Origin: Adlercreutzia faecimuris
Lineage (GTDB): Bacteria; Actinomycetota; Coriobacteriia; Coriobacteriales; Eggerthellaceae
Length of the DNA stretch: 64,000 nucleotides
Direction of reading: 5' to 3'
NCBI RefSeq assembly: GCF_022669055.1
Contig: NZ_JAJMLW010000003.1
Coordinates: 1-64,000, forward strand
Shown: piece by piece, positions 1-64,000 of the stretch
How the letters are laid out: each line of letters starts with the position of its first letter
How positions within the stretch are numbered: position 1 is the first letter of the stretch
Program-made: the position numbers and the translations under genes
The notes under the pieces: model-generated
The model's database searches: none
What the model was told of the DNA's origin: nothing
What the model saw: only the letters and a program-made list of their open reading frames with translations

Positions 1-117
1 ATGAGCGGAACCATGGAGGGGGGGATCACCCGGTCCCATTCCGAACCCGGAAGTTAAGCCCCCCATCGCCGAGAGTACTGCGGGGTAGCCCGTGGGAGGG
101 TAGGGCGTTCCGCTCAT
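1..117 (+). rRNA. rrf: 5S ribosomal RNA
   Basis: The sequence carries the conserved 5S core (CCCATTCCGAACCCGG, then AAGTTAAGCC) and closes on itself: bases 1-10 pair perfectly with bases 108-117, which is helix I. The length of 117 nt is normal for a bacterial 5S. The 16S and 23S genes of the operon would lie to the left of the window. The mature ends may differ by a few bases from the ends given. Confidence 0.95.
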
Positions 118-138
118 GGGGGGTGCTCCCGCGTGCAT

Positions 139-161
139 GCCGCCCGACGGGCGGCCTTTTT
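139..161 (+). terminator. Terminator of the rRNA operon
   Basis: A stem GCCGCCC / GGGCGGC closed by a three-base loop is followed by a T run, 22 bases after the 5S gene. It is a standard intrinsic terminator. Confidence 0.85.
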
Positions 162-202
162 GCCTTCGGGCCCAGCCGCCCGCGCCTGGCCGCCCCGCTC
201 CT

Positions 203-230
203 GCCGCCCGATGGGCGGCTTCTTTGTTTT
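203..230 (+). terminator. Second, tandem rRNA terminator
   Basis: A second hairpin with the same GCCGCCC / GGGCGGC stem (loop GAT) is followed by TTCTTTGTTTT. Tandem terminators are common behind rRNA operons. Confidence 0.75.
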
Positions 231-298
231 CTGGCGCCGCTCGGGTTTCCGGGGAGTTAATTGCGCGGAGCGTTCGGCTTCGCTGACTTTTCAACGCG

Positions 299-319
299 TA
301 TAATAGAAATGGACTATTA
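299..319 (+). promoter_or_regulatory. Candidate -10 box overlapped by an inverted repeat
   Basis: A consensus TATAAT lies at 299-304, about 50 bases before the next gene; the -35 is weak (no clear TTGACA). The -10 box overlaps a perfect 6-bp inverted repeat, TAATAG (301-306) and CTATTA (314-319), with a 7-base spacer. A repressor site is possible, but the arms are short. Confidence 0.5.
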
Positions 320-354
320 GTCGCCCGTTCAGGCATGATGAAAGGGGTAACGCG

Positions 355-960
355 TTGGCAGTCAAAGCACAGGATGCAAAGGAGCAGGCAGAGGCGCTCG
401 TCGCAGACGAGAAGGCCCTCGCTGATCTGGTCGGCGTGCTGGCCGAGGGATCGCGTCGCGAGCGGCAGCAGGCGGCCGCGGCCATCTCGCAGGCGGCCAA
501 GCTGAACGCCGAGGCGCTCGTTCCCCATGCGAACGCGCTCGTGGACGCCCTGAACCGCCCGGAGGCGCAGACGCGCTGGGAGGTGCTCGACGCCCTGACC
601 GAGCTCGTCCCCTACGAGTCCCGCACCTGCGACAAGGGCGTCGTCGGCGCCGAGACGGCCCTGTTCGACGAGGACAGCGGCCCGGTGCGCCTGGCCGCGA
701 TGCGCTTCCTGTGCAAGCTGGGCGCCACCACCGAGAATCGCTCCGAGAAGGTGTGGCCCCTCATCGACGAGGGCATCCAGTGCTATCATGGCGACCTCGA
801 GTTCCAGGACATGCTGCTGGCGGTCATCGACTTCTCGGCGGGCAAGCTGTCGCCGACGGTGAAGAAGGAGCTGGGCGACCGCATGGCCTTCGACGCCTCC
901 AACGGCAAGGGCGCGCTCAAGAAGAGAGCGTCGACGATCGTGGAGAACGTCTCCAAGTAG
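355..960 (+). CDS. HEAT-like helical repeat protein
   Basis: A 201-residue soluble protein that is almost entirely alpha-helical, with paired amphipathic helices typical of HEAT-like repeats (for example residues 20-115, where Leu and Ala recur at helix spacing). No catalytic motif, signal peptide or membrane segment is visible. The start is a TTG, chosen because AAAGGGGT lies seven bases upstream and no ATG in frame is better placed. It stands alone, with a promoter-like TATAAT upstream and a terminator-like hairpin downstream. HEAT proteins usually act as protein-binding scaffolds; the partner cannot be told from the sequence. Confidence 0.8.
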   Translation: MAVKAQDAKEQAEALVADEKALADLVGVLAEGSRRERQQAAAAISQAAKLNAEALVPHANALVDALNRPEAQTRWEVLDALTELVPYESRTCDKGVVGAETALFDEDSGPVRLAAMRFLCKLGATTENRSEKVWPLIDEGIQCYHGDLEFQDMLLAVIDFSAGKLSPTVKKELGDRMAFDASNGKGALKKRASTIVENVSK

Positions 961-971
961 CCGCCACCCTC

Positions 972-999
972 AGAAAGACGCCTCGCGGGGCGCCTTTCT
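972..999 (+). terminator. Terminator-like hairpin
   Basis: AGAAAGACGCC pairs with GGCGCCTTTCT (one mismatch) around a short loop, directly after the HEAT-like gene. The T tract is short. Confidence 0.6.
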
Positions 1000-1064
1000 C
1001 TTGCTGTCCGCGAACGCGCGGGCGGGCACTCGCATCCCCGAAACGCATCTCAGGAGGTATCCTC

Positions 1065-2159
1065 ATGGCACGGCATAGCGTGACCCTCATCCCCGGCGAC
1101 GGCATCGGCGTCGAGACCTCGGCTGCCATGCAGCAGGTAGTCGCCGCCAGCGGCGCGCAGATCGACTGGGAGGTGGCCGAGGCGGGCGCCGCGTGCATGG
1201 ACATCCACGGCACGCCGCTGCCGGATTCCACCATCGAGGCGGTCAAGCGCAACAAGGTGGCCATCAAGGGCCCCATCACCACGCCGGTGGGCACCGGCTT
1301 CCGCAGCGTGAACGTCGCCCTGCGCAAGACGCTCGACCTGTACGTGTGCCTGCGTCCCGTGATCTCGCTGCCCGGCGCGGGCGGCCGCTACGACGACGTC
1401 GACCTCGTCATCGTCCGTGAGAACTCCGAGGACCTCTACGCCGGCATCGAGTTCGAGGAGGGGAGCGAGGGGGCCCGAAGGCTCATCGAGTTCGTCGATG
1501 AGAGCGGCGCGGGGTCGATCCGGCCCGATTCCGGCATCTCGATCAAGCCTATCTCCGTCACGGGGACGCGGCGCATCGTGGAGTACGCTTTCGAGTACGC
1601 GCTCAAGCACGGCCGCGAGAAGGTGACGGCCGTCCACAAGGCGAACATCATGAAGCACTCCGACGGCCTGTTTCTGCGCGTGGCGCGCGAGGTGGCCGAG
1701 GAGTACGCCGGCCGCGTGGCCTTCGAGGCCAAGATCGTCGATGCCTTCTGCATGAGCCTGGTGATGGATCCGTCCCAGTTCGACGTGGTGGTGTTCCCCA
1801 ACCTGTACGGCGACATCGCGAGCGATCTGGCGGCCGGCCTGGTGGGCGGCCTGGGCATCGCGCCGGGCGCGAACATCGGCAAGGACTACGCCGTGTTCGA
1901 GGCCGTGCACGGGTCGGCGCCGGACATCGCCGGCAAGGACATCGCCAACCCGACGGCGGAGATCCTGTCGGCGGCCATGATGCTCGATCACCTGGGCGAG
2001 CTGGAGGCCGCTGCGCGCATCCGCGCCGCCGTGGCCCGGGTGTACGCCGAGGGCCGCTGCCTGACCGGTGACATCCGCCGCGCGACGGGGCTTGGCGGGG
2101 AGCCGGCTCGCTGCAGCGAGTTCACCGCCGAGCTCGTGCGCGTGCTCGAGGAGATGTAG
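1065..2159 (+). CDS. icd: Isocitrate dehydrogenase, NAD-type
   Basis: A 364-residue member of the isocitrate/isopropylmalate dehydrogenase family, oxidising isocitrate to 2-oxoglutarate in the TCA cycle. The N-terminal PGDGIG motif is present. The isocitrate-binding signature R-S-V-N-V-A-L-R (Ser81, Asn83) and RENSEDLYAGIE (119-129) match E. coli Icd closely rather than LeuB. In the cofactor loop HGSAPDIAG, Asp287 and Ile288 replace the Lys and Tyr of NADP-dependent enzymes, a known determinant of NAD preference. The ATG at 1065 follows an AGGAGG; an in-frame extension upstream has no such site. Aconitase, the preceding TCA step, follows 65 bases downstream, so the two are probably co-transcribed. 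Confidence 0.92.
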   Translation: MARHSVTLIPGDGIGVETSAAMQQVVAASGAQIDWEVAEAGAACMDIHGTPLPDSTIEAVKRNKVAIKGPITTPVGTGFRSVNVALRKTLDLYVCLRPVISLPGAGGRYDDVDLVIVRENSEDLYAGIEFEEGSEGARRLIEFVDESGAGSIRPDSGISIKPISVTGTRRIVEYAFEYALKHGREKVTAVHKANIMKHSDGLFLRVAREVAEEYAGRVAFEAKIVDAFCMSLVMDPSQFDVVVFPNLYGDIASDLAAGLVGGLGIAPGANIGKDYAVFEAVHGSAPDIAGKDIANPTAEILSAAMMLDHLGELEAAARIRAAVARVYAEGRCLTGDIRRATGLGGEPARCSEFTAELVRVLEEM

Positions 2160-2230
2160 GGAGGCGGGGCGCGGGCCCTGCCGAGAGAGGCGCCCCGGAG
2201 GGTTCCGGCGGCGGCCGTGAGAGGATGGTC

Positions 2231-4903
<2,673 letters not shown>

Positions 4904-4944
4904 GCGGCAGATGCGGCGAAAGCGTGGTTACGGGGGCGGGCTCT

Positions 4945-4972
4945 CTTGGGGCCCGTCCCCTTCCCGTATAAT
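4945..4972 (+). promoter_or_regulatory. Promoter of the 679-residue membrane protein gene
   Basis: A perfect TATAAT at 4967-4972 has a CTTGGG (-35-like) about 16 bases upstream. It sits 60 bases before the start codon of the next gene, so that gene probably has its own transcript. Confidence 0.6.
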
Positions 4973-5032
4973 GGCCTTTTCGAGTACACGTCGGGGGCGC
5001 GTGCCCCCGCCGACGCAAGGGAAAAGGGGATC

Positions 5033-7072
5033 ATGGCGAAATCATCTGGCATTGACGCGCTGCTGGAGGCGCTGAGGCAGTCGGGCTTCGACGCCGGCAG
5101 TGCGCAGGGCGCGGGCGGCAGCTCGCCCTTCACGGTGGACGCGGAGGACGCGTCGAGCGAGCGGGGCGCGGGCGCCTCGGGGTCGCGCGGCGGCGTCGGC
5201 GGGTTCGGCAACGGCTTCGGGGGCTTCGGTGGCGCGGGCGGCCGCGGGGGCTCGGGCGGCCAGGAGCCGCACATCGACCTGTCGTTCCTCGACAACCTCA
5301 AGGGCATCAGCAAGAAGATGCTGGTGGTGCTGGCCATCGTGCTCATCCTGGTGCTGGCGGCGGCCTACTGGTGGTTCCACCCGCCCATCAACATCCACTC
5401 GGTGGACACCTGGACCTTCGTGGCCGTGTTCATCCTGCTGCCGCTGTTCCTGTTCTTCACGGCCAAGTCGCGCGCCTACAAGGCGGGCACCGACAAAGTG
5501 ACGGCCAACGCCGGCAAGGCCAAGACGTTCAAGGGCCTGTCCTTCGTGCCCGTGGCCGTGCTGCTGGTGGGCGTGCTGGGCGCGGTGCTGTCGCTTTCGA
5601 TCATCCCGGGCAACGCCGAGCGCTACTCCAACGTGCTCAAGACCGACACGCTGGAGTTCGCCCAGGACATCCAGGAGGTCAACTACTCGGAGATTCCCAT
5701 CATCGACCGTGACTCGGCCATCCTGCTGGGCAACCGCGAGATGGGCTCCATCCCCGAGTACGTCAGCCAGTTCGAGGTGTCCAGCCTCTACAGCCAGATC
5801 AACTACAAGGGTGCCCCGGTGCGCGTGAGCCCGCTGGGCTACGCCGACCTGTTCAAGTGGTTCACGAACCGCGAGGCCGGCATCCCCGCCTACGCGCTGG
5901 TGGACATGACCACCCAGGACGCCGAGATCGTGCGCCTGGGCGACAGCCCCATCTACTATTCCCAGTCCGAGCCGCTGGCGCGTAACATCGACCGCCACGT
6001 GCAGCTCAAGTACCCCTTCTACATCTTCGGCGAGAAGTCCTTCGAGATCGACGAGGACGGCCACCCCTGGTGGATCTGCCCCGTCAAGGACTACACCATC
6101 GGCCTGTTCGGCGGCGAGACGGTGAGCCGCGTGGTGCTGTGTGACGCCACCACGGGCGAGACCCAGGACCTGACGGTGGAGGAGTGCCCGCAGTGGGTCG
6201 ACCGCGTGTTCCCGGCCGAGCTGCTGATCCAGCAGTACAACTGGTGGGGCTCGTACCACAACGGCTGGCTCAACTCGTTCCTGGGCCAGGAGGGCGTGGT
6301 GCGCACGACCCCCGGCACCAACGGGACGCTGGGCTACAACTACCTGGCCAAGGACGATGACGTGTGGGTGTACACCGGCGTGACCTCGGCCACGGCGGAC
6401 AACTCCATCATCGGCTTCGTGCTGGTGAACCAGCGCACCCAGGAATCGCACTTCTACAGCGTGTCGGGCGCCACCGAGGACTCGGCCATGTCGTCGGCTG
6501 AGGGCCAGGTGCAGAATCTGCGCTACACCGCCACGTTCCCGCTGCTCATCAACGTGTCCAACCAGCCCACCTACTTCATGGCGCTCAAGGACGGCGCGGG
6601 CCTGGTGAAGAAGTTCGCGATGGTGGACATCCAGCGCTACCAGAACGTGGCCGTGGGCGACACCGTGGCCGACACGCAGAAGTCCTACGAGGCGCTGCTG
6701 GCCACCAACGGGGTCAACACCGACGCCGCCGGCACGCCCGACGTGCAGACGATGACCGGCACCATCCGGTCGCTGTCCCAGGCGGTGATCGAGGGCAACT
6801 CGCACTTCTACGTGACCATCGTGGGCCAGGACGGCGCGATCTACGACTTCGCGCTGCCGGGGCTGATCGACATCGTCGGATACAAGGAGGGCGACACCAT
6901 CACCTTCTCGTATCTGGAGGGCACGGGCATGAGCGCGGCCTACGAGATCAAGAAGGCGGGCGCCGACGAGACAGCCGGCGGCCTGCCGGACGACCGGGAC
7001 GCCGTGTCGGCCACGCCCGCGACGGCCGGTGAGGTGACCCAGCCGGTCGAGGAGCCGACCAAGACGGCGTAG
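5033..7072 (+). CDS. Membrane-anchored protein with Gly-rich linker and large outer domain
   Basis: A 679-residue protein I do not recognise. A short cytoplasmic head (1-40) leads into a low-complexity Gly/Ser/Arg linker (about 44-77), then three hydrophobic segments (about 96-115, 127-143 and 169-191). A domain of some 450 residues, rich in Tyr, Trp and beta-type sequence, follows and probably faces outside. It ends in an acidic, Thr/Pro-rich tail. The ATG at 5033 has AAAAGGGG upstream. The gene is monocistronic, with its own promoter and a strong shared terminator. No enzyme motif is visible; a cell-envelope role is inferred from topology only. Confidence 0.8.
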   Translation: MAKSSGIDALLEALRQSGFDAGSAQGAGGSSPFTVDAEDASSERGAGASGSRGGVGGFGNGFGGFGGAGGRGGSGGQEPHIDLSFLDNLKGISKKMLVVLAIVLILVLAAAYWWFHPPINIHSVDTWTFVAVFILLPLFLFFTAKSRAYKAGTDKVTANAGKAKTFKGLSFVPVAVLLVGVLGAVLSLSIIPGNAERYSNVLKTDTLEFAQDIQEVNYSEIPIIDRDSAILLGNREMGSIPEYVSQFEVSSLYSQINYKGAPVRVSPLGYADLFKWFTNREAGIPAYALVDMTTQDAEIVRLGDSPIYYSQSEPLARNIDRHVQLKYPFYIFGEKSFEIDEDGHPWWICPVKDYTIGLFGGETVSRVVLCDATTGETQDLTVEECPQWVDRVFPAELLIQQYNWWGSYHNGWLNSFLGQEGVVRTTPGTNGTLGYNYLAKDDDVWVYTGVTSATADNSIIGFVLVNQRTQESHFYSVSGATEDSAMSSAEGQVQNLRYTATFPLLINVSNQPTYFMALKDGAGLVKKFAMVDIQRYQNVAVGDTVADTQKSYEALLATNGVNTDAAGTPDVQTMTGTIRSLSQAVIEGNSHFYVTIVGQDGAIYDFALPGLIDIVGYKEGDTITFSYLEGTGMSAAYEIKKAGADETAGGLPDDRDAVSATPATAGEVTQPVEEPTKTA

Positions 7073-7153
7073 GAGGCGCGAGGCTGCGGAACCGGCTCTG
7101 AGCGCGGGGCCGCGTTCCTTGGCGCGAACGGATGCGCCTTGGCGCCAGAGCCA

Positions 7154-7187
7154 GACGCCCGCATGCTCTTCGAGGCATGCGGGCGTC
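7154..7187. terminator. Bidirectional terminator
   Basis: A perfect 13-bp stem, GACGCCCGCATGC with GCATGCGGGCGTC, encloses TCTTCGAG. It lies between two convergent genes and can serve both. Confidence 0.85.
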
Positions 7188-7200
7188 TCTTGCTTCCTCC

Positions 7201-7632
7201 TCAGCGCGAGGGGTTGGGGTGGGCGGCGAAGCTTCGGATGGTCTCGGCCACGGCGGCCAGCCCGGTGCGCCGGGCGGCGTCGAACGTGTCGGTGACGCCG
7301 GCCTCCTGGAGAAAGTCCAGGGGCGTCTCTGCCACCAGCGCGCAAGGCGCCCCGTTGAGGACCTCGGCCACCAGGGCGAGGATGCCGCGGATGACCAAGG
7401 TGTCGCTGTCGCCCTCCAGGAAGAAGACACCCTCCCGCGCCTCGAGCTTGAGCCAGGCGTTGCTCTGGCACCCGCGCACCCGCCGCGCCACGGTGCGCTC
7501 GCTATCGGGCAGCGGGGGAGAGCGCCGCGCGACGTCGAGCAGGAGCTCGTAGGCGTAGAGCGGGTCGTCCAGCAGGGTGAATCGCTCTACGATGTCTCGC
7601 TGGGCCTGGAGCACTGCCTCCTGGCCACGCAC
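7201..7632 (-). CDS. sufE: SufE-like sulfur acceptor
   Basis: A 143-residue SufE family protein that accepts persulfide sulfur from a SufS-type cysteine desulfurase. The signature RVRGCQSNAWL holds the sulfur-accepting Cys55, in the same place as the VxGCxSxVW of known SufE. The GTG start at 7632 is chosen because an AGGAG lies about eight bases upstream. It is the last gene of a leftward group behind a fucose-isomerase-like gene (41 bases away). A cysteine desulfurase is encoded 4 kb away, across a divergent regulator. Confidence 0.85.
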   Translation of the reverse strand: MRGQEAVLQAQRDIVERFTLLDDPLYAYELLLDVARRSPPLPDSERTVARRVRGCQSNAWLKLEAREGVFFLEGDSDTLVIRGILALVAEVLNGAPCALVAETPLDFLQEAGVTDTFDAARRTGLAAVAETIRSFAAHPNPSR

Positions 7633-7673
7633 CGCAGGAGGCTCCTGTGGCTGGGAGGCCGCGCTGCCGGCGC

Positions 7674-9236
7674 CTAGGCGCACGTGAGCACCTCGAAGCC
7701 GGCCAGCTCGCCGTAGCGCACGGCGGCGTCGAACACGTCGCCGTAGACGAGGGCCTGATGATTGCCGGTGGTGATGCTCCCCTGGTTGAAGGCGGCGATG
7801 TCGTTGACGGCGTAGTAGACGCCCTCGGAGCAGTTCTCGTCGTGATAGCCGGCGCCCGAGACGATGGTGCCGCGGGCAACGAACAGCTTGCGGCATGTGG
7901 GGTCGAACCGGGCGACGGTCACCACCTGGCCCGCGTCTTGGGCGAAGTCGTGGCGGATGGTGGCGCCCCAGCGGCCGTCCATGGCGAAGGGGCGCAAGGC
8001 GTAGTCCGTGGCCTCGCCGGCGATGCCCCTCATCTTGCGGTTGGGGGTAGAGTGGTAGGTGCACACGATGCCGCCGCGGCCCTCGATGGCCCGGGTGAAG
8101 GCGGCGAAGGCCTCCTCGTGCTTGGCGAGGGACTTGGGCGCCGACACCGGCGAGTCGGAGTCATACTTGATGATCATGGTGTTGCCCATGTAGGGGGCGG
8201 TGCGAGAAAGGGCGCTCAGCAGCTGCATCGAGACGAGGGCGCTCACGTCGTACTCGCAGGCGGAGCAGATGCCCTCCTCGTTGTTGAGCGAATGGTTGAG
8301 GCACATGGTGAACTGCTCTTGGTTGAGGCGGCGGGTGGCGCACATGTCGGGGCAGGGGGCCGTGAAGCCGTTGCAGCCCGTGGCGGCGAGGAGCTTACGG
8401 GTCAGGTAGTGGGCGCGCAGGGACTTGTAGACGTTCTCGGCGGGCATGTCCGCCTCCAGGGCGCCTTGCACGAGCTCGTCGGTCATCTCCTGGATCTCGC
8501 GGGCCTCCTCGGCGGTGATGTTGCCCTCGCGGCGTCCGGGAAGCGTCGGATTGGCGGTGGGATCGTTCTCGCGGGTCTGGTCGAGGAACTCGTGCATGTT
8601 TAGGTAGGTGAAGCGGATGCCCATCTTGTCGGTGACGGCGCCGTGGTCGATGAAGGAGTCGGGCGCGCTGATGGAAGTCGTCGAGTTGTGGCGCACGAGG
8701 GCGAGGATGCGCAGGTTCTCCATGACTTTGCGGGCGAGGAGCGCCCTCACGTCGTCGCGGGCCTCGTCCCAGCTGACCCAGCCGAGGCACTCGCAGCCAT
8801 GGGCGCGCAGGGTTGCCACGGTAGCCGTCCCCGTGGCCGATCCCGTGAGCATGACCGCGACGGGCTTCTTGGTGGCAAGAGCGAGCTGGAGGGCGAAGTC
8901 GATGCCGAAGGGGTAGTAGGTGACGGCGTAGAGATCCACCTCCTCCTTGTCGGCGCAGAGATCGGCGATGAGGTCATCGGTGAGGGGGAAGGTCTCATCG
9001 CGCTTGCTCACGTACGGGGCCATGACGTTGACGAAGTCGAGGCTGCCCAGCTCGGCCCGGAGGGCCTCGTCCCAGCCGGCTGCTATCTGGGCCGTGCGGG
9101 CCTCGTCGAAGTCGCTCGTCAGCTCATCGCCGCGACCGAAGCGGCACGGGCCCTCGAAGACGTACTCGTGGATAAGCCCGAAGATGACGGGCTTGATGTT
9201 GAGCTTGATGTCCTGGGTCTTGCTGATTGGTTCCAT
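7674..9236 (-). CDS. L-fucose/arabinose isomerase-like protein
   Basis: A 520-residue protein resembling the L-fucose isomerase fold. The N-terminal half looks like the Rossmann-like domains of that family (residues such as LYAVTYYPFGIDFALQLAL). The C-terminal half has the Cys-rich CNGFTAPCPDMCATRR and EGICSACEYDVSAL stretches that often mark this fold. True sugar isomerases use Glu/Asp/His metal ligands there; I cannot confirm them all, so the substrate is unknown. The ATG at 9236 follows AGAGAAGGAGA. It lies between a 136-residue unknown gene and sufE, all leftward, suggesting a shared pathway. The mix of an isomerase fold and sulfur-transfer genes is unusual. Confidence 0.7.
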   Translation of the reverse strand: MEPISKTQDIKLNIKPVIFGLIHEYVFEGPCRFGRGDELTSDFDEARTAQIAAGWDEALRAELGSLDFVNVMAPYVSKRDETFPLTDDLIADLCADKEEVDLYAVTYYPFGIDFALQLALATKKPVAVMLTGSATGTATVATLRAHGCECLGWVSWDEARDDVRALLARKVMENLRILALVRHNSTTSISAPDSFIDHGAVTDKMGIRFTYLNMHEFLDQTRENDPTANPTLPGRREGNITAEEAREIQEMTDELVQGALEADMPAENVYKSLRAHYLTRKLLAATGCNGFTAPCPDMCATRRLNQEQFTMCLNHSLNNEEGICSACEYDVSALVSMQLLSALSRTAPYMGNTMIIKYDSDSPVSAPKSLAKHEEAFAAFTRAIEGRGGIVCTYHSTPNRKMRGIAGEATDYALRPFAMDGRWGATIRHDFAQDAGQVVTVARFDPTCRKLFVARGTIVSGAGYHDENCSEGVYYAVNDIAAFNQGSITTGNHQALVYGDVFDAAVRYGELAGFEVLTCA

Positions 9237-9274
9237 GGCGGGTGTCTCCTTCTCTCTTCGTACCGTGCTATCCG

Positions 9275-9685
9275 TCACGCAGTCTCGGACGAGAGCTGCG
9301 AGAACGCCTTCTGGGCGACGTCCTTGACGCTTCGGGCGGTGCCGAGGTAGTCGGGCGAGAGCGTGATGCCGAGATCCTTACGGAGCTTCATGAGCAGGAG
9401 TATCTGCTTGGTCTCGGCCGAGGTGGCACCGGCGCAGTTGAGCGAGGTGTCTTGGAGCGTCCCCTCTCCGTTGCCGGCTGCTGCCCGCTGGTGCTCCATG
9501 CTGAAGCGGGAGAGCTCCCTGAGGTCGTCGGTCCAGAAGCTCGTGTCGTCTATGAGGTAGCGCAGCCGAATGTAGCGGATGAGGAGGTTCGTGAACGCCT
9601 CCAGGCTGTCGGCCTGCTCGCGCATGGGGGGAACCAGATCGTCGGCACGGCGAAGGTTGTCCCTGAGTCTCTCTGCGAACTCCAC
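9275..9685 (-). CDS. Small helical protein, first gene of isomerase-sufE group
   Basis: A 136-residue soluble protein, mostly helical, not recognised. The first 70 residues look like a helical bundle (RLRDNLRRADDLVPP and following). The last 45 (LRKDLGITLSPDYLGTARSVKDVAQ) resemble the end of an acyl-carrier-protein fold, but there is no DSL serine for a phosphopantetheine arm, so a carrier role is not supported. It leads the leftward group with the isomerase-like gene 38 bases downstream. A TATAAT on the minus strand (9722-9727) lies 37 bases upstream of its start. Confidence 0.7.
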   Translation of the reverse strand: MEFAERLRDNLRRADDLVPPMREQADSLEAFTNLLIRYIRLRYLIDDTSFWTDDLRELSRFSMEHQRAAAGNGEGTLQDTSLNCAGATSAETKQILLLMKLRKDLGITLSPDYLGTARSVKDVAQKAFSQLSSETA

Positions 9686-9808
9686 GGCGCCTCCTCTGCT
9701 TGAAGGTGGGTCGGTGGGGCGATTATACGGGCGTCATGCAATGAAGATATCCGGTAAAATGACCAATAAAACGATAGTATTTTGGAGGATCTGAAGAAGG
9801 AATCGCCG
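9686..9808. promoter_or_regulatory. Divergent promoter region
   Basis: This AT-richer gap separates the leftward isomerase/sufE group from the rightward regulator/desulfurase pair. On the minus strand a TATAAT lies at 9722-9727. On the plus strand TAGTAT (9773-9778) and TAAAAT (9752-9757) are possible -10 boxes. The PucR-type regulator probably binds here, by analogy with other divergent regulator arrangements. Confidence 0.55.
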
Positions 9809-11476
9809 ATGTTCACCCTTACCATGTTGATTCATGACTACGAGCCGTGCACGGTGCTCGCGAGGCCGAGAAACCGCGTGATGTTTGATTCGCTCCTTGT
9901 CGGCCTGGGGTGCTCCCCGCTGCCGCAGCAGGGGGCGGGTGACGAGGATGGATGCCGGGATGACGGGGATCAAGGACAGGCGACGGCGGGCTTCCCGGGA
10001 GGGGCGCGTGAGCCGTGCGCTCTCTTCGTCGGGGGCGAGGAGCAGGCGCTCCGGTTTCTCCGGAGCCATCCCGGCGCCTTCGCCTGCGTTCTCGTCGCCG
10101 AGGGGGAGAAGGGTGACGCTTCGGGCCTCCCTCCTGATCGCTGCTTCGTGGTGCGCGTCGATGACCCGGGGGCCCTTGCCCTCTTCATGCAGGAGGCGTG
10201 CGGGCGCATTCAGCTTTGGCAGGATCGGATGAAGTCCTCGATGCTGCAAAACGGAAGCTACCAGCACCTCATCGACTGCAGCGAGGACATCCTGGGAAAC
10301 TTCATCTCCCTCACCGACCTGTCGTTCCGGCTTCTGGGCTGGACGCGCGGCATCATGCCCGACGATGAGGTGTCGCGGCGTTTGGTGGAGAAGGGCTATC
10401 ATGACGCCGAGACCATCGAGGTGTTTCGGGAGCACCGCCTCTTCGATATCTGGGAGCGGCAGGGCGGCCTTACCGTCTACGAGGAGTCGCTGACGGCCCA
10501 GACGGAAAGCGCCTCGTACATCTTCCGCATGCAGGGTACCTACTTCGTGCATGTCATCATGCGCTTCAACCGCCGGGCGCGCACGGCGGCCCTCATGGAC
10601 ACCTTCGACATCTTCATCGCGCATCTGGAGACGTTGGTGCGGAGGGATTGGCGGGAGCGGCGAGGCGGCGGCCCGGTCTACACGCGTACGCTGGCGGGGC
10701 TTCTGTCCGGGAAGCTGACTGAGTCGACGGCTATCGGCGAGGAGCTGGCCGTGGCGGGCATCAGACGCGAGGCCTCCTTCACCGTGCTGGTGTTCTCCCC
10801 GGGAGACTCCTCGGGTCGGGCGGCGGCAAGCGAGCGTCACTACTTCATGAGCCGGCTTGAGGGGGAGTTTCCCGACGAGAAGATCATCGAGTATGGATCC
10901 ACCCTGGTGCTCGTGCACCAGGGGGTGCCGACGGGGGACGGAGGTGCCTCGCCCGGGGAGGCGCGGGCCGACCTGCTGTCCCGGACATCGCTGTTCCTCA
11001 ACCTTCACCGCGGCGCCTGCGGCTGCTCTGACATCGTCGATTCGGCTTTCGACCTGCGCTTCGCCTACCAGCAGGCCTGCTTCGCCCTGTCGCGGAGCGC
11101 CGTTCCTCCGCGGATGCCTGCCGAGGGCGCGGTGCCGCTCGTCCTGCCGTTCGACGCATGCTACCTCGACTTCCTGCTGTTCGGACGGGAGGAGAATCGC
11201 GACCTCGACCTATTCTGTCGTATGCGCGGGCCGGTGGCTCGCATCGCCCGGGACGACGAGGCGGAGGGGAGCGGCAACCTGGAGGTTATCGTGACGTACC
11301 TCTCCTACGAGCGGCGCGCTACCCAGGCCGCGAAGGCCCTGTACCTGCATAGAAACTCGCTGCTATATCGCATTGACGCGCTCCAGCGGCGCTACGAGCT
11401 CGATCTCGACTCATGTGCCTTTCGCCAGGCGTTCCTGATCGAATACGACCTCATGGTTCGAGGCGGGAGAGGATAG
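9809..11476 (+). CDS. PucR/CdaR-type transcriptional regulator
   Basis: A 555-residue regulator. Its C-terminal 60 residues (EVIVTYLSYERRATQAAKAL, then LHRNSLLYRIDALQ) are the typical PucR-family helix-turn-helix, where N-T-L-x-Y-R-I is the recognition helix. The N-terminal 450 residues would sense a signal and show no membrane segment. The ATG at 9809 follows GAAGAAGGA seven bases upstream; the reading frame stays open further upstream without a good start. It is divergent from the isomerase/sufE group and lies eight bases before a cysteine desulfurase gene, so it probably controls both. The ligand is unknown. Confidence 0.82.
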   Translation: MFTLTMLIHDYEPCTVLARPRNRVMFDSLLVGLGCSPLPQQGAGDEDGCRDDGDQGQATAGFPGGAREPCALFVGGEEQALRFLRSHPGAFACVLVAEGEKGDASGLPPDRCFVVRVDDPGALALFMQEACGRIQLWQDRMKSSMLQNGSYQHLIDCSEDILGNFISLTDLSFRLLGWTRGIMPDDEVSRRLVEKGYHDAETIEVFREHRLFDIWERQGGLTVYEESLTAQTESASYIFRMQGTYFVHVIMRFNRRARTAALMDTFDIFIAHLETLVRRDWRERRGGGPVYTRTLAGLLSGKLTESTAIGEELAVAGIRREASFTVLVFSPGDSSGRAAASERHYFMSRLEGEFPDEKIIEYGSTLVLVHQGVPTGDGGASPGEARADLLSRTSLFLNLHRGACGCSDIVDSAFDLRFAYQQACFALSRSAVPPRMPAEGAVPLVLPFDACYLDFLLFGREENRDLDLFCRMRGPVARIARDDEAEGSGNLEVIVTYLSYERRATQAAKALYLHRNSLLYRIDALQRRYELDLDSCAFRQAFLIEYDLMVRGGRG

Positions 11477-11484
11477 GAGGGGCA

Positions 11485-12741
11485 ATGACCGGAGGAAGCG
11501 AGGGTGCCCAGGAGCGCCCGGTTGACTGGGGGGACGTGCGGCGGTGCTTTCCCATCCTGGATCAGGAGGTGAGCGGCCGTCCGCTCGTCTACCTGGACAA
11601 CGCGGCCACCACCCAGGTGCCCGAATGCGTGGTGGGGGCGATTGCCGAGCACTACCGGCGGGACAACGCCAACGTGCATCGCTCGACCCATACGCTGAGC
11701 GCCCGCTCGACCGCGTCCCTTGAGCAGGCGCGCGCGACCGTTAGGCGCTTCATCAACGCGGAGTCGGCCGAGGAGGTGGTGTTCACGCGGGGGACGACGG
11801 AGTCCGTGAACCTGGTGGCGGCGGGCCTGGCAGCCTGGCACGGGGCCGGATTCTCGGCCGTCGCGTCGGCCTTGGAGCATCATTCGAACTTCGTTCCCTG
11901 GCAGCAGCAGGCCCTGCGTGCCGGGGGATCGTTCGCCGTGGCGCCGCTGACGGAGGGGGGCGACCTCGACGAGGTGGCCCTCGTCTCCCTCTTGGAGTCT
12001 CGGCCGCGCGGCATTGTGGCCCTGGCGCTTGTCTCGAACGTCTTGGGCACGGTGAGCCCCGTGGCGCGCCTGACGCAGCTCGCTCATGAGCGGGGCTGGC
12101 TCGTGCTCGTCGATGCCGCCCAGGGTATGCGCCACGGGACGGTTGACGTGCAGGCGATGGGCTGTGACTTCCTCTGCTTCTCGGGCCACAAGATGCTGGG
12201 TCCTACGGGGATCGGCGTTCTCTACGGCCGTCGAGGGCTTCTCGACGAGCTGCCTCCGACGGCCTTCGGCGGCGAGATGGTGGAGGAGGTGTCGGGGGAG
12301 CGCTCGCTGTTCGAGCGTGCGCCCCTGCGCCACGAGGCGGGCACGCCGAACTACGTGGGGGCCCTGGCGCTTGCGGCGGCCATCGACTTTCTGGAAGGCG
12401 TCGGCCGGGAGGCCGTGGCGGAGCGGGAGCGCCGCCTGCTGATGAGGCTGGAGGAGGGCTTGCGCGCGCTGGGCCGCGTCCGCGTGCTGGGAGCGCCGCG
12501 ACGGCGTGAGGGCGTGATCTCCTTCACCGTGGAGAACGCCCATCCGCTTGACGTGGCGGTGCTCATGGACAAGAGGGGCGTGGCCGTGCGCGCGGGTCGG
12601 CAGTGCGCGCAGCCGCTGCTGACCGAGGCCTACGCGGTGGACCGGGTGGTGCGGATGTCGCCGGCCTTCTACAACACCTTCGAGGAGATCGACGTGGCCC
12701 TCGACTGCCTGGAGCGGACGATGGCGCTGCTGGGATCGTGA
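11485..12741 (+). CDS. sufS: SufS-type cysteine desulfurase
   Basis: A 418-residue PLP enzyme of the class V aminotransferase fold, group II (SufS/CsdA): it takes sulfur from cysteine and leaves a persulfide. The PLP lysine is Lys236 in FSGHKMLGPTG. The active cysteine is Cys374 in RAGRQCAQPLL, in the short-loop position of group II enzymes, but the usual RxGHHCAQP has become R-Q before the Cys. LDNAATTQVP and HHSNFVPWQ are other family signatures. The ATG follows AGGAGGGG. It is translated just after the PucR-type gene. SufE, its expected partner, lies across the divergent promoter. Whether it serves Fe-S assembly or another sulfur route is open, since no sufBCD is here. Confidence 0.9.
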   Translation: MTGGSEGAQERPVDWGDVRRCFPILDQEVSGRPLVYLDNAATTQVPECVVGAIAEHYRRDNANVHRSTHTLSARSTASLEQARATVRRFINAESAEEVVFTRGTTESVNLVAAGLAAWHGAGFSAVASALEHHSNFVPWQQQALRAGGSFAVAPLTEGGDLDEVALVSLLESRPRGIVALALVSNVLGTVSPVARLTQLAHERGWLVLVDAAQGMRHGTVDVQAMGCDFLCFSGHKMLGPTGIGVLYGRRGLLDELPPTAFGGEMVEEVSGERSLFERAPLRHEAGTPNYVGALALAAAIDFLEGVGREAVAERERRLLMRLEEGLRALGRVRVLGAPRRREGVISFTVENAHPLDVAVLMDKRGVAVRAGRQCAQPLLTEAYAVDRVVRMSPAFYNTFEEIDVALDCLERTMALLGS

Positions 12742-12758
12742 TCATCGCGGCTTTTCCG

Positions 12759-12786
12759 TTGACAAGGGCAGCGGGGCCGCTATACT
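12759..12786 (+). promoter_or_regulatory. Promoter of the rplJL operon
   Basis: TTGACA (12759-12764) and TATACT (12781-12786) are spaced 16 bases apart, a near-consensus housekeeping promoter ahead of the L10 leader. Confidence 0.85.
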
Positions 12787-12799
12787 GGAAAAGCTGTCG

Positions 12800-12960
12800 C
12801 TTCGGCGACGGCGTCCTAGAAGAATAGTTCCGCTGCTTAAGACAGCAGGTACCCGCAAGGGTTTAATCGCGGAAACGCGGCCCGCCGAGGTGGTCGTCAA
12901 CGATGCGTTGCTGTGCGACCCCTGCGTGCTCTGAGCGGCAGGGGTCGCTTTCTTTCTTGA
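12800..12960 (+). ncRNA. Ribosomal protein L10 leader
   Basis: The untranslated leader ahead of rplJ contains the hallmark GCAGGTACCCGCAAGGG and CCGCCGAGGTGG segments of the L10 leader family. It ends in a perfect 11-bp attenuator-type hairpin (GCGACCCCTGC 12915-12925 with GCAGGGGTCGC 12938-12948) and TTTCTTTCTT. In known cases L10(L12) binds the leader and favours termination. The 5' boundary is approximate. Confidence 0.85.
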
Positions 12961-13024
12961 GGCAGCGATCCCACCCCCGTGAGGGCGGAACGCGATCTTG
13001 AGAAGAAGGAGGTGTACGAAGAAT

Positions 13025-13543
13025 ATGCCCAACGCACAGAACAAGGAGATGCTCGAGGCCATCAAGGCCGACCTCGATGGCGTGAGCGCGGTGTGGGTGG
13101 TCGACTACCGCGGCCTGACCGTGAAGGAGATCCAGAACCTGCGCCACAGCATCCGCGAGGCGGGCGCCAACATGAAGGTGTACAAGAACACCCTCATGCG
13201 CATCGCCCTGGAGCAGTCCGAGCTGCCCACCCTGGATGACCTGCTGGAAGGCCCCAGCGCGTTCGTCTTCGCCGGCGACGACGTTGCCGCCGCCGCGAAG
13301 GCCGTGAAGAACTTCGCCAAGGACAACCAGAACCTGGAGATCAAGGGTGGTCTCATGGAGGGTAAGGCGGTCACCGCCGCCGAGGTGGAGGCCATCGCCT
13401 CTCTGCCGTCCCGCGAGGAGCTCATCGCCCAGATCGCCGGTGCCATCTCCGGCGTGGCCCGTGGCCTTGCCACGACCGTCAACGGCGTGCCGCGTGGCCT
13501 GGCCCAGGTGGTCAAGGCCGTGGCCGACCAGAAGGCTGCCTAG
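13025..13543 (+). CDS. rplJ: Ribosomal protein L10
   Basis: A 172-residue L10, the base of the ribosomal stalk that anchors L7/L12 dimers. The N-terminal domain carries the typical VWVVDYRGLTVKEIQNLR and MKVYKNTLMRIAL, with FAGDDVAAAAKAV further on. The Ala-rich C-terminal helix that binds L12 is intact. The ATG follows AGGAGGTG. It sits behind its own autoregulatory leader and is followed 87 bases later by rplL. Confidence 0.97.
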   Translation: MPNAQNKEMLEAIKADLDGVSAVWVVDYRGLTVKEIQNLRHSIREAGANMKVYKNTLMRIALEQSELPTLDDLLEGPSAFVFAGDDVAAAAKAVKNFAKDNQNLEIKGGLMEGKAVTAAEVEAIASLPSREELIAQIAGAISGVARGLATTVNGVPRGLAQVVKAVADQKAA

Positions 13544-13630
13544 CAGCCCGCGCGGCGTGAGATGCGCCGCATGACAAGAAGACAAACTGGTCGGAACGCG
13601 TGTTCCGGCCGCCTTTGAAAGGAAACTAAC

Positions 13631-14008
13631 ATGGCTGTTACCCGTGAGGAGATCATTGAGGCTCTGAAGGAGATGTCCCTGCTCGAGGCTTCCGAGCTCG
13701 TGAAGGACATCGAGGAGACCTTCGGCGTGTCCGCCGCTGCCCCCGTGGCCGTGGCTGCCGCTGCCCCGGCTGAGGGCGGCGCCGCTGCCGAGGAGAAGTC
13801 CGACTTCGACGTCGTGCTCGAGGGCTTCGGCGACAACAAGATCGCCGTCATCAAGGTTGTCCGCGAGATCACCGGCCTGGGCCTGAAGGAGGCCAAGGAG
13901 GTCGTCGAGGGTGCCCCCAAGGCTGTCGTCGAGGGCGCCAACAAGGAGAAGGCCGAGGAGGTCAAGGCCAAGCTCGAGGAGGCCGGTGCCGCCGTCACCC
14001 TCAAGTAA
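13631..14008 (+). CDS. rplL: Ribosomal protein L7/L12
   Basis: A 125-residue stalk protein. It has an N-terminal dimerisation helix, an Ala-rich hinge (about residues 36-56), then the conserved C-terminal domain with [20 protein letters not shown], which touches translation factors. RBS GAAAGGA. A strong terminator follows. It is cotranscribed with rplJ. Confidence 0.97.
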
Positions 14009-14031
14009 CTTCGCCTTACTTGGACGTTCGG

Positions 14032-14066
14032 GGAGCGCGTGCCTTCGGGTGCGCGCTCCTTTTTGT
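14032..14066 (+). terminator. Terminator of rplJL
   Basis: GGAGCGCGTGCC and GGTGCGCGCTCC pair (with two G-U pairs) around TTCG, followed by TTTTTGTTT. Confidence 0.9.
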
Positions 14067-14126
14067 TTGGGGGCGGGGCTTGCGCTCGACCTGGGGGGGC
14101 GCCGGGGCCGCGCTGGGCTGAGGGGG

Positions 14127-14405
14127 GGGCGCCGAGGCCGCGCCGGGCTGCGCTCGACGCGTCGGCTCCGTGAGCCAAGGTCTCACGGAGCCTTCGGCTT
14201 GACCTCGCTCCGCTCGGCACGGCCCCGGCGACGCGGCTCCAGATGTGAGGGGGCGGCTGCTGGGCTCGCGCGGGTGCTCGCCGTTCAACCTGCGGGACGG
14301 CCGCCGGGCAGGGAGCGGCCTTCGCTCGACGCGTCGCCCCGGCGAGCCAGGGTCTCGCCGGGGCTTTGGCTTAACCTCGCTGCGACCGCTCCCTGCCCGG
14401 CGGCC
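14127..14405. repeat. Two copies of a hairpin-bearing intergenic repeat
   Basis: Two related copies fill the gap between rplL and tcdA. Each reads GCTCGACGCGTCG, then a perfect 11-bp hairpin, then CTTxGGCTTxACCTCGCT. The hairpins are at 14164-14192 and 14336-14364. Their stems differ at four positions, and every change is matched on the other arm. Each copy is also enclosed by an outer inverted repeat (in the second, GGCCGCCGGGCAGGGAGCGG at about 14300-14319 with its complement at about 14386-14405). They look like structured, REP-like elements. Confidence 0.75.
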
Positions 14406-14433
14406 TGTACGTTGTTGATTGGGGGATGATGCT

Positions 14434-15153
14434 GTGGAGGATGCTAAGAGCCGGTTGCGGCGGGTGCTGGGCGATGAGGGCCTGGCTCGGCTGGATGCGG
14501 CCTGCGTGATGGTGGTGGGCGTCGGCGGCGTGGGGTCGAACTGCGCCGAGGCGCTGGTACGCGGCGGCGTGGGGTCGCTTGTCTTCGTCGACGGCGATGC
14601 GGTGCAGGCCTCCAACATCAACCGCCAGGCCATCGCCTTCACGGAAACCGTGGGGCGGCGCAAGGTGGAGGTGATGGCGGCCATGGCACGGGCCATCAAC
14701 CCCGACGTGCGCGTGGAGACGCGTGACGAGTTCGTGCTGCCCGAGGGCGTGGAGGCGCTGTTCGCGGGGCTGCCGCGCCGGCCTGGCTACGTGGTGGACG
14801 CCATCGACACCGTGGCCTCCAAGCTGGCCCTCGCGCTCTACGCGCAGCGGGAGGGCGTGCCGCTGGTGGCCTCCATGGGCGGGGCCAACAAGGCCGATCC
14901 CACGCGGCTGCGGTTCGCCGACCTCTACGAGACCCATGGGGACGCGCTCAGCCGTGCGGTGCGCAAGCGGGCGCGCGCGGCGGGTATCGAGCGGCTGGAG
15001 GTGCTCTACTCCGACGAGCCGCCGCTGCCGGTTGAGGTGCCTGAGGGCACGCCGCGCAGCGAGCGCGCGGAGCTGGGGACGATGTCGTACATTCCGCCCA
15101 TCATGGGGCAGATGCTTGCCGGGCGGGTGATCTGCTCGCTGCTGGGGCGGTAG
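14434..15153 (+). CDS. tcdA: tRNA threonylcarbamoyladenosine dehydratase
   Basis: A 239-residue ThiF/E1-like enzyme of the TcdA (CsdL) family, which cyclises t6A37 on tRNA using ATP. The nucleotide-binding VMVVGVGGVGSNCAEALVR is at the N-terminus, then VFVDGDAVQASNINRQ. There is no E1 catalytic Cys-domain of the ubiquitin kind, and the length suits TcdA. The GTG at 14434 is preferred since GGGGG lies eight bases before it; a TTG at 14419 is an alternative with a poorer site. CsdL often works near a cysteine desulfurase/CsdE pair; a SufS/SufE pair is 2-7 kb to the left, but a link is only suggestive. Confidence 0.87.
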   Translation: MEDAKSRLRRVLGDEGLARLDAACVMVVGVGGVGSNCAEALVRGGVGSLVFVDGDAVQASNINRQAIAFTETVGRRKVEVMAAMARAINPDVRVETRDEFVLPEGVEALFAGLPRRPGYVVDAIDTVASKLALALYAQREGVPLVASMGGANKADPTRLRFADLYETHGDALSRAVRKRARAAGIERLEVLYSDEPPLPVEVPEGTPRSERAELGTMSYIPPIMGQMLAGRVICSLLGR

Positions 15154-15318
15154 CGCGGTTCTGGTGGTGCGCCGCGGGGGCTTGGTGTTGGGCACGCTCC
15201 CCGGCGCGGCTCAGCGTGTGGGGGAGTGGGGCGGCTGCTCGGTGGTTCGCGACTTTCGTGCTGCCGGGATGCGTTTCGCGGTTCCGGTGGCTCGCCGCGG
15301 GGGCTCGGTGCCGGGTGT
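15153..15318. repeat. Degenerate direct repeat behind tcdA
   Basis: Two imperfect copies (about 15153-15195 and 15276-15318) share GCGGTTCxGGTGG and CGCCGCGGGGGCT. No gene can be supported in this GC-rich gap of 250 bases. Confidence 0.45.
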
Positions 15319-15356
15319 GTGACCTCAGCGTGGCTCGATGAAAAGGGGCCGGATGC

Positions 15357-15388
15357 GAGGAGGGGCAGTCCTTGGACTGCCCCTCCTC
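15357..15388. terminator. Bidirectional terminator hairpin
   Basis: GAGGAGGGGCAGTCC pairs with GGACTGCCCCTCCTC around a two-base loop, between the convergent tcdA and release-factor-like genes. Confidence 0.8.
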
Positions 15389-15406
15389 TGCTTTCCTCTT
15401 AGGCGG

Positions 15407-16648
15407 CTAGTAGCGGTAGAGGGCGGCTATGCCCTTGTTTCCGGGCATCTTGTCGGCCGGGAGGACGTAGATGTGGGCGTCCTGGGCCAGGGCGGCCTGG
15501 GCGAAGGCGTCTACCAGGTCGGGGCTGGCCGGGTCGAGGATCTTGTCGTCGGTGGGGTTGGTGTCGGTGTCGAAGAAGATCTCTCCGGTCTTGGGGTCGA
15601 AGGTGCCGGGGATGTCCTTCCCTTCCTGGACGAAGAGGGCGGCCACCTTGCGCTCAACCAGGGCCATCGCCAGCTCGTTGTAGTCATCCGTCGCCTTGCC
15701 CTTGGACAGGTCGTAGGCGAATTCGTCGAGCGCCTTCTGCACCTTGGCGTCGCGGTCGGCCTCCATGATGGCCAGGGCGTCGTCGCGCAGCTGCTCGCCG
15801 GTGAGGCTGGCGGGATCCTTCTCGATGGCGGTGGGCATGAGGTGGCGCAGGGTGGATACCTTGCGGAAGGCGGCCACGTGCTCGGGCAGCGTCACCAGGA
15901 TGATGGACGTGGCGTCATCGCGCACGAGGTGGTCGTCGACGGCCTTGTTCACGTAGCGGAAGAACTTCTCGGCCTCCTCCTTCGCCACGTTCTTGCGCGA
16001 CTGGAAGTCATGGTAGGGGGACAGATGGCCCTCGAGGGTGATGAAGTCGAGGGCGCCTTCCTCGTGCTTGCGCTCGTCGGCCACCGTGTCGTCGGAGTTG
16101 GCGAAGAGCTCGGAGAAGTAGTCCTTCACCTCGGGCGGGAGCGCCATGCGCTTGACGCTGTGCTGGTCGCCCTTGATCCAGCCGAAGCGGTCGGTGCCGA
16201 GGGCCAGCAGGTAGTAGCGCGTGCCGTACTGGAAGTTGCGCAGGAGCGGCTTGGTGTAGTAGGCGGGGCCCACCACCACGCAGGGGTCGACGGCAAAGTC
16301 CAGGTTGAAGGCGTAGACGTCGGTGTTGCTGATGAGCAGCGCGACGCCCTCGGGCGCGTTCTCCCAAAGGGGCAGGTCGGGGTGGGCCAAGAGGTAGTCG
16401 AGGCGCTCGGCGATGCCGGCCCAGTCCTTCTCGTTGGGAAGCTTCTCGCGCAGGGTGCGCTCGGCCTCCTCCTTGAGGTCCTTGAGCTCGATGCCGTCCC
16501 ACTCGTCGCGGCGCGGCTCCTCACGCTGGTCGCGGTGGATGGGGAGGTAGATGGATACCAGGGGCGGCTCCGCCTGCTCGTAGGCCCGGGGATCGAAGTT
16601 GTCGAGCACGTGGATGCTGTCCTGCAGCTCCTTCATAGCGTCCTTCAT
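15407..16648 (-). CDS. baeRF-type (eRF1-like) protein
   Basis: A 413-residue protein whose overall layout matches the bacterial archaeo-eukaryotic release-factor family (baeRF). An N-terminal domain has PLVSIYLPIHRDQR, an L-rich core follows, and a C-terminal domain of the eRF1/Pelota type ends in AQDAHIYVLPADKMPGNKGI. The assignment rests on these family-like phrases, not on a catalytic GGQ; no GGQ motif is seen, which is usual for many baeRF groups. Their role is thought to be on stalled ribosomes or related stress, but is mostly unproven. The start is the first ATG; an ATG four codons in is possible. It is transcribed alone. Confidence 0.65.
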   Translation of the reverse strand: MKDAMKELQDSIHVLDNFDPRAYEQAEPPLVSIYLPIHRDQREEPRRDEWDGIELKDLKEEAERTLREKLPNEKDWAGIAERLDYLLAHPDLPLWENAPEGVALLISNTDVYAFNLDFAVDPCVVVGPAYYTKPLLRNFQYGTRYYLLALGTDRFGWIKGDQHSVKRMALPPEVKDYFSELFANSDDTVADERKHEEGALDFITLEGHLSPYHDFQSRKNVAKEEAEKFFRYVNKAVDDHLVRDDATSIILVTLPEHVAAFRKVSTLRHLMPTAIEKDPASLTGEQLRDDALAIMEADRDAKVQKALDEFAYDLSKGKATDDYNELAMALVERKVAALFVQEGKDIPGTFDPKTGEIFFDTDTNPTDDKILDPASPDLVDAFAQAALAQDAHIYVLPADKMPGNKGIAALYRY

Positions 16649-17080
16649 GGGAAACCTCCAAATACGCCGTCGGTTACTGGTTGTGATGGGCGCGTTGGTG
16701 CTGACGGCAGGCGATGCGAGAGCCTGCGGGCACGTGCGCTCACCATTCAGGATAGGCCCGGGGCGGAAGGCGGGGGATTGCCGGGAGAACCTGTTGTCGT
16801 CCGGTTGCCGATCCTGTGCCGAGGGGTTTCAGGGAGGGTGGCGTGCGGACGGCATGTGGGTGGCGTGCGGGGTGGTGCGGTGGGTGGTGCGGGGGCGGAG
16901 GGGTGGCGTGCGGGCGGGGGCGGAACGCGCGAGCGGCGGCCGACGCGTGGGCGGAGGGGCGGCGGGCGGGGCAGGCGAGTGGCGCGGGCGACGGCGGGGC
17001 GGTCGGGTGGCGACGCGGAGGGGCGGGGTAGGAGCGGGCGGCTACCCGCGTCGCTATCCGCGTCGCCACCCAGGAGGGCG
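16649..17080. other. GC-rich, G-run-dense gap
   Basis: No gene is supported here. From about 16830 to 17040 the plus strand is unusually rich in G runs (for example GCGGGGGCGGAGGGG and GCGGGCGGGGGCGG), with many runs of three to five G close together. Such sequence could form G-quadruplexes on this strand. The gap lies upstream of the baeRF-type gene and downstream of the leftward ATPase gene. Confidence 0.6.
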
Positions 17081-19018
17081 CTACTTGCGGACGTTCATGG
17101 CGCGCATGGCGTTGAGGATGGCGATGACGGCCACGCCCACGTCGGCGAAGACGGCCATCCACATGTTGGCGATGCCGACGGCGGCGAGCGCCAGCACGGC
17201 CAGCTTGACGCCCAGGGCGAAGACGATGTTCTCCCAGACGATGGCCATGGTCTTGCGGGCCACCGAGATGGCGCGGGCTATCTGCGAGGGGCGGTCGTCC
17301 ATGAGCACCACGTCCGCGGCCTCGATGGCGGCGTCCGAGCCCATGGCGCCCATGGCGATGCCGATGTCGGCGCGGGTGAGGACGGGGGCGTCGTTGATGC
17401 CGTCGCCGACGAAGGCGAGCCTGCCCTTGGGGTTGGCCTGGGCCTGGGCTTCGAGCAGGGCCTCCACCTGGGCCACCTTGTCCTGGGGCAGAAGCTCGGC
17501 GCGCACCTCGTCGATGCCGAGGCTGGCGGCGACGGCCTCGGCCACGTCGGCGCGGTCGCCGGTGAGCATGACCGTCTTGCGCGCGCCGGCTTTGCGCAGC
17601 GCGGCGATGGCGGCCGCGGCGTCGTCCTTCACCTGGTCGGCGATGACGATGTGGCCCGCGTAGACGCCGTCGACGGCCACGTGGAGGATGGTGCCCACCA
17701 GCTCGTAGTCGTGCCAGGCTGCGCCGGCGGCGTCCATGAGGCGCCCGTTGCCCACCAGCACCTCGCGCTCGTCGACGACGGCGCGGATGCCCTGGCCGCT
17801 GACCTCTTCCGCCTGCTGGATGCGGGCGGGGTCGAGGGGGCCGGCGTAGGCCTGGCGCACGGAGGCGGCGATGGGGTGGTTCGAGAGCGACTCGGCGTGG
17901 GCGGCCAGGGCGAGCAGCTCGTCCTCGGTGGTGTCGCCTTCCGCGTGGATGGCCGTGACGGTGAAGGTGCCGTTGGTGAGCGTGCCGGTCTTGTCGAAGA
18001 CGACGGTCTCGGCGTGGGCGAGGGCCTCCAGGTAGTTGCTGCCCTTGACGAGGATACCGATGCGCGAGGCGCCGCCGATGCCGCCGAAGAACGATAGGGG
18101 CACCGAGATGACCAGCGCGCAGGGGCACGACACCACCAGGAAGGTGAGGCCGCGCAGGATCCAGTCGGCCCACTCCTGACCGAACAGGAGCGGCGGCAGG
18201 ATGGCGAGGGCCGCGGCCACGCCGACCACGGCGGGGGTGTAGTAGCGGGCGAAGCGGGTGATGAAGCTCTCGGTGCGCGCCTTCTTGTCGGCCGCGTTCT
18301 CCACCAGCTCCAGGATGCGGCTGACCGTGGAGTCCTCGAAGGGCTTGGTGACGCGCACGGTGAGGGCGCCGGTGAGGTTGACGCAGCCGGAGATGACCTC
18401 GTCGCCCGGGTTGGCGCCGCGCGGGATCGACTCGCCGGTGAGGGCGGCCGTGTCCACCTGGGACCGGCCGTCGACGACGACGCCGTCCAGGGGGATGCGC
18501 TCGCCCGGCTTGACGACGATCTCATCGCCGGGGGACACCTCGTAGGGGTCGACCTGCACGAGCTGCCCGTCGCGCATGATGTTGGCGAACTCGGGCGCGA
18601 TGTCCATCATGTCCGAGATGGACTTGCGCGACTTGCCCACGGCGTAGCTCTGGAACAGCTCGCCCACCTGGTAGAACAGCATGACGGCGGCGCCTTCGGC
18701 CATGTGGGGCTCGGTATCGGGGAACAGCACCAGGGCGAACGCGCCGATGGTGGCCACGGACATGAGGAAGTTCTCGTCGAAGACCTGCCCGCGCCCGATG
18801 TTGCGCGCTGCCTTGAGCAGCACGTCGTAGCCGGCCACGAGGTAGGGGACGAGGAACAGCACGAGCTCGGCGTAGAGGTCGCTCGGCGTGTCGAACCAGG
18901 CCTCGAGGAGGCCCGCCTTCTCGATGGCGAAGGCGATGACGAAGAGCACGAGGGCCACGATGATGCGGTTGCGCCAGCGGATCTGCTTATCGGTGAGGGT
19001 GGTCATGATGAGGGCCAT
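17081..19018 (-). CDS. Zinc/cadmium-exporting P1B-type ATPase
   Basis: A 645-residue P1B-type ATPase, membrane embedded. The metal-transport motif SCPCALVIS (Cys298, Cys300) marks the soft-metal group; with the Asp in the last helix region (MWMAVFADVGV) it fits the Zn/Cd/Pb-exporting ZntA/CadA type. Also seen are TGES (194-197), the phosphorylated Asp342 in DKTGTLT, the SNHP nucleotide loop and GDGINDAP. There is no N-terminal CxxC metal domain: the protein starts almost directly with a membrane segment. A free HMA protein is encoded just upstream, with an SmtB/ArsR-type regulator, in the same direction. Two start codons five residues apart are possible. Confidence 0.93.
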   Translation of the reverse strand: MALIMTTLTDKQIRWRNRIIVALVLFVIAFAIEKAGLLEAWFDTPSDLYAELVLFLVPYLVAGYDVLLKAARNIGRGQVFDENFLMSVATIGAFALVLFPDTEPHMAEGAAVMLFYQVGELFQSYAVGKSRKSISDMMDIAPEFANIMRDGQLVQVDPYEVSPGDEIVVKPGERIPLDGVVVDGRSQVDTAALTGESIPRGANPGDEVISGCVNLTGALTVRVTKPFEDSTVSRILELVENAADKKARTESFITRFARYYTPAVVGVAAALAILPPLLFGQEWADWILRGLTFLVVSCPCALVISVPLSFFGGIGGASRIGILVKGSNYLEALAHAETVVFDKTGTLTNGTFTVTAIHAEGDTTEDELLALAAHAESLSNHPIAASVRQAYAGPLDPARIQQAEEVSGQGIRAVVDEREVLVGNGRLMDAAGAAWHDYELVGTILHVAVDGVYAGHIVIADQVKDDAAAAIAALRKAGARKTVMLTGDRADVAEAVAASLGIDEVRAELLPQDKVAQVEALLEAQAQANPKGRLAFVGDGINDAPVLTRADIGIAMGAMGSDAAIEAADVVLMDDRPSQIARAISVARKTMAIVWENIVFALGVKLAVLALAAVGIANMWMAVFADVGVAVIAILNAMRAMNVRK

Positions 19019-19139
19019 TCTGTGAGGAAGCGGGCAGGGTGGGTGAGGCTCTTAAATTCTTAGAGCTGGAGCCAGCTTTTACGCTGACTGCGTCTCGCGC
19101 CGTGTAGAGACGACGAACTCGTTGCGCCGTGCGCCGTGT

Positions 19140-19198
19140 GCAGCGCGCTACGCGGGCGGCACCGTGCAGCGCGCTACGCGGGCGGCACCGTGCAGCGC
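19140..19198. repeat. 26-bp tandem repeat
   Basis: Two perfect tandem copies of a 26-bp unit (19140-19165 and 19166-19191, beginning GCAGCGCGCTACGCGG) are followed by a third start of seven bases. They lie in the gap between the ATPase and HMA genes. No gene is supported in 19022-19273. Confidence 0.8.
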
Positions 19199-19273
19199 TC
19201 CGCGATGAGTCCCGTGGCGTGCGGGAGCGGCAACTGCGATGCGCCCCCTCCGTGGCGCGCGGGCGTGCGGCGA

Positions 19274-19498
19274 CTAGCGGAGGATGACACAGTCGGGCTC
19301 GTACTTGGCGCAGATGGCCTGGGCCTTGTCGAGGACGGTGTCGAGGGCCTGGGCGTCTCCGTCGACGTCGATCATCAGCTTCTGGGTCATGAAGCTGATG
19401 GAGGCCTTGTTGACGCCCTCGAGGGCGCTGATGTCGCCTTCCATCTTCGCGGCGCAGTTCGCGCAGTCGAGGTTCTGAAGCTTGAGGGCCTTGCGCAT
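19274..19498 (-). CDS. Free HMA metal-binding protein
   Basis: A 74-residue heavy-metal-associated domain protein: a small beta-alpha-beta fold with the metal-binding LDCANCAAKME (Cys-x2-Cys). It resembles CopZ/ZntA N-terminal domains. Here the Cys motif is DCxxC, where the added Asp is typical of zinc/cadmium-type HMA domains rather than copper ones. RBS AGAAAGGAG. It lies between the regulator and the ATPase, which itself lacks an HMA. It probably delivers metal to the ATPase as a separate chain. Confidence 0.9.
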   Translation of the reverse strand: MRKALKLQNLDCANCAAKMEGDISALEGVNKASISFMTQKLMIDVDGDAQALDTVLDKAQAICAKYEPDCVILR

Positions 19499-19537
19499 CG
19501 GGGCTCCTTTCTCTCGATCCCTCAGGGAGGGTACGAA

Positions 19538-19553
19538 TGTTTCACGTGAAACA
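19538..19553. other. parS: Chromosomal parS site 1
   Basis: The 16-bp palindrome TGTTTCACGTGAAACA matches the classical bacterial parS exactly. It is the ParB/Spo0J loading site used in chromosome segregation. It lies 40 bases upstream of the HMA gene. Confidence 0.92.
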
Positions 19554-19612
19554 TTCGGTCGGGCATCTTGCTGGTCACTTGGCGAGCGATGGCCGCGCTT
19601 TCCACGAACTAA

Positions 19613-19628
19613 TGTTTCACGTGAAACA
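19613..19628. other. parS: Chromosomal parS site 2
   Basis: A second perfect TGTTTCACGTGAAACA lies 75 bases from the first, centre to centre. A parS pair implies that this is near the replication origin, since parS sites cluster there. Confidence 0.92.
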
Positions 19629-19649
19629 TTTTGTTCGTCGCTCGGGGGG

Positions 19650-19723
19650 GTGCTGGTCGCATGGGTCGCCTGGTTCGTGCTGGTCGCTTGGGTTGCGAGG
19701 GCTTTGCGGGTCGTGCTGGTCGC
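19650..19723. repeat. Short repeat GTGCTGGTCGC, three copies
   Basis: The 11-mer occurs at 19650, 19677 and 19713 in the gap between the second parS and the regulator gene, at spacings of 27 and 36 bases. It is likely remnant repeat expansion. Confidence 0.55.
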
Positions 19724-19767
19724 TCGGGTCGTGCGGGCGGTGCTTGTCGTACGGGGGTGCGGGCGCG

Positions 19768-20241
19768 CTACTCGCAGATGTGGGTCATGCCCTGGGCGAG
19801 CATGGTGTAGACGTGGTCGTCGGAGAGCGAGTAGATGATGTTCTTGCCGTCGCGCTGGAACTTCACCAGGCGCGCCTGCTTGAGCGTGCGCAGCTGGTGG
19901 GAGACGGCGCTTTGGGACACGCCGATGATGTCGGCGATGTCGGCGACGCAGCGGTCCTGGCCCATCAGCGCGTAGAGGATGCGGATGCGCGTGGTATCCG
20001 CGAAGGCCTTGAACAGGTCTGCGAGGTCGTAGAGCAGCTCCTCATCCGGCATGCACTCTGGGGTAGCGGCCATCTCCGGGACCTCCGTTGCCTCCAGGGC
20101 CTCCGCTATCTCTGGGGCTTCCGTCGTCCCCGGGGTTTTCGCCGGCTCTGGAGCCTCTTCCGTCTCTGGAGCCTCTGCCGTCTCTGGAGCCTCTGCCGTC
20201 TCTGGCGGGAGATCCATGGTCTCGTATCGATACTGTATCAT
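19768..20241 (-). CDS. SmtB/ArsR-family metal sensor
   Basis: A 157-residue ArsR/SmtB regulator. The winged helix has ADIIGVSQSAVSHQLRTLKQ, the usual recognition helix. The C-terminal helix has S-D-D-H-V-Y-T-M-L-A-Q-G-M-T-H-I-C-E, matching the alpha5 zinc site (Asp, His, then His-x2-Glu) of CzrA/SmtB. This argues for Zn sensing. The first 55 residues form a Pro/Glu/Ala repeat tail (PETAEAPETEEAPEP) not usual in this family; its role is unknown. The ATG at 20241 is chosen because AGGGAAC precedes it, rather than one four codons earlier. It opens the metal operon and probably represses it. Confidence 0.88.
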   Translation of the reverse strand: MIQYRYETMDLPPETAEAPETAEAPETEEAPEPAKTPGTTEAPEIAEALEATEVPEMAATPECMPDEELLYDLADLFKAFADTTRIRILYALMGQDRCVADIADIIGVSQSAVSHQLRTLKQARLVKFQRDGKNIIYSLSDDHVYTMLAQGMTHICE

Positions 20242-20264
20242 ATGTTCCCTCATTCACTTAAACA

Positions 20265-20282
20265 TATGAGCAACTGTTCATA
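20265..20282. promoter_or_regulatory. SmtB/ArsR-type operator
   Basis: TATGAGCA and TGTTCATA form an 8-bp inverted repeat with one mismatch around a two-base centre, just before the regulator gene. It resembles the TATGAACA-like 12-2-12 operators of SmtB/CzrA. A site for self-repression is likely. Confidence 0.65.
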
Positions 20283-20436
20283 AGTATAGGAATCCGGCGA
20301 GGTTTGTCAACGGGTTCTCGGGATTTCCCGGAGTTATTGTTGGCGACCGCCGGGAAACGATTGGCGAAGGAGGTGGAAGGCCGGCGCGCAGCCCGCTATG
20401 ATCGGGGGAAACGTGGTCGAGCGAAAGAAGATTCCC

Positions 20437-21291
20437 ATGGCTAACAATGACCTGACGGGCGGCGCGGAGCTTCCGCAGCCTGTTCCCGGCTTCCCCGACT
20501 TCGGGCATGTGGCGCTCCAGGGGTTGCCCAACACCCGCGACCTGGGCGGGCTTCCTGCGGCTGACGGGCGGCGCATCGCGCGGCGTCGGCTCATCCGGTC
20601 GGGCGCGCTCCGTCACGCCACCGAAACCGACCTGCGGCAACTGGAGTTGATGCACGGGATGGAGCGGGTCGTCGACTTCCGCACGGACATGGAGCGCCAG
20701 AAGGAGCCTGATCCCAAGGACAAGCTCGCGGGCGTCGTGTTCTACGACCTGCCCGTGTTCGAGGAGGCGGCGCTGGGCATCACCCATGAGGGCGACCTGG
20801 CCGAGGACGCCCGGGCGCTGCGGAAGTTCGACGGGAACCCCTTCGAGATGATTCGCCAGCTGTATCCGGAGTGCCTGCTGGGGGAGGCCGGAATGCGCGC
20901 CTACGGCAGCTTCTTCCAGGTGCTCCTGGGAGCGCGGGCTGGCGCGACGCTCTGGCACTGCACGGAGGGCAAGGATCGCGCGGGGCTGGGCGCCATCCTG
21001 GTGGAATACGCGCTGGGAGTGCCGCCGGAGGCCATTCAGGCGGACTACCTGGCCACCAACCTGTTCGTGCGCACGTGGGCGGAGAAGATGCTCGACGCCC
21101 TAGCGCGCCATCATGTGCTGGAGGGGGCGGATGCCGACGTGGACGCGCTGTTCTACGCGCAGATGGAGTACTACGACGCCGCCTTCGACGCCGTGCGCAA
21201 GGAGTTCGGCGGCGTGGAGGGCTACCTGCGCGACGGGTTGGGCGTCGGGCCGGACGCGGTAGCCGAGCTGAGGGGTCTCTACCTGGAATAG
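20437..21291 (+). CDS. Tyrosine-protein phosphatase, MptpB-like
   Basis: A 284-residue phosphatase with the P-loop HCTEGKDRAG (Cys175, Arg181), the HCxxGKDRxG form of the Y_phosphatase3/MptpB group. NTRDLGGLPAADGRRI near the N-terminus and LIRSGAL are further family marks. The protein has no signal peptide. The ATG at 20437 is taken because AAAGAAG stands upstream; a 13-residue extension lacks a ribosome site. It is a single gene divergent from the metal operon. The substrate is unknown; relatives act on phosphotyrosine or phosphoinositides. Confidence 0.88.
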   Translation: MANNDLTGGAELPQPVPGFPDFGHVALQGLPNTRDLGGLPAADGRRIARRRLIRSGALRHATETDLRQLELMHGMERVVDFRTDMERQKEPDPKDKLAGVVFYDLPVFEEAALGITHEGDLAEDARALRKFDGNPFEMIRQLYPECLLGEAGMRAYGSFFQVLLGARAGATLWHCTEGKDRAGLGAILVEYALGVPPEAIQADYLATNLFVRTWAEKMLDALARHHVLEGADADVDALFYAQMEYYDAAFDAVRKEFGGVEGYLRDGLGVGPDAVAELRGLYLE

Positions 21292-21438
21292 CAGGCGAGC
21301 CAGGATGGCGGCGCGCTGCGGATGTGCCGTGGATTCCGCGGCATGCGGTAACACGGGCGTAACCTGCGCCGTGTATGATGGGCGGCGTTTCTGCAACCGG
21401 CGCGCGCCCGGCGCGCCCTTCGCATCTGAGGAGCCATC

Positions 21439-23031
21439 GTGAGCCAGTCCGCCCTTCCCGATCAGCGTGTCATCGTCGTCGACTTCGGCGCCCAGTACGG
21501 GCAGCTCATCGCGCGGCGCGTACGCGATTTGCACGTGTACTCCGAGATCGTCCCCTGCGACATCACCGCTGACGAGGTGCGGGCGATGGCCCCGGCGGCC
21601 ATCATCTTCTCCGGCGGCCCGGCGAGCGTCTACGCCGATGACGCGCCCTCCATCGACCCGGAGATCCTGGAGCTGGGCATCCCCGTGCTCGGGTTCTGCT
21701 ACGGCCAGCAGATCATGGCCGTGACGCTTGGCGGCGAGGTGGGGCACACCGAGAAGGGGGAGTACGGCCCGGCGCCGCTCACCCGCTGCGGCGAGAGCGC
21801 GCTGTTCGCGGACACACCCGGTGAGCAGACGGTGTGGATGAGCCATCGTGACGCGGTGAGCCGCGTGCCCGAGGGCTTCACGGTGACGTCAAGCACCGAC
21901 GTGTGCCCCGTGGCGTCGATGGAGTGCGCCGAGCGGCGCCTGTACGCGACGCAGTTCCATCCCGAGGTGCGCCACACCGCGTTCGGCAACGAGCTGCTGG
22001 CGAACTTCCTCTTCGGCATCTGCGGGCTTGTGCCCGACTGGACCATGGACTCGATCATCGAGGACTCGGTGGCGGCCATCCGCGAGAAGGTGGGGGAGGA
22101 TCGCGTCATCCTGGGGCTTTCCGGCGGCGTGGACTCGTCGGTGGTGGCGGCTCTGGGCGCGCGAGCCATCGGACGGCAGCTGGTGTGCGTGTTCGTGGAT
22201 CACGGGCTGCTGCGCAAGGGCGAGCCCGAGGAGGTGGAGGCCGTCTTCACCGAGCAGTTCGACGTGGACTTCATCCGCGTGGACGCGCGCGAGCGCTACC
22301 TGGAGCTGCTCGCCGGCGTGAGCGACCCGGAGGAGAAGCGCCGCATCATCGGCACGCAGTTCTGGAAGGAGTTCTTCGCCGTGGCGCAGCAGCTCGACGG
22401 CGTGAAGTACCTGGCCCAGGGCACCATCTACCCCGACATCATCGAGAGCGGCGCGCGCAAGACGGGCGGAAAGGCGTCCACCATCAAGAGCCACCACAAC
22501 CTGATCCCGTTCCCCGAGGGGGTGTCCTTCGAGCTCATCGAGCCGCTCGACCACTTCTTCAAGGACGAGGTGCGGGCGCTGGGCACCGCGCTCGGGCTGC
22601 CGGACCACATCGTGCACCGCCAGCCGTTCCCCGGTCCCGGCCTGGCCATCCGCATCATCGGCGACGTGGACGCCGAGAAGCTGGAGGTGCTGAAGAGCGC
22701 CGACGCCATCGTCCGCGAGGAGCTGGACGCCTACAACGAGCGCCTGTTCCAGGAGACCGGCGTGCGCGACAGCGAGCGCAGCGTGTGGCAGTACTTCGCG
22801 GTGCTCCCCGACATCAGGAGCGTCGGCGTGATGGGCGACGAGCGCACCTACGCCCGCCCGATCATCCTGCGCGCCGTGGAGAGCCAGGACGCCATGACCG
22901 CCGACTGGGCGAGGCTGCCCTACGAGCTGATAGCCCGCGTGAGCAGCCGCGTGGTGGCCGAGGTCCCGGGGGTGAACCGCGTGGTCTACGACGTGACGAG
23001 CAAGCCGCCTGCTACGGTGGAATGGGAGTGA
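21439..23031 (+). CDS. guaA: GMP synthase (glutamine-hydrolysing)
   Basis: A 530-residue enzyme converting XMP to GMP. The N-terminal class I glutaminase domain has the catalytic Cys87 in GFCYGQQIM with FHPEVRHT further along. The ATP pyrophosphatase has LSGGVDSSVVAAL. The C-terminal dimerisation domain has QPFPGPGLAIRIIGD and ends in the family's usual SKPPATVEWE. The GTG start follows GAGGAG. The 3' end is the known integration site for many mobile elements; here a foreign element begins right after the stop codon and the gene remains intact. Confidence 0.97.
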   Translation: MSQSALPDQRVIVVDFGAQYGQLIARRVRDLHVYSEIVPCDITADEVRAMAPAAIIFSGGPASVYADDAPSIDPEILELGIPVLGFCYGQQIMAVTLGGEVGHTEKGEYGPAPLTRCGESALFADTPGEQTVWMSHRDAVSRVPEGFTVTSSTDVCPVASMECAERRLYATQFHPEVRHTAFGNELLANFLFGICGLVPDWTMDSIIEDSVAAIREKVGEDRVILGLSGGVDSSVVAALGARAIGRQLVCVFVDHGLLRKGEPEEVEAVFTEQFDVDFIRVDARERYLELLAGVSDPEEKRRIIGTQFWKEFFAVAQQLDGVKYLAQGTIYPDIIESGARKTGGKASTIKSHHNLIPFPEGVSFELIEPLDHFFKDEVRALGTALGLPDHIVHRQPFPGPGLAIRIIGDVDAEKLEVLKSADAIVREELDAYNERLFQETGVRDSERSVWQYFAVLPDIRSVGVMGDERTYARPIILRAVESQDAMTADWARLPYELIARVSSRVVAEVPGVNRVVYDVTSKPPATVEWE

Positions 23032-23159
23032 GTTTTACCAGTTAAGAGGCACTATTTCGCTTCATTATTACTTTCTAATTCTTTGTAAAACTGTGTAATT
23101 CTCCATAAGGATTTTGCAAGCCACTCGATTATCCTCTCGCTTTCGCTTTGAATGAAAAC

Positions 23160-23192
23160 GACCCGTCAATGCCTTGGCGGGTCTTACTTTTC
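23160..23192 (+). terminator. Terminator after guaA
   Basis: GACCCG (23160-23165) pairs with CGGGTC (23178-23183) around a 12-base loop, followed by TTACTTTT. It lies inside the element's left end. Confidence 0.6.
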
Positions 23193-23198
23193 CCTGCT

Positions 23199-23577
23199 CC
23201 GATACTGTTTATTAGCGACTTCTGGAGTATCGCCGCCAAGGGAGTTCGAAAGCTTTGTTAAGTCTTCCTAAGAAGTGGAAAGAAATAGCCTGAATCAAGC
23301 CACTCGAAACTGTTGCTGGTAATGAGAAAAGTGGGCAATTGTGGAGAACAGTATCGTTTTGTACTCACCCCCGAAATCGAGCTTCAAAATGGACGTTTCC
23401 CCAGGAAAGATAGGGGTGTAAAAAATGCGTCCGATACTACGAATCAGGGCTTTTCGGGCACATTTCAAGACCAGATCTTCCTACGATTTACAGTATCGGT
23501 GAGTGTTCAAATCGCCTCAGCAACTACGAGAAAAATGGGGCAAATGTATGCGGGAGTAAATTCGATTGCCGATACTA
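23199..23577. repeat. Six copies of a GATACT-core repeat
   Basis: CCGATACT or its near variants occurs six times in 380 bases: plus strand at 23199, 23431 and 23569; minus strand at 23226-23232, 23349-23357 and 23491-23499. Copies at 23431 and 23569 share CCGATACTACGA. Copies at 23199 and 23491 share CCGATACTGT, and 23349 shares its CGATACTGT. They fill the otherwise gene-free gap between guaA and the repressor. The position next to the attachment site fits arm-type binding sites of a tyrosine recombinase. Confidence 0.8.
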
Positions 23578-23628
23578 CGAGGTAGATGGCATATTTTGCG
23601 AAAGGCATGTGCAAGAGGAAAAGAAAAA

Positions 23629-23645
23629 GGCGCTCTTTGAGCGCC
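23629..23645 (-). terminator. Terminator of the repressor gene
   Basis: GGCGCTC and GAGCGCC pair around TTT. On the minus strand a T run follows (the complement of AAGAAAAA), as expected for a leftward transcript. Confidence 0.85.
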
Positions 23646-23672
23646 CGTGAACGATGCAAGTTGATGCTTATA

Positions 23673-24089
23673 TCAGACCTGGAGGCCTGCGCGCCAGGCT
23701 CTGTAGTCCTCCTCCGTCATGTCGCCACGCGTGAGCTCACCGCGCGCATTCACCCAAGCCTTGATGGCTGCATCGAGCTTCTGTGCATTGTCGGCCTTGG
23801 GATCGATCATGAGCGATCCATCCTCCTGGGGAACTAGTCCGAACTCGTCTTCCAGCTGGAACAAGACTCCAAGCGCGTCCTTTGCGCTTGTTATCTCGTG
23901 TCTGACAAGGGAGTCGGGCGTTACTCCTAGAGCCTTCGATATCTTCTCCAGCTGGCCTCTGTCGGGAGTCCTGTTGCCCAGCTCGTAGTTTCTGATGGCT
24001 GGTTCGGAGAAGCCTGCGGCCTCGCCCAATCCGGCCTGTGTCATATGTTTGCGCTTCCTGTAGAAGCGAATCAGTTCTCCAGTGTTCAT
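23673..24089 (-). CDS. XRE-family repressor of the element
   Basis: A 138-residue protein. Residues 1-60 form a lambda-like HTH (LIRFYRKRKHMTQAGLGEAA, then SEPAIRNYELGNRTP). The C-terminal 75 residues contain a short acidic domain (RGDMTEEDYRAWR) and no peptidase motif, so it would not self-cleave like LexA. It has RBS AAGGAG before the ATG. It is divergent from the excisionase/recombinase operon, as in many elements where the repressor faces the genes it silences. The palindromes ACAGTTCA/TGAACTGT in the shared region are its likely operators. Confidence 0.85.
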   Translation of the reverse strand: MNTGELIRFYRKRKHMTQAGLGEAAGFSEPAIRNYELGNRTPDRGQLEKISKALGVTPDSLVRHEITSAKDALGVLFQLEDEFGLVPQEDGSLMIDPKADNAQKLDAAIKAWVNARGELTRGDMTEEDYRAWRAGLQV

Positions 24090-24119
24090 AAGGCTCCTTA
24101 GCGCGTTGTCCTACGAATT

Positions 24120-24141
24120 CTAAAACAGTTCACAAATGAAC
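24120..24141. promoter_or_regulatory. Operator O1, 22-bp block shared with parA
   Basis: CTAAAACAGTTCA, then CAAA, then TGAAC: an inverted repeat with five-base core arms (GTTCA/TGAAC). The same 22 bases occur in the parA promoter at 36060-36081. It lies 30 bases upstream of the repressor start. Confidence 0.8.
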
Positions 24142-24149
24142 GCAACGTA

Positions 24150-24178
24150 TTGACCGTACGAAACTGAACTGTTAGTAT
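24150..24178 (+). promoter_or_regulatory. Promoter of the excisionase-recombinase operon
   Basis: TTGACC (24150-24155) and TAGTAT (24173-24178), 17 bases apart. A half operator TGAACTGTT (24165-24173) lies in the spacer and touches the -10 box, so a bound repressor would block polymerase. Confidence 0.75.
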
Positions 24179-24190
24179 GCCCTGAATGAA

Positions 24191-24210
24191 ACAGTTCAAT
24201 AGTGAACTGT
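24191..24210. promoter_or_regulatory. Operator O3
   Basis: ACAGTTCA (24191-24198) and TGAACTGT (24203-24210) form a perfect 8-bp inverted repeat with spacer ATAG. It sits right after the -10 box and before the ribosome site of the excisionase-like gene. Confidence 0.85.
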
Positions 24211-24225
24211 CCGAAAGGAGCATAC

Positions 24226-24423
24226 ATGGTAGATAACAAGCCAGAGATGATCAGAGCCGATGAGGTGGCGGAGAGGCTGGGAATCTCACGAACCTCCGCC
24301 TACTCGGTCATCAAGGAACTGAACCGTGAGCTTGCCGAGAAAGGCTACATGACGGTCACGGGAAAGGTGAGCAAGGACTACTTCGAGCAGCGCTATTTCG
24401 GCTGGAAGGACGGTATCCGATGA
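24226..24423 (+). CDS. Excisionase-like HTH protein
   Basis: A 65-residue DNA-binding protein with a MerR/excisionase-like fold: ADEVAERLGISRTSAYSVIKELN. RBS GAAAGGAG is seven bases before the ATG. The stop overlaps the ATG of the first recombinase (ATGA). Excisionases often sit just before the integrase. The HTH is in the family used as recombination directionality factors, but an activator or a recombinase subunit role is also possible. Confidence 0.8.
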   Translation: MVDNKPEMIRADEVAERLGISRTSAYSVIKELNRELAEKGYMTVTGKVSKDYFEQRYFGWKDGIR

Positions 24424-25493
24424 CAGCGGTGAGAGAGGAGAACGGGAGCTGGACGAGCCAGTTCTGGTACAAGGATATCTACGGGAAGCGCAAGCACAAA
24501 TGCAAGCGCGGGTTTGAGACGAAGGCCGATGCCGAGGCGTTCGAGCTTGACTACACGAACAGGGCGCGTGGCTCCATGGATATGAGGCTTTCCGACTTCG
24601 TAGACGTCTACGCCGAAGATGTGAAACCGACCATCCGAGAGTATACCTGGGCTACCCGTGAGTACATCATCAACGACAAGATCATCCCAAAGTTCGGCAC
24701 CAAGCGCATGAGGGACATAACCGTGCTCGACGTCATCGACTGGCAGAACGAGATCCTCGCCTTCAGGAAGGAAAACGGCGAGCCCTACTCGGAGACGTAT
24801 GTGCGAACGGTCAACAGCGCATTCGCCTCGATCATGAACCACGCCGAGCGGTACTACGGGCTCCGACCCAACCCGGTCAAGAAAGCGCCGCGCATCGGCT
24901 CCAAGAACGCTCGCGGCATAAACATCTGGTCCAAGGAGCAGTACCTGAGGTTCTCCGAGTCGCAAATCGACGACAAGCTGCTCTACACCGCCTTCGAGGT
25001 CCTCTATTGGACGGGTGTGCGAACAGGAGAGCTCCTCGCGCTCACTCCCGCCGACATCGACTTCGTGGGATCGACACTGCATGTCAGGCATTCCTACAGG
25101 CGCCTCAAGCGAAAAGACCTCATCACCGATCCTAAGACGGAGAAGTCGATTCGCCAGATAGCCCTTCCGGAGTTTTTGCGCGACGAGCTTCGGGACTTCG
25201 TCTACAACGTGTCCCCGACGGCTCACGACGAGCGCATATTCGCTGACCTCAGCTCGGCGAAGCTGAAGGCTGCCATTGCTAAGGGAAGCGCCATGACGGG
25301 CGTTCCCGTCATCAGGGTTCACGATCTTCGGCACAGTCACGTTTCCCTTCTGATAGAGATGGGGTTCTCGGCCGTGGCGATCGGCGACAGGACGGGACAC
25401 GAGTCTGCAGAAATCACGTTCCGCTATGGCCACATGTTCCCTGGCTCACAGGAGAAGATGGCCGATGCCTTGCAATCGTATAGGGAGGATTGA
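24420..25493 (+). CDS. Tyrosine recombinase 1 (integrase)
   Basis: A 357-residue phage-type integrase. The N-terminal arm-binding region carries WYKDIYGKRKHKCKRGFETK. The core-binding domain is at about residues 60-150. The catalytic residues are R in TGVRTGELL, H-x2-R in HDLRHSHVSLL, H in GHESAEITFRYGH and the Tyr in FRYGHMF. It overlaps the excisionase-like gene by four bases and is followed by an RHH gene and a second, related recombinase. The best guess for its reaction is integration into guaA; which of the two acts there is unknown. Confidence 0.93.
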   Translation: MTAVREENGSWTSQFWYKDIYGKRKHKCKRGFETKADAEAFELDYTNRARGSMDMRLSDFVDVYAEDVKPTIREYTWATREYIINDKIIPKFGTKRMRDITVLDVIDWQNEILAFRKENGEPYSETYVRTVNSAFASIMNHAERYYGLRPNPVKKAPRIGSKNARGINIWSKEQYLRFSESQIDDKLLYTAFEVLYWTGVRTGELLALTPADIDFVGSTLHVRHSYRRLKRKDLITDPKTEKSIRQIALPEFLRDELRDFVYNVSPTAHDERIFADLSSAKLKAAIAKGSAMTGVPVIRVHDLRHSHVSLLIEMGFSAVAIGDRTGHESAEITFRYGHMFPGSQEKMADALQSYRED

Positions 25494-25494
25494 T

Positions 25495-25863
25495 ATGACT
25501 TGCAAAAACGAGGACCGGGCGCGCCCCATGACCATCGCGTTCAGAGTCACCAAGGAGATGAACGAACGGCTAAACCTAATGGTCGCAATGAGCGGGTTGA
25601 CCAAGCAAGACTACATAATGTCCAAGCTATGCGACATGGAGATCACCGTTGTGCCCTCGCCCAGGGCGCTGAAAGCGCTACGTGACGAGATGCGCGAGGT
25701 CTGCAAGCAGCTCAACCGGCTCCGAAAGGGCGACAGCCCCAGCGAGCATCTGCTGGAGACATGTGACCTCCTAGCAGATGTCATGCTCGGGCTGCGAGGA
25801 GACGAGACCAGATCTGAGATCGAGGACGAGGACGAGATTCTCAAGAATATGGGGAGGTGTTAG
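25495..25863 (+). CDS. Ribbon-helix-helix protein between the recombinases
   Basis: A 122-residue protein starting with a ribbon-helix-helix fold (MTIAFRVTKEMNERLNLMVA) and continuing with a helical part that resembles MobC-like accessory proteins (LRDEMREVCKQLNRL). RBS GGGAGGA. It begins one base after the stop of recombinase 1, and recombinase 2 begins just after it, so the three are translated together. It could be a regulator or a recombination accessory; the MobC-like relaxosome role is less likely here because the relaxase lies 13 kb away next to its own MobC-like protein. Confidence 0.7.
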   Translation: MTCKNEDRARPMTIAFRVTKEMNERLNLMVAMSGLTKQDYIMSKLCDMEITVVPSPRALKALRDEMREVCKQLNRLRKGDSPSEHLLETCDLLADVMLGLRGDETRSEIEDEDEILKNMGRC

Positions 25864-25866
25864 CCA

Positions 25867-26952
25867 ATGCCCGCATACAAGTTGGATAATGGAAAATGGT
25901 GCGCATCATTCTATTACCGCCTGCCCGATGGCTCGCTCAAACAAAAGTACAAGCGCAGCTTCGAGACGGAGGACGATGCGCTCCGTTATGAGAACGAGTT
26001 CAGGGCGCGCGCCGAGAACCCGTGCAGCTTCCCATTCTCGGCCTTCGTGGACGTTTACCTGGCAGACATGAAGCCGCGCATTCGCTGGACGACCTACGAT
26101 ACCAAAAGGCTGTCCATCGGGAAATGGATCAAGCCCTACTTCGGGGAGAAGCTGATGGGAGACATAAAGCCCATTGATATCCTGCATTGGCAGGGATGGC
26201 TAGACGAGCAGAGACTCAAGAACGGCAATCCCTTGTCACCGACCTATGTCAGGAAACTCAACAGCGATCTGGCATCTCTGTTTAACCATGCCGAACGGAA
26301 CTACGGACTCAAGCCGAACCCGATGAAGAAGATCTCCAAGACAGGCAAAACGAGATCGGGCGAGATGCAGATATGGAGCAAGGAAGAGTTCAATCGGTTC
26401 CAGGACGCGATCTGCGACAAGGCTAAAAGCTACTATGCTTTCGATCTCCTGTTCTGGACGGGCATACGCGAAGGCGAGCTTCTAGCTCTCACGCCCACCG
26501 ACTTCGATTTTGAAAACCGCATCCTCACCATAGACAAAAGCCTCGCAAGAAAGGACGGTGGAGCGATTGTAGGCCCACCGAAGACGAAGAAGTCATACAG
26601 GAAAATCGCATTATCCGAGTTCTTATGCGAAGAGATCCGGGAGTACATCGAATTGATCCTGAAGATAGGGCCAGACGAGAGGATATTCGAGGGGATGACG
26701 AAATCGTTCCTCTGCAATGAGATGGATCGCGGCTGCAGGATCTCAGGTGTGAAGCGCATCAGGGTGCACGATCTGAGACATAGTCACGTTTCCATGCTCA
26801 TCCATATGGGCTTCAGCGTTGTTGCGATAGCCGAGCGCATGGGACACGAGACAACGGACATCACGTTCCGTTATGCTCACCTGCTCCCCAACTCTCAAGG
26901 AGTGATGGCCAACGCGCTTAACGAAGCCAAGGGAACTAAGAAAGTCGGATGA
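25867..26952 (+). CDS. Tyrosine recombinase 2 (paralogue of recombinase 1)
   Basis: A 361-residue integrase that is a clear paralogue of recombinase 1: FNHAERNYGLKPNPMKK against MNHAERYYGLRPNPVKK, and HDLRHSHVSMLIHMGFSVVA against HDLRHSHVSLLIEMGFSAVA. All catalytic residues are present: R in TGIREGELL, H-x2-R, H in GHETTDITFRYAH and the Tyr. The ATG follows GGAGGTG. Neither copy is broken. Two functional tyrosine recombinases side by side may act as a pair, as in some ICEs, or reflect divergence of a recent duplicate. Confidence 0.93.
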   Translation: MPAYKLDNGKWCASFYYRLPDGSLKQKYKRSFETEDDALRYENEFRARAENPCSFPFSAFVDVYLADMKPRIRWTTYDTKRLSIGKWIKPYFGEKLMGDIKPIDILHWQGWLDEQRLKNGNPLSPTYVRKLNSDLASLFNHAERNYGLKPNPMKKISKTGKTRSGEMQIWSKEEFNRFQDAICDKAKSYYAFDLLFWTGIREGELLALTPTDFDFENRILTIDKSLARKDGGAIVGPPKTKKSYRKIALSEFLCEEIREYIELILKIGPDERIFEGMTKSFLCNEMDRGCRISGVKRIRVHDLRHSHVSMLIHMGFSVVAIAERMGHETTDITFRYAHLLPNSQGVMANALNEAKGTKKVG

Positions 26953-26959
26953 AATCGTC

Positions 26960-26982
26960 GGGTGTCCCATTTGAGGACACCC
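26960..26982 (+). terminator. Hairpin after the recombinase operon
   Basis: GGGTGTCC (26960-26967) pairs with GGACACCC (26975-26982); loop CATTTGA. The following T tract is weak. AAATGGGACACCC, the complement of its left arm, recurs at about 62799-62811. Confidence 0.55.
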
Positions 26983-27029
26983 ATACTTCTGCAGGCACTG
27001 TATGCTTACCGAAAACGAGAGATTGCTAG

Positions 27030-27407
27030 GTGATGATGACTGGAGAAAACTCGATAACCTTTCCCGATGATGTGCGCGCTGCCTTCCTAGCGTTTCAGGA
27101 TGACTATCTTGCAGACGTGCTCAGGCTCTGGGATTGCGATCTCAGGGATTGGCATGATCCTGCAGTGATGATCTTCAGGTTCGAAAGTGACGATATCTTA
27201 CTCTGGCGAGAAATGAATGCACTGAAATGCAAAAAAGGCACTGTTGATGCCACGACCTCAAGAAGCTCTATTCCTGAAAAAGTAGAGGCAAGCATCGACA
27301 TAGATGCTTGCCTCTGTTGGCTGCCAGATGATTCTTACAGCGATTTCATTGGTTTCACCACAATTACCCATGATCTTCTACAGGCCATGAGCAGACTGTC
27401 GTTTTAG
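27030..27407 (+). CDS. Hypothetical acidic protein
   Basis: A 125-residue acidic protein, no family recognised. It contains WDCDLRDWHDPAVMIFRFE and a Trp/Asp-rich centre. No membrane segment or signal. AGGTG sits just before the ATG. Its last codon overlaps the stop of the convergent DUF262 gene. It could be a small partner of the adjacent restriction system, for instance an inhibitor, but nothing in the sequence proves it. Confidence 0.55.
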   Translation: MMMTGENSITFPDDVRAAFLAFQDDYLADVLRLWDCDLRDWHDPAVMIFRFESDDILLWREMNALKCKKGTVDATTSRSSIPEKVEASIDIDACLCWLPDDSYSDFIGFTTITHDLLQAMSRLSF

Positions 27408-29173
27408 AGTTTCTCGTAAGCTTCCTTTACAAGTTGTGACATCAAACCACGTCTCTTCTGCAAGAATGTTTCGTAATCCATCGTCTCGAAGTCAACGGGT
27501 AGCGCATGTTCTTCACATGCCTTCAAGTACGCGTCTTCCCCTAGATCCTTCCTGTATTTGCTCACATATTCTGATGGCGGATCATCGGAGATGTAGATGT
27601 TGTTCTGGTAGTCGACATAGGTGAAGTTTGCTCGATTGCTTCGGTCTGCTATGTGCCCAACCTCTTTTAGGTAGTTGTCCGGGAATAGATGGTGCTTGTC
27701 CACGGCCTTCTTCGTTCCGGAAGAATAAGGACCCACCAACTGAGATAATGGCACGGTGCTAAACAGGGCCTTAGCGCCAAGAACAATCTGAGAAGCTACG
27801 AAGCCGTACCAAGTGGGACCTGTTGCCTCGTTCGCATCGAGATCGGCTGGTAGTGTGATTCTGAAGTAATCGTCGGTAAGGAGCGCCTCGATGCTTCTAT
27901 CGAAATAGGCCTCGAACTCGTCCGAGTTGCTCAGCTTTGAGATATCGTTCAGCTGCTGCTCGAAATCGGATTCGAAAGAGCCCACGTAATAGGCAGTGAG
28001 AGCAGAAGCGAAATACCATCTGCGGACAAGTCTCTTGATCCTTAAGGGTTCCATCTTGAACTCGTACTTGCCGATAATGTAGAAAGCGTAATTGAAGAAG
28101 AGCGCATTTGACGAGGAGATCTGATCCGCGTTTATGTAGCCAGCTTCGCTGAGCGTGTTGATGAAGGCGTGCCAGTTGTTGAGGTCAAGTACGTGATCAA
28201 GGGCTTTTCCGAACTTTTCGAAGTTCTCCTCGCGCGTTTGAGCGCTCGTCTCTTTGGTCTTCAGATCGCGGCCTCTGAGTATCTGGTAGGCGTAGCGCAG
28301 GCGACCCCTCTTGAAGCCGACGCCGACGGTTGTTCTGATCAAGTGCGTGGGCGACACCTTTATCAATGGATTGTATGATGTGTTCTGCGCAGGTATATGG
28401 CTCTCCTCGCAGAAGAGTTCTATCCTCTCTCGCATCTCGGGCTCGTACACTGAAAGCAGCGTCATGATGAAGTCGTCCTGTTTCAACGCCTGTCCCTGGG
28501 AGTTAACCCTGACGAAGATGTCAGAGACCATCTCCTCATCGGCGTTGGCTGTGATGTTCAGTGTTGGCAGGTAGTACCGCTCAAGCCCAAGCAGCGCATT
28601 GAGCCCGTTCTCGATCCTGTCTTCCTCCTCGTCTGTCAGCTCAGCTAAGCCCTTCTTCAGGCTCGAATCGTTCAAGTCCTTGATGAACTCTCTCCTGAAC
28701 TTGCTCAACTTGTTCAGACGGTTCGCCTCAAAGACCTCTGATACGGCCGATATGTACCTGGGATCCCTGTCTGTCGATGCGTCGGCGTTCTTGAACTGCC
28801 TTTCGATGGGATCGTAGGCCACCCTGATGATGCGCTCGCTAAAGCTCTTGTCCTTGACTGGTATTCCGTAGAAGGAGGCGAGAAGTGCGGTCAGCCTCTG
28901 CTGCCCATCGATGACGAGCTCCTTCGGGGAGCTGTAAGACTTCTCATTGGCTCCAATGGCCTCCGTTTTACCGGCCTCTTCTACTGGTGACTCCCAAAGC
29001 ATGATGTATCCGATAGGGTATCCACGAAGCATCGAATCGAGCAGATCTCTAACCTTGTCGTTCTTCCAGACGAACGGACGCTGGAGGTCAGGCAGGCCGA
29101 TCTTTCCGCTTCTCACATCTTTTAAGATATTGCCCACTTCGAGCGTTACAGGTGTGTATATAGAGTTTCCCAT
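27404..29173 (-). CDS. DUF262/HNH (GmrSD-like) protein
   Basis: A 589-residue protein with an N-terminal DUF262 domain. DLQRPFVWKNDKVRDLLDS and IDGQQRLTALLA (residues 88-99) carry the DGQQR motif of that ParB-like nucleotidase fold. The C-terminal part has KKAVDKHHLFPDNYLK, an HNH-like, DUF1524-type nuclease motif. Together these resemble GmrS-GmrD, which cut modified DNA, fused in one chain. It is the last gene of a leftward operon (nine bases behind the type III restriction subunit), so it is part of the same defence unit. It might target modified phage DNA that the type III enzyme cannot cut. Confidence 0.83.
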   Translation of the reverse strand: MGNSIYTPVTLEVGNILKDVRSGKIGLPDLQRPFVWKNDKVRDLLDSMLRGYPIGYIMLWESPVEEAGKTEAIGANEKSYSSPKELVIDGQQRLTALLASFYGIPVKDKSFSERIIRVAYDPIERQFKNADASTDRDPRYISAVSEVFEANRLNKLSKFRREFIKDLNDSSLKKGLAELTDEEEDRIENGLNALLGLERYYLPTLNITANADEEMVSDIFVRVNSQGQALKQDDFIMTLLSVYEPEMRERIELFCEESHIPAQNTSYNPLIKVSPTHLIRTTVGVGFKRGRLRYAYQILRGRDLKTKETSAQTREENFEKFGKALDHVLDLNNWHAFINTLSEAGYINADQISSSNALFFNYAFYIIGKYEFKMEPLRIKRLVRRWYFASALTAYYVGSFESDFEQQLNDISKLSNSDEFEAYFDRSIEALLTDDYFRITLPADLDANEATGPTWYGFVASQIVLGAKALFSTVPLSQLVGPYSSGTKKAVDKHHLFPDNYLKEVGHIADRSNRANFTYVDYQNNIYISDDPPSEYVSKYRKDLGEDAYLKACEEHALPVDFETMDYETFLQKRRGLMSQLVKEAYEKL

Positions 29174-29182
29174 GCTGTGTTC

Positions 29183-31744
29183 CTAAATCTTATTCGTGAC
29201 AGGCTGAGCGAGTGCCAGCAAATCGTTCCAGGAATCGGACTTTGCGATATCGTCCTCATAGGCGATCAGGTATCCCCAGTGACTGTTGGAGAACACATCG
29301 TCGATGGCGAGCTTCCTCACGAGCTGTTCTGCTGCCTTCCGCTTCGCCTGCACCTTCTCATCATCTCGGCCTCGCGCGTCTTTGCCCTCGATGATCCAAT
29401 ACGTTCCCTCATCGTCTAAGGCGACGAAATCTGGGAAGTAGCGGTCTTTGGGCGTGTAGTAGATGTAAGCACCCATGAAAGGATGCAGCCTGTTCCACCA
29501 GACTATGCGAGGGGATGTGTTGAGCAAGCGTGCGAGCATGTACTCGCCAGTGTACGAATCAAACGATTCCTCCGCATAGAGTGATTTGAACCAGCCGGAA
29601 TAGACGCGACCTCTCACGAATTCATCCCGGGTATCGATCTGGTCGTAGACCTTCTCGCCAATCGGGAGAGAGTAGCCGGTGCATTCGATAGCCTTGGCTT
29701 TGATGACGGGCACTTCCTGCGTTGATCTCAGTGTCTCGACTATGAAATCCTTGATGGTCTGCCTCAGCTGCTCTTGGGCAGAAGACAACGATTTGACTGT
29801 CCATGTGTCTAAGTTCGATGCGCTCATGAACCTCGGGATAAGGTATTGCGCGATATATCGCGCCGTCCCCTCGGTTTTCGGAACCATCGACATGTTCAGC
29901 ACCAGCTTGACAAGGGCGTCCCGTGCGTCCTCGTCGCTCACATGAACGGAGTCTACCTCGGCGCTTTCGGTGTCCACTGCGCGTAGGGACTTGCCCAGTA
30001 CGGCAACTATCTCCTTGCGGTAGAGCACATCACCGGTTGAGGTGACCCTTCGTGCAGCGGCAGCGAGTGTGTCATCGGAGATACCGGAGAGGTCTATCTC
30101 GGGCTGCTTCGCCTCTATGATCGTCACCGGGAAGTCGTATGAGGTTCCAAGGAATGCCGGATTGGGATCAATCGTGATGTAAGTCAGATCAGGCTCATCT
30201 GTGAGGCTAGGATCGTTGACCGACTGGACTAGGACGGTCGGCTTGTTTGACGCAGCGTCGGTATTTGTATCGTCACCAAATGAGGTTCGCGTGTAAGGAG
30301 CTGGTGCATTAGAAGCCTCCTGATAGCCTTCAGTCGCAGAATCTGATCCGAAGGCAGCACCTGTGGTTTCGTCGCCTTGGCCGATATGCGCAATCTCATA
30401 CTCGAAGCGAGACCGATCATTTGAGCTAACCGCTTCTTCGAGACCGAACTGCCTGAGCACGTTTTCCTGTTCGAGAAGCTCCTTGAAGGATTGGTGCGAG
30501 ATGATGTCCAGCTGATCGACCTGCCTGATGCCGGTGTATTTCCCGAAAGGCAGGCGGAGCCCGCGCCCCATGGTCTGCTGTGTCAAGACCTCTGAGGCCA
30601 TGGCTCTCAGCGTCACGATCACGGCGATATTCTTGACATCCCACCCTTCCTTAAGCTTATTCACGCTGACGACCGCCTTGACGGGCGAGTTGGGATCGTC
30701 CAGATCTTCGAGCATCCTTTGCGTGAGGTCGTCGTCATGCTCGGAGTCCACCTGCAGAACGGCAAGCTCGCGTCCGAAGAACTCAGGTCCCCGCAACAGA
30801 TTTGTTATCTCGGTCGCATGGGACACGTCCGAGCAGACCACGAAAAGCACGGCGTTCAACTCGGGCAGCTCGTTCTGCGCTATATAGGCATCGTATGCCG
30901 ACTGCTTGATGTCCCGAAGCTGGAGCGCGTCCCTCAGCTGCTGCTCCTCGGATGCCTCGTCTTCGCCGTACCCGCCTTTTCGGAAAGCGAGGACGGGCGT
31001 TTTCACGTACTCGTCTGCGATGGCGCGGTAGAGAGGGTACTTGTAGATGACGTGGTCGCCTTCGAGGATGGAGGCGGTCAGCCCGATGGTCGCAGCAGGT
31101 TCGAGCTCGCGGATCGCCGAATGGAATGCCGCCGCGCTGGTCGAATAGAGATGGGACTCGTCCGCGATGAGCACGAGATCGTCCTGGCTCTTCAGGTAGT
31201 CGAAAAGCACGCCAGCGTTTTCGTCGAAGCGGCGCGGCTTCCGCCTCATGGCGTCCTGGCTTCCGTCGCTTGTCCCGCCTTCCTCCTTCTTAGGGGCGAT
31301 GAGCTGCTGGATGTTGAAGATGAATGCGAGCAGTGGAGTCTCTCTTCCAAACGAGAGCTGTGCTGCTCCGTTCTGCCTCGCGATCCAAGGCGAGTAGTCT
31401 TGCGGCGTGACCACATCCGGAGGGATCTGTGCGCCCTCGATGTAGCGGCCGCTTCCGGGGGTGAAGTTCTTGACCGTCTTCGCCTGAACAGTCTTACCGG
31501 GGGTGACGATCACGACATTGCCCACGCCCTGCCTGCGAAGGTACTCCATGAATGCGGCCATAAGATAGGTCTTTCCGACGCCGGTGGCAAGGTTCATGAC
31601 TTGGATGACCTCTGGATCGTAATCGCCATCGAGTGTGAATATGAGCTTGCGAAGTGCTTCCTTGTTCGGAGTGCGCAAGTCGAACTCCGAGCTGATGGAC
31701 TCGATAAGATCTGAATCGAAGTTGATGTTGAGTCGTTTTGCCAT
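29183..31744 (-). CDS. Type III restriction endonuclease, Res subunit
   Basis: An 853-residue helicase-nuclease. The helicase superfamily 2 part has the Walker A NLATGVGKT (51-59) and the DEAD-box-like LIADESHLYS. GLRLPFGKYTGIRQVDQLDI lies in the helicase C part. Near the C-terminus, FPDFVALDDEG, then WIIEGKDARG, gives the D...ExK of a PD-(D/E)XK nuclease. The length is a little under that of typical Res subunits (about 900-1000). The stop of the Mod gene overlaps its start by one base, so the pair is translationally coupled. Confidence 0.92.
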   Translation of the reverse strand: MAKRLNINFDSDLIESISSEFDLRTPNKEALRKLIFTLDGDYDPEVIQVMNLATGVGKTYLMAAFMEYLRRQGVGNVVIVTPGKTVQAKTVKNFTPGSGRYIEGAQIPPDVVTPQDYSPWIARQNGAAQLSFGRETPLLAFIFNIQQLIAPKKEEGGTSDGSQDAMRRKPRRFDENAGVLFDYLKSQDDLVLIADESHLYSTSAAAFHSAIRELEPAATIGLTASILEGDHVIYKYPLYRAIADEYVKTPVLAFRKGGYGEDEASEEQQLRDALQLRDIKQSAYDAYIAQNELPELNAVLFVVCSDVSHATEITNLLRGPEFFGRELAVLQVDSEHDDDLTQRMLEDLDDPNSPVKAVVSVNKLKEGWDVKNIAVIVTLRAMASEVLTQQTMGRGLRLPFGKYTGIRQVDQLDIISHQSFKELLEQENVLRQFGLEEAVSSNDRSRFEYEIAHIGQGDETTGAAFGSDSATEGYQEASNAPAPYTRTSFGDDTNTDAASNKPTVLVQSVNDPSLTDEPDLTYITIDPNPAFLGTSYDFPVTIIEAKQPEIDLSGISDDTLAAAARRVTSTGDVLYRKEIVAVLGKSLRAVDTESAEVDSVHVSDEDARDALVKLVLNMSMVPKTEGTARYIAQYLIPRFMSASNLDTWTVKSLSSAQEQLRQTIKDFIVETLRSTQEVPVIKAKAIECTGYSLPIGEKVYDQIDTRDEFVRGRVYSGWFKSLYAEESFDSYTGEYMLARLLNTSPRIVWWNRLHPFMGAYIYYTPKDRYFPDFVALDDEGTYWIIEGKDARGRDDEKVQAKRKAAEQLVRKLAIDDVFSNSHWGYLIAYEDDIAKSDSWNDLLALAQPVTNKI

Positions 31745-33744
31745 TATCTTGCGCCTCCCTTCGTATAGCGGAAGACGTCGTCCGGTACGGCAATCACCCG
31801 CGACCCCTTGCTGATCTTTCTCAGATGCTCGCGTGCTCCATCCATGACCATGGTTCCGGCTATGACGATCTTTTCTCCTTCTCCAAGCTTTCCGACGATC
31901 GAGTCAACCGTGTCGGCATCGATAATGCCTTCCACGACTTTAAGGTACGTATCGCCGCGATGGGCGTCGAATGGGCTCGTGCAGCTATCGGGGATCGTCC
32001 TGAACCCTAGATTTGCGGCAATCGATTTCACCAGCGTATCGCCCGTTGCGGCTTCCGTAAGCATCACTCTGCCAAGAGAGTCGTCATAGTCAAAGCATTC
32101 CTTCGAGAGATGGGCGACCTGGAAACCGCCTCCGCCGCGCCAATTGACGAGCATCTTTGACTTCTTCGTCTTTGCGAGCTGCTTCAACTTCTTGACATCG
32201 CTGCTTGTTTTCAGTGCATCATCATTCGATATCAGCTTGTTCAGCCAAGATGTGAACTGGTTGGCATCCTCCGGAGTCATCTTGTCAGGTAGTCCTTCGG
32301 GACTGTCGTCAAAGCGCTCGCCTTCAGAGCGGCTTACGCCGCCCTCGTCGGTTCCGTACACGACTTTCTCCAATCGTGGCAAAGTGAAGTCTCGGAACGT
32401 CGAATCGAGAAGCTCGCAGGTGACCCAGCGCCTTCCCATCTTCTGGGCGACGGCCGCAGTTGTGCCAGATCCCGCAAAGCAGTCGAGCACGATGTCGCCT
32501 GGCTTGGAGCCGATGTGGATTATCCTCTTCAGGAGCGCCTCGGGCTTGGGCGTTGAGAAAGGGGTCTTGCCAGGGAACAAGGCCTTGATCTCCGACTTGG
32601 ACGTTCTGTTGTGCCCTACCTCGGCATTCGGCCACAACGTGCGTGGGACGTTCAGGCGATTAGGAATATATGACTTCTTCCCGAATCGTCCTTCACCTCC
32701 TGAACGCAGGATAAAGACTGGCCAATTCCCTCCCTCGTATATTTCTTCAGCTTGCTCCTTTGCTTCATTTAGAGGTACGGCAAGTACGAGAGCTGGGACA
32801 TCACGTCTAACTTCTTCGGGAGAGATGCCACATAATTCAGCTCTCGCATCAGTATCGTCAAGTATCTCTAGTTTGTATGGTGCCCAACCATTCACGATTT
32901 CTAAAATCTTGCTTTGATCAAAAGCCCAATGCCTTGCGCGAGCAGGGTATATCAACTCACCAGTTATCGGCTGTTGGATTGCGTATACCATTCCTTGATG
33001 GAATCGCGCATCGTTTGCGGTTGGATCTCCGTCCCACCATGGGCCTTTTGGATCATTGTCGGGATTGGAGAAACGCGCATTGTCTGCGACCGTTCTTGGC
33101 AGACCGTTCACTTTGAACGCCTCTGACTTTGCATAGACCACGATGATGTCATGGTCTGACGAAAAGTATTTAGCATCATTTCTAGGCGAATCCGCCTTTT
33201 GCCAGATGACCTCGGTCACGAAATTCCCAGCTCCGAAAATCTCGTCCAGAAGCACGCGCATCCTGTGGTCTTCTTTGTCGTCGAGATGCACCCAGATCGA
33301 TCCGTCGTCTGACAGGAGGCGCTTCAAATGGAGCAGCCTGTCCCTCATCATCGTAAGCCAGATGGAGTGCTCCAGGTTATCCTCATAGGAATCGAAAGTC
33401 TGGGCCGTATTGAAAGGCGGGTCGATATAGACCAGCTTCACATTGCCCACGTATTTTTCGGCAAGCTCGGGCACACGCGTCAGCGCCTCAAGAACGTCGC
33501 CAGATTCGCCATGGACGAGCAGATTGTCAGTTTGGGGTTCAAGATCGGCATATTCGGAATACTGGTATTCATCTGATTTAGGCGATTGTTCGCCCTGAAT
33601 GTATTCATCCATTACGAGCGTGTGCGTCTCGCAATACCTGGGATCCGAAGGTTCAACCCACCGATAGCCATACTTGCCTGTTTCGGTCGGTATGAGTGCT
33701 TTGTCCTTGTTATACCAAGTTAGCTGTAATCGCTGCTGGGTCAT
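31744..33744 (-). CDS. Type III DNA methyltransferase, Mod subunit
   Basis: A 666-residue N6-adenine methyltransferase. Motif IV is DPPFNT at 108-113, and the AdoMet motif I ([15 protein letters not shown]) comes later, at about 430: the order typical of beta-class Mod proteins. The target-recognition region lies between. The long C-terminal tail ([13 protein letters not shown] onward) would bind Res. It is the second gene of the WYL-Mod-Res-DUF262 operon. The recognised site cannot be told from the sequence. Confidence 0.93.
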
Positions 33745-33755
33745 TTCGCCTCATT

Positions 33756-34745
33756 CTACTTTCTTGCCTCGGCGGCCAATCTATCCAAATAATCTGCGTA
33801 TTCATCCCTCAAGCTCTTCGGCCCGTGTATCCTCACAGTGCCTCCGAGTCCCGCAATCCAGCCGAAGAACGGCTCGGACTTGCGGATCTTCACGATGGCC
33901 TTCGCGGTCTCGTCGTCGTGCTCGTACATCTCGGCGGCGTCGCCGAAACGGTCCATGATGATCTCCACCTTGTCCCCGTCGACGAGGAGCGTCGCTGTGA
34001 CTGGCTCGCCGCCGAAGCGGCCGAAGCTCTCGTGTCCGTCGCCGTCGAATGTATGATGCGTTATCTCCTCGTTGCGGGTTGCCGCGTTTTGGGACACCCG
34101 CAGCTTCTCCATGCGGTCGATCCTGAACTCGGTCATGCACTCATGGTCGTCGTTCCACGCGGTCAGGTAGTAGTAGCCGTCCCAGTAGGTGATGCCCACG
34201 GGCGTCACCTCGTGCGGTTTGCCGTCATGGGTTGCCTTGCGCTCTCCCTTGAGGTTGAACTTGTAGTACATGAAGGAGACCTTCTTGTGCTGTCGCATCG
34301 CATCGTGAAGGATATCGATGCACTCGAACACTCCGTCCTTCTTGGACGTTATGCGCCCAGGCACGTGTATCCGTCGATCCAGAAGAGCCCGTTCGTAATC
34401 GCTCGCGAGGAGCTTCAGGTTCGTAGTGAGAGCGTTTGACTGCCTGCGGGTGAGGAACTTGCACGATTCCACGGCGTCTACCAGGAGCATAAGCTCGGAC
34501 AGCGTGAAGTCCCGCCTGACGACGGCGTACTGGACGGGGTTCCTCTGGTAGGTGCGGATGTCGAGGCCGAATTCCTTGAGCGTCTCAAGGTCGCGGTAGA
34601 CGCCCTTGCGCTCCGCCGGTATCTCGTAGGCGTGCAGCCGGTCGATGAGCTGCGTCATGGACAGCCCGTGGCTCTCGTCGGTCTCCTCTTCGAGGATGCG
34701 CTTCAGGTACAGCAGCTTCAGCTTCGACTTGCTGTTGTTCGCCAT
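33756..34745 (-). CDS. WYL-domain transcriptional regulator
   Basis: A 329-residue regulator: a DeoR-like HTH at the N-terminus (LSMTQLIDRLHAYEIPAERKGVYRDLETLK) and a WYL domain (VTPVGITYWDGYYYLTAWND; the WYL core reads YYYL). WYL proteins often control defence operons and may sense nucleic acid or nucleotide signals. The ATG at 34745 has GCAGGGA upstream; an earlier ATG adds nine residues without a site. It leads the operon, 11 bases before Mod, and probably regulates it. Confidence 0.87.
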   Translation of the reverse strand: MANNSKSKLKLLYLKRILEEETDESHGLSMTQLIDRLHAYEIPAERKGVYRDLETLKEFGLDIRTYQRNPVQYAVVRRDFTLSELMLLVDAVESCKFLTRRQSNALTTNLKLLASDYERALLDRRIHVPGRITSKKDGVFECIDILHDAMRQHKKVSFMYYKFNLKGERKATHDGKPHEVTPVGITYWDGYYYLTAWNDDHECMTEFRIDRMEKLRVSQNAATRNEEITHHTFDGDGHESFGRFGGEPVTATLLVDGDKVEIIMDRFGDAAEMYEHDDETAKAIVKIRKSEPFFGWIAGLGGTVRIHGPKSLRDEYADYLDRLAAEARK

Positions 34746-35189
34746 GATCCCTGCCCTTCTCTCGCGCCCCATCTGTATTACATACGTTGATTACTCATTC
34801 TAAGCGATGAAGCCGAATCACCGCTTTGGGTGTCCCTTTTTCGCATAACTTCTCCTCCCGGGCGGAGCATCTGCCCACGCGAACGTACGAATTCCTCCAC
34901 CCACGTGCTCTCCGAATCTCGCGCATGCCCCTTCGCCTTCCTTGAACGTCGCACCCTCGCACAGCGCCGCTCGTTGCCGCGCAAGGGCCGCGATGCTTTT
35001 CCGATTTCTTTTCAGGGAGGTCTTCGCTTCGCATGTCCCAGAAAACAAATGGGAAAACCAGCACGGCGAAGATGCTTCCTCGATACGCCGTTTCGCTTCC
35101 TCCCTTGCACGGCCGCGACGCTATGCGCCATGCGCCTCACAAGGCAGGCCAAAGGGGCCGAGCCGAAGACGAATTGGAGGTCGATTCGA
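34746..35189. other. Gene-free gap upstream of the defence operon
   Basis: I see no supported gene in these 444 bases. It holds the divergent control region of the WYL operon (about 34770-34800) and the lead to the YraN-like gene. TGTATTACAT occurs at about 34776. The rest is GC-mixed sequence without clear hairpins. Confidence 0.5.
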
Positions 35190-35564
35190 ATGAAGGAATT
35201 CAGCAAGCACGTTCAGGACGCGGCGGAGATGTTCCTCAAGCGCCGGGGCTACGAAATCCTCGATGCGAACTGGGAGTGCCCGGACGGCGACGGGAAGTTC
35301 GACATCATCGCCCAGGACGAGGACTCCATCGCATTCGTCCAGGTGAAGGGGCGCGACGGAAGGGTCGATGGATTCGGCTTCGACGAGGCGACCATGGAGC
35401 GCGAGGACTTCGAGCGCATGTCGATGAGCTACCTCGCCGAGAACCCGGACATCTGCGACTGCGCGGTCCGCTTCGACGTCGTCGCCATCACGGTAGTCGG
35501 CGAGGCTAGGGCGATGATCCGCCACCACATCAACGCGATGAGCCACAGCCTCTCGGAGGAATAA
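35190..35564 (+). CDS. YraN/UPF0102-like nuclease-fold protein
   Basis: A 124-residue protein of the YraN type, a small PD-(D/E)XK-like fold. AEMFLKRRGYEILDANW matches the usual AARFLxxxGYEILxxNW. DGKFDIIAQDE gives Asp38; FVQVK (Gln51, Lys53) fits the FVEVK motif except that Gln replaces Glu. RBS TTGGAGG. YraN is normally a single chromosomal gene; here it lies on the mobile element next to a defence operon. Its usual function is unclear (DNA repair or recombination is suggested). Confidence 0.75.
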   Translation: MKEFSKHVQDAAEMFLKRRGYEILDANWECPDGDGKFDIIAQDEDSIAFVQVKGRDGRVDGFGFDEATMEREDFERMSMSYLAENPDICDCAVRFDVVAITVVGEARAMIRHHINAMSHSLSEE

Positions 35565-35593
35565 ACGACCTCCGTTCCTCCGGACGAGGAACC

Positions 35594-35625
35594 CCGCCCC
35601 GTCCGGGCCGCAAGGCCCGGGCGGG
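35594..35625. terminator. Strong GC hairpin after the YraN-like gene
   Basis: CCGGGCC and GGCCCGG pair around GCAA, within an extended GC stem. It has no clear T run. A terminator or mRNA processing hairpin. Confidence 0.5.
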
Positions 35626-35666
35626 AGCCAGGGGGCATCCGGCAACGATTGAAAGGACGCACGAAA

Positions 35667-36044
35667 ATGGGACTCGACATGTACCTCACCCGCAGGGCAA
35701 AGGGCGAAAACGCCGAACACGAGCTTCTGGCCTACTGGCGCAAGGCGAACCACATCCACGGCTGGTTCGAGCGCAACACTTCCGACGGATTCATCGAGAA
35801 CTGCGAGTACTATCCGGTCTGCAGGCAGGATCTGGTCTGCCTCATGGACGACTGCAGGCTCGTCGAAGACGACCGCTTCCTGGCACCCGAGCTCCTCCCG
35901 GTGCAAGAAGGTTTCTTCTTCGGGGCATTCGGCTACGAAGACGACTACTACACGCAGTGCATAGACGAGACGGTCAGCATGCTGGAGCGCGTGCTTAAGG
36001 AGACCGGCGAAGATGACGAGCTCTTCTACCACGCCTGGTGGTAG
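35667..36044 (+). CDS. Hypothetical small acidic protein
   Basis: A 125-residue soluble acidic protein beginning MGLDMYLTRR; family not recognised. Trp and Tyr are frequent and two Cys pairs are spaced along the middle. RBS GAAAGGA nine bases from the ATG. It lies just before the parA operator and is probably ended at the palindrome. It may be element housekeeping. Confidence 0.6.
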   Translation: MGLDMYLTRRAKGENAEHELLAYWRKANHIHGWFERNTSDGFIENCEYYPVCRQDLVCLMDDCRLVEDDRFLAPELLPVQEGFFFGAFGYEDDYYTQCIDETVSMLERVLKETGEDDELFYHAWW

Positions 36045-36054
36045 CGACCGCAAA

Positions 36055-36097
36055 GTACCCTAAAACAGTTCACAAATGAACTGTTTTAGGGTACAAT
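36055..36097 (+). promoter_or_regulatory. 40-bp palindrome over the parA promoter
   Basis: A perfect inverted repeat with 18-bp arms (36055-36072 and 36077-36094) and centre CAAA. Within it, TTCACA (36069-36074) and TACAAT (36092-36097) are 17 bases apart, a usable promoter. The 22-bp block 36060-36081 is identical to the operator beside the element's repressor. A dimer repressor bound here would hide the promoter. A partition (parS-like) site is another reading. Confidence 0.8.
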
Positions 36098-36175
36098 ACC
36101 GAATGTAATACAAATCCACCTGAAGCGCCCAACCTCCAACCTGCGGGCGCGAGATGCAAGGGAGAAAGGACAAGC

Positions 36176-36943
36176 ATGCGCACCATAGCCATCTCCAACT
36201 ACAAGGGAGGTGTGGGCAAGACGACGAGCGCCGTGAACCTCGCAAGCATCTACGCCGATGCGGGCAGACGGGTGCTCCTGATCGACCTCGACCCCCAGGC
36301 CTCCGCGACCGACTACTACGGACTCTACGACAGGGCGAAGGCGGAGGGCAGAAGCTCCATTGAGCTGCTGTACGGACAGGCTTCCGTGGCCGACCTCGCC
36401 TTCGAGACCGAAACGGAGAACCTATCCGTGATCCCCTCCACCATCGAGCTCGTCGACCAGAACGAGCTTTTGCTCCGCGAGCAGAGGCTCAAGTTCGCGC
36501 TCGACGATGCGGCCGACACCTACGACATCGCCATCATCGACTGCTCGCCTGTGCTCAAGCGCCTGGCATTCAACGCCTATCTCGCAGCTGCGGACGGTGG
36601 CATCGTCGTCATCCCGGTGAAGCTCGACTCAACTGTCATGCGGGGCACGGCGCTCACGGTAGAGGCCACCAAATCCATCGCCGAGGCGCTCCGCATGCCC
36701 TGCCCCAAGTACCGGATCCTGCGCACCTGCGTCCCCGGGCGCATGACCAAGGCCGAGAGGACGGGAGCAGAGGTGCTCGACCGCTTCTTCCCCGATACGC
36801 AGTTTCAAAGCGTGATCCATGCCTCGGCCAAGGTATGCGAGGGAAGCTGGCAGTGGACGCCAGTGGCGTCATTCGAGCCCGGCAGCAGACCTGCGCGCGA
36901 CTACGCGGCTCTGGCTGAGGAGGTTCTCAATGAGCTCGGCTAG
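36176..36943 (+). CDS. parA: ParA partition ATPase
   Basis: A 255-residue ParA/Soj ATPase. The deviant Walker A is KGGVGKTT (10-17), with LIDLDPQAS as the next motif. ParA drives segregation of the circular element or its copies. RBS GGGAGAAAGGA. It overlaps parB by 14 bases. Transcribed from the palindrome-covered promoter. Confidence 0.93.
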   Translation: MRTIAISNYKGGVGKTTSAVNLASIYADAGRRVLLIDLDPQASATDYYGLYDRAKAEGRSSIELLYGQASVADLAFETETENLSVIPSTIELVDQNELLLREQRLKFALDDAADTYDIAIIDCSPVLKRLAFNAYLAAADGGIVVIPVKLDSTVMRGTALTVEATKSIAEALRMPCPKYRILRTCVPGRMTKAERTGAEVLDRFFPDTQFQSVIHASAKVCEGSWQWTPVASFEPGSRPARDYAALAEEVLNELG

Positions 36944-37838
36944 CGACGTCGCAAAGGCGTTCTCGATCTCGGGGCTCCTCGACGAGAGGTCCAAGACGCG
37001 CGAGCGCTTCCCCGTCCTTGAGATCGATGTCGGAGAAATCTCCGCGCATCCCGCGAACGTCGCCTACTCGATGGACGCCTCCGCCATAAAACAGCTCGCG
37101 AGCTCCATCAAGCGCGACGGCCTCACCGACCTCCCGCTCGTGAGGAGGCTTGCCGACGGCGGCTACCAGATGATCTCGGGGCACCGCCGCCTTGAGGCGT
37201 TCCGCCTCCTCGCAAAAGACGACGACGCGTTCTCACGCATTCCCTGCCGGATCGTCGAGGGGATCACGGACGCCCAGGCGATAACGCTGCTCCACACGGC
37301 GAACTACTTCGTGCGCTCGCTCACGGTGACAGAGAGGGCATTCGCTACGGAGGCCCTCGGCATCGAGGCGGAGCGGCTCCGCGCCGAGGACCCGTCGCTT
37401 AAGGGGAGGCGCACCGAGGACATCAAGGCCGAGATGATCGAGAAGCAGACCGGCAAGGCCGTCTCCGGAAGGACGATCCTGCGCGACGAGAAGCTTGCCA
37501 AGACCATCCAGAGCGACCTCTCCAGGAACTGGGCAATCGAGGCCAACGAGGGGCGGCTCTCCGCTTCGAGCGTCGATATCCTCAAAGGCCTTCCGAGGGA
37601 GAAGCAGACGCGACTTTACGTGAGCCGCCCAGCAGGCCTCTCCAAGAAGGAGACGACCGAGTACCTCAAGCGCAAGCTCGAACTTGAGAGCCCGTGCGAC
37701 AAGAGGCTCGTCCGCATCCTCGACGACCTCCGCTCGTACATGTCCTCGATGGAGGGAAAGCCCTCGAAGGCCGATTGCGAGGCCGTCGCCGAGATACGGC
37801 GGATAAGCGCCCGAATCTCGAAGATGTGCACTAAGTGA
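36930..37838 (+). CDS. parB: ParB-like partition protein
   Basis: A 302-residue ParB. The CTPase-like N domain has YQMISGHRRLEAFRLLAK (the GHRR motif) after the L-E-I-D-V start. The middle HTH region is FVRSLTVTERAFATEA and following; a C-terminal helical region with KKETTEYLKRKLELE may dimerise. GAGGAGG precedes the ATG, inside parA. It forms the parAB pair of the element. Its own centromere has not been identified; the palindrome before parA is a candidate. Confidence 0.88.
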   Translation: MSSASDVAKAFSISGLLDERSKTRERFPVLEIDVGEISAHPANVAYSMDASAIKQLASSIKRDGLTDLPLVRRLADGGYQMISGHRRLEAFRLLAKDDDAFSRIPCRIVEGITDAQAITLLHTANYFVRSLTVTERAFATEALGIEAERLRAEDPSLKGRRTEDIKAEMIEKQTGKAVSGRTILRDEKLAKTIQSDLSRNWAIEANEGRLSASSVDILKGLPREKQTRLYVSRPAGLSKKETTEYLKRKLELESPCDKRLVRILDDLRSYMSSMEGKPSKADCEAVAEIRRISARISKMCTK

Positions 37839-37839
37839 C

Positions 37840-38097
37840 CACCCTGGGACTTATCGGCGCTTAGACGCCGAATCCAGCAAGTAGCCTATGGCGTATTACA
37901 TCTTCGATGACGCCATAGCACTTGCCCCGGGAGGCGATGGAGCGGCCATGTCGCTTGAGCCTCGTGAGGGCTCCGCTCCGCCAGCTCCCGGGGGTCGGGC
38001 AAGCGGAGAGAATCGGCCTTTCGACCATCGCCTCCGCTTGGCGGGGGATCCCCCGCGCCCCTGATACGAACTTTCGGAACAACAACTAGGAGGTATT
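37840..38097. other. Candidate origin of transfer (oriT)
   Basis: The gap between parB and the MobC-like gene is dense with inverted repeats: TCGGCG/CGCCGA at 37854-37871; CTATGGCGT/ACGCCATAG at 37886-37918; CCCCGGGAG/CTCCCGGGG at 37925-37993; CAAGCGGAG/CTCCGCTTG at 38000-38040; and a perfect 16-bp palindrome GCGGGGGATCCCCCGC at 38041-38056. MobC and the relaxase follow directly. This is a classical setting for oriT with a nic site beside an inverted repeat. The nic position is not known. Confidence 0.65.
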
Positions 38098-38100
38098 CCT

Positions 38101-38520
38101 ATGAACCCCATGAACAAGACCAGGACCTTGAGCTTCCGCCTCGCAGAGGACGACTACCAGAAGCTCGTAGAGCGCTGCCGTGAGTCGGAGCTCACGCAGT
38201 CGAAGTACCTGCGCTACCTTATCCGCATCCCCATGCTCGCCGAGGCAGCCAAGGGAGAGATCCCCGACGGCGTCGTCATCGACAGGAAGACGATGCGCCA
38301 GATGTCGCGGGAGCTCACGCGCTGGGGCTACCACTACAACCAGGCCGTGCATGCCATGAACTCGATCAACTACTACATCGTCCACGGCAAGGCCACAACC
38401 GAGCTCATCGCGCCCAAGGCCGAGACCATCGAGACGGAGCTCGCGGCGGTGAACGAGAACGCAGAGCGGATCGTCTACGAGCTGGCGCGCATCCAGTGCG
38501 CGACCATCATGGAGGCGTGA
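38101..38520 (+). CDS. MobC-like relaxosome accessory protein
   Basis: A 139-residue protein. It begins with a ribbon-helix-helix (TLSFRLAEDDYQKLVERC) and contains the MobC region SRELTRWGYHYNQAVHAMNSI, the motif that helps the relaxase bind oriT. AGGAGG eight bases before the ATG. Adjacent to the relaxase (three bases) and to the oriT candidate. Confidence 0.88.
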   Translation: MNPMNKTRTLSFRLAEDDYQKLVERCRESELTQSKYLRYLIRIPMLAEAAKGEIPDGVVIDRKTMRQMSRELTRWGYHYNQAVHAMNSINYYIVHGKATTELIAPKAETIETELAAVNENAERIVYELARIQCATIMEA

Positions 38521-38523
38521 GCG

Positions 38524-39753
38524 ATGCCGATCCTGAAGCCGATATCGGGACACGGTTCGGTGGCGGGCATCAGGCGCTACCTGGAGAAGAAGAACCGCGC
38601 CATCGGCCGCGACGTCCTGAACCTCCCGCTCGACGGAGAGTGGGTGTGCGAAGACCGCGGCCAGAGCGCGATCTTCGTCGACTGGGACGCGGAGATGGAC
38701 GCCACGAGGGAGGCCTACGGCACCAACTCCGAGTGGCGCGGGCTCAAGGCGCGCACCTTCAAGCACTTCGTCATCTCGCCCGACCCGGAGGACCGCATCG
38801 ACCTCGCGTCCCTGCGCGAGCTCTCGCAGGCATGGGTAGGTGTGTACTTCCCGGATCACGAGGTAGCGATCGTCTACCACGAGGACAACGAGGGGCGCAT
38901 CCCCCACGCGCACGTTGTCGTGAACAACGTGAACCTGAAGACCGGCTACCGCATGCAGACCGAGCATCCCGAGGATCTGAACCGGGCGCTCCAGGACATG
39001 GCGCGCGACCGGGGGCTCACGGGATTCTCGAACGTGATGCCCGAGAGGTCGCAGAAGAGCGCAGAGCCCAAAACGTCCCGTACGCGCCAGGGCATCTACT
39101 TCGGGCGCGCAGAGAAGGAGATCATGCGGTCCGGCAACTACTCCTGGGTGGGCGACATCAGGGCGCGCGTGGCGCTCGCGAAGAACACCTCCCGTAGCGA
39201 GGCCGACTTCATGGAAGCCTTGCGCCGCCTCGGCATCGACGTGGCCGACAACTCGTCGAAGGCACGGCGCGACGACTGGATCTTCTCTTTCGCCGACGAG
39301 TCGACGAAGAAGGTGTCCGGCGAGAGGCTCGGCTTCACTTTCGGCAAACAGATGCTGAGGAGTCGGTTCGAGAGGCAGTCGGCCTACCACCCCGAGCGCA
39401 GGACCGAGGGCGAGATACGCCGCCGCGCGGTGAGCGCCGTGGAGCTGAACGACCTTCAGGACCTCTCAAGCCTCTCTGCCGTCCTTGAGACGTGCGCTAA
39501 GTTCGATATCCGATACCTGGAGGACTTCGATGCGAGGGCGGCCACCCTCGCCCGCAGGGATCAGCTGGGCAGCGAGGGCTTCAGGCGTCTGGCCGAGGCG
39601 CGCATCTACGTAGCCGAGAACAACCTCATGACGCACAGGAGCAGAAGCGAATCCGCCCCGGCATCGACGAGACGGCGCGGAAACCAGCACCAGCACGCGC
39701 CAAGGACGCAGGAGGCCGAACAGAGGCGCAACCGAGAGAGGAGCGACAGATGA
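38524..39753 (+). CDS. Relaxase (MOB_P-like)
   Basis: A 409-residue relaxase that nicks and covalently joins the transferred strand. The N-terminal 200 residues hold the domain: IRRYLEKKN with Tyr19 as the likely catalytic Tyr; KHFVISPDPEDR; and the metal-binding RIPHAHVVVNN (His128, His130). These fit the Relaxase (PF03432-like) fold. The C-terminal half is helical and Arg-rich at the end. Operon with the MobC-like protein; its stop overlaps the next gene by four bases. Confidence 0.9.
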   Translation: MPILKPISGHGSVAGIRRYLEKKNRAIGRDVLNLPLDGEWVCEDRGQSAIFVDWDAEMDATREAYGTNSEWRGLKARTFKHFVISPDPEDRIDLASLRELSQAWVGVYFPDHEVAIVYHEDNEGRIPHAHVVVNNVNLKTGYRMQTEHPEDLNRALQDMARDRGLTGFSNVMPERSQKSAEPKTSRTRQGIYFGRAEKEIMRSGNYSWVGDIRARVALAKNTSRSEADFMEALRRLGIDVADNSSKARRDDWIFSFADESTKKVSGERLGFTFGKQMLRSRFERQSAYHPERRTEGEIRRRAVSAVELNDLQDLSSLSAVLETCAKFDIRYLEDFDARAATLARRDQLGSEGFRRLAEARIYVAENNLMTHRSRSESAPASTRRRGNQHQHAPRTQEAEQRRNRERSDR

Positions 39754-40322
39754 TAGTGAAGGTCACATACGACGACCAGAGGCTCGACGTCTTCGACACG
39801 GCGACGTTCACCTCGGCAACGCCTCTAGGCAAGTCGAACATGCTCACCAACTTCGAGGTGCGCTTCGACACCTTAGGAGATGGCGGCCTCTGGATGGCCG
39901 CCCACAGCTACCAGGCGGAGAAGATGGAAAGTGACGACGACCAGGTGCCAGCAGCCAGGCGCAGGCGCGGATGGGAGTTCCTCCTTGCCGATGCCGATGA
40001 GCTCGGGCACGTGGAGCTCGTCGTGGTGGACGGCGAGGCGATCATGAAGCGCGTGTTCGGAGAGCTCGTGGATCTGCAAGCGTTCGACGAGGCGGCCTAC
40101 GAGTGCATCGGGAGCTCGTCGAAGGGGCTGCACGCAAGGATCGCAGAGCTCTACGGGTATCTCAAGAGGATGACGAGCGAGCCGAGCCCGAAAGTGCCGG
40201 GAATCCCGGCAGATGTGGTGGACGCCGTCATCTCCTCGGTCGAAGCGGAGAGCTCGGTGCGGGAGAAGCAAGAGGACGAGTTGGCTGAGGAATGGGGCGA
40301 TATGGATGAAGCTGGTTGGTAG
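39750..40322 (+). CDS. Relaxase-coupled hypothetical protein
   Basis: A 190-residue acidic protein that begins inside the relaxase stop (ATGA). It contains GGLWMAAHSYQAEKM, a basic patch QVPAARRRRGWEF and an acidic end. No known family. Tight coupling to the relaxase suggests a role in mobilisation, such as a relaxosome helper. Confidence 0.7.
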   Translation: MIVKVTYDDQRLDVFDTATFTSATPLGKSNMLTNFEVRFDTLGDGGLWMAAHSYQAEKMESDDDQVPAARRRRGWEFLLADADELGHVELVVVDGEAIMKRVFGELVDLQAFDEAAYECIGSSSKGLHARIAELYGYLKRMTSEPSPKVPGIPADVVDAVISSVEAESSVREKQEDELAEEWGDMDEAGW

Positions 40323-40365
40323 TTTCGTGCGTTGGCTTATCAAAGCGGTGTTCCGCTTCATGTAG
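40306..40365 (+). CDS. Possible 19-residue amphipathic peptide
   Basis: ATG to TAG at 40306-40365 encodes a 19-residue peptide (MKLVGSFVRWLIKAVFRFM), cationic and amphipathic. The start lies within the last residues of the previous gene, so it may be translated by coupling. It resembles short membrane-active peptides. It is too short to be sure; it could be chance. Confidence 0.3.
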   Translation: MKLVGSFVRWLIKAVFRFM

Positions 40366-40378
40366 GAAGGTGAGATAG

Positions 40379-41062
40379 ATGAAGTTCAGCGAGTTGACCA
40401 GAAGCGACAAGGGAAAGCTAGCGGCAGCCTGCGCCATCCTGGCTGTGATGCTGGCTCTGTGCATCGCGCTCGTGTCCTGCTCGGGAGACGTAAGCGCAGG
40501 GGAAATCGGTGCAAACCGCGCCGTCGCAGACGCTACAGACGGAGCCATCGAGGGCATCGAAGCTCCGGAGGTTGTCGAGGGCAGTGAGGCTGAAGAGGGC
40601 TCTTTCGCACAACAAGCAGAGGCCATCGAGGCTTCAGAAGATGAGACGACCTCGAATGAAGATGATGACTCTGCCGATCTGGCTGTTGCGGCATCGGAGC
40701 AACCAGTCTCCGACTCTTCGCGCACCGAATCTAAGAGCAGGAGCAAGCCAGATGGCTCCGCCCCTGCACAGAGCGCATCGCAGAGGAAGTGGGTCGAGGA
40801 CACCGAGCAGATTTGGGTCGTGGACAAGGCCGCATGGACCGAGAGCGTCCCCGTCTATTCCACAGTCGAGGTCTCGATCTGCAACATTTGCGGCCAGGAC
40901 GTCACGGGCAACGTCTCAGCTCATGCGAAGGCCCATATGAAGGCTGGCGAGGGGTCGGGGCACCATAGCGAGATGCGCCGCGAGATCACCGGATACGAAA
41001 CTGTGAGCCATCCGGAAGAAGGACATTGGGAAACAAAGGTCGTAGGAGGGCACTGGGAATAG
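40379..41062 (+). CDS. Lipoprotein-like protein with a C2H2-like motif
   Basis: A 227-residue protein. A hydrophobic N-terminus (about 14-33) ends at LVSC, a lipobox-like Cys34, so it may be lipid anchored outside. A low-complexity acidic region (about 45-125) follows. The C-terminal domain has KWVEDTEQIWVVDKA, then CNICG, and later HAKAH, a Cys2-His2-like metal site. It is the first gene after the relaxase group; an RBS GAAGG precedes the ATG. The function is unknown. Confidence 0.7.
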   Translation: MKFSELTRSDKGKLAAACAILAVMLALCIALVSCSGDVSAGEIGANRAVADATDGAIEGIEAPEVVEGSEAEEGSFAQQAEAIEASEDETTSNEDDDSADLAVAASEQPVSDSSRTESKSRSKPDGSAPAQSASQRKWVEDTEQIWVVDKAAWTESVPVYSTVEVSICNICGQDVTGNVSAHAKAHMKAGEGSGHHSEMRREITGYETVSHPEEGHWETKVVGGHWE

Positions 41063-41126
41063 ACCCCAAGGGCTAACATTGCTCAAATGTAAAGCTGCAT
41101 TATTTACGCAAAGGAAAGGTACATTT

Positions 41127-41336
41127 ATGACCGATGCGGAATTGCTATGTTTCCAGGATCAGCTTCGGAACTCGCTGTCAAGCATCTCTGGGGTGGCCGA
41201 AGCGCTCTCGCACGTGGGCACCGAATCCAACGATTACTGTATGTGCCAGATGCTTGCGAACGTGCTGAAAGGCGATATCGAAAGTATTGTGTCTAAATGC
41301 CCGGAAGAATGGGAAATTTCCTACCCGGGGATCTAG
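41127..41336 (+). CDS. Hypothetical 69-residue protein
   Basis: A small helical protein with three Cys and no known family. AAGGAAAGG precedes the ATG at 41127; upstream in-frame starts have no site. A hairpin terminator follows at once. Confidence 0.55.
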   Translation: MTDAELLCFQDQLRNSLSSISGVAEALSHVGTESNDYCMCQMLANVLKGDIESIVSKCPEEWEISYPGI

Positions 41337-41345
41337 CATAGAGCC

Positions 41346-41383
41346 GGGAGCCGGTAGTCTGGCCAGTCGCACATCCGGCTCCC
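41346..41383. terminator. Terminator-like hairpin
   Basis: GGGAGCCGG (41346-41354) pairs with CCGGCTCCC (41375-41383) around a 20-base loop, between convergent genes. No strong T run. Confidence 0.5.
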
Positions 41384-41451
41384 TTGATCCAAAGAATAGC
41401 CAACAACCAGTTCGATTTCATTAACTGCTAGCTAATCTTCGGGACGGTAGA

Positions 41452-41760
41452 TCAGAAGTCCTCACCGAAAATATCCCGCCACACTTCGTTAGAGATATCC
41501 GAGGCTTTGAGCATCTCTCTCATTTTCTCCTGCAGAGCTAGTGGCATTGATGCGAAGTCTTCCCTGATCGCTTTGTCCGTAGTCTCTTTTGCCTTGTCAT
41601 GGCGCTCTATCAGTTCTTTCATCTCGTCAATCTCGTACATACCAGGGTTCTCGATAGCCAATCTCTCGCTGAATTCGATGGCCTCTTGCTCTATCTGAGC
41701 TTTTCTTGTGTCTTCTTCGCTCATGTCCTGCCACTTGCCCAGCGTTCTCTTGTAGGCCAT
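41452..41760 (-). CDS. Hypothetical 102-residue helical protein
   Basis: A strongly charged, helical protein (LAIENPGMYEIDEMKELIERH and following), probably coiled-coil. A weak AAGGGAC precedes the ATG. Family unknown. It is divergent from the two-gene cassette that starts at 41901 and could be its regulator or an antitoxin-like partner, but there is no HTH. Confidence 0.6.
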   Translation of the reverse strand: MAYKRTLGKWQDMSEEDTRKAQIEQEAIEFSERLAIENPGMYEIDEMKELIERHDKAKETTDKAIREDFASMPLALQEKMREMLKASDISNEVWRDIFGEDF

Positions 41761-41900
41761 GTCCCTTTATGGGACAGCGTCACGATGTAAGATCCGATAG
41801 CATAGTGACTGATATGGTTGCCATGCATTATACCGAGCTGCATCGGTCTTCCGCTGATATCTGGAATACAATTGTCTCTATGATAAAACTGGAGGATTAG
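41761..41900 (+). promoter_or_regulatory. Divergent control region before the two-gene cassette
   Basis: AT-rich gap between two divergent genes. TACAAT and TATGATAAAA lie about 20-40 bases before the start at 41901, either of which could be a -10 box. CTGGAGGATT is the ribosome site. Confidence 0.45.
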
Positions 41901-42572
41901 ATGAAGAAGACTTTGATTATCGTCAGCAATGAGTCTGACAGGAAATATGCAACCTACCTGCAGCAACTGATAAGCGCATTCGACGATTCTGATGACAAGC
42001 AGATTGGAACGAAGGACGGCTCGGTCGATGCCGTCGTTTGGGACGAAAAGCACTACAGGGACAATTTCAATTGCCTGAAATCAACTAACCATATTCTCTT
42101 CATCGGCGACAACGAGAGCGCCAGAGAAGCCCGTAGTAATATGAACGTCAAGTTCTATGCCGTCGGAATGAGCTACGGTTGGCTGGGCTCGCAGGCATAT
42201 ATGCTCGTAGATGACGGGAGCCTCAACAAGGACAACTACGGCGAATTCAAGGAGCTCTGCGAGAAATACGGCAAGACCTTCAAGAAGGAGCTCGATCTTC
42301 ACTTCAGCCCGTCTGAAGCCGAGCAGCAAAACCAGCAAGCGAAGCCAGATGACGCCATCGCCCTGCTTCCTGTCCCCTTGGCCTTCCTTTCGCCTGTTCT
42401 CGGGGTTGCGTCCGCTGCCGCAATCCATGGACAAGCTGCGGTGAACATGGCCGGTCAGGCTCTGGCGAAAGCGGGCGATATGCTTCAGGCCGCCGAAGCG
42501 AAGGATCAGCAGTACTCGCTTTTGACCCTGATATTGTATATGGATGGGCTGACGGAGTTCTTGGGCGAGTAA
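41901..42572 (+). CDS. Cassette gene A: Rossmann-like sensor with membrane-like tail
   Basis: A 223-residue protein with no confident family. Residues 1-110 look like a TIR- or flavodoxin-like Rossmann fold: MKKTLIIVSNESDRKYATYL, then VDAVVWDEKHY, then HILFIGDNESAREARS. This is a guess from secondary-structure pattern only. Near the C-terminus, DAIALLPVPLAFLSPVLGVASAA is hydrophobic and Ala-rich, possibly membrane-active. RBS CTGGAGG. The next gene begins one base after its stop, so the two are a unit. Confidence 0.65.
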   Translation: MKKTLIIVSNESDRKYATYLQQLISAFDDSDDKQIGTKDGSVDAVVWDEKHYRDNFNCLKSTNHILFIGDNESAREARSNMNVKFYAVGMSYGWLGSQAYMLVDDGSLNKDNYGEFKELCEKYGKTFKKELDLHFSPSEAEQQNQQAKPDDAIALLPVPLAFLSPVLGVASAAAIHGQAAVNMAGQALAKAGDMLQAAEAKDQQYSLLTLILYMDGLTEFLGE

Positions 42573-42573
42573 G

Positions 42574-44070
42574 ATGGATGCGGGATTCGTCGAGGGATTT
42601 GAATACTTTGCGCAGAACGCTGGTGCTCAGATTGCGGCTAACGGCTCCGCAGAGCGCATCGTGTTGGCCGAGGAGGAGATCGCTGCCCTAGCCGAGGCGA
42701 TAGAGGTGCTAGGCACCAACAAATCGGTGGATTTTCTTAGCGGCGATATTGCCGAATATCTGCTCGCGCATACATTCAACATCGATGCGATTTTGTCCGA
42801 GTCCGAAAACCGTGCGACTGTCCCGAGGGTCACCTCTTTCGCTTCTCCGGATATCGTGCTGAACACGGGAGAGGAATTCCAAGTCAAGTTCTATGCCGAC
42901 GGGGCGAAGAGCGCAAGAGCTCAGTCGGTGACCTATCGGGAGGCCTCTAATAATCCATCCACGAAAGCAGGTGCCGCACATGTCATCGCCCAGGGTGACG
43001 TAGACCCCAACAGCCCGATATACAAGGGCATGGGGCGCGTCATACCGAAAGACCAGACAGCGGATGCTGAGCTTTTTCTGGATAGGAAAGCTGCGAAGGA
43101 ATCCGTAACGAGAAAGTCGAATGCACGGCGATATGTGGAGACCAAGGAGAACCTCACCGAGGTCGTTGAGGATCGGAGGGGCGTCGCCTCGAAATCATTC
43201 GCTCGCGAGGAATCAAAACAAATTGCACGGGAAGCCAAAGAAGGCAATCTCAATCTCGAAGACTATGGTATCTCCATGGACCAGATGATAAAGGCAAGGC
43301 ACATTCTGGCGTCTTCTATTAAGGCGGGCATGTCTGCCGCGATGATAGCGGCGGTTCTGAAGGCGGGGCCGCTCCTTGTCTCCTGTGTGGAGGAATTGGT
43401 CGCAACTGGCGAGGTAGACCTGGATCGGCTTCAAGATTCAGGAACGGATTTGGCGACGAATAGCGGTGCGGCTTTTGTAACAGGAAGCATCAGCTCCGCG
43501 ATCGTAGAGGCGATGCATTCGGGCCTTCTTGGCGAATCCGCAAAAGACCTTAATCCCTCCATCGTCGCCAGCGCCACCGTGGTCGCTGTGAACGCAATCA
43601 GAAACGGCGTGAAGGTGGCCAAAGGAGAGATGGGCAATCGCGAGTTCGCCGATGCCGTCGTCAGGGATACTTTCGTCTCTGCCGTCGCGTTGGCGGGAGG
43701 CGCTGTTGGCCAAGCTGCTCTTCCGATGGTCCCGATGATCGGATACTTGCTGGGCAGCTTCGTCGGCTCCGCAGTGGGGGGCATTACATACAACGCTGGG
43801 CAAAGCTTGCTCATGTCGTTCGCTGTCGAAAAGGGTATTACCTTTTTTGGAATCGTCGACCAAGATTACGAACTACCGGAATCCACACTTGAGTCTTTAG
43901 GCATCGAGGTTTTCGAGTATGAGAGGTTCATGCCAGATTCAGCCTCTATCGATAAGTTTTCTCCAGATGTCTTGCGCCTCGATCCGACGTCTGTCGATAC
44001 TTACCGAATTAGCTTTCCGAAACGAGGCGTTATCGGATTCGGCAAGGTAGGCTATATCGACTCTCACTAA
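42574..44070 (+). CDS. Cassette gene B: nuclease-like head with glycine-zipper tail
   Basis: A 498-residue protein, family not recognised. Residues 55-110 show a pattern like a PD-(D/E)XK nuclease: an acidic helix residue (Glu61, in GDIAEYLLAH), Asp93 in ASPDIVL, then Gln103-x-Lys105 in EEFQVKFY. From about residue 365, VALAGGAVGQAALPMVP, then YLLGSFVGSAVGGITY, is a Gly/Ala-zipper hydrophobic stretch seen in membrane-inserting proteins. The combination suggests an effector, perhaps a DNA-cutting or membrane-damaging defence protein, controlled by gene A. This is inference; no homologue search was done. Confidence 0.6.
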   Translation: MDAGFVEGFEYFAQNAGAQIAANGSAERIVLAEEEIAALAEAIEVLGTNKSVDFLSGDIAEYLLAHTFNIDAILSESENRATVPRVTSFASPDIVLNTGEEFQVKFYADGAKSARAQSVTYREASNNPSTKAGAAHVIAQGDVDPNSPIYKGMGRVIPKDQTADAELFLDRKAAKESVTRKSNARRYVETKENLTEVVEDRRGVASKSFAREESKQIAREAKEGNLNLEDYGISMDQMIKARHILASSIKAGMSAAMIAAVLKAGPLLVSCVEELVATGEVDLDRLQDSGTDLATNSGAAFVTGSISSAIVEAMHSGLLGESAKDLNPSIVASATVVAVNAIRNGVKVAKGEMGNREFADAVVRDTFVSAVALAGGAVGQAALPMVPMIGYLLGSFVGSAVGGITYNAGQSLLMSFAVEKGITFFGIVDQDYELPESTLESLGIEVFEYERFMPDSASIDKFSPDVLRLDPTSVDTYRISFPKRGVIGFGKVGYIDSH

Positions 44071-44075
44071 CGCAA

Positions 44076-44104
44076 AAGAGCCGAGAGGAAATCTCCCGGC
44101 TCTT
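44076..44104. terminator. Bidirectional terminator
   Basis: AAGAGCCG (44076-44083) pairs with CGGCTCTT (44097-44104), with a partial inner stem. It lies between the cassette and the convergent lipoprotein gene. Confidence 0.75.
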
Positions 44105-44129
44105 AGATCGTTATACCGACTTTCGTGCC

Positions 44130-45122
44130 TTAGTCTGCGAACTTTGTAACGCAGGCCGCTCCTTGCATTCGGACAGTAGCATCTGGCTTGAGTCGTGAAT
44201 CTGGAAGCCATCCGGCTGTCACTCTGGCCTTCCCGCCAGCGTTGATGGGGGTGGTATCGAAGCTGTTCGTGACAGCGATCAGTTTATCTTCAGCATCATA
44301 CATGCCTACGAGGAATGTGTAGTATTCGGCATCCCTGTTATGCGGATTTGTCAAAACGGCTTCTGCAGCGAAATGGGTAGTGTCGTATTGATAGTTGTCG
44401 ATACGAGTAATCTCGCCAACCTCCAAAGTGGTTTCGTCCTCAGACGCAGCTCTGCTGTAATCGATGTTGACTTGGATTTCCTGAACTTCGTCCTCGGCTG
44501 TCAGAGTCGCATTTGTGCCCGAAAACGTATCCATGGCGTATCCGGTTTGCGACCCTGCTAAGTACTTGGGTGCCAAGTCGACCATATCCGTTCCTGTGAT
44601 CGTCACGCCGTCTTTGTCGAAGTACTGGAATTCAACCTCATCGATATCGATGGGGACTCTCGATTTGTTTTCAAAGCTCGCATAGCCCATCAAATCGAAG
44701 TTGTCGCTGAACTCTTGCTTGTATACATAGAATCCTTTTTGAACCTCTATTGGATTGAGCGTCAACGTGAACGACTTGCTTGCCTCGTTGTCGGCTTCGT
44801 CTTTAACCGACAAGGTCACATTGTAATCGCCGAATTCCCCAGTATCGATTGCGCCGGTCTCGCTATCGTAGATATCGCCATCGCAGGTGATGCTGTAATC
44901 TAGTTCGTCAAGACCATATTCCTTAGTCCCGTCATCCGTTTCGTCGGTGACGCCTTCGATGTTGTCTCTAATGTAGTCGTTGAGGTTGAACTCTGTCCCG
45001 CACATCACCTCTACGTTTTCCTCGTCAAGCCCAACTATTTCTGGAGGCGTGTTGTCGCACCCAGTAAGCGCAAAACACGCCAAAGCAGCCATTAGACCGC
45101 AAGCCACAATTTTGCTTTTCAT
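44130..45122 (-). CDS. Lipoprotein with Ig-like and FxLYD-like domains
   Basis: A 330-residue lipoprotein. The signal peptide ends in the lipobox LTGC (Cys22). Next an Ig-like domain (PPEIVGLDEENVEVMCGTEF onward, about residues 25-125) of the HYR or BIG kind. The second half has two beta domains of the FxLYD-like sort, with QKGFYVYKQEFSDNFDLMGYASFEN and RIDNYQYDTTHFAAEAVLTNPH. Surface anchored on the outer membrane face. The sortase and adhesin genes lie just upstream on the same strand, so they may act together at the cell surface. Confidence 0.82.
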   Translation of the reverse strand: MKSKIVACGLMAALACFALTGCDNTPPEIVGLDEENVEVMCGTEFNLNDYIRDNIEGVTDETDDGTKEYGLDELDYSITCDGDIYDSETGAIDTGEFGDYNVTLSVKDEADNEASKSFTLTLNPIEVQKGFYVYKQEFSDNFDLMGYASFENKSRVPIDIDEVEFQYFDKDGVTITGTDMVDLAPKYLAGSQTGYAMDTFSGTNATLTAEDEVQEIQVNIDYSRAASEDETTLEVGEITRIDNYQYDTTHFAAEAVLTNPHNRDAEYYTFLVGMYDAEDKLIAVTNSFDTTPINAGGKARVTAGWLPDSRLKPDATVRMQGAACVTKFAD

Positions 45123-45218
45123 AAGCCCTCCTTAATGTATTGGCATTTCAATGGTATCAGTGGTTTTGATGTTGAGCTGGGCGATAATGGTACATACGGT
45201 TTTCGGGTTTCAGCATCG

Positions 45219-45896
45219 TTAATTGGCTATTTGCGCGTAGACGATCGTCCGAGAATTCCATGTTTGATAGGAGCAGGTGGTAAAAGCGAAGAGCTGGCTT
45301 GCGTCGTATGTATCTGTTAGCTGCAAATCCGGCGTTCCGACAATCTCCTCAAAGCCCTCCTCCTGATCGATCACTAATCTCTCATTGCTGGCGTTCACGA
45401 TGTCTACCGCGCAGACCTCAAGCTCAAGCGTCTCGCCGCTTCGCTTGTAGACGATGATGCGACTGTGTTCCGGGGCGAACCCCTCGTCGACGAAGTCGGC
45501 GAACTCTGCGAACGTAGTTCCGTCGGACATATGGTGGCCGTAGACCACGACGAATCTGGAATCTATCGTGCAATCACAGTCTATGTAGGGCGTCCCGTAC
45601 GCCCCTTGGTCGAACACGTCTCTGTGGAGGTATGCGTTCGGGGAATCGGGCGTGGCCTGCACGATCGGCTCGTCTATTCCCGTGCCGGGCACTTCCACCC
45701 ATGCGATGATCTCTGCAGGGAGGCTGTCCCAATCGATCTGCCTTCCGGGTTCCTCCCGGTCGCTCACGCTTTCCAACGCATCGATCAGCGCTACGCGGTC
45801 CTCTTCCGGCGCGCAGAAGACGGTGACGGCGAGTGCCGTGAGGATGGCAGCTACGATCACGCTCGTGACCCTTGCCGCCTTTCTGATTCTCTTCAT
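45219..45896 (-). CDS. srtB: Class B sortase
   Basis: A 225-residue sortase with one N-terminal membrane helix (about 9-28). The catalytic His lies in VVYGHHMSDGT, the Cys in FAFTTCSYQTWNSRTIVYAQ (TLxTC-like), and the Arg follows it. Sortase B members usually attach haem proteins or pilins; here the adhesin gene just upstream carries a matching YPKTG signal. Hence it probably anchors that adhesin. Confidence 0.9.
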   Translation of the reverse strand: MKRIRKAARVTSVIVAAILTALAVTVFCAPEEDRVALIDALESVSDREEPGRQIDWDSLPAEIIAWVEVPGTGIDEPIVQATPDSPNAYLHRDVFDQGAYGTPYIDCDCTIDSRFVVVYGHHMSDGTTFAEFADFVDEGFAPEHSRIIVYKRSGETLELEVCAVDIVNASNERLVIDQEEGFEEIVGTPDLQLTDTYDASQLFAFTTCSYQTWNSRTIVYAQIAN

Positions 45897-45919
45897 CTTT
45901 TGCTCCTTGTTTCGAAAAA

Positions 45920-45948
45920 GGGTGGGACGCCCATCGAGCGCCCCACCC
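45920..45948 (-). terminator. Terminator between adhesin and sortase
   Basis: GGGTGGG (45920-45926) pairs with CCCACCC (45942-45948), with a further inner stem. On the minus strand TTTTTC follows, so it ends or attenuates the transfer-operon transcript before the sortase gene. Confidence 0.75.
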
Positions 45949-46000
45949 TGCCTGTCTTAGCTCCCGTCTAAGATTCCTGTCGCTTGCGCGAAGGGTCGGT

Positions 46001-49000
46001 TTAATCCTCGTCGGCTGCCGTCAGCGCTTCCTCTTCTATCTTTTCGATGGCGTCGGTCTGCTTGCGGGAGCGACGGACGTAGGCATAGGTCGCACCGGCG
46101 ATGCCGCAGAGCAGGATCACCGCGACGCTGGCCGTGACGGGATCGACCTCCGCGAACGCTCCGGTCTTCGGGTATCCCTTTCCAGGATTCTCGGGCTCAG
46201 GCACGGGCTCCGGCTCGGGGAAGCTCACGGTCTGGCCGTCGTCGTCGATGTCCTCGTGGGTGGCGACGATGTTCTCCTGTGCGTCCGCGAGCTTCTCGAA
46301 GAACACGATGTCGTGGCCTGCGAGCTCGCGCGTGTCGATCTCGACCTCGACGTCGATGGTGCCGTCCGGGGTCTCGGGCACGAACTCGGTCGTTCCCACG
46401 ACAGGGAGGCCGTCATCGCCCGTGAGCGGGTTTCCGGTCGCCTTGTCCATGAGCATGGTGAAGAGCTTGTAGGTGCTGCCAGGCGCGAGCCCGGTGTAGG
46501 CAACCGTGTCGATGAGCTTCACGTGCTCGCCGATGGTGCCGACGTTGGTGCCGGTCTCGGCGTCGCGCGCCTGGGTGGCGATGTCCACTATGGCGACCGT
46601 CTGCTCCACGTCGTCGATGTCGGCATGGACCATGTACTCGTACCCCTCGAACTCCATCGTCTCGAACGCGACGAGCGACTTGCCTGCGAGGCCCATGCCC
46701 GCGAAGGTGAAGATTACGTCTACAGTGCCGCAGGATTCCTCTGCCGTGAACGTGGTGGACGCCGTGATCTTATTGCCCTCATCGTCGAGCGCGGGCTCTC
46801 CCGTTGCCTTGTCCATGAGGGTTCCGCTCACGGTGTACTCGTTTCCGGGGAAGAGGCCCGTGTATGCGATGGTGTCCACGATGGTGAGCTCTTCGCGGGC
46901 TTGCCCCTCGTGGGTTCCGCTCTCGGAATCCGTGGCGGTCGTCTTCATGGTCTTGGGCATGTTCTCAAGCGTGAACTCGTGCGTCTGCGCCATGGCACCG
47001 CTCTCGTCCCACTCGATCATGCCCTGGTCGTTCACCGCGAAGTCGGTGACGGTCGGGTTTCCCTCCTCGTCAAGGTCGGCGATCACGTAGCCTTCGGGCG
47101 CCGCAACCTCCTGGATGTGGTAGCTTCCGTGCTTCGCGTAGGCGAGCGATATGGCCCCGTTCTCATCGGTAGTCGTCTCCTCGTCGAAGTTTCCCTCGTC
47201 GTTCCAGACATGGAACACGGCTCCCGCTACGGGCTTGTCGGGATCGAGCGCGTCGACCTTCTTGATCTCGGGGTCGGTGGGCGTGTCGGTCACGGCCTCC
47301 TCGTGGTCGTAGACGGCCACCTCCTGGCCCGCATATTCGAGAGCCACGGTCTTCTCGACGATGTCGAGCGCGTAGCCGTCCTTGGCTTTGGCCTCGTAGA
47401 TCGTGTAGGTGCCGAGGTAGAGCTCGGGCGTGGTCGCCTTTCCGTCATCGCCGGTCGTGAGGGTGGCCGCGATCTCGCCCTCGTGCGCGCGGATGGTGCC
47501 TTCGGGCGTCTGGATGGTCTCCGCCGCCTTCACGATGTAGACGGACTCGTCCACGGCCCCTCCCGTCCAGGAGTCGGTCTTGGCGACCGTGATGGTCGCC
47601 TTCTGGGGAGCGTTCGCAAACTCGATGACGAGCGGGTTCTCCCAGCCGTTGTAGGCCTCGCCGACATGGAACGCCTTGCCCTCAAGCTCCTTCACGTAGC
47701 CGTGGGGTGCCTGGACCTCTCTGAGCGTGTAATCGCCCTCTTCGAGCAGCATCGGCAACGTCAGCTCGCCGCGCTCGTTGGCCGTCCAGGTGTCGATGGT
47801 CTCGGCCACGGGGTAATGGGAGGTGTAGGTGACGAGGTTGCCGCTCGCGTCCTCAAGCTGGAAGCTCACGGGAAGCGGAACCTGCTTGCCAGTCTCGGCG
47901 TCGACCTTCACGACCTTGAGGGGGGTCTGCGGGATGCGGTCGCTCACGAGCTGCGGCGGGTCGTACTGGCCCTCCTCGCGGATCGTGGTCTTCCAGTCCT
48001 CCACGGGAAGGAGCGTCTTTCCCCACTTCGCCTTGAAGGCATCCGCCACGTCTTGCGGGATCACCTCGTGGACACGGTAGGTTCCGTATGCGAGCGCTCC
48101 CGTCCAGTCGGAGGGCTTGGACCAGCCGTTCACGTCGGCGTTGTCATCCTTGGTAGTGGCGAGTCCGTTCTCATCCACCGTGATGGTGCACACGCGGTTG
48201 CCGGGCTCGACGAGCTTGCCGGTCTCGGGCGAGAGAACGGCCTCCTCGGAGTCGTTGTAGAGCTCGAACTTCACCCCGGGCACGAGTACGCGCTTGACCT
48301 CCTGCGGCATGTCGCCGTTAGGAGAGTCGTAGATCTCTACTGGCACTTCCTTCACGAGGCGGAAGTCGCCGCGCTTTATGGTGTCGGGCACCTTGGGAGA
48401 GTTGTAGGTGTAGACGGACTCCCCCTGAGCGCCGTCGGGGGTTATGCGCACGCAGAACACCTTGGGTTCCCCGCCGTGCCCGTCATCGAGGTTGTAGCCC
48501 TGCGGGGCTCTCGTCTCCTGGATGAGAACGGTGCCGAGCGGGATGGAGGCGTCTCCGTTGGTCTGGTAGTAGAGCGCGTCTCCCGAGTGCTTGTACTCGT
48601 CGGCGAGGTAGGCGAAGCCGTCCCCGTCGGTCTCGAACACCCAGGTGCGCGCGGGTGCGCCGGATGCCTCTGCCGCATCGGCATCGGCGTAGTCGCCCGC
48701 GTAGTAGCGGACGGTGAAGAGGGCTCCCGCGAGCGTGGCGTCGCCCTGCGGGCGGCTCTCTCCCGTATCGACGTCGACCTTGCCGACGAGCATGCCGACG
48801 GGGTCTGACTGCGGGATGTCGGAGACGGTCTGACCGTTCACGCGAGTCGTCTCGTCCGAGGCCACCTTCACCGGGTACACGGTCGGATCGATCGCATGCC
48901 CCGGTGCCTGCTTGGTCTCCTTCACCCAATAGTCGCCCGGCTCAAGCTCCTCCAGGATGCCCCATCCGTCCTTGTCGGTCGTGATGGAGCCCGCAATGTC

Positions 49001-49768
49001 CGTGAGGCCCGAGTTGCGGTACACGGTGTAGACCGCGCCCTCAACGGAGTAGAGCGGGTTGCCCTCGCACATCTCCTCGTTGGCCGTGACCTTCACAAGG
49101 TCGATGTTGCCGTAGGGGGTGTACTTGAACGAGAGGATGATCTGGGTGCCAGCACCGGTGTAGAGCTGGAACGCCTCGAAGTTCGAGGGAACCTCTGCCG
49201 TCCTCGCGGCGATGAGGCGTCCCGATGCGTTCGAGTTGATCATGCTTCCGTCGGTGCCGAACCCGATGACGTTCTTCCTAGCCCAGCTCTTGAAGTCGGC
49301 GTTGCAGCCGTAGAGCGCGTACGAGCCGTCGGAGGTGTACGTGTCGGACACGAGGATGTGGGCGCAGGCCGCGTAGCGGGCAGAGGTCATCTCGGTGCCG
49401 TCGTACCACTTGTCCGGCCAGAGGCTCGCATCGAACCCGGGGCTGCCGTAGGCGAACCAGAGGTCCGCCACCACCTCGGCGCTGCGCCCGGAGGGGGCGC
49501 TGATGGGGCTCTTGGCATAGTTGCCCGGCGAGGGCGTCGCCGATTGGGGGTCGGCGCAATAGGCCATCTCGCCGTCGGCCTCCATCCAGGTGGTGGAGTA
49601 GCCGCCGTATGGGATCTTGCCGCCAGTCGTCAGGTTCGCGCTCTCGGCGGCATAGGCGCTTTCGCCCTGCACGCCGAGCGCCCCGAGCGCCGATGTCAGG
49701 GCGATGAGCGCGGCGAGCATGCAGCGCACTACCTTCGAGGCGATCGCTGCTTCTGTGAACTCTTTCAT
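46001..49768 (-). CDS. Thioester/SpaA/VaFE surface adhesin with YPKTG anchor
   Basis: A 1255-residue cell-surface adhesin. A signal peptide (about 1-41) is followed by a thioester-type domain with Cys71 in EMAYCADPQSATPS and the partner Gln in LYTGAGTQIIL. Several SpaA-like isopeptide domains follow (GNIDLVKVTANEEM; RGDFRLVKEVPVE; KVVKVDAETGKQV; ITVAKTDSWTGGAV). Two VaFE repeats are near the end (DSESGTHEGQAREELTIVDT; DAETGTNVGTIGEHVKLIDT). Then YPKTG (1199-1203), a membrane helix and a basic tail. It is encoded inside the conjugation operon and probably holds donor and recipient cells together. Confidence 0.9.
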   Translation of the reverse strand: MKEFTEAAIASKVVRCMLAALIALTSALGALGVQGESAYAAESANLTTGGKIPYGGYSTTWMEADGEMAYCADPQSATPSPGNYAKSPISAPSGRSAEVVADLWFAYGSPGFDASLWPDKWYDGTEMTSARYAACAHILVSDTYTSDGSYALYGCNADFKSWARKNVIGFGTDGSMINSNASGRLIAARTAEVPSNFEAFQLYTGAGTQIILSFKYTPYGNIDLVKVTANEEMCEGNPLYSVEGAVYTVYRNSGLTDIAGSITTDKDGWGILEELEPGDYWVKETKQAPGHAIDPTVYPVKVASDETTRVNGQTVSDIPQSDPVGMLVGKVDVDTGESRPQGDATLAGALFTVRYYAGDYADADAAEASGAPARTWVFETDGDGFAYLADEYKHSGDALYYQTNGDASIPLGTVLIQETRAPQGYNLDDGHGGEPKVFCVRITPDGAQGESVYTYNSPKVPDTIKRGDFRLVKEVPVEIYDSPNGDMPQEVKRVLVPGVKFELYNDSEEAVLSPETGKLVEPGNRVCTITVDENGLATTKDDNADVNGWSKPSDWTGALAYGTYRVHEVIPQDVADAFKAKWGKTLLPVEDWKTTIREEGQYDPPQLVSDRIPQTPLKVVKVDAETGKQVPLPVSFQLEDASGNLVTYTSHYPVAETIDTWTANERGELTLPMLLEEGDYTLREVQAPHGYVKELEGKAFHVGEAYNGWENPLVIEFANAPQKATITVAKTDSWTGGAVDESVYIVKAAETIQTPEGTIRAHEGEIAATLTTGDDGKATTPELYLGTYTIYEAKAKDGYALDIVEKTVALEYAGQEVAVYDHEEAVTDTPTDPEIKKVDALDPDKPVAGAVFHVWNDEGNFDEETTTDENGAISLAYAKHGSYHIQEVAAPEGYVIADLDEEGNPTVTDFAVNDQGMIEWDESGAMAQTHEFTLENMPKTMKTTATDSESGTHEGQAREELTIVDTIAYTGLFPGNEYTVSGTLMDKATGEPALDDEGNKITASTTFTAEESCGTVDVIFTFAGMGLAGKSLVAFETMEFEGYEYMVHADIDDVEQTVAIVDIATQARDAETGTNVGTIGEHVKLIDTVAYTGLAPGSTYKLFTMLMDKATGNPLTGDDGLPVVGTTEFVPETPDGTIDVEVEIDTRELAGHDIVFFEKLADAQENIVATHEDIDDDGQTVSFPEPEPVPEPENPGKGYPKTGAFAEVDPVTASVAVILLCGIAGATYAYVRRSRKQTDAIEKIEEEALTAADED

Positions 49769-49779
49769 CTTCCACCTCC

Positions 49780-50247
49780 TTAGCGCGCGACGGGCTCGGC
49801 GTGGCGAGCTTCGCGGTCCTGGTTGGCCGATGCCTCGCGGGCGTCCTTCGCCTTGTCGTCGAGCGAGGCGAGGTAGGCCTCGCGGCCCTTGTTGATCGCC
49901 TCCTTGAGCTGCGCTGGCATGACCTTGACGATGTCCTTGACCTGCTTCCCGTCCTCGTCGAGGACGGGGTTCCCGTCGGCGTCGAGCGCGTCCTTCTTGA
50001 GCCAGACCTCCTTGTCCGCCAGAAGCGGGATGTCGCGGAAGTTCTCGCCCTTGAAGCGTGAGGGGTTCACGAACAGGGGCGTGAACTGGTAGTAGCTGAC
50101 GTCCACTCCGTCGATGATGGTGCCCTTCGGCAGCGTCACCGAGTTGAACGTCTTGGTCTCGCCGGTCTTGCGGTCGGGGTACTCGATGTTCTCCCTCACG
50201 AAGTTCTTGTGGACCGTGATGTAGACGTTCTTCTTGTTGTCTTCCAT
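49780..50247 (-). CDS. Hypothetical transfer-operon protein
   Basis: A 155-residue protein with a beta-rich first half (VYITVHKNFVRENIEYP, then TFNSVTLPKGTIIDG) and a charged helical tail. It looks like a small nucleic-acid-binding fold, but no family is certain. The ATG at 50247 follows AAAGGAGCACTCAC. The upstream leader is one of three related copies found in this operon. It lies between the adhesin and VirB6 genes. Confidence 0.75.
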   Translation of the reverse strand: MEDNKKNVYITVHKNFVRENIEYPDRKTGETKTFNSVTLPKGTIIDGVDVSYYQFTPLFVNPSRFKGENFRDIPLLADKEVWLKKDALDADGNPVLDEDGKQVKDIVKVMPAQLKEAINKGREAYLASLDDKAKDAREASANQDREARHAEPVAR

Positions 50248-50304
50248 GTGAGTGCTCCTTTGCATCTCTTGTCGATCTCTGGGTGCGGCGTTGCTTGGAG
50301 GTTC
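50245..50304 (-). repeat. Leader repeat copy A
   Basis: On the minus strand: GAACCTCCAAG, a spacer, then GAGATGCAAAGGAGCACTCA ending at the ATG. Copies B (57002-57057) and C (57096-57153) share both blocks. It contains the ribosome site of the following gene. Confidence 0.75.
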
Positions 50305-50376
50305 ACCGCGCCCTACTGCCTTACCGTTTTCCGCCCGATTCCATAGGCACCACCTCCTCTCAGGTCGTCTCCTCCA

Positions 50377-51381
50377 TCAGAAGCCGCTCACGATGTCGCG
50401 CGCCCAGGCACCGCTCTTCACGAGCGAGAGCACGAGCAGGATGCACATGGCCAGGTACTGGAGCGCGTAGGTGAGCCCGTTAGCGATGGCGTCGATGGGC
50501 GTTCCCGTCCCCGGGTTCACGGCGACGATGCCGCCCAGGATCACGGGGAAGCTGATGAGCAGGATCAGGATGATGAGGCCTGCTATGCAGACCGCCCCGA
50601 AGCTCTTCAGGTACCCGAGCCCGATCTGGCGCGTCTGGTCGAAGCCCAGGAACGCCAGCGGTATCGGCGAGAAGGCCGCCATGATGTAGAGCTGTATCGC
50701 TCGCGCCCAGCAGACGACGAGCGCAACGATGTAGGCGATGAGGACGACGAGCCAGCTGATGACCGCGACTATCAGGAGAGCCAAGAGCGCCGATAGGTCG
50801 TCGTCGCCGGTCACGATGGACACCGCCGTCATGTCGAGGGCGCCGCCCGTCCCGAAGAGGCCCTCCACGCGGTCGATCGCGAGACCTATCACCTCGTAGA
50901 TCGCCGCCATGAGGTCGAAGGAGTGCTGGATCAGGAACAGGAACACCGCGAAGAACACGAGGAGGAACACGACCTCCTTCACGCCCGGGAAGGATTGGTT
51001 GCCGTCCATGCGCTGCGAGATCTCTATGAGCTTCAAGGTGAACACGAGCCCGAGCACCCCGCATCCTATCGGCAGCACCGCGACCTGCCAGACGCCGCGC
51101 GCGATGTCGTACATGGAGACGTCGCCAGCGCTCGTGAGCATCGTCTCGAAGGGGGCCGAGAGCACGCCGTTCGCGCCGAGCGATCGCATGACGTCGGTCT
51201 GCGCCGCGAAGATCCAGTTGCACCAGTCGCGCAGCACCCCGCAGAGCCATGCGTTGATGTCGTCCGCGATCGAGCCCCATGCGAAGTGCGTCGGGATGAG
51301 GAGCGCCGAGAGCAGCGCGAGGGTGGCCGCGAAGGCCAGTATGAACCGCCTGCTTGAGACGAGGTTTCCTATCCTCTGCAT
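50377..51381 (-). CDS. VirB6/TrbL-like transfer channel protein
   Basis: A 334-residue membrane protein with about six helices (for example ILAFAATLALLSALLIPT, VVFLLVFFAVFLFLIQ and LLALLIVAVISWLVVLI) and the RAIQLYIMAAFSPIPLAF that recurs in VirB6/TrbL family proteins of Gram-positive ICEs. It forms part of the conjugation channel. The start at 51381 is five bases after the stop of the gene before. The ribosome site is weak, so translational coupling is likely. Confidence 0.85.
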   Translation of the reverse strand: MQRIGNLVSSRRFILAFAATLALLSALLIPTHFAWGSIADDINAWLCGVLRDWCNWIFAAQTDVMRSLGANGVLSAPFETMLTSAGDVSMYDIARGVWQVAVLPIGCGVLGLVFTLKLIEISQRMDGNQSFPGVKEVVFLLVFFAVFLFLIQHSFDLMAAIYEVIGLAIDRVEGLFGTGGALDMTAVSIVTGDDDLSALLALLIVAVISWLVVLIAYIVALVVCWARAIQLYIMAAFSPIPLAFLGFDQTRQIGLGYLKSFGAVCIAGLIILILLISFPVILGGIVAVNPGTGTPIDAIANGLTYALQYLAMCILLVLSLVKSGAWARDIVSGF

Positions 51382-51386
51382 GCGGA

Positions 51387-52130
51387 TCAGAGCGCCTCGA
51401 TGGTGCCGTCGGATGCGCGCGTGACCGAGATCATGGTCGATGCGCCGTCGTCGAGCGTGAAGGTCGTGGTCGCAGCCCCGTTCGCGTAGTCTATCCACGC
51501 CTCGGCGTCCCAGATGGCACGGCTGGCGTTGGGCGATACCGCCGCAGCCCGCGCGGACACGGCCGCCTCGATCTTGGCGGCCTCTACCCCCATGGCCTCC
51601 TCCAGCTTGGAGGTCACGCCCGTGAACGAGAGCGTCCTCTCGCCGAGGAGCACCTTCTTGTACGAGCATGCGAGCGCGTCAGTTCTCAAAACGGTGTCAG
51701 CGCCTTCGATGGCCACGGTTACGAGAGAGGGACTCGCGGCCTCGGTCAGCGACTTCGAGGCGAGCACGGTCGCCGTTACGGTCGTGTCGGTCGCCTCCTC
51801 CGTATCGAGCGTCCAGTAGGTGACGCTCGTCTGGCCGTCCTTCGCCTCGACGAACGCGCCCTTGACGATGGAGAGCGTGTAGGTCGGGTCTTCTATGCCC
51901 GTCCAGGAGGTGCCGACGAGCGCCTCCAGGCCTGTCGTCATATCCGCGTGCTCTTCTGCCGGAGCGCCTTGGTGGGACGCAGATGATTCTTCCTTCTCGA
52001 CGGCCTCGATGGCAGAATTCGTGCCCTCGACGTCCTCGCGGGCGAGCGAGCAGCGCGCCACGCCCGACCCGACCAAAAGCAGCACGGCGATGACGGCGGC
52101 TGCGAGCATGAGCTTGCTCTTCTTCGACAT
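51387..52130 (-). CDS. Membrane-anchored transfer-operon protein
   Basis: A 247-residue protein with one N-terminal membrane helix (about 7-25, LMLAAAVIAVLLLVGSGVA) and a beta-rich outer domain after an acidic linker. It has no clear family; VirB8-type proteins have a similar layout, but the sequence does not prove it. RBS GGAAGAGG. Between NlpC/P60 and VirB6 in the transfer operon. Confidence 0.75.
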   Translation of the reverse strand: MSKKSKLMLAAAVIAVLLLVGSGVARCSLAREDVEGTNSAIEAVEKEESSASHQGAPAEEHADMTTGLEALVGTSWTGIEDPTYTLSIVKGAFVEAKDGQTSVTYWTLDTEEATDTTVTATVLASKSLTEAASPSLVTVAIEGADTVLRTDALACSYKKVLLGERTLSFTGVTSKLEEAMGVEAAKIEAAVSARAAAVSPNASRAIWDAEAWIDYANGAATTTFTLDDGASTMISVTRASDGTIEAL

Positions 52131-52143
52131 TTCCTCTTCCTTC

Positions 52144-53790
52144 CTATCTGATCTTTATGGCGCTCGTGAAATACGACGCGCCGCTTGTAATCGTGCAGAC
52201 CGCGCCCGAATGCGGCTCGTGGATGTAGCGGTCGTCCCCGATGTAGATGCCCACGTGCCCAGGCCTCCACAGGATGTCGCCTGGCGTTGCCTGAGACACC
52301 GGGACCTTGCGGCCGAACGCCGCCTGGTCCTCGGAGTTTCGCGGGATCATGATGCCCGCCTGCCGGTAGCAGTACTGCGTGAGCCCCGAGCAGTCGAGGC
52401 CCACGCCCGGCGTTGTGCCGCCCCACACGTAGGGCACGCCGAGCTGGCTGTAGGCGGCGGCGATGATGGCGTCGGCCGAGAGCGCGCCGCTCTCAAGGTC
52501 CTCGACCGTCATCGAGTCGAACCTGCGCAGGTTGTACGCGTCGAGCGCCGCCTTGAGCGACTCGACGTAGGACGACGACGTCGCCCATCCCGCGTCCTTG
52601 AGTCCCTCAGCCATCTTGTCGGAGGAGTGCTCGGCGATGGCCTGCCTTATGAGGGCGTTGTTCTTGTAGTGGGCGGCCTGGAGGAACACCCGGCTCCTGA
52701 AGCGTATGCACTCGACGTCCCCTTTGAAGACCGTGAAGTAGGCGGTGATCGTGGATACCTGCCCGGGCGTGTACTCCTCATGCGTTGTCCACCCGGCCTT
52801 GCCCGCCACTTCCGGTGCTGAGGCGAAAGACGACGCCCATTTCATCCCGAAGAGGTTGTGGTCGCGCGTCGCGAGCTGGCTCATGGTCTCTCCCTGACCC
52901 GACTCGCAGATGATCTGCGCGATCGTGCACCCGGCGGGGTGCCCGTATTCCTCCTGGCAGCGGATGGCCTCCTCGACCATCTCGTAGGTGATGTAGGGCG
53001 GAAGCCCCTCCATGGAGCGCTTCTTGTCCTCGGCGTCCCAGAACCCGAAAAGCGCCGACACGATCTGTCCGACGAGGAGAGCGACGAGCACGAAGGCGAT
53101 GATCCCGGCGAGCACGCCTCCGGCGGTCGCGAGCCCGCTTCCGCCGACGGCACCGGCGATGGCTGTGTTGCCCGATGCGGATGCCGCCGTCTTTGCGGCA
53201 CCTCCTGCTGCCTGGGTTACCGTTTGCGCCGCGCGAGCGCGCTCCGGGGCCGTCGCAGTCGGGGATGCCTTGCCCGCTCCTGCGGCACCGGCGCTCTTGC
53301 CCTTCGCGGCCCCTGCGCCCTTGCCGCTCCTATATGCGCGCGCAGCTCCCTTTGCCTTGCGCTCCCGCACCTCTGCGATGCCGCGCTTTGCACCCTTTCC
53401 GGCGTCGTATGCGCCCTGCGCGCCCTCGAACTCGTCGGTGTCGTCGAGCTCGGATACCGCCTGTCGCTCCAGGACCTGTCGCACCTTGAGCCGTCCGTTG
53501 GTCTCGTCCGCCGCGTGCGCCGCCTCCTCTGGAGGCTCCTGTGCCGCAGCTTGCTCTTCGCCTGCCTTCGAGCCTGCGCCTGCGGTGGCGGACGACCTTG
53601 CCTTGCGGGTGTTTCCCTTTGAGCCCATCTTGGGGCTTCGCATGCCGAGGGCGTCCTCCCTGCCCGCGAGCGCGGAGAGGCTCTGGCTCTCGCCGTCTTT
53701 CACTATTCCCGAGCTCACGGCGTCGACCTTATCCGCAGTGACGATGTCGGCGATGGAGCAGTGGTCCTTGTCGAGTTCTCTCGGATCCAT
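52144..53790 (-). CDS. Conjugation-associated peptidoglycan hydrolase (glucosaminidase + NlpC/P60)
   Basis: A 548-residue protein. About 200 N-terminal residues are disordered and Ala/Lys-rich. A membrane helix follows (GVLAGIIAFVLVALLVGQIV, about 228-250). Next a glucosaminidase-like domain (YGHPAGCTIAQIICESGQGE, RDHNLFGMKW), then NlpC/P60: the Cys in VGLDCSGLTQYCY, His in RPGHVGIYIG, and a third in IHEPHSG. It digests cell wall for the transfer channel, like VirB1/TcpG of other elements. Confidence 0.9.
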   Translation of the reverse strand: MDPRELDKDHCSIADIVTADKVDAVSSGIVKDGESQSLSALAGREDALGMRSPKMGSKGNTRKARSSATAGAGSKAGEEQAAAQEPPEEAAHAADETNGRLKVRQVLERQAVSELDDTDEFEGAQGAYDAGKGAKRGIAEVRERKAKGAARAYRSGKGAGAAKGKSAGAAGAGKASPTATAPERARAAQTVTQAAGGAAKTAASASGNTAIAGAVGGSGLATAGGVLAGIIAFVLVALLVGQIVSALFGFWDAEDKKRSMEGLPPYITYEMVEEAIRCQEEYGHPAGCTIAQIICESGQGETMSQLATRDHNLFGMKWASSFASAPEVAGKAGWTTHEEYTPGQVSTITAYFTVFKGDVECIRFRSRVFLQAAHYKNNALIRQAIAEHSSDKMAEGLKDAGWATSSSYVESLKAALDAYNLRRFDSMTVEDLESGALSADAIIAAAYSQLGVPYVWGGTTPGVGLDCSGLTQYCYRQAGIMIPRNSEDQAAFGRKVPVSQATPGDILWRPGHVGIYIGDDRYIHEPHSGAVCTITSGASYFTSAIKIR

Positions 53791-56385
53791 CTACCCTCTG
53801 CCCCTCTTCGCGTTGTTCTCGAAGAGGTGCGCGCGCTTTAGCTGCGCGATCTCCTCGGGCTTGGTGTTCCATAGGTCGTAGAGCGCGCCTTTAGGGAAGT
53901 CGTCCCGGATGGGCACGCGCGCGCCTCCTGCGACGAGCAGCCCCTCTCCGGCCTTGATTGACTCGTCGATGTACTCCTTTTCCGCTGCCGAGAGGGAGAG
54001 CATGTCGGCCCATGCGGCGAGGTCTTGGCTCGCCTGCTTGTGCAGCAGCATGAAGTCCGAGTTCAGCACCATGGTGCGGGCGCGCTCGTGGGTGAGCATG
54101 TGGGAGGTGTTCTGCGAGATGCCGGTGCAGATGAGGTTGAACTTGCGTCCCTCCGCCCAGAACTTCGCGAAGTAGTCGATGATGGTGGGGTGCCCGAAGA
54201 GCGACTGGACCTCGTCGATGTAGAGCCAGGTGGTTATGCCCCGCTCGAAGTTCGCGTACATCCTGTTGCGCACCGCCTCAAGCGCGGTGAGCATGCCGAA
54301 CACGCGCATGTTGGTGGACAGGTCGTGCAGGTCGATGTTTGTGGTTCGGTTGTCGAAGCTCACGTTGGACTGGCGGTTGAAGAAGGAGAGCGCGCCTGTG
54401 ACGTAGCGCTCGTAGCGAAGGGCAATGTCTCGCGCCTCGGCCTCGGGCTGGCCGCTCAGTATCTCGTGGAAGTCAGACAGCGTCGGCATGCCCCGCCCGT
54501 CGGCGCATCTTGAATATGCCGCCTCCACGCATCTCGTGATGATCGACTTGTCGGCTTCGGGAAGGCCTTCTGAGGACTCCGCCATCATCGCGCTTGAGAG
54601 CGCGAGGAACGCGTCGATCTTGAACGCGAGCTGGGCGGCGTCCGCGCGACCTTCCACGTCTGAGAGGTCGAAGGGGTTGAGCGCGGTGTCGGCGTCGGGG
54701 GCGAGCCGGACGTTCACGCCGCCGAGCGCCTCGATGAGGTTTCCGTACTCTCCGGCGGGGTCGAAGATGATGATCTCGTCCTCCGGGTAGGCGAGCACGG
54801 TGTTGGTGATCTCGCGCTTCACGGAGAAGGACTTCCCGGAGCCGGGCTTGCCGCAGACGAACCCCATGGGGGAGGCGAGCTTCTTGCGGTTGCAGATGAC
54901 GAGGTTTCCGGACTGCTTGGACTGCCCGTAGTAGCCCCCGCCCTCCTGGTTGAGCTCAAGCGATGCGAAGGGCATCTGCATGGCTATCTGGCCCGTGGTG
55001 AGGTAGCGGGTGACGTTGATGTGGTTCATGCCTAGGGGGAGCACCGAGTTCAGGGCCTGGCGCTGCCGATAGTAGAGCGGCTCTATCCCGAGCGAGTTGC
55101 CCTGCCCGATAGACACGATCTGGTCAACTTGCCGCTCAAGCGCATCCACGGTGTCTGCGTAGGTGTAGATGAGGCCGGTGTAGGTGAAGAGGCGCTCGTT
55201 CTTGTTGCGAAGGAAGTCCAGGAGCTCCTCGGCCTCTTCCTTCGAGTACCTGAGCTCCGGCGGAAGGATCGTGTAGTCGTAGCCCTTCTTCATCGCGCTC
55301 ATCTGCTCGTCGATGATCTCCTTGTCCATCCAGTCGAGCTGGCGCTTCACGAGCGCGAGCGCGTCGGACTGCGCGATGGGCTGGACATGCAGGTTCACCG
55401 ACAACGGCATGGGAAGGTCGATGATCTTGGCGAGGTAGTCGTCTTCGAGCATCGAGCCGAACGTGCGGATGGAGACCACGCAGCCGTAGGTGTCGTCCAC
55501 CCGGAAGATGTCGGCCCTGCCGTGCGGCTTGAAGTCGATGAGCGCTGGCGCTATGAGGTCCTTCGTCCTCGTGCTCGACACGGGGCTCACCTTGTCCCAG
55601 GTGAAGGTGAAGGGGGATTTCGGGCGCAGCTGCGACTGGATCGCCTCGATGCGCTCCGTGCCGTTCAGGGCGTGCGCCTCGCAGCGGATGCGCGAGAGCG
55701 TGTCGATGACGTCGCCCTTGATGCGCGATAGCTTCGGCACCGCCTCCCAGACGTCGTCCGCGCCCACCATGTAGGTGAGGTAGCGGTGGCGCGTGAGGTT
55801 CGAGACCCCCTCGCGCATCTTGTCGTTCAAGATCTGGTTGTACTCCTTGGCGTACTTCTCCGTGTCGGGATCGGACGCCTTGAAGAATCGCTTCTTGCCG
55901 ATCTCCTCGTCGGGGATGGGGACGTTGGCGATCGTGAGCTGGACGCAGGAGTCCGCCCCGAAGTAGTTGTAGAGCGAGGAGAGCACCGTGAAGATGTTCT
56001 GCTGGCTCTCGCGGCGCGCCGACTGGTAGGAGATGTCCGAGAACTCGATCGTCTGCGAGAAGAGGCCTTCCTCTACCTGGGCTATGCCGTCCTTGTAGAT
56101 GGCGTCGTAGCCGATGTAGGAGGTGATCTCGCCCGCCTGGGCGCGCGCCTTCTTCTGTCGCTTGAGCTTCTCCTCGTGGGCCTTCTTGGATCTATCCGAC
56201 TTGCTGGCAGAGCCCATCAGCTGCTTTATGAAGCTCGCCGAGCCCGACCTCTCGCGCCTGGCCTTGGCCCTCGCTGCGCGTTCGGATCTGATGCGCGCCT
56301 TCGCGAGCCTCTTCTCAGCCTTGAGCTTCTCCTTGTCGCTCGTTCTCTCTTTCCTTGCACTTTTCGCATTCTCTCGTTGGCTCAT
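53791..56385 (-). CDS. VirB4-like conjugation ATPase
   Basis: An 864-residue ATPase. Walker A is VCGKPGSGKSFSVKREI (near residue 510); Walker B is WLYIDEVQSLF. The N-terminal 60 residues are highly basic. VirB4/TraE/TraC-type proteins power the type IV secretion channel. The start lies inside the PrgI gene (71 bases overlap), a tight coupling. Confidence 0.93.
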   Translation of the reverse strand: MSQRENAKSARKERTSDKEKLKAEKRLAKARIRSERAARAKARRERSGSASFIKQLMGSASKSDRSKKAHEEKLKRQKKARAQAGEITSYIGYDAIYKDGIAQVEEGLFSQTIEFSDISYQSARRESQQNIFTVLSSLYNYFGADSCVQLTIANVPIPDEEIGKKRFFKASDPDTEKYAKEYNQILNDKMREGVSNLTRHRYLTYMVGADDVWEAVPKLSRIKGDVIDTLSRIRCEAHALNGTERIEAIQSQLRPKSPFTFTWDKVSPVSSTRTKDLIAPALIDFKPHGRADIFRVDDTYGCVVSIRTFGSMLEDDYLAKIIDLPMPLSVNLHVQPIAQSDALALVKRQLDWMDKEIIDEQMSAMKKGYDYTILPPELRYSKEEAEELLDFLRNKNERLFTYTGLIYTYADTVDALERQVDQIVSIGQGNSLGIEPLYYRQRQALNSVLPLGMNHINVTRYLTTGQIAMQMPFASLELNQEGGGYYGQSKQSGNLVICNRKKLASPMGFVCGKPGSGKSFSVKREITNTVLAYPEDEIIIFDPAGEYGNLIEALGGVNVRLAPDADTALNPFDLSDVEGRADAAQLAFKIDAFLALSSAMMAESSEGLPEADKSIITRCVEAAYSRCADGRGMPTLSDFHEILSGQPEAEARDIALRYERYVTGALSFFNRQSNVSFDNRTTNIDLHDLSTNMRVFGMLTALEAVRNRMYANFERGITTWLYIDEVQSLFGHPTIIDYFAKFWAEGRKFNLICTGISQNTSHMLTHERARTMVLNSDFMLLHKQASQDLAAWADMLSLSAAEKEYIDESIKAGEGLLVAGGARVPIRDDFPKGALYDLWNTKPEEIAQLKRAHLFENNAKRGRG

Positions 56386-56773
56386 TGGCCTCTGCTCCTT
56401 TTCGTCTGGCTATCCTCTTCGCCCTGCGCGAGGGCCTTCCCGCCTCGATGCGCGGGAGCGACTTGTCCTGCGGGCTTTCGTAGAGGAGCCTCTGGTCTTT
56501 CAGGTGGTGGTTGATCAGAAGGGGCGCGAACTTCTCGGCGCGCATCCCGAACGGCCGCCAGAACCCGGCGAGCCAGAAGGGAATGGAGGCGCACATGACG
56601 GGAAACGCCGCGTCGGCGACCTCTATGCCGACCCAGAAGTGGCATATCGCTGCCACGAGGATCGCCGACCCGAAGCCGCCCGCCACGCACGCGAGCGTGC
56701 GGAACGAGAGCTTCCCGACGATCTTCTCCTCGTACTCGCCGATGTCCTTCTGAATGGGGATCTGAAGCGACAT
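56315..56773 (-). CDS. PrgI-family membrane protein
   Basis: A 152-residue protein starting SLQIPIQKDIGEYEEKIVGK, the family's N-terminal signature. Two membrane helices (about 27-47 and 52-72) and a basic tail (RRAKRIARRKG). PrgI proteins are found beside VirB4 in Gram-positive conjugation. RBS GGGAGGTG. Overlaps VirB4. Confidence 0.88.
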   Translation of the reverse strand: MSLQIPIQKDIGEYEEKIVGKLSFRTLACVAGGFGSAILVAAICHFWVGIEVADAAFPVMCASIPFWLAGFWRPFGMRAEKFAPLLINHHLKDQRLLYESPQDKSLPRIEAGRPSRRAKRIARRKGAEANEPTRECEKCKERENERQGEAQG

Positions 56774-56788
56774 GGCCTGGCACCTCCC

Positions 56789-57004
56789 TTAGGCGGGCAG
56801 CCAGGACGTGTCGAGCATCCCGAAGTAGACCGCTGCGGCGATGATGATCGCGCCGCCAGCGATGGTGGATATGGCGGAGGCAATTTGCGAGCCTCCCTGC
56901 TGCTCTCGTATGGCGAGGCCGAGCGAGACCGCGCCCCAGACGACCAGAAAGCCGCCGAGGAAGGTCACGCAGCCCGATACGAGGCTGATGATGTTTGCGA
57001 GCAT
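56789..57004 (-). CDS. Maff2-like small membrane protein (pilin-like)
   Basis: A 71-residue protein with two membrane helices (about 7-34 and 43-62). Its position just before PrgI and VirB4 and its size match the Maff2/VirB2-like proteins of Gram-positive ICEs. The ATG at 57004 follows AAAGGAACACCC. The upstream leader is copy B of the repeated leader, and copy C lies further upstream. Confidence 0.8.
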   Translation of the reverse strand: MLANIISLVSGCVTFLGGFLVVWGAVSLGLAIREQQGGSQIASAISTIAGGAIIIAAAVYFGMLDTSWLPA

Positions 57005-57057
57005 GTGGGTGTTCCTTTGCATCTCGATTCGCCCGCGCCTGCGGTACTTGGAGGTTC
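57002..57057 (-). repeat. Leader repeat copy B
   Basis: The minus strand reads GAACCTCCAAGTACCGC, then a variable stretch, then GAGATGCAAAGGAACACCCAC and the ATG of the Maff2-like gene. It is close to copies A and C. Confidence 0.8.
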
Positions 57058-57095
57058 CAGGCGGCGGGCTGATGGTAGAATTTCGGATCGAGGGG

Positions 57096-57153
57096 CACGT
57101 GCGTGCTCCCTTGCATCTCGGCTGCGACGGCCGGTCGCGGTACTTGGAGGTTC
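57096..57153 (-). repeat. Leader repeat copy C
   Basis: The same two blocks, GAACCTCCAAGTACCGCG and GAGATGCAAGGGAGCAC, 43 bases upstream of copy B. It ends in a GTG in place of ATG, with no gene I can support behind it. Either a duplicated leader or a lost gene. Confidence 0.75.
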
Positions 57154-57194
57154 TGCCCCGGCCCTTGGGTCTAGGCACCTGTCGCAGCCATTAC

Positions 57195-59021
57195 TCACGC
57201 TTCCATAAGCGCCCCCTCCCTTCTCGCCCGGTACGCCCTGAAGTCGAACGCCCCCGCATCCTCTGCGGCCTTGAGCGCCCCGTGCCTCGGGTGCGTCTCA
57301 AGCGGGTACTTCTTGTCCTTGAACGCCTGCGCGCCGTTTATGAGCACGAGCGCCTCGTCGCGCGGGAGCCTCGCCACCTCGGAGGCCTGCATGAGCTCTC
57401 GCTCTATGAGGCCGTAGTTGTGCGTGTAGGTGGGGTTCGCGCCCCGCGAGTCGTTCACGGTGATGTTGGCGACGGTCTGCTTGCCGATCATGTCGGCGAT
57501 CTTCTGGTTGGTGTCTGTCGACTTGCCCCCGAGGAACAGCAGCGTGTCGCAGGCGTTCATGATGGTCTTGGCGTTGTTCTCCCCGTATGACTCCTCAAGC
57601 TGGGAGAGGGACTGCAGGATCATCGAGACCGCGATGTTGCGGCTTCGCGTGACCGTGATCATGCGCTCGAAGTCCGGGATGGTGCCGATGTTGGCGAACT
57701 CGTCGAACATGAAGTGGACGCATCTGGGCAGGCGTCCCGAGAAGCGCGAGAGCGCCGTCTCGCAGAGCGAGTCGAGCGCCTGCTGCATGAGCAGCGCGAA
57801 CACGAAGTCGAAGGTCGAGTCGGTGTCCGACATCGAGCAGAAGAGCGCCACCTTCCTGTGCGCGTCGCCCATGCGGTCGAGCTCCATCTCGTCGTAGCGC
57901 AGAAGCTCCCTCATCTCGGCGATGTCGAACGGCTTCATCCGCACGTTGCAGGAGACCATGATGGACTTGAGCGTCTTTCCCGCCGCCACCTTGAACTGCT
58001 TGTAGCTTGAGAGCGAGAAGTCGTCCTCGGGGCGCACGGGCGCGGCCACCTTCACCCATTCGAAGCCTCCGGCGCCGTTGTCGAACGCGCGGGACGCGCG
58101 GTCGTACTTCTTGGCCGAGGGCTTCCTCACGAGCCTCTCTCCGGTCTCAAGCTCGTTGAAGAGCATGTCGAGCGGGCTCAGGTAGTCCTCGTCGTCCTCG
58201 CGGGCGTCCGCGAGCGAGAGCAGCGACAGGAGCCCCGGCACGTTCCTGTCCTCCTCAGGGCAGTGCAAGAGGAGGTAGGAGACGAGGGCCGTGTAGAGGA
58301 GCTTCTCGGCGTTCTCCCAGAACGGGTCCCCTGCATGGTCCTTGTCGCCGGTGGTGTTCTTGATGAGGCACTCCACGAAGCGCAGCGTCGCCGCCTCGCC
58401 GTCGATGTATGCGATGGGGTTGAAGTGCATGGAGCTTGCGAAGTCTATGGTGTCGAACGTCTTGATCTCGTATCCGAGCCCTTCGAGGACGTGGCCCATG
58501 TCGTGGATGAGCGTGCCCTTGGGGTCGGTGATGAAGTAGTTGGCGTTTCCCTGCATGAGGTTCGGCTTCACGAAGTAGCGCGTCTTGCCCGTGCCGGGTC
58601 CGCCGATGACGAGCACGTTGTCGTTCGTCTCGGTCTTCTGGTCGTGGGCGGTGTCGATCAGGCGGATGCTCGCCTGCTTGGTGAGGATGATGTTGTTGTC
58701 GGCGTCCTTCCGATCCGAGTACGCCTCGATCTCCTTCGCCGTCGCCCAGCGTGCGCTCCCGTGTTCCTCGCCCTTGCGGTAGCGCCCCCTGCGCTCCCAC
58801 CATCTGACCCATGCGAGCCAGACGGCGCACGCGCAGGCGCACCCGATAGCGAGCGGCAGCGGGTCCATTGACGGGATCGCACCTTGCGCCGCGAGGCCCA
58901 TCGCCGTGGAGACGAGGTCGGCCCCGGAGCTTCCTGCGGCCATGACGGCGGCCGTGGCGACGTTGCCGAAAAGGAGGGCCGCGCCCGATAGCGCCGCGAT
59001 GAGGATGAGCTCCGACTTCAT
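57195..59021 (-). CDS. VirD4/TraG coupling protein
   Basis: A 608-residue coupling ATPase. Two N-terminal membrane helices (about 5-27 and 53-72). Walker A is VIGGPGTGKTRYF (about 138-150), followed by FITDPKGTLIHDMG. Walker B is HFMFDEFANIGTIPDFE. It brings the relaxase-DNA complex to the channel. It overlaps the PcfB-like gene by four bases (ATGA). Confidence 0.93.
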   Translation of the reverse strand: MKSELILIAALSGAALLFGNVATAAVMAAGSSGADLVSTAMGLAAQGAIPSMDPLPLAIGCACACAVWLAWVRWWERRGRYRKGEEHGSARWATAKEIEAYSDRKDADNNIILTKQASIRLIDTAHDQKTETNDNVLVIGGPGTGKTRYFVKPNLMQGNANYFITDPKGTLIHDMGHVLEGLGYEIKTFDTIDFASSMHFNPIAYIDGEAATLRFVECLIKNTTGDKDHAGDPFWENAEKLLYTALVSYLLLHCPEEDRNVPGLLSLLSLADAREDDEDYLSPLDMLFNELETGERLVRKPSAKKYDRASRAFDNGAGGFEWVKVAAPVRPEDDFSLSSYKQFKVAAGKTLKSIMVSCNVRMKPFDIAEMRELLRYDEMELDRMGDAHRKVALFCSMSDTDSTFDFVFALLMQQALDSLCETALSRFSGRLPRCVHFMFDEFANIGTIPDFERMITVTRSRNIAVSMILQSLSQLEESYGENNAKTIMNACDTLLFLGGKSTDTNQKIADMIGKQTVANITVNDSRGANPTYTHNYGLIERELMQASEVARLPRDEALVLINGAQAFKDKKYPLETHPRHGALKAAEDAGAFDFRAYRARREGALMEA

Positions 59022-59566
59022 CGGGTCTTCACCTCGACCTTCTCGATCTGCCTCGTCGCCTCCTTGGCCTCGTGCGCCGCCCTGGATGCGGCCTTCGCTG
59101 CCTCGGCCTTCTTCTCCAGCGGCTCCTGGTCGCGCTCCTCGGTGAGCTCGCGCCCGCGCGTCTCGCAGGCGCGCTCCGCCGCTGCATCGACGTCGTGCTC
59201 AAGGTTTCCGAACGCCTCGTCGACCTCGGGGGCGTCCGCCACCTTGAAGACAAGGTGGTCGTGCCCCTCGACCTCTACGAAGTCGTGCTCGATCGCGGCT
59301 TCGGCGAGCCGCTCGTCGATGACCTCCTTCAGGGTCGCGTAGTCGGGGAGCTCCTCGAACTCCGAGAGGTTGAGCCGTGCGTACTCGCGCACGTCCTCGC
59401 GCTCCGCTTCAACTGCGGGCTCCTCGATCTGGCCCCTCAGGTTCCTGATGGCGCTCTTGAGCCTCTCGGCGCTCGCCAGGATAGCGTCCTGGCTCGCGTC
59501 CTGGCCCATCCTGAGCATCCAGTCGAAGAGCTTCTCTCCGCTCTCGTCTCCGAAATCGCTTGCCAT
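59018..59566 (-). CDS. PcfB/DUF3801-like transfer protein
   Basis: A 182-residue acidic, helical protein. In Gram-positive ICEs a PcfB/DUF3801 protein sits just upstream of VirD4, as here, and helps the relaxase reach the coupling protein. The sequence (KLFDWMLRMGQDASQDAIL onward) resembles that family in layout; the assignment rests partly on position. AAGGAGGAGG before the ATG. Confidence 0.72.
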   Translation of the reverse strand: MASDFGDESGEKLFDWMLRMGQDASQDAILASAERLKSAIRNLRGQIEEPAVEAEREDVREYARLNLSEFEELPDYATLKEVIDERLAEAAIEHDFVEVEGHDHLVFKVADAPEVDEAFGNLEHDVDAAAERACETRGRELTEERDQEPLEKKAEAAKAASRAAHEAKEATRQIEKVEVKTR

Positions 59567-59586
59567 GTCGTCCTCCTCCTTCTAAT

Positions 59587-60330
59587 CTATCTGGCCGTCT
59601 CGCGCGACTCGCTTGCGCGGTCGGCGCGCTGCTGGTTCTCGGATGCGCGCAGCGCCGCCTGCGTGCGGTCGGCGAGGCTCTCCGTCATCCTCTCGGCCTT
59701 GTACTGAACGGCCCTCTCGACCTGGGACTTGATCGCGTCGAGAAGGGACATGCCCTCCTGCGCCTGGTCGGCCATGTATTCCTCTGACGGGGCGTTGACG
59801 GTGAGGAGCTTGCCCATGCGGTTGAGCGCCACGTGGATCCTGAAGTCGCAGTTCCTTGCCGCCACCCAGCCGTCGTCGAGATAGGGGAAGGCGTTGCCTA
59901 CCCATTGCATGTCTGATTTAGGCGGAAGGTAGTCCAGGTGCTTGCATTCATCTATGGTGGCGAGGCGCATTCCCGCGACGTGGCGGGTTAATTCCGAGAT
60001 GTCTCCCGCGATCCTCTTGAAGCCGATGGACTCGAAGGGGACCCATGTCTCTCCGTCCTGCTTGAGCGTCCACCACTCGTCGCCCCCGTCCACCTGTTGG
60101 ATGAACGCGAGGTCGCCGTAGACGACTCCCTGCCTGATGGCCCAGTTCCCGGCCTTGAAGAAGTCGGAGAGGTCCTCCAGCGAGAAGCAGCGGTCGAACT
60201 CGTAGGGGTACTCCTCCAGATAGGGGTCGTCCTGCCAGTCGTATCCGCTGCGCTTGAGCCAGCCGTTCTTCTGGCAGATCGCCTCCAGGCTTTCCTGTTC
60301 CTCCGCCGTGACCGGCACCATGTTGTACAT
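59587..60330 (-). CDS. Hypothetical protein of the transfer region
   Basis: A 247-residue soluble protein, not recognised. The N-terminal 180 residues are rich in Trp and Tyr (GVVYGDLAFIQQVDGGDEWW and VAARNCDFRIHVALNRMGK); the last 60 are a charged helix. It is 20 bases before the PcfB-like gene. GAGGAGGAGA precedes the ATG. Probably in the same transcript. Confidence 0.7.
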   Translation of the reverse strand: MYNMVPVTAEEQESLEAICQKNGWLKRSGYDWQDDPYLEEYPYEFDRCFSLEDLSDFFKAGNWAIRQGVVYGDLAFIQQVDGGDEWWTLKQDGETWVPFESIGFKRIAGDISELTRHVAGMRLATIDECKHLDYLPPKSDMQWVGNAFPYLDDGWVAARNCDFRIHVALNRMGKLLTVNAPSEEYMADQAQEGMSLLDAIKSQVERAVQYKAERMTESLADRTQAALRASENQQRADRASESRETAR

Positions 60331-60514
60331 TTCCGTCTCCTCCTCGGGAGCCGACTCGCATCGGCTCCCCTCGGTTCGGTGGTTCGGCGGCGAGGCGCTG
60401 TAAGTCGTCCTCGCCCGGTTGCGTTTGTGAGAGTGTTTCGGCTGACCCGCTTCTCCTCGCCGCCCTGCAACGGTTATAGCGTGGTCGATTCCCTGATGGG
60501 ACGGGGATTTTTCT

Positions 60515-60533
60515 CACAGTCCCGCATGGTCAC
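60515..60533. repeat. 19-bp repeat, copy 1
   Basis: CACAGTCCCGCATGGTCAC, nearly identical to 62466-62484 (one change). It lies just upstream of the 247-residue hypothetical gene and downstream of the DnaC-like gene. Confidence 0.75.
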
Positions 60534-60539
60534 GGACAG

Positions 60540-61328
60540 TCACTTATCCATCAAACCCACATTTTTCCTCGGCGGGAGCACGACCAGTCGGCACGTCTCC
60601 TTGAGCCTCTCGACTATCGCCTCGGCGCTCTCGCGCTCCCCGCTGCGCCCCATGCGCGACTTGAGGGCGTCGGGCGCATATTGAGATGTGACCACGGTCG
60701 GCTTCATGTTCTCGTAGCGGTCGTTGATGATCTGGAAGAGCGTGCCCATGACCCAGGAGTTCGCGTTCTCCTTGCCGAAGTCGTCGATGATGAGCACGTC
60801 GTATCCCGCATAGCGCTCGACTCCCTGCTTGGAGGGGGCGTCGTAGCTCGCCTTGATCTCGTCGAGCATGGAGAAGGACGACGTCATGAGCACGCTGTAC
60901 CCGCTCGCGAAGAACGCCTTGGCGAGCGCGGTGGCGCAATGGGACTTGCCCGCGCGGGAGGGGCCCGTGATGTAGAGCCCCACGCCTGATTTCATATCGA
61001 AGGCGTTCAGGTACTCGGCGATCTCGCGCCTGTCGACCTTGGCATGGGCGAAGCGGGGCTTCACGCCGCACCGCCTGAGCGCCTCGGCCTCGGCTTTGGC
61101 CCTTCGCTTCCTCTCGGCCTCCTCGGCGCGCGCCCGCTCCTCGCAGGCTCCGTCGCACTCGCACTCCTTGGCCCCGATCCAGATGACCTTGCCGTTGAAG
61201 CCGATGAGTCCGATGGGGTCGAGGACGTCCCCGCACCATTCGCATCTGCGCTCTGCGGGCTCCTCGTATTCCAGGCCGCGCTCCTTGGCCGATGCCAAGG
61301 TGATGATGCGGCTCTCCTCGTCTGCCAT
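60540..61328 (-). CDS. DnaC-like helicase loader
   Basis: A 262-residue AAA+ ATPase. N-terminal zinc-finger-like Cys29-x2-Cys32 and Cys56-x-Cys58-x3-Cys62. Walker A is GPSRAGKSH (122-130) and Walker B VLIIDDFGKEN. The sensor region is TVVTSQYAP. DnaC/IstB-like loaders bring the replicative helicase to DNA. It suggests that the element can replicate outside the chromosome. It lies 15 bases after an HTH gene. Confidence 0.88.
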   Translation of the reverse strand: MADEESRIITLASAKERGLEYEEPAERRCEWCGDVLDPIGLIGFNGKVIWIGAKECECDGACEERARAEEAERKRRAKAEAEALRRCGVKPRFAHAKVDRREIAEYLNAFDMKSGVGLYITGPSRAGKSHCATALAKAFFASGYSVLMTSSFSMLDEIKASYDAPSKQGVERYAGYDVLIIDDFGKENANSWVMGTLFQIINDRYENMKPTVVTSQYAPDALKSRMGRSGERESAEAIVERLKETCRLVVLPPRKNVGLMDK

Positions 61329-61343
61329 CCCGCAGCTCCTTTC

Positions 61344-61799
61344 CTATCCTTCTTCTTTGTATTCTTCTTTGCTTTTAAGGTGCCAATCTGGCACCCCCTT
61401 AGGCGACATCCCGTCATCTCCTCCATGCTTGGAAGCGGACGATTTGTCAGGGGGTGACAACTTGCCAGGTACGCAGGACGTCCTCATCGCGCGACGGCCG
61501 AGCACGTAGCTCCTCGTGGTCATCCCGTCCCTTGCCCATTCGCCTCCGGTCTCGGTGATGAGCCCTCTCTGCTCCAGCTCGGACACTGCCCTGATGACAG
61601 AGCGCTCGGACACGCCGAGGTAGGCTGAGGTCCTCTTGCGGCTCTCGTAGAATGTCCCGCCGTCCTTGCAGAATCCGTAGATGCGCGCGAACACGAGCAG
61701 CGACGTGCCCTTGAGCCCGAGCTCCTTCCACATGAAGGGGTGCAGGATCAAAAAGGCGTCGCCGTCGCGCGGGCGCGCGGGTTCTCTCTTCGCATGCAT
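61344..61799 (-). CDS. Winged-helix protein, possible replication initiator
   Basis: A 151-residue protein. The first 90 residues are a winged helix (YLGVSERSVIRAVSELEQRGLI). This is the N-terminal fold of many RepA/DnaD-like initiators. The last 50 residues are basic and unordered. Adjacent to a DnaC-like loader, it may be the initiator of the element's origin. Confidence 0.75.
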   Translation of the reverse strand: MHAKREPARPRDGDAFLILHPFMWKELGLKGTSLLVFARIYGFCKDGGTFYESRKRTSAYLGVSERSVIRAVSELEQRGLITETGGEWARDGMTTRSYVLGRRAMRTSCVPGKLSPPDKSSASKHGGDDGMSPKGVPDWHLKSKEEYKEEG

Positions 61800-61808
61800 T
61801 GCTGCCGC

Positions 61809-62048
61809 CTACCCGACGCCGATTTTCGAGAAGTTGCGCATGGCCCAGTCGAGTAGCTCTACCCTGAACGCGATCGAACCCTTCTTCTGGCCTTCCATGC
61901 GCCTGAGCGGCAGGGGGTCGTTGCCCCTCTTCGAGAGCTCCCATACCTTGTTCTTGCTTATGCCTAAGAGCCGGGCTACCTTGTAGGCGTTGTAGATGTC
62001 CTGCACGGGCACCGGCTGCTTCGATGAATCGTCAAAGATCTCGGGCAT
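61809..62048 (-). CDS. HTH protein, excisionase-like
   Basis: A 79-residue DNA-binding protein: NAYKVARLLGISKNKVWELSK is a MerR/excisionase-like helix pair. RBS AGGAGAG before the ATG at 62048. It is nine bases before the winged-helix gene, in the same direction. It may be a regulator of the replication module. Confidence 0.75.
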   Translation of the reverse strand: MPEIFDDSSKQPVPVQDIYNAYKVARLLGISKNKVWELSKRGNDPLPLRRMEGQKKGSIAFRVELLDWAMRNFSKIGVG

Positions 62049-62089
62049 ATACTCTCCTGTTCTTCGTTCGAACAGACAGCCCGAGGCTC

Positions 62090-62347
62090 TCAAGACCCTT
62101 GCCGGCCTGAGCCCGATAGGCGATCGAGCATCCGCTCGATCGCCGACGGCGTCACTCTGTAGAGGCGCCCGAGGTTCACGGCCTCAAGCTCGCCCTTTCG
62201 GATCAGCTGGTAGACTTTCGCTGTCGAGACGCCGAGGCTCTCGGCGACTTCTCCCACGCTCAGGAGCCGTGGAGACTTCATGTCGTTGGTCTGGTTGGAC
62301 ACCGGCTCTTCGCGCTTCATTTCCCTGATATCTTTCGGCATTTGCAT
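62090..62347 (-). CDS. MerR-like/excisionase-family HTH protein
   Basis: An 85-residue protein whose second half, LLSVGEVAESLGVSTAKVYQLIRKGELEAVNLGRLYRV, is the excisionase-family HTH. It opens the leftward run. The first ATG has AAGAAGG; a second ATG two codons later is possible. Confidence 0.8.
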   Translation of the reverse strand: MQMPKDIREMKREEPVSNQTNDMKSPRLLSVGEVAESLGVSTAKVYQLIRKGELEAVNLGRLYRVTPSAIERMLDRLSGSGRQGS

Positions 62348-62455
62348 TCCGCCTTCTTCTTGCTCGTTTCTTCAACTTCTGTCGAATGCTCTCGACTCTT
62401 CTTGATGGCGGCGATGATTGCAGGTTTTCCGGGCTGGTGCTTCGTGATTTTTGCG

Positions 62456-62484
62456 CACAGTCCCGCACAGTCCCGCATAGTCAC
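62456..62484. repeat. 19-bp repeat, copy 2 with an extra unit
   Basis: CACAGTCCCG at 62456-62465, directly followed by CACAGTCCCGCATAGTCAC (62466-62484). The longer unit matches 60515-60533. It is upstream of the replication module's first gene. Confidence 0.8.
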
Positions 62485-62550
62485 AAATTCGCTAAACCCA
62501 CACAGCTGCCTTGTTCGAGGTGGCCCATCTGTCTGTTCTTTCGGAAAAAA

Positions 62551-62570
62551 GCCCCGACGTTTGTCGGGGC
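62551..62570. terminator. Bidirectional terminator
   Basis: GCCCCGAC and GTCGGGGC pair around GTTT; TTTTTT follows on the minus strand and TTATTG on the plus strand. Confidence 0.85.
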
Positions 62571-62905
62571 TTATTGCGGCACCTTGAATCAGTGCGAGGT
62601 TCTTGGTGACATGTCTGGCTTCCTCGCGTCCGACGGCGAACTGGCCATGATCGTGTATCTCTCGGTTCCCATGCCAGTCCTCCTTCCCGGTCTTGTCGGC
62701 GCTGTTGCGCCGGATGCTTGGAACCCGCTTCGGGCTATCGCCCGTTTGAAGCATTTCGTGTGTTCATAATAGACCCTGTGGCAAGGGGTAGTTGTTCCGA
62801 AATGGGACACCCATCTTGATTGCGATGATTTAGTATGCGATGTTGATATGCTGTAACAATTCGATGTCATCATCCGGGCGGTTGGGTGGCGTTTGCGAAA
62901 GCGAG

Positions 62906-63823
62906 ATGAGCAGGTTGGCAGAGGAAAACACCCCGAAAAAGCAGCACTATGTGCCCCAGTACTACCTGAGGCGTTTTTCGGATGATGGCGACAGTCTCTG
63001 GGTTTACAACCGCAGGGCGGGTAAGACCTATAAGAGCAGATCGGAAGACGTGTGCGAGCGCAACTACCATTATGAGATGGAAGCGAGATGCCAGAGGAGC
63101 TGGCATGGGCGTCACCTCCTCCCCGGGAAGATCGAGAAGAAGCTTTCCCAGATAGAGGGAGAGCAATCGGCTCTCCTACGCAAGATAGATGTCCAGATAG
63201 ATGCCGGGCGCATCCACGAAAAGGAGCGAAGGGCGCTCTTGTGGCTGGTCGGACACCTTATCGCGAGGCACCCTGCAATGCTTGCAGACTACGAGCCGGA
63301 TTACGATGCGATGTACAACGATCCCGAAGTGAGATGGGGCTGCGAAGTTCTGGCCCAAGCGGGAATGGCTGAGGAGATCGAGGTTCTGGCAAAGGGCGCG
63401 AACCAGATGGTGCTCGCGCTTTGGCGATGCAAGGGGAGCCCCACGTATTTCGCCAAGAACGATCTTGAAAGGCTTCGCTGCTGCTTCATCAGACCGCAAG
63501 GGGAAGCCCGCTTCATCACCTCCTCCCTGCCCCCGCATTTCAACTCTACGCTTCAGAAGGACGGAAAGTACCACATCGATGACCTTACGCTTCCGCTATC
63601 ATCCGCACTTGCGGTTCGCTATTCCAACGATGGACCTACGAAATGCGAGATCATTGAGGCCTCGGACGATTCTGTCATCGAGATCAACGCCGGATATTTC
63701 GTCTCGGAGCCCCCATGCGAGCAGATAGTTTCTGGAAGGAAGTCAGATCTCGATCAAGCACAAGCTTTCGCCCAGCGATATCGCATCAACGCCGCTATGG
63801 CGCGCATCAGAAGCTGCCGCTGA
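62906..63823 (+). CDS. DUF4238 protein
   Basis: A 305-residue protein starting with TPKKQHYVPQYYLRRFSDDGDSLWVYN, the diagnostic start of DUF4238. The centre is helical (ERRALLWLVGHLIARHPAML). No membrane segment. The ATG at 62906 follows a weak GCGAG. DUF4238 genes are found in mobile elements and are suspected to be defence-related; no function is proven. It is rightward, against the neighbouring genes. Confidence 0.82.
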   Translation: MSRLAEENTPKKQHYVPQYYLRRFSDDGDSLWVYNRRAGKTYKSRSEDVCERNYHYEMEARCQRSWHGRHLLPGKIEKKLSQIEGEQSALLRKIDVQIDAGRIHEKERRALLWLVGHLIARHPAMLADYEPDYDAMYNDPEVRWGCEVLAQAGMAEEIEVLAKGANQMVLALWRCKGSPTYFAKNDLERLRCCFIRPQGEARFITSSLPPHFNSTLQKDGKYHIDDLTLPLSSALAVRYSNDGPTKCEIIEASDDSVIEINAGYFVSEPPCEQIVSGRKSDLDQAQAFAQRYRINAAMARIRSCR

Positions 63824-63839
63824 GAAGCGCAGAGTCCTG

Positions 63840-64000
63840 TCAAAGTCGGGAAAGCCAGCGCGCGAAAGTACCGTTCTTGGCGCATTTGCCGAAGTTGTCG
63901 CTATATCCGCAGAACCTGTCCGATCTTGAGATGGCGATCATGGAGGCTATGATGAGCAGATCGTCCGCGCCATCCATGTCCTGCTCGGCTATCCTCCGGA
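63840..64000 (-). CDS. C-terminal end of a gene cut by the window edge
   Basis: On the minus strand a frame without stops runs from the right edge to TGA at 63840-63842 (53 codons). It ends in FGKCAKNGTFARWLSRL. It is partial, so no family can be named. It is convergent with the DUF4238 gene. It could be a chance frame. Confidence 0.45.
   Translation of the reverse strand, partial: RRIAEQDMDGADDLLIIASMIAISRSDRFCGYSDNFGKCAKNGTFARWLSRL

What the first reader, a model, noticed from the sequence alone, without database searches (positions are those of the whole stretch)
23199..23577. Six GATACT-core repeats mark the left end of the element
CCGATACT or a one-base variant occurs six times, three in each orientation, in a 380-base gene-free stretch. 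Two subclasses are visible (CCGATACTGT and CCGATACTACGA). The position next to the attachment site fits arm-type sites for a tyrosine recombinase. Two subclasses could match the two paralogous recombinases.
Basis: partly seen in the sequence, partly recalled or inferred. Interest (0 to 1): 0.62.

Follow-up and report, generated by a model that had tools for sequence, protein, structure and literature searches.

The report
Split docking sites of twin integrases
The six repeats are most likely docking sites for the enzymes that insert and remove a mobile DNA element next to a bacterial gene, and they seem to belong to the second of two sister enzymes, whose sites split off from a formerly shared set when the enzyme gene was duplicated.

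Summary
In detail: CGATACT occurs six times (three per strand) at 23200-23576, against 52 times in the whole 2.79-Mb genome. The stretch is the left end of an about 50-kb integrative and conjugative element in the 3' end of guaA. Its right end lies outside the window, at C3:72945. A seventh copy sits there inside a 23-bp exact inverted repeat of the left end.

Six elements carry this pair of paralogous integrases. One shares the word; in the other four the word differs but has changed in concert. Elements with a single integrase carry a homotypic direct repeat at 11/12-bp spacing in the left arm (62 of 69; 3.6 expected). None of the six paired-integrase elements does; there the slot holds a CGATACT-class next to a GTACTCA-class site. 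The paired integrases stem from one duplication. Int2's arm-binding domain is divergent, Int1's conserved; the catalytic domains show the reverse.

Best reading: arm-type sites, CGATACT for Int2 and GTACTCA for Int1, used in a mixed recombination complex. Binding is not shown.

The parts
21439..23031 (+). guaA (GMP synthase); its 3' end is the integration site
   Evidence: NCBIfam NF000848 equivalog, 1.9e-221
23020..23031 (+). attL core GAATGGGAGTGA (codons EWE-stop); partner attR core GAGTGGGAATAA lies outside the window at C3:72945-72956
23117..23125 (+). class D repeat CAAGCCACT, copy 1 (similar words in the other paired-integrase left arms)
23200..23206 (+). class A site 1 (CGATACT)
23226..23232 (-). 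class A site 2 (CGATACT); absent in A. hattorii
23296..23304 (+). class D repeat CAAGCCACT, copy 2
23347..23369 (-). 23-bp composite of one class A and one class B site; exact inverted copy at C3:72830-72852 (outside the window)
   Evidence: slot aligned across elements
23350..23356 (-). class A site 3, inside the composite
23361..23367 (+). class B site GTACTCA, 11 bp from class A site 3
23415..23422 (-). class C site (TTTACACC / GGTGTAAA)
23432..23438 (+). class A site 4
23492..23498 (-). class A site 5
23553..23560 (-). class C site (TTTACTCC / GGAGTAAA)
23570..23576 (+). class A site 6
23673..24089 (-). HTH_3 protein of the integration module
   Evidence: recognition region conserved among elements with different class A words
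24420..25493 (+). Int1, tyrosine recombinase with Arm-DNA-bind_4, SAM-like and catalytic domains
25426..25863 (+). NikA-like protein between the two integrase genes
25867..26952 (+). Int2, paralog of Int1 (46% identity), proposed binder of class A
38524..39753 (+). relaxase (MobA/VirD2-like)
53791..56385 (-). VirB4-like ATPase (P-loop_TraG under its Pfam cut-off; DUF87 above)
57195..59021 (-). type IV coupling protein (T4SS-DNA_transf)

Best explanation
The stretch is the left attachment-site arm of an about 50-kb integrative and conjugative element inserted in the 3' end of guaA. The CGATACT copies are arm-type binding sites, most likely for Int2, the second of two paralogous tyrosine recombinases. 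GTACTCA sites (one left, five right) are most likely the arm-type sites of Int1. At both ends one site of each class lies side by side at 11-bp spacing, so integration and excision probably use a mixed Int1-Int2 complex that bridges these arms to the shared guaA core. Shown: the sites, the two ends, concerted divergence, one integrase duplication, the homotypic-to-heterotypic contrast. Inferred: that Int2 binds class A, that Int1 binds class B, and that both act in one complex.
For: Att core of guaA tail codons at both ends; A. hattorii matches the right end (97%) up to the core end, C3:72955, and not beyond. 23-bp exact inverted repeat holding A+B at both ends. Each of six paired-integrase elements has its own class A word, left+right: CGATACT 6+1 (window) and 5+1 (A. 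hattorii), GATACTGC 3 (G030, left only), GAGATTG 4 (G041, left only), GGTACT 4+1 (G081), GGTAACA 2+1 (G000:C2); slots and orientation largely kept. 104-row tree: Int1 clade of 6 (SH-aLRT 98) and Int2 clade of 6 (99) are sisters with the same internal branching; 92 other rows outside. Left arms with an exact 7-mer direct repeat at 11/12 bp: 62 of 69 single-integrase (3.6 expected; 29 of 34 clusters at 90% Int identity), 0 of 6 paired. Arm-domain identity between elements, Int1 62% v. Int2 45%, lower for Int2 in 10 of 10 pairs; catalytic domain 55% v. 64%, reversed in 10 of 10. Residues 13-33: 76% v. 45%. The class B word changes by at most one base among the four paired elements where it was scored; class A by 1-6 among five. 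The HTH recognition region SEP(A/G)IRNYELGNRTP stays the same in three elements with three class A words.
Against: No binding data. Paired-integrase elements are one clade, so the homotypic/heterotypic contrast is one evolutionary event, and the 10 pairs are not independent. Retention of residues conserved in single integrases does not separate Int1 from Int2 in the arm domain (0.68 v. 0.63). The class A word of G000:C2 is weak (three copies, a count reached in 99 of 100 shuffles) and its left arm shows no clear class B site. Class A is very unequal (6 left, 1 right). A third class (C) has no assigned binder, so the number of site classes does not simply equal the number of integrases. Core half sites were not analysed.
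Confidence: 0.66

Rival explanations
1. The sites are arm-type sites, but of a single integrase (Int1) or of both without distinction; Int2 only catalyses or regulates.
For: All data on att cores, right end and inverted repeat fit any integrase of the element.
Against: Class A was seen only with Int2; Int1's arm domain is conserved across elements whose class A words differ, while class B stays nearly constant.
Confidence: 0.15
2. The sites bind an accessory or directionality protein (RDF/Xis-like), for example the NikA-like or HTH protein, or an unrecognised one, not an integrase.
For: Xis sites also lie between core and arm sites in lambda (passages); class C shows that other repeat classes exist here.
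Against: The HTH recognition region and the NikA-like TI(A/G)FR strand are conserved in elements with different class A words; both proteins also occur in single-integrase elements, which lack the A-B slot.
Confidence: 0.13
3. The sites are operators for transcription control of the module.
For: Cluster of inverted and direct repeats next to an HTH gene.
Against: The stretch lies 3' of both neighbouring genes; the int promoter region 24090-24419 has no copy; a copy sits at the far end of the element beside attR.
Confidence: 0.04
4. Chance or a composition artefact.
For: The region is A+T-richer than its surroundings.
Against: P about 8e-17 against the genome rate, 0 of 60 shuffles, and concerted change in related elements.
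Confidence: 0.01

Closest known systems
Heterobivalent arm-binding integrases and their arm-type sites (lambda Int; IntS of ICEMlSymR7A)
   Same: Clustered short sites in the arms beside a core, read by an N-terminal arm-binding domain; ICEMlSymR7A has five arm sites in a 283-bp attP (passage; lambda passages).
   Different: One integrase and one arm-site class there; here two paralogs and apparently two arm-site classes, paired side by side.
ICEs integrated in the 3' end of guaA (e.g. ICE_SmiB6_guaA of Streptococcus)
   Same: Same target gene end and direct repeats of the guaA 3' end (passages).
   Different: The passages speak of a site-specific tyrosine integrase, not of a pair; sequence kinship with this family was not compared.
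XerC/XerD
   Same: Two paralogous tyrosine recombinases acting together (abstracts).
   Different: No arm domain or arm sites (recalled); here a mobile element.
IME8 int operon (Int1, Int2, Hp3) and GInts (three integrases plus GinD)
   Same: Several integrase-like genes side by side, all needed for excision (abstract; abstract and passages).
   Different: IME8 targets acnL-yolD; arm sites were not described in what was read; sequence kinship was not compared.

Membership tests
guaA-targeting tyrosine-recombinase ICE | Insertion in the guaA 3' end with the core repeated at both ends | tested here: met
guaA-targeting tyrosine-recombinase ICE | Tyrosine recombinase with arm-binding, core-binding and catalytic domains | tested here: met
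   catalytic residues present by eye
guaA-targeting tyrosine-recombinase ICE | Relaxase, coupling protein, VirB4-like ATPase | tested here: met
   (the VirB4-like match is weak)
guaA-targeting tyrosine-recombinase ICE | Excision as a circle and transfer | not testable with these tools
   no experiment
arm-type sites | Same site class in both arms | tested here: met
   6 left, 1 right
arm-type sites | Co-variation with the element's own proteins | tested here: met
   (concerted change; binder inferred)
arm-type sites | Bound by the N-terminal domain of the integrase | not testable with these tools
   needs a binding assay
XerCD-like paired recombination | Both recombinases catalytically intact | tested here: met
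   by eye for the window's pair; exceptions elsewhere: G081 Int1 has Q for one H, G041 Int2 is broken near its contig end
XerCD-like paired recombination | Each recombinase on one half of the core | not tested
   core half sites not analysed

The most novel reading that the evidence does not exclude
An integrase gene duplication split a homotypic pair of arm sites into a heterotypic pair, giving an obligate two-integrase recombination complex in which each paralog reads its own arm-site class. Because all these elements share one guaA core and stack there in tandem, drift of the arm code would be what keeps co-resident elements from cutting each other out.
Probability: 0.42. Interest if true: 0.75.

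Novelty: new variant of a known kind. Interest (0 to 1): 0.6.

Why it matters
It would give a natural example of how a protein-DNA recognition code splits after gene duplication, with the unsplit form still present in dozens of relatives, and it predicts which integrase reads which arm site. It also offers a reason why arm sites diversify: elements that share one integration site and stack next to each other need another label to tell their ends apart. Arm codes that differ between relatives are of use for building orthogonal integrase tools.

Tried and rejected
Operator and chance readings: rejected, see rivals. Reading the two CGATACT subclasses as the two recombinases' sites: rejected, because A. 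hattorii and G030 do not keep the split cleanly and another class (GTACTCA) fits the second recombinase better. Int2 in viral contigs: one weak hit of 24%, led nowhere. Search for the empty site through the right flank: no match in 20 other genomes (own genome only), so the uninterrupted attB was not seen. Search for further paired elements in 396 genomes of the class: none beyond those already known. Residue-retention test in the arm domain: inconclusive. One paper search gave nothing.

Rows dropped before counts: the 69 single-integrase left arms are those for which guaA (or an att-like start) and the HTH gene gave cut points; 27 further loci were left out there and tried more roughly (26 had an integrase; 20 with a repeat, but the words of L105-L107 look like chance; L056 had no integrase match). 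Of the 25 class-level loci, 23 had a repeat; many are genomes already counted. The seven failures are L058, L075, L091-L094 and L096; L075 does carry a near-exact pair. In some of the 62 (for example L085, L116) unrelated 11-bp repeats occur beside the AACTCA pair. The tree dropped six duplicate rows.

Full report
What is there. CGATACT occurs six times at 23200-23576, three per strand. The whole genome has 52 copies in 2.79 Mb, so 0.006 are expected in this stretch. The stretch lies between guaA and an HTH gene, followed by int1, a NikA-like gene and int2. A relaxase, a coupling protein and a VirB4-like ATPase lie further in: an integrative and conjugative element.

The ends. guaA ends in codons for VEWE at 23017-23031. 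The contig holds a second guaA tail, TIEWE, ending at C3:72956 outside the window. The element is thus about 49.9 kb. Adlercreutzia hattorii carries a 98% identical Int1 and a right end 97% identical up to C3:72955, within a base of the end of the core, where similarity stops. A pattern for the core was found in 17 of 18 genomes searched, 59 places in all, with none for the reversed control pattern; many places are neighbours on one strand, so elements appear to stack in tandem at guaA in this family of bacteria.

The right arm holds one CGATACT (C3:72843) inside a 23-bp exact inverted copy of left-arm bases 23347-23369. That composite joins one CGATACT (class A) and one GTACTCA (class B) at 11-bp spacing. 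Class B (G[TA]ACTCA) occurs once left and five times right, three of them at 11-bp steps (72590, 72601, 72612). A further class, C (TTTAYWCC), occurs in both arms.

Relatives. Of 59 loci in one-genome-per-species bacterial contigs that encode an Int1 relative, 41 show the end of guaA in the flank and 56 an HTH relative. The literal word CGATACT clusters only in A. hattorii among them. In 138 genomes of the same family, 39 have a relative at E 1e-60 or better. Paired integrases occur in six elements: the window's, A. hattorii, G030, G041, G081 and a second one in this same genome (G000:C2, about 46 kb, beside a guaA-like gene). 396 genomes of the class gave no more.

Concerted change. Aligned left arms show class A slots at homologous places, but the word differs per element and is the same within an element: CGATACT (6 left + 1 right), CGATACT in A. 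hattorii (5+1), GATACTGC (3 left; G030), GAGATTG (4 left, one at a non-homologous place; G041), GGTACT (4+1; G081), GGTAACA (2+1; G000:C2). Except for CGATACT in G030, which shares the core GATACT, no element has another's word. The right arms of G030 and G041 were not available. In shuffles the counts are strong for the window and A. hattorii (0 of 100 reach them), fair for G041 (1 of 100) and G030 (6 of 100), and not significant alone for G000:C2 (99 of 100); G081's six-letter word was not tested as such. Dispersed sites that change together are expected for binding sites of a protein that the element itself encodes.

One site pair or two kinds. Single-integrase elements have in the left arm a direct repeat at one helical turn, such as TTTGTAATCAC-TTTGTAATCAC or TGATAGCA at 11-bp spacing. 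An exact 7-mer repeat at 11 or 12 bp is present in 62 of 69 such arms (3.6 expected from shuffles) and in 29 of 34 clusters; at 11 bp alone 60 arms have one, at the other ten spacings tested 0 to 13. None of the six paired-integrase left arms has one; their slot holds class A next to class B (G000:C2: no clear class B). In three of four available paired right arms, 11-bp repeats persist. So the slot is homotypic with one integrase and heterotypic with two.

Who binds. Int1 and Int2 come from one duplication with parallel branching. Between elements, Int2's arm domain has diverged (45% identity v. 62% for Int1) while the catalytic domains show the reverse (64% v. 55%), each in 10 of 10 pairs, which share branches and are not independent. 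Class A varies, class B hardly. The HTH recognition region and the NikA-like strand stay nearly constant while class A varies. This points to Int2 for class A and Int1 for class B. A test of residues conserved in single integrases did not separate the two.

Mechanism proposed. Int1 and Int2 dock side by side on the composite at each end through their N-terminal domains and reach over to the shared guaA core; further class A sites on the left and class B sites on the right set direction and end identity. Shown are the anatomy and its evolution; docking, partnership and direction are inferred.

Known and new. Arm-type sites, guaA as target, and elements that need two or three integrases are all in print (passages or abstracts). 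Searches for paired integrases with arm sites, for heterotetramers in such elements and for such elements in Eggerthellaceae listed no paper that describes a split arm code; only listings, abstracts and passages were read. I call it a new variant of a known kind.

Noticed in passing
L125 (G001, A. hattorii) C1:705974, 709794, 712215 and L004: Three att cores in a row, with two short element-like segments (3.8 and 2.4 kb) that carry arm-like ends; int1-int2 and guaA lie 1.7 Mb away at 2.437 Mb, as if an inversion had split the array.
   Followed up: partly
L101:1104-2405 (G000:C2): A second guaA-like gene lacking the glutaminase domain (433 aa), beside a second paired-integrase element in the same genome.
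   Followed up: partly
L001:8615-10609 (C3:68615-70609): One 664-aa ORF with a serpin domain followed by an ADP-ribosylglycohydrolase domain, inside the element.
   Followed up: no
window 27404-34772, strand -: Defence-like cluster: GmrSD_N protein, ResIII helicase, N6/N4 DNA methylase, WYL-domain protein.
   Followed up: no
window 45219-49768, strand -: Surface protein with thioester, T-Q ester and SpaA domains next to a sortase.
   Followed up: no
L001:13532-15244 and about C3:77700-78200: Reverse transcriptase gene just outside attR, and a CRISPR-like repeat array further on.
   Followed up: no
window 23117-23125 and 23296-23304: CAAGCCACT repeated twice; similar words occur in left arms of the other paired and of several single-integrase elements, binder unknown.
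   Followed up: partly
L120 (G002:C1:1558974-1559359): Left-arm remnant 72% identical to the window's, beside guaA and interrupted by a transposase-like insert, with no Int1 relative found in that genome at E 1e-60.
   Followed up: no

Follow-up and report, generated by a model that had tools for sequence, protein, structure and literature searches.

A predicted operator shared by the integration region and the parAB promoter of an ICE in Adlercreutzia faecimuris

We propose that the XRE repressor of an ICE in Adlercreutzia faecimuris binds operators shared by two distant places and in this way shuts both the excision and the partition genes, a reading that the sequence evidence makes very probable. 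Copies of the operator lie in the window (the whole stretch of DNA that was analysed, 64,000 nucleotides) at four positions, one at parA and three (O1-O3) in the interval that separates the XRE repressor gene from the xis-int operon. A wider question is why integrated elements have partition genes and how a second chromosomal partition system is avoided, and this ICE family suggests a simple answer, namely that the repressor that locks integration would also lock the partition operon.

The parA site is an inverted repeat, GTACCCTAAAACAGTTCA-caaa-TGAACTGTTTTAGGGTAC, and the longest short-spacer palindrome in the window. The earlier note had described it as a perfect 40-bp palindrome; its 18-bp arms are indeed perfect, but they are separated by a 4-bp spacer and the repeat is thus not gapless. 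The arms were also said to enclose both promoter boxes, which is true of the -35 box, whereas the -10 box lies only half inside. The 22-bp block at 36060-36081 is, as had been claimed, identical to 24120-24141 in the divergent XRE/xis region, and chance is a poor explanation for it: with up to 3 mismatches allowed the block has two matches in the window, and no comparable match arose in 100 dinucleotide shuffles. The conserved unit is a 20-bp dyad operator, ACAGTTCA-N4-TGAACTGT, which is perfect at O_par and O3 and partial or degenerate at O1 and O2; four such dyad sites were found in the window against 0.08 expected. The sites and promoters are as follows (basis in brackets).

36055..36094, unstranded: 40-bp inverted repeat (18-bp arms, 4-bp spacer) at the parA promoter (palindrome search and sequence)
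36065..36084, unstranded: O_par, predicted XRE operator ACAGTTCA-CAAA-TGAACTGT, perfect dyad (dyad search, scan, co-variation)
36069..36097, plus strand: parA promoter, -35 TTCACA (36069-36074), 17 nt, -10 TACAAT (36092-36097) (promoter search, 1 found against 0.1 expected)
24140-24145 and 24117-24122, minus strand: presumed xre promoter, -35 TTGCGT and -10 TAGAAT (read by eye)
24125..24144, unstranded: O1, predicted operator in the presumed xre promoter (dyad search, relatives)
24150..24178, plus strand: xis promoter TTGACC-17-TAGTAT (promoter search)
24153..24172, unstranded: O2, predicted operator between -35 and -10 of the xis promoter (dyad search, promoter search, relatives)
24191..24210, unstranded: O3, predicted operator in the xis leader, perfect dyad (dyad search, relatives)

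The distances of O1, O2 and O3 from the start of xre are 45, 73 and 111 nt, and the operator at parA covers the -35 box and the spacer of the promoter that it overlaps. A position-specific scan of 95 kb of the contig gave the four operators scores of 33.6, 32.6, 27.4 and 21.1, which are not independent of the matrix, itself partly derived from these sites; the next best score was 9.5, at random level (best site per sequence 6.8 to 18.8 in 20 random sequences). The search for further copies thus ended, within these 95 kb, with the four already in hand, and the whole genome adds a single match at up to two mismatches (it has two), on a different contig.

The genes served by these sites are the following.

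23673..24089, minus strand: XRE repressor, 138 aa, HTH_3, recognition helix FSEPAIRNYE (PF01381, E 6e-12)
24226..24423, plus strand: small HTH protein of 65 aa, probable excisionase, xis (weak HTH_11/AlpA-like matches; position before int)
24420..25493, plus strand: tyrosine integrase 1 (PF00589)
25426..25863, plus strand: NikA-like protein, ORF as listed, true start may be further in (PF21983)
25867..26952, plus strand: tyrosine integrase 2 (PF00589)
36176..36943, plus strand: parA, Walker-type ATPase (PF13614, E 3e-38)
36930..37838, plus strand: parB, start at the ATG within the frame 36819-37838 (PF02195)
38101..38520, plus strand: NikA-like mobilisation protein, probably co-transcribed with parAB (PF21983; promoter search)
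38524..39753, plus strand: relaxase, MobA/VirD2-like (PF03432, E 4e-13)

The XRE gene is thus divergent from xis, the two integrase genes and the first NikA-like gene. Its neighbour is guaA, and an ImmA-like protease gene was not noticed beside it. The closest solved structure to its product is the P22 c2 repressor (E 2e-6); in the domain profile search the protein matched HTH families only, with no C-terminal peptidase S24 or cleavage domain. On the partition side, parA and parB are followed by a 262-bp gap, the second NikA-like gene and the relaxase gene, and no second promoter-like site was found between parA and that NikA-like gene. Secretion genes (a PF02534 coupling protein, a TraG/VirB4-like ATPase, an NlpC/P60 protein and a TrbL match under its cut-off) belong to a T4SS set that runs in the opposite direction from about 61 kb. 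With two tyrosine integrases, a relaxase and type IV secretion genes, the element is by its gene content an ICE. The cargo between int2 and parA (27404-34772) includes a GmrSD-type (DUF262) protein, a type III restriction-modification-like pair and a WYL regulator.

On this basis a lambda-like switch can be envisaged. The repressor, through its P22 c2-like HTH domain and presumably as a dimer, would bind the 20-bp dyads; at O1-O3, between the divergent promoters, it would autoregulate xre and repress xis-int1-nikA-int2, while at the fourth operator, the most symmetric of the set, it would shut parA-parB by covering the -35 region. The downstream NikA-like and relaxase genes would probably be shut together with parA-parB. 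In the integrated state, excision and partition would both be off; once a presumed inducing signal lifted repression, the excision, partition and DNA-processing genes would come on together, at the time when a plasmid-like circle could be lost. A reasonable benefit would be that no second partition system is active in the chromosome and that partition is supplied to the circle. The notion that one repressor governs integration/excision as well as partition therefore gains support from the co-varying operators and from a code between XRE helix and operator core, both set out below. Its extension to mobilisation fares less well: the T4SS operon was without an operator in the scan to 95 kb, and at most the relaxase end would come under this control, through its presumed co-transcription with parA.

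Conservation was followed in relatives of both proteins. ParA relatives of about 70-98% identity occupy some 30 loci, nearly all in Coriobacteriia, and the best-ranked plasmid records held only distant ParA relatives, of about 35% identity. Searches with XRE and ParA covered 138 family genomes and the 31 genomes behind the loci, two partly overlapping sets, and gave 36 XRE/parA pairs, nearly all on a single contig and with conserved layout. Most parA promoters have a palindrome whose sequence varies between elements, and the XRE-xis region of the same element mostly has that same sequence, usually in three copies at similar positions. The match of 22 identical bases does not survive at full length: in the nearest relatives it is down to 16 and 15 bp, with the operator still present at both places. 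In more distant elements both places have changed jointly to another sequence, and across elements the core is GTTC, GCAC, GAAC or GTAC. The expectation that the match would persist in related elements is thus borne out, in the form of a shared operator that is either kept or changed at both places. Across 15 representatives the dyad similarity of the XRE and parA regions summed to 194 in the true pairs and to 158 +/- 6 after permutation (0 of 200,000 permutations reached the true value), the pairs being partly related by descent, a kinship that clustering at 70% identity reduces and does not remove. This dyad test replaced a longest-common-substring test on account of the self-similarity that GTAC-class sites show from one element to another. 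In four of the 15 (G017, G061:C21, G044 and G137:C14) no match exists between the palindrome or promoter at parA and the XRE region close by, and the XRE proteins there are of another subtype, without a three-operator region. The promoter geometry is equally regular: in 8 of 11 representative parA promoters the distance from the operator centre down to the -10 box is 16.5-17.5 bp, and a ninth, G000b, for which the automatic -10 choice failed, has the same distance when TATACT is chosen by eye.

Two cases are instructive. In G080, ParA and ParB are 97% and 95% identical to those of the window and XRE only 58%; the GTTC operator is nonetheless present at both places. In Adlercreutzia hattorii (NZ_AP022829.1; L174, L035), the xre-xis-int-int2 part lies at guaA at 2.436 Mb and the parA-relaxase part at 0.667 Mb, a split probably due to a chromosomal inversion that broke the element within the cargo; the two places nevertheless agree but for a single changed spacer base at the parA site.

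The next question is which protein would read these sites. Partition systems often autoregulate just upstream of parA. The palindrome, which is directly upstream of parA, could accordingly be a parS-like site or autoregulatory operator of the element's own ParB (or ParA), with the copy near xre allowing ParB to act there as well. Mantel tests on whole distances lend this some weight, because operator distance correlates with whole-ParB distance (r 0.30) to much the same degree as with the XRE helix (r 0.29), and the two proteins are not separated. Individual pairs, in contrast, disagree with it. In G146a and G089 the ParB HTH segments are identical (76% ParB identity) and the operators only 50% alike; the window and G029 have HTH segments that are 93% identical and operators that are 33% alike; and G146a and G053b, in which ParB is 57% identical, have identical XRE helices and operators that are 92% identical. 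Moreover, the three-operator XRE region is found in two genomes that lack a ParA of the window's kind, G101 (a single contig, 99% complete) and G025.

XRE itself provides evidence as well. When XRE proteins were clustered at <70% identity, 14 clusters yielded three or more readings of a single operator core, and three residues, which fall in the segment aligned with the recognition helix of the P22 c2 repressor, predict the XRE-region core in all 14 (mutual information 1.84 bits, 0 of 50,000 permutations). The code reads EPN-GTTC, ESN-GCAC, DSN-GTTC, DAN-GAAC and EGH-GTAC. The same triad predicts the core of the parA site in 10 of 10 elements, a result reached by 10 of 200,000 permutations; the triad was chosen after the alignment had been viewed, which weakens the formal p-values of both tests and leaves the absence of exceptions intact. 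Two elements split over contigs (L059, L036) obey the code as well. Since the triad gives the core, since three-operator regions exist without parA and since pairs with identical ParB HTH segments have different operators, XRE rather than ParB most likely binds both places, and the predicted operator specificity would follow the XRE recognition helix and not ParB. The possibility raised earlier, that ParB is the binder and the site a parS, thereby becomes quite improbable.

XRE binding would not by itself account for the whole palindrome: a 20-bp operator would require less DNA, and the flanks extend to the -10 box. Both could be in use, XRE on the 20-bp core and the flanks out to 36055 and 36094 serving a second protein or a mirror-image promoter. 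In several elements the symmetry at parA does reach well past 20 bp (arms 13-19), which it does not at O1-O3, and several flanks terminate in the -10 box. The flank sequences vary between elements, however, such that a shared second motif is not visible, and symmetric flanks could also arise by template-switch repair of imperfect palindromes; we consider this additional use unlikely, though a good deal less so than binding by ParB. At parA the operator shows higher symmetry than most of the xre-side sites, which suggests that repression by XRE would be tightest there.

A quite different view is that the palindrome works as an RNA hairpin that terminates transcription or insulates parA from the upstream gene (35649-36044), the 22-bp match being a relic of recombination. 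The palindrome begins 11 bp past the upstream stop codon, and a hairpin with 18-bp arms could fold in read-through RNA. This view would give no reason why the palindrome should vary together with the far-off xre region and with residues of XRE, and we assign it hardly any probability. The terminator reading was rejected, as the palindrome has no T-run and no terminator-like site was found.

The proposed XRE switch has recognisable relatives. Dyad operators with an uncontacted AT-rich 4-bp centre, three of them between divergent promoters, are features of P22 c2 and lambda CI, and the window resembles these in its dyads, in its three operators between divergent promoters and in P22 c2 being the closest solved structure; it differs in that the host element is an ICE, the repressor is short and without a peptidase domain, and a fourth operator lies on partition. 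In SXT/R391 ICEs, a single promoter that depends on SetCD drives srpRM and int as one transcript (PMC4542580, PMC4489591). These ICEs (SetR, SetCD, srpMRC) are alike in placing excision and active partition under one regulatory switch, and SetR likewise belongs to the HTH_3 repressors and has multiple operators between divergent promoters. Their coupling is nevertheless indirect, through an activator acting on one transcript, and their partition is actin-type (ParM-like), whereas here the repressor would act directly, through a predicted operator on the separate promoter of a Walker-type parAB operon 12 kb away. Unlike SetR and LexA-like repressors cleaved in the SOS response, moreover, the window's XRE has no detected peptidase S24 domain.

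In ICEBs1, the XRE-type repressor ImmR, divergent from xis as in the window, keeps the ICE integrated, and the parts of the description available to us contain no counterpart of the parA operator (PMC6540685). In cluster A mycobacteriophages (L5, Bxb1) one repressor acts at dispersed sites and the motif diverges with the repressor across the family (PMC6550527), a joint divergence of the kind seen here; the phages differ in having up to about 30 mostly non-promoter sites, and parABS, which replaces integration in some members, is not described as a repressor target. ParA-type genes with roles around excision or transfer are present in other ICEs (PAPI-1 soj, the expression of which rises on excision, and ICEclc parA-shi), and the portions of these reports that we consulted do not describe a shared operator of the integration repressor at the par promoter (PMC4489591, PMC6812849). 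Literature searches on ICEs of Coriobacteriia, Eggerthella and Collinsella yielded nothing on the family studied here. Coupling of partition to excision is thus already known, in SXT/R391 via SetCD; what appears new, as far as the literature consulted shows, is the predicted direct control of Walker-type parAB by the integration repressor via a co-varying operator.

The same genome carries a second ICE of the family (G000:C2:401500-419000; L173), with the xre-xis-int-nikA-int layout, at the 3' end of a divergent guaA paralogue that is 51% identical over the shared part. As this ICE has GCAC operators at both places, two operator systems of different predicted specificity coexist in one genome. 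We incline, by a narrow margin, to a broader reading in which at least four operator specificities in this Coriobacteriia ICE family would be set by the three helix residues (five combinations), the most symmetric operator of each repressor would sit on the partition operon and release it only with excision, and differing elements would be controlled independently in one cell. With many operator/helix pairs, repressor specificity becomes readable from sequence, and the pairs would predict which gut actinobacterial ICEs can coexist and which can repress each other.

The presumed left end of the window's element is at guaA (21439-23031). The family adjoins guaA in 11 of 22 fetched loci tested, and the guaA 3' end is therefore its likely integration site. 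Repeats TTTTGTACTCA occur near both presumed ends (contig 23357; 72610, 72726; inverted 72831), and a 23-bp inverted copy AACAGTATCGTTTTGTACTCACC is seen at 23347/72831 of contig C3. These repeats point to arm sites for the integrase and to a right end at about 72.9 kb, outside the window; a core att duplication and a long att duplication of the guaA end were searched for and not found.

Some further observations were made along the way. Near-identical GTAC-class elements are found in records named Arcanobacterium, Varibaculum and Bifidobacterium (L062, L064, L065), which reflects either wide actinobacterial transfer or contamination. A chromosomal-type parS, TGTTTCACGTGAAACA, occurs in the window at 19538-19553 and 19613-19628; exact copies number 107 in the 2.8-Mb genome; a congener has 126 and G020, from a different genus, 108, whereas other members of the family have 3-5 and the reversed control gives none. 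This multiplication of parS is unusual, and a dense cluster lies at G000:C1:277-286 kb. Finally, outside the window, a frame at L213:16308-18146 with repeated FNPRRPARGSD / STHAAPRGAAT looks like a CRISPR array read as protein.
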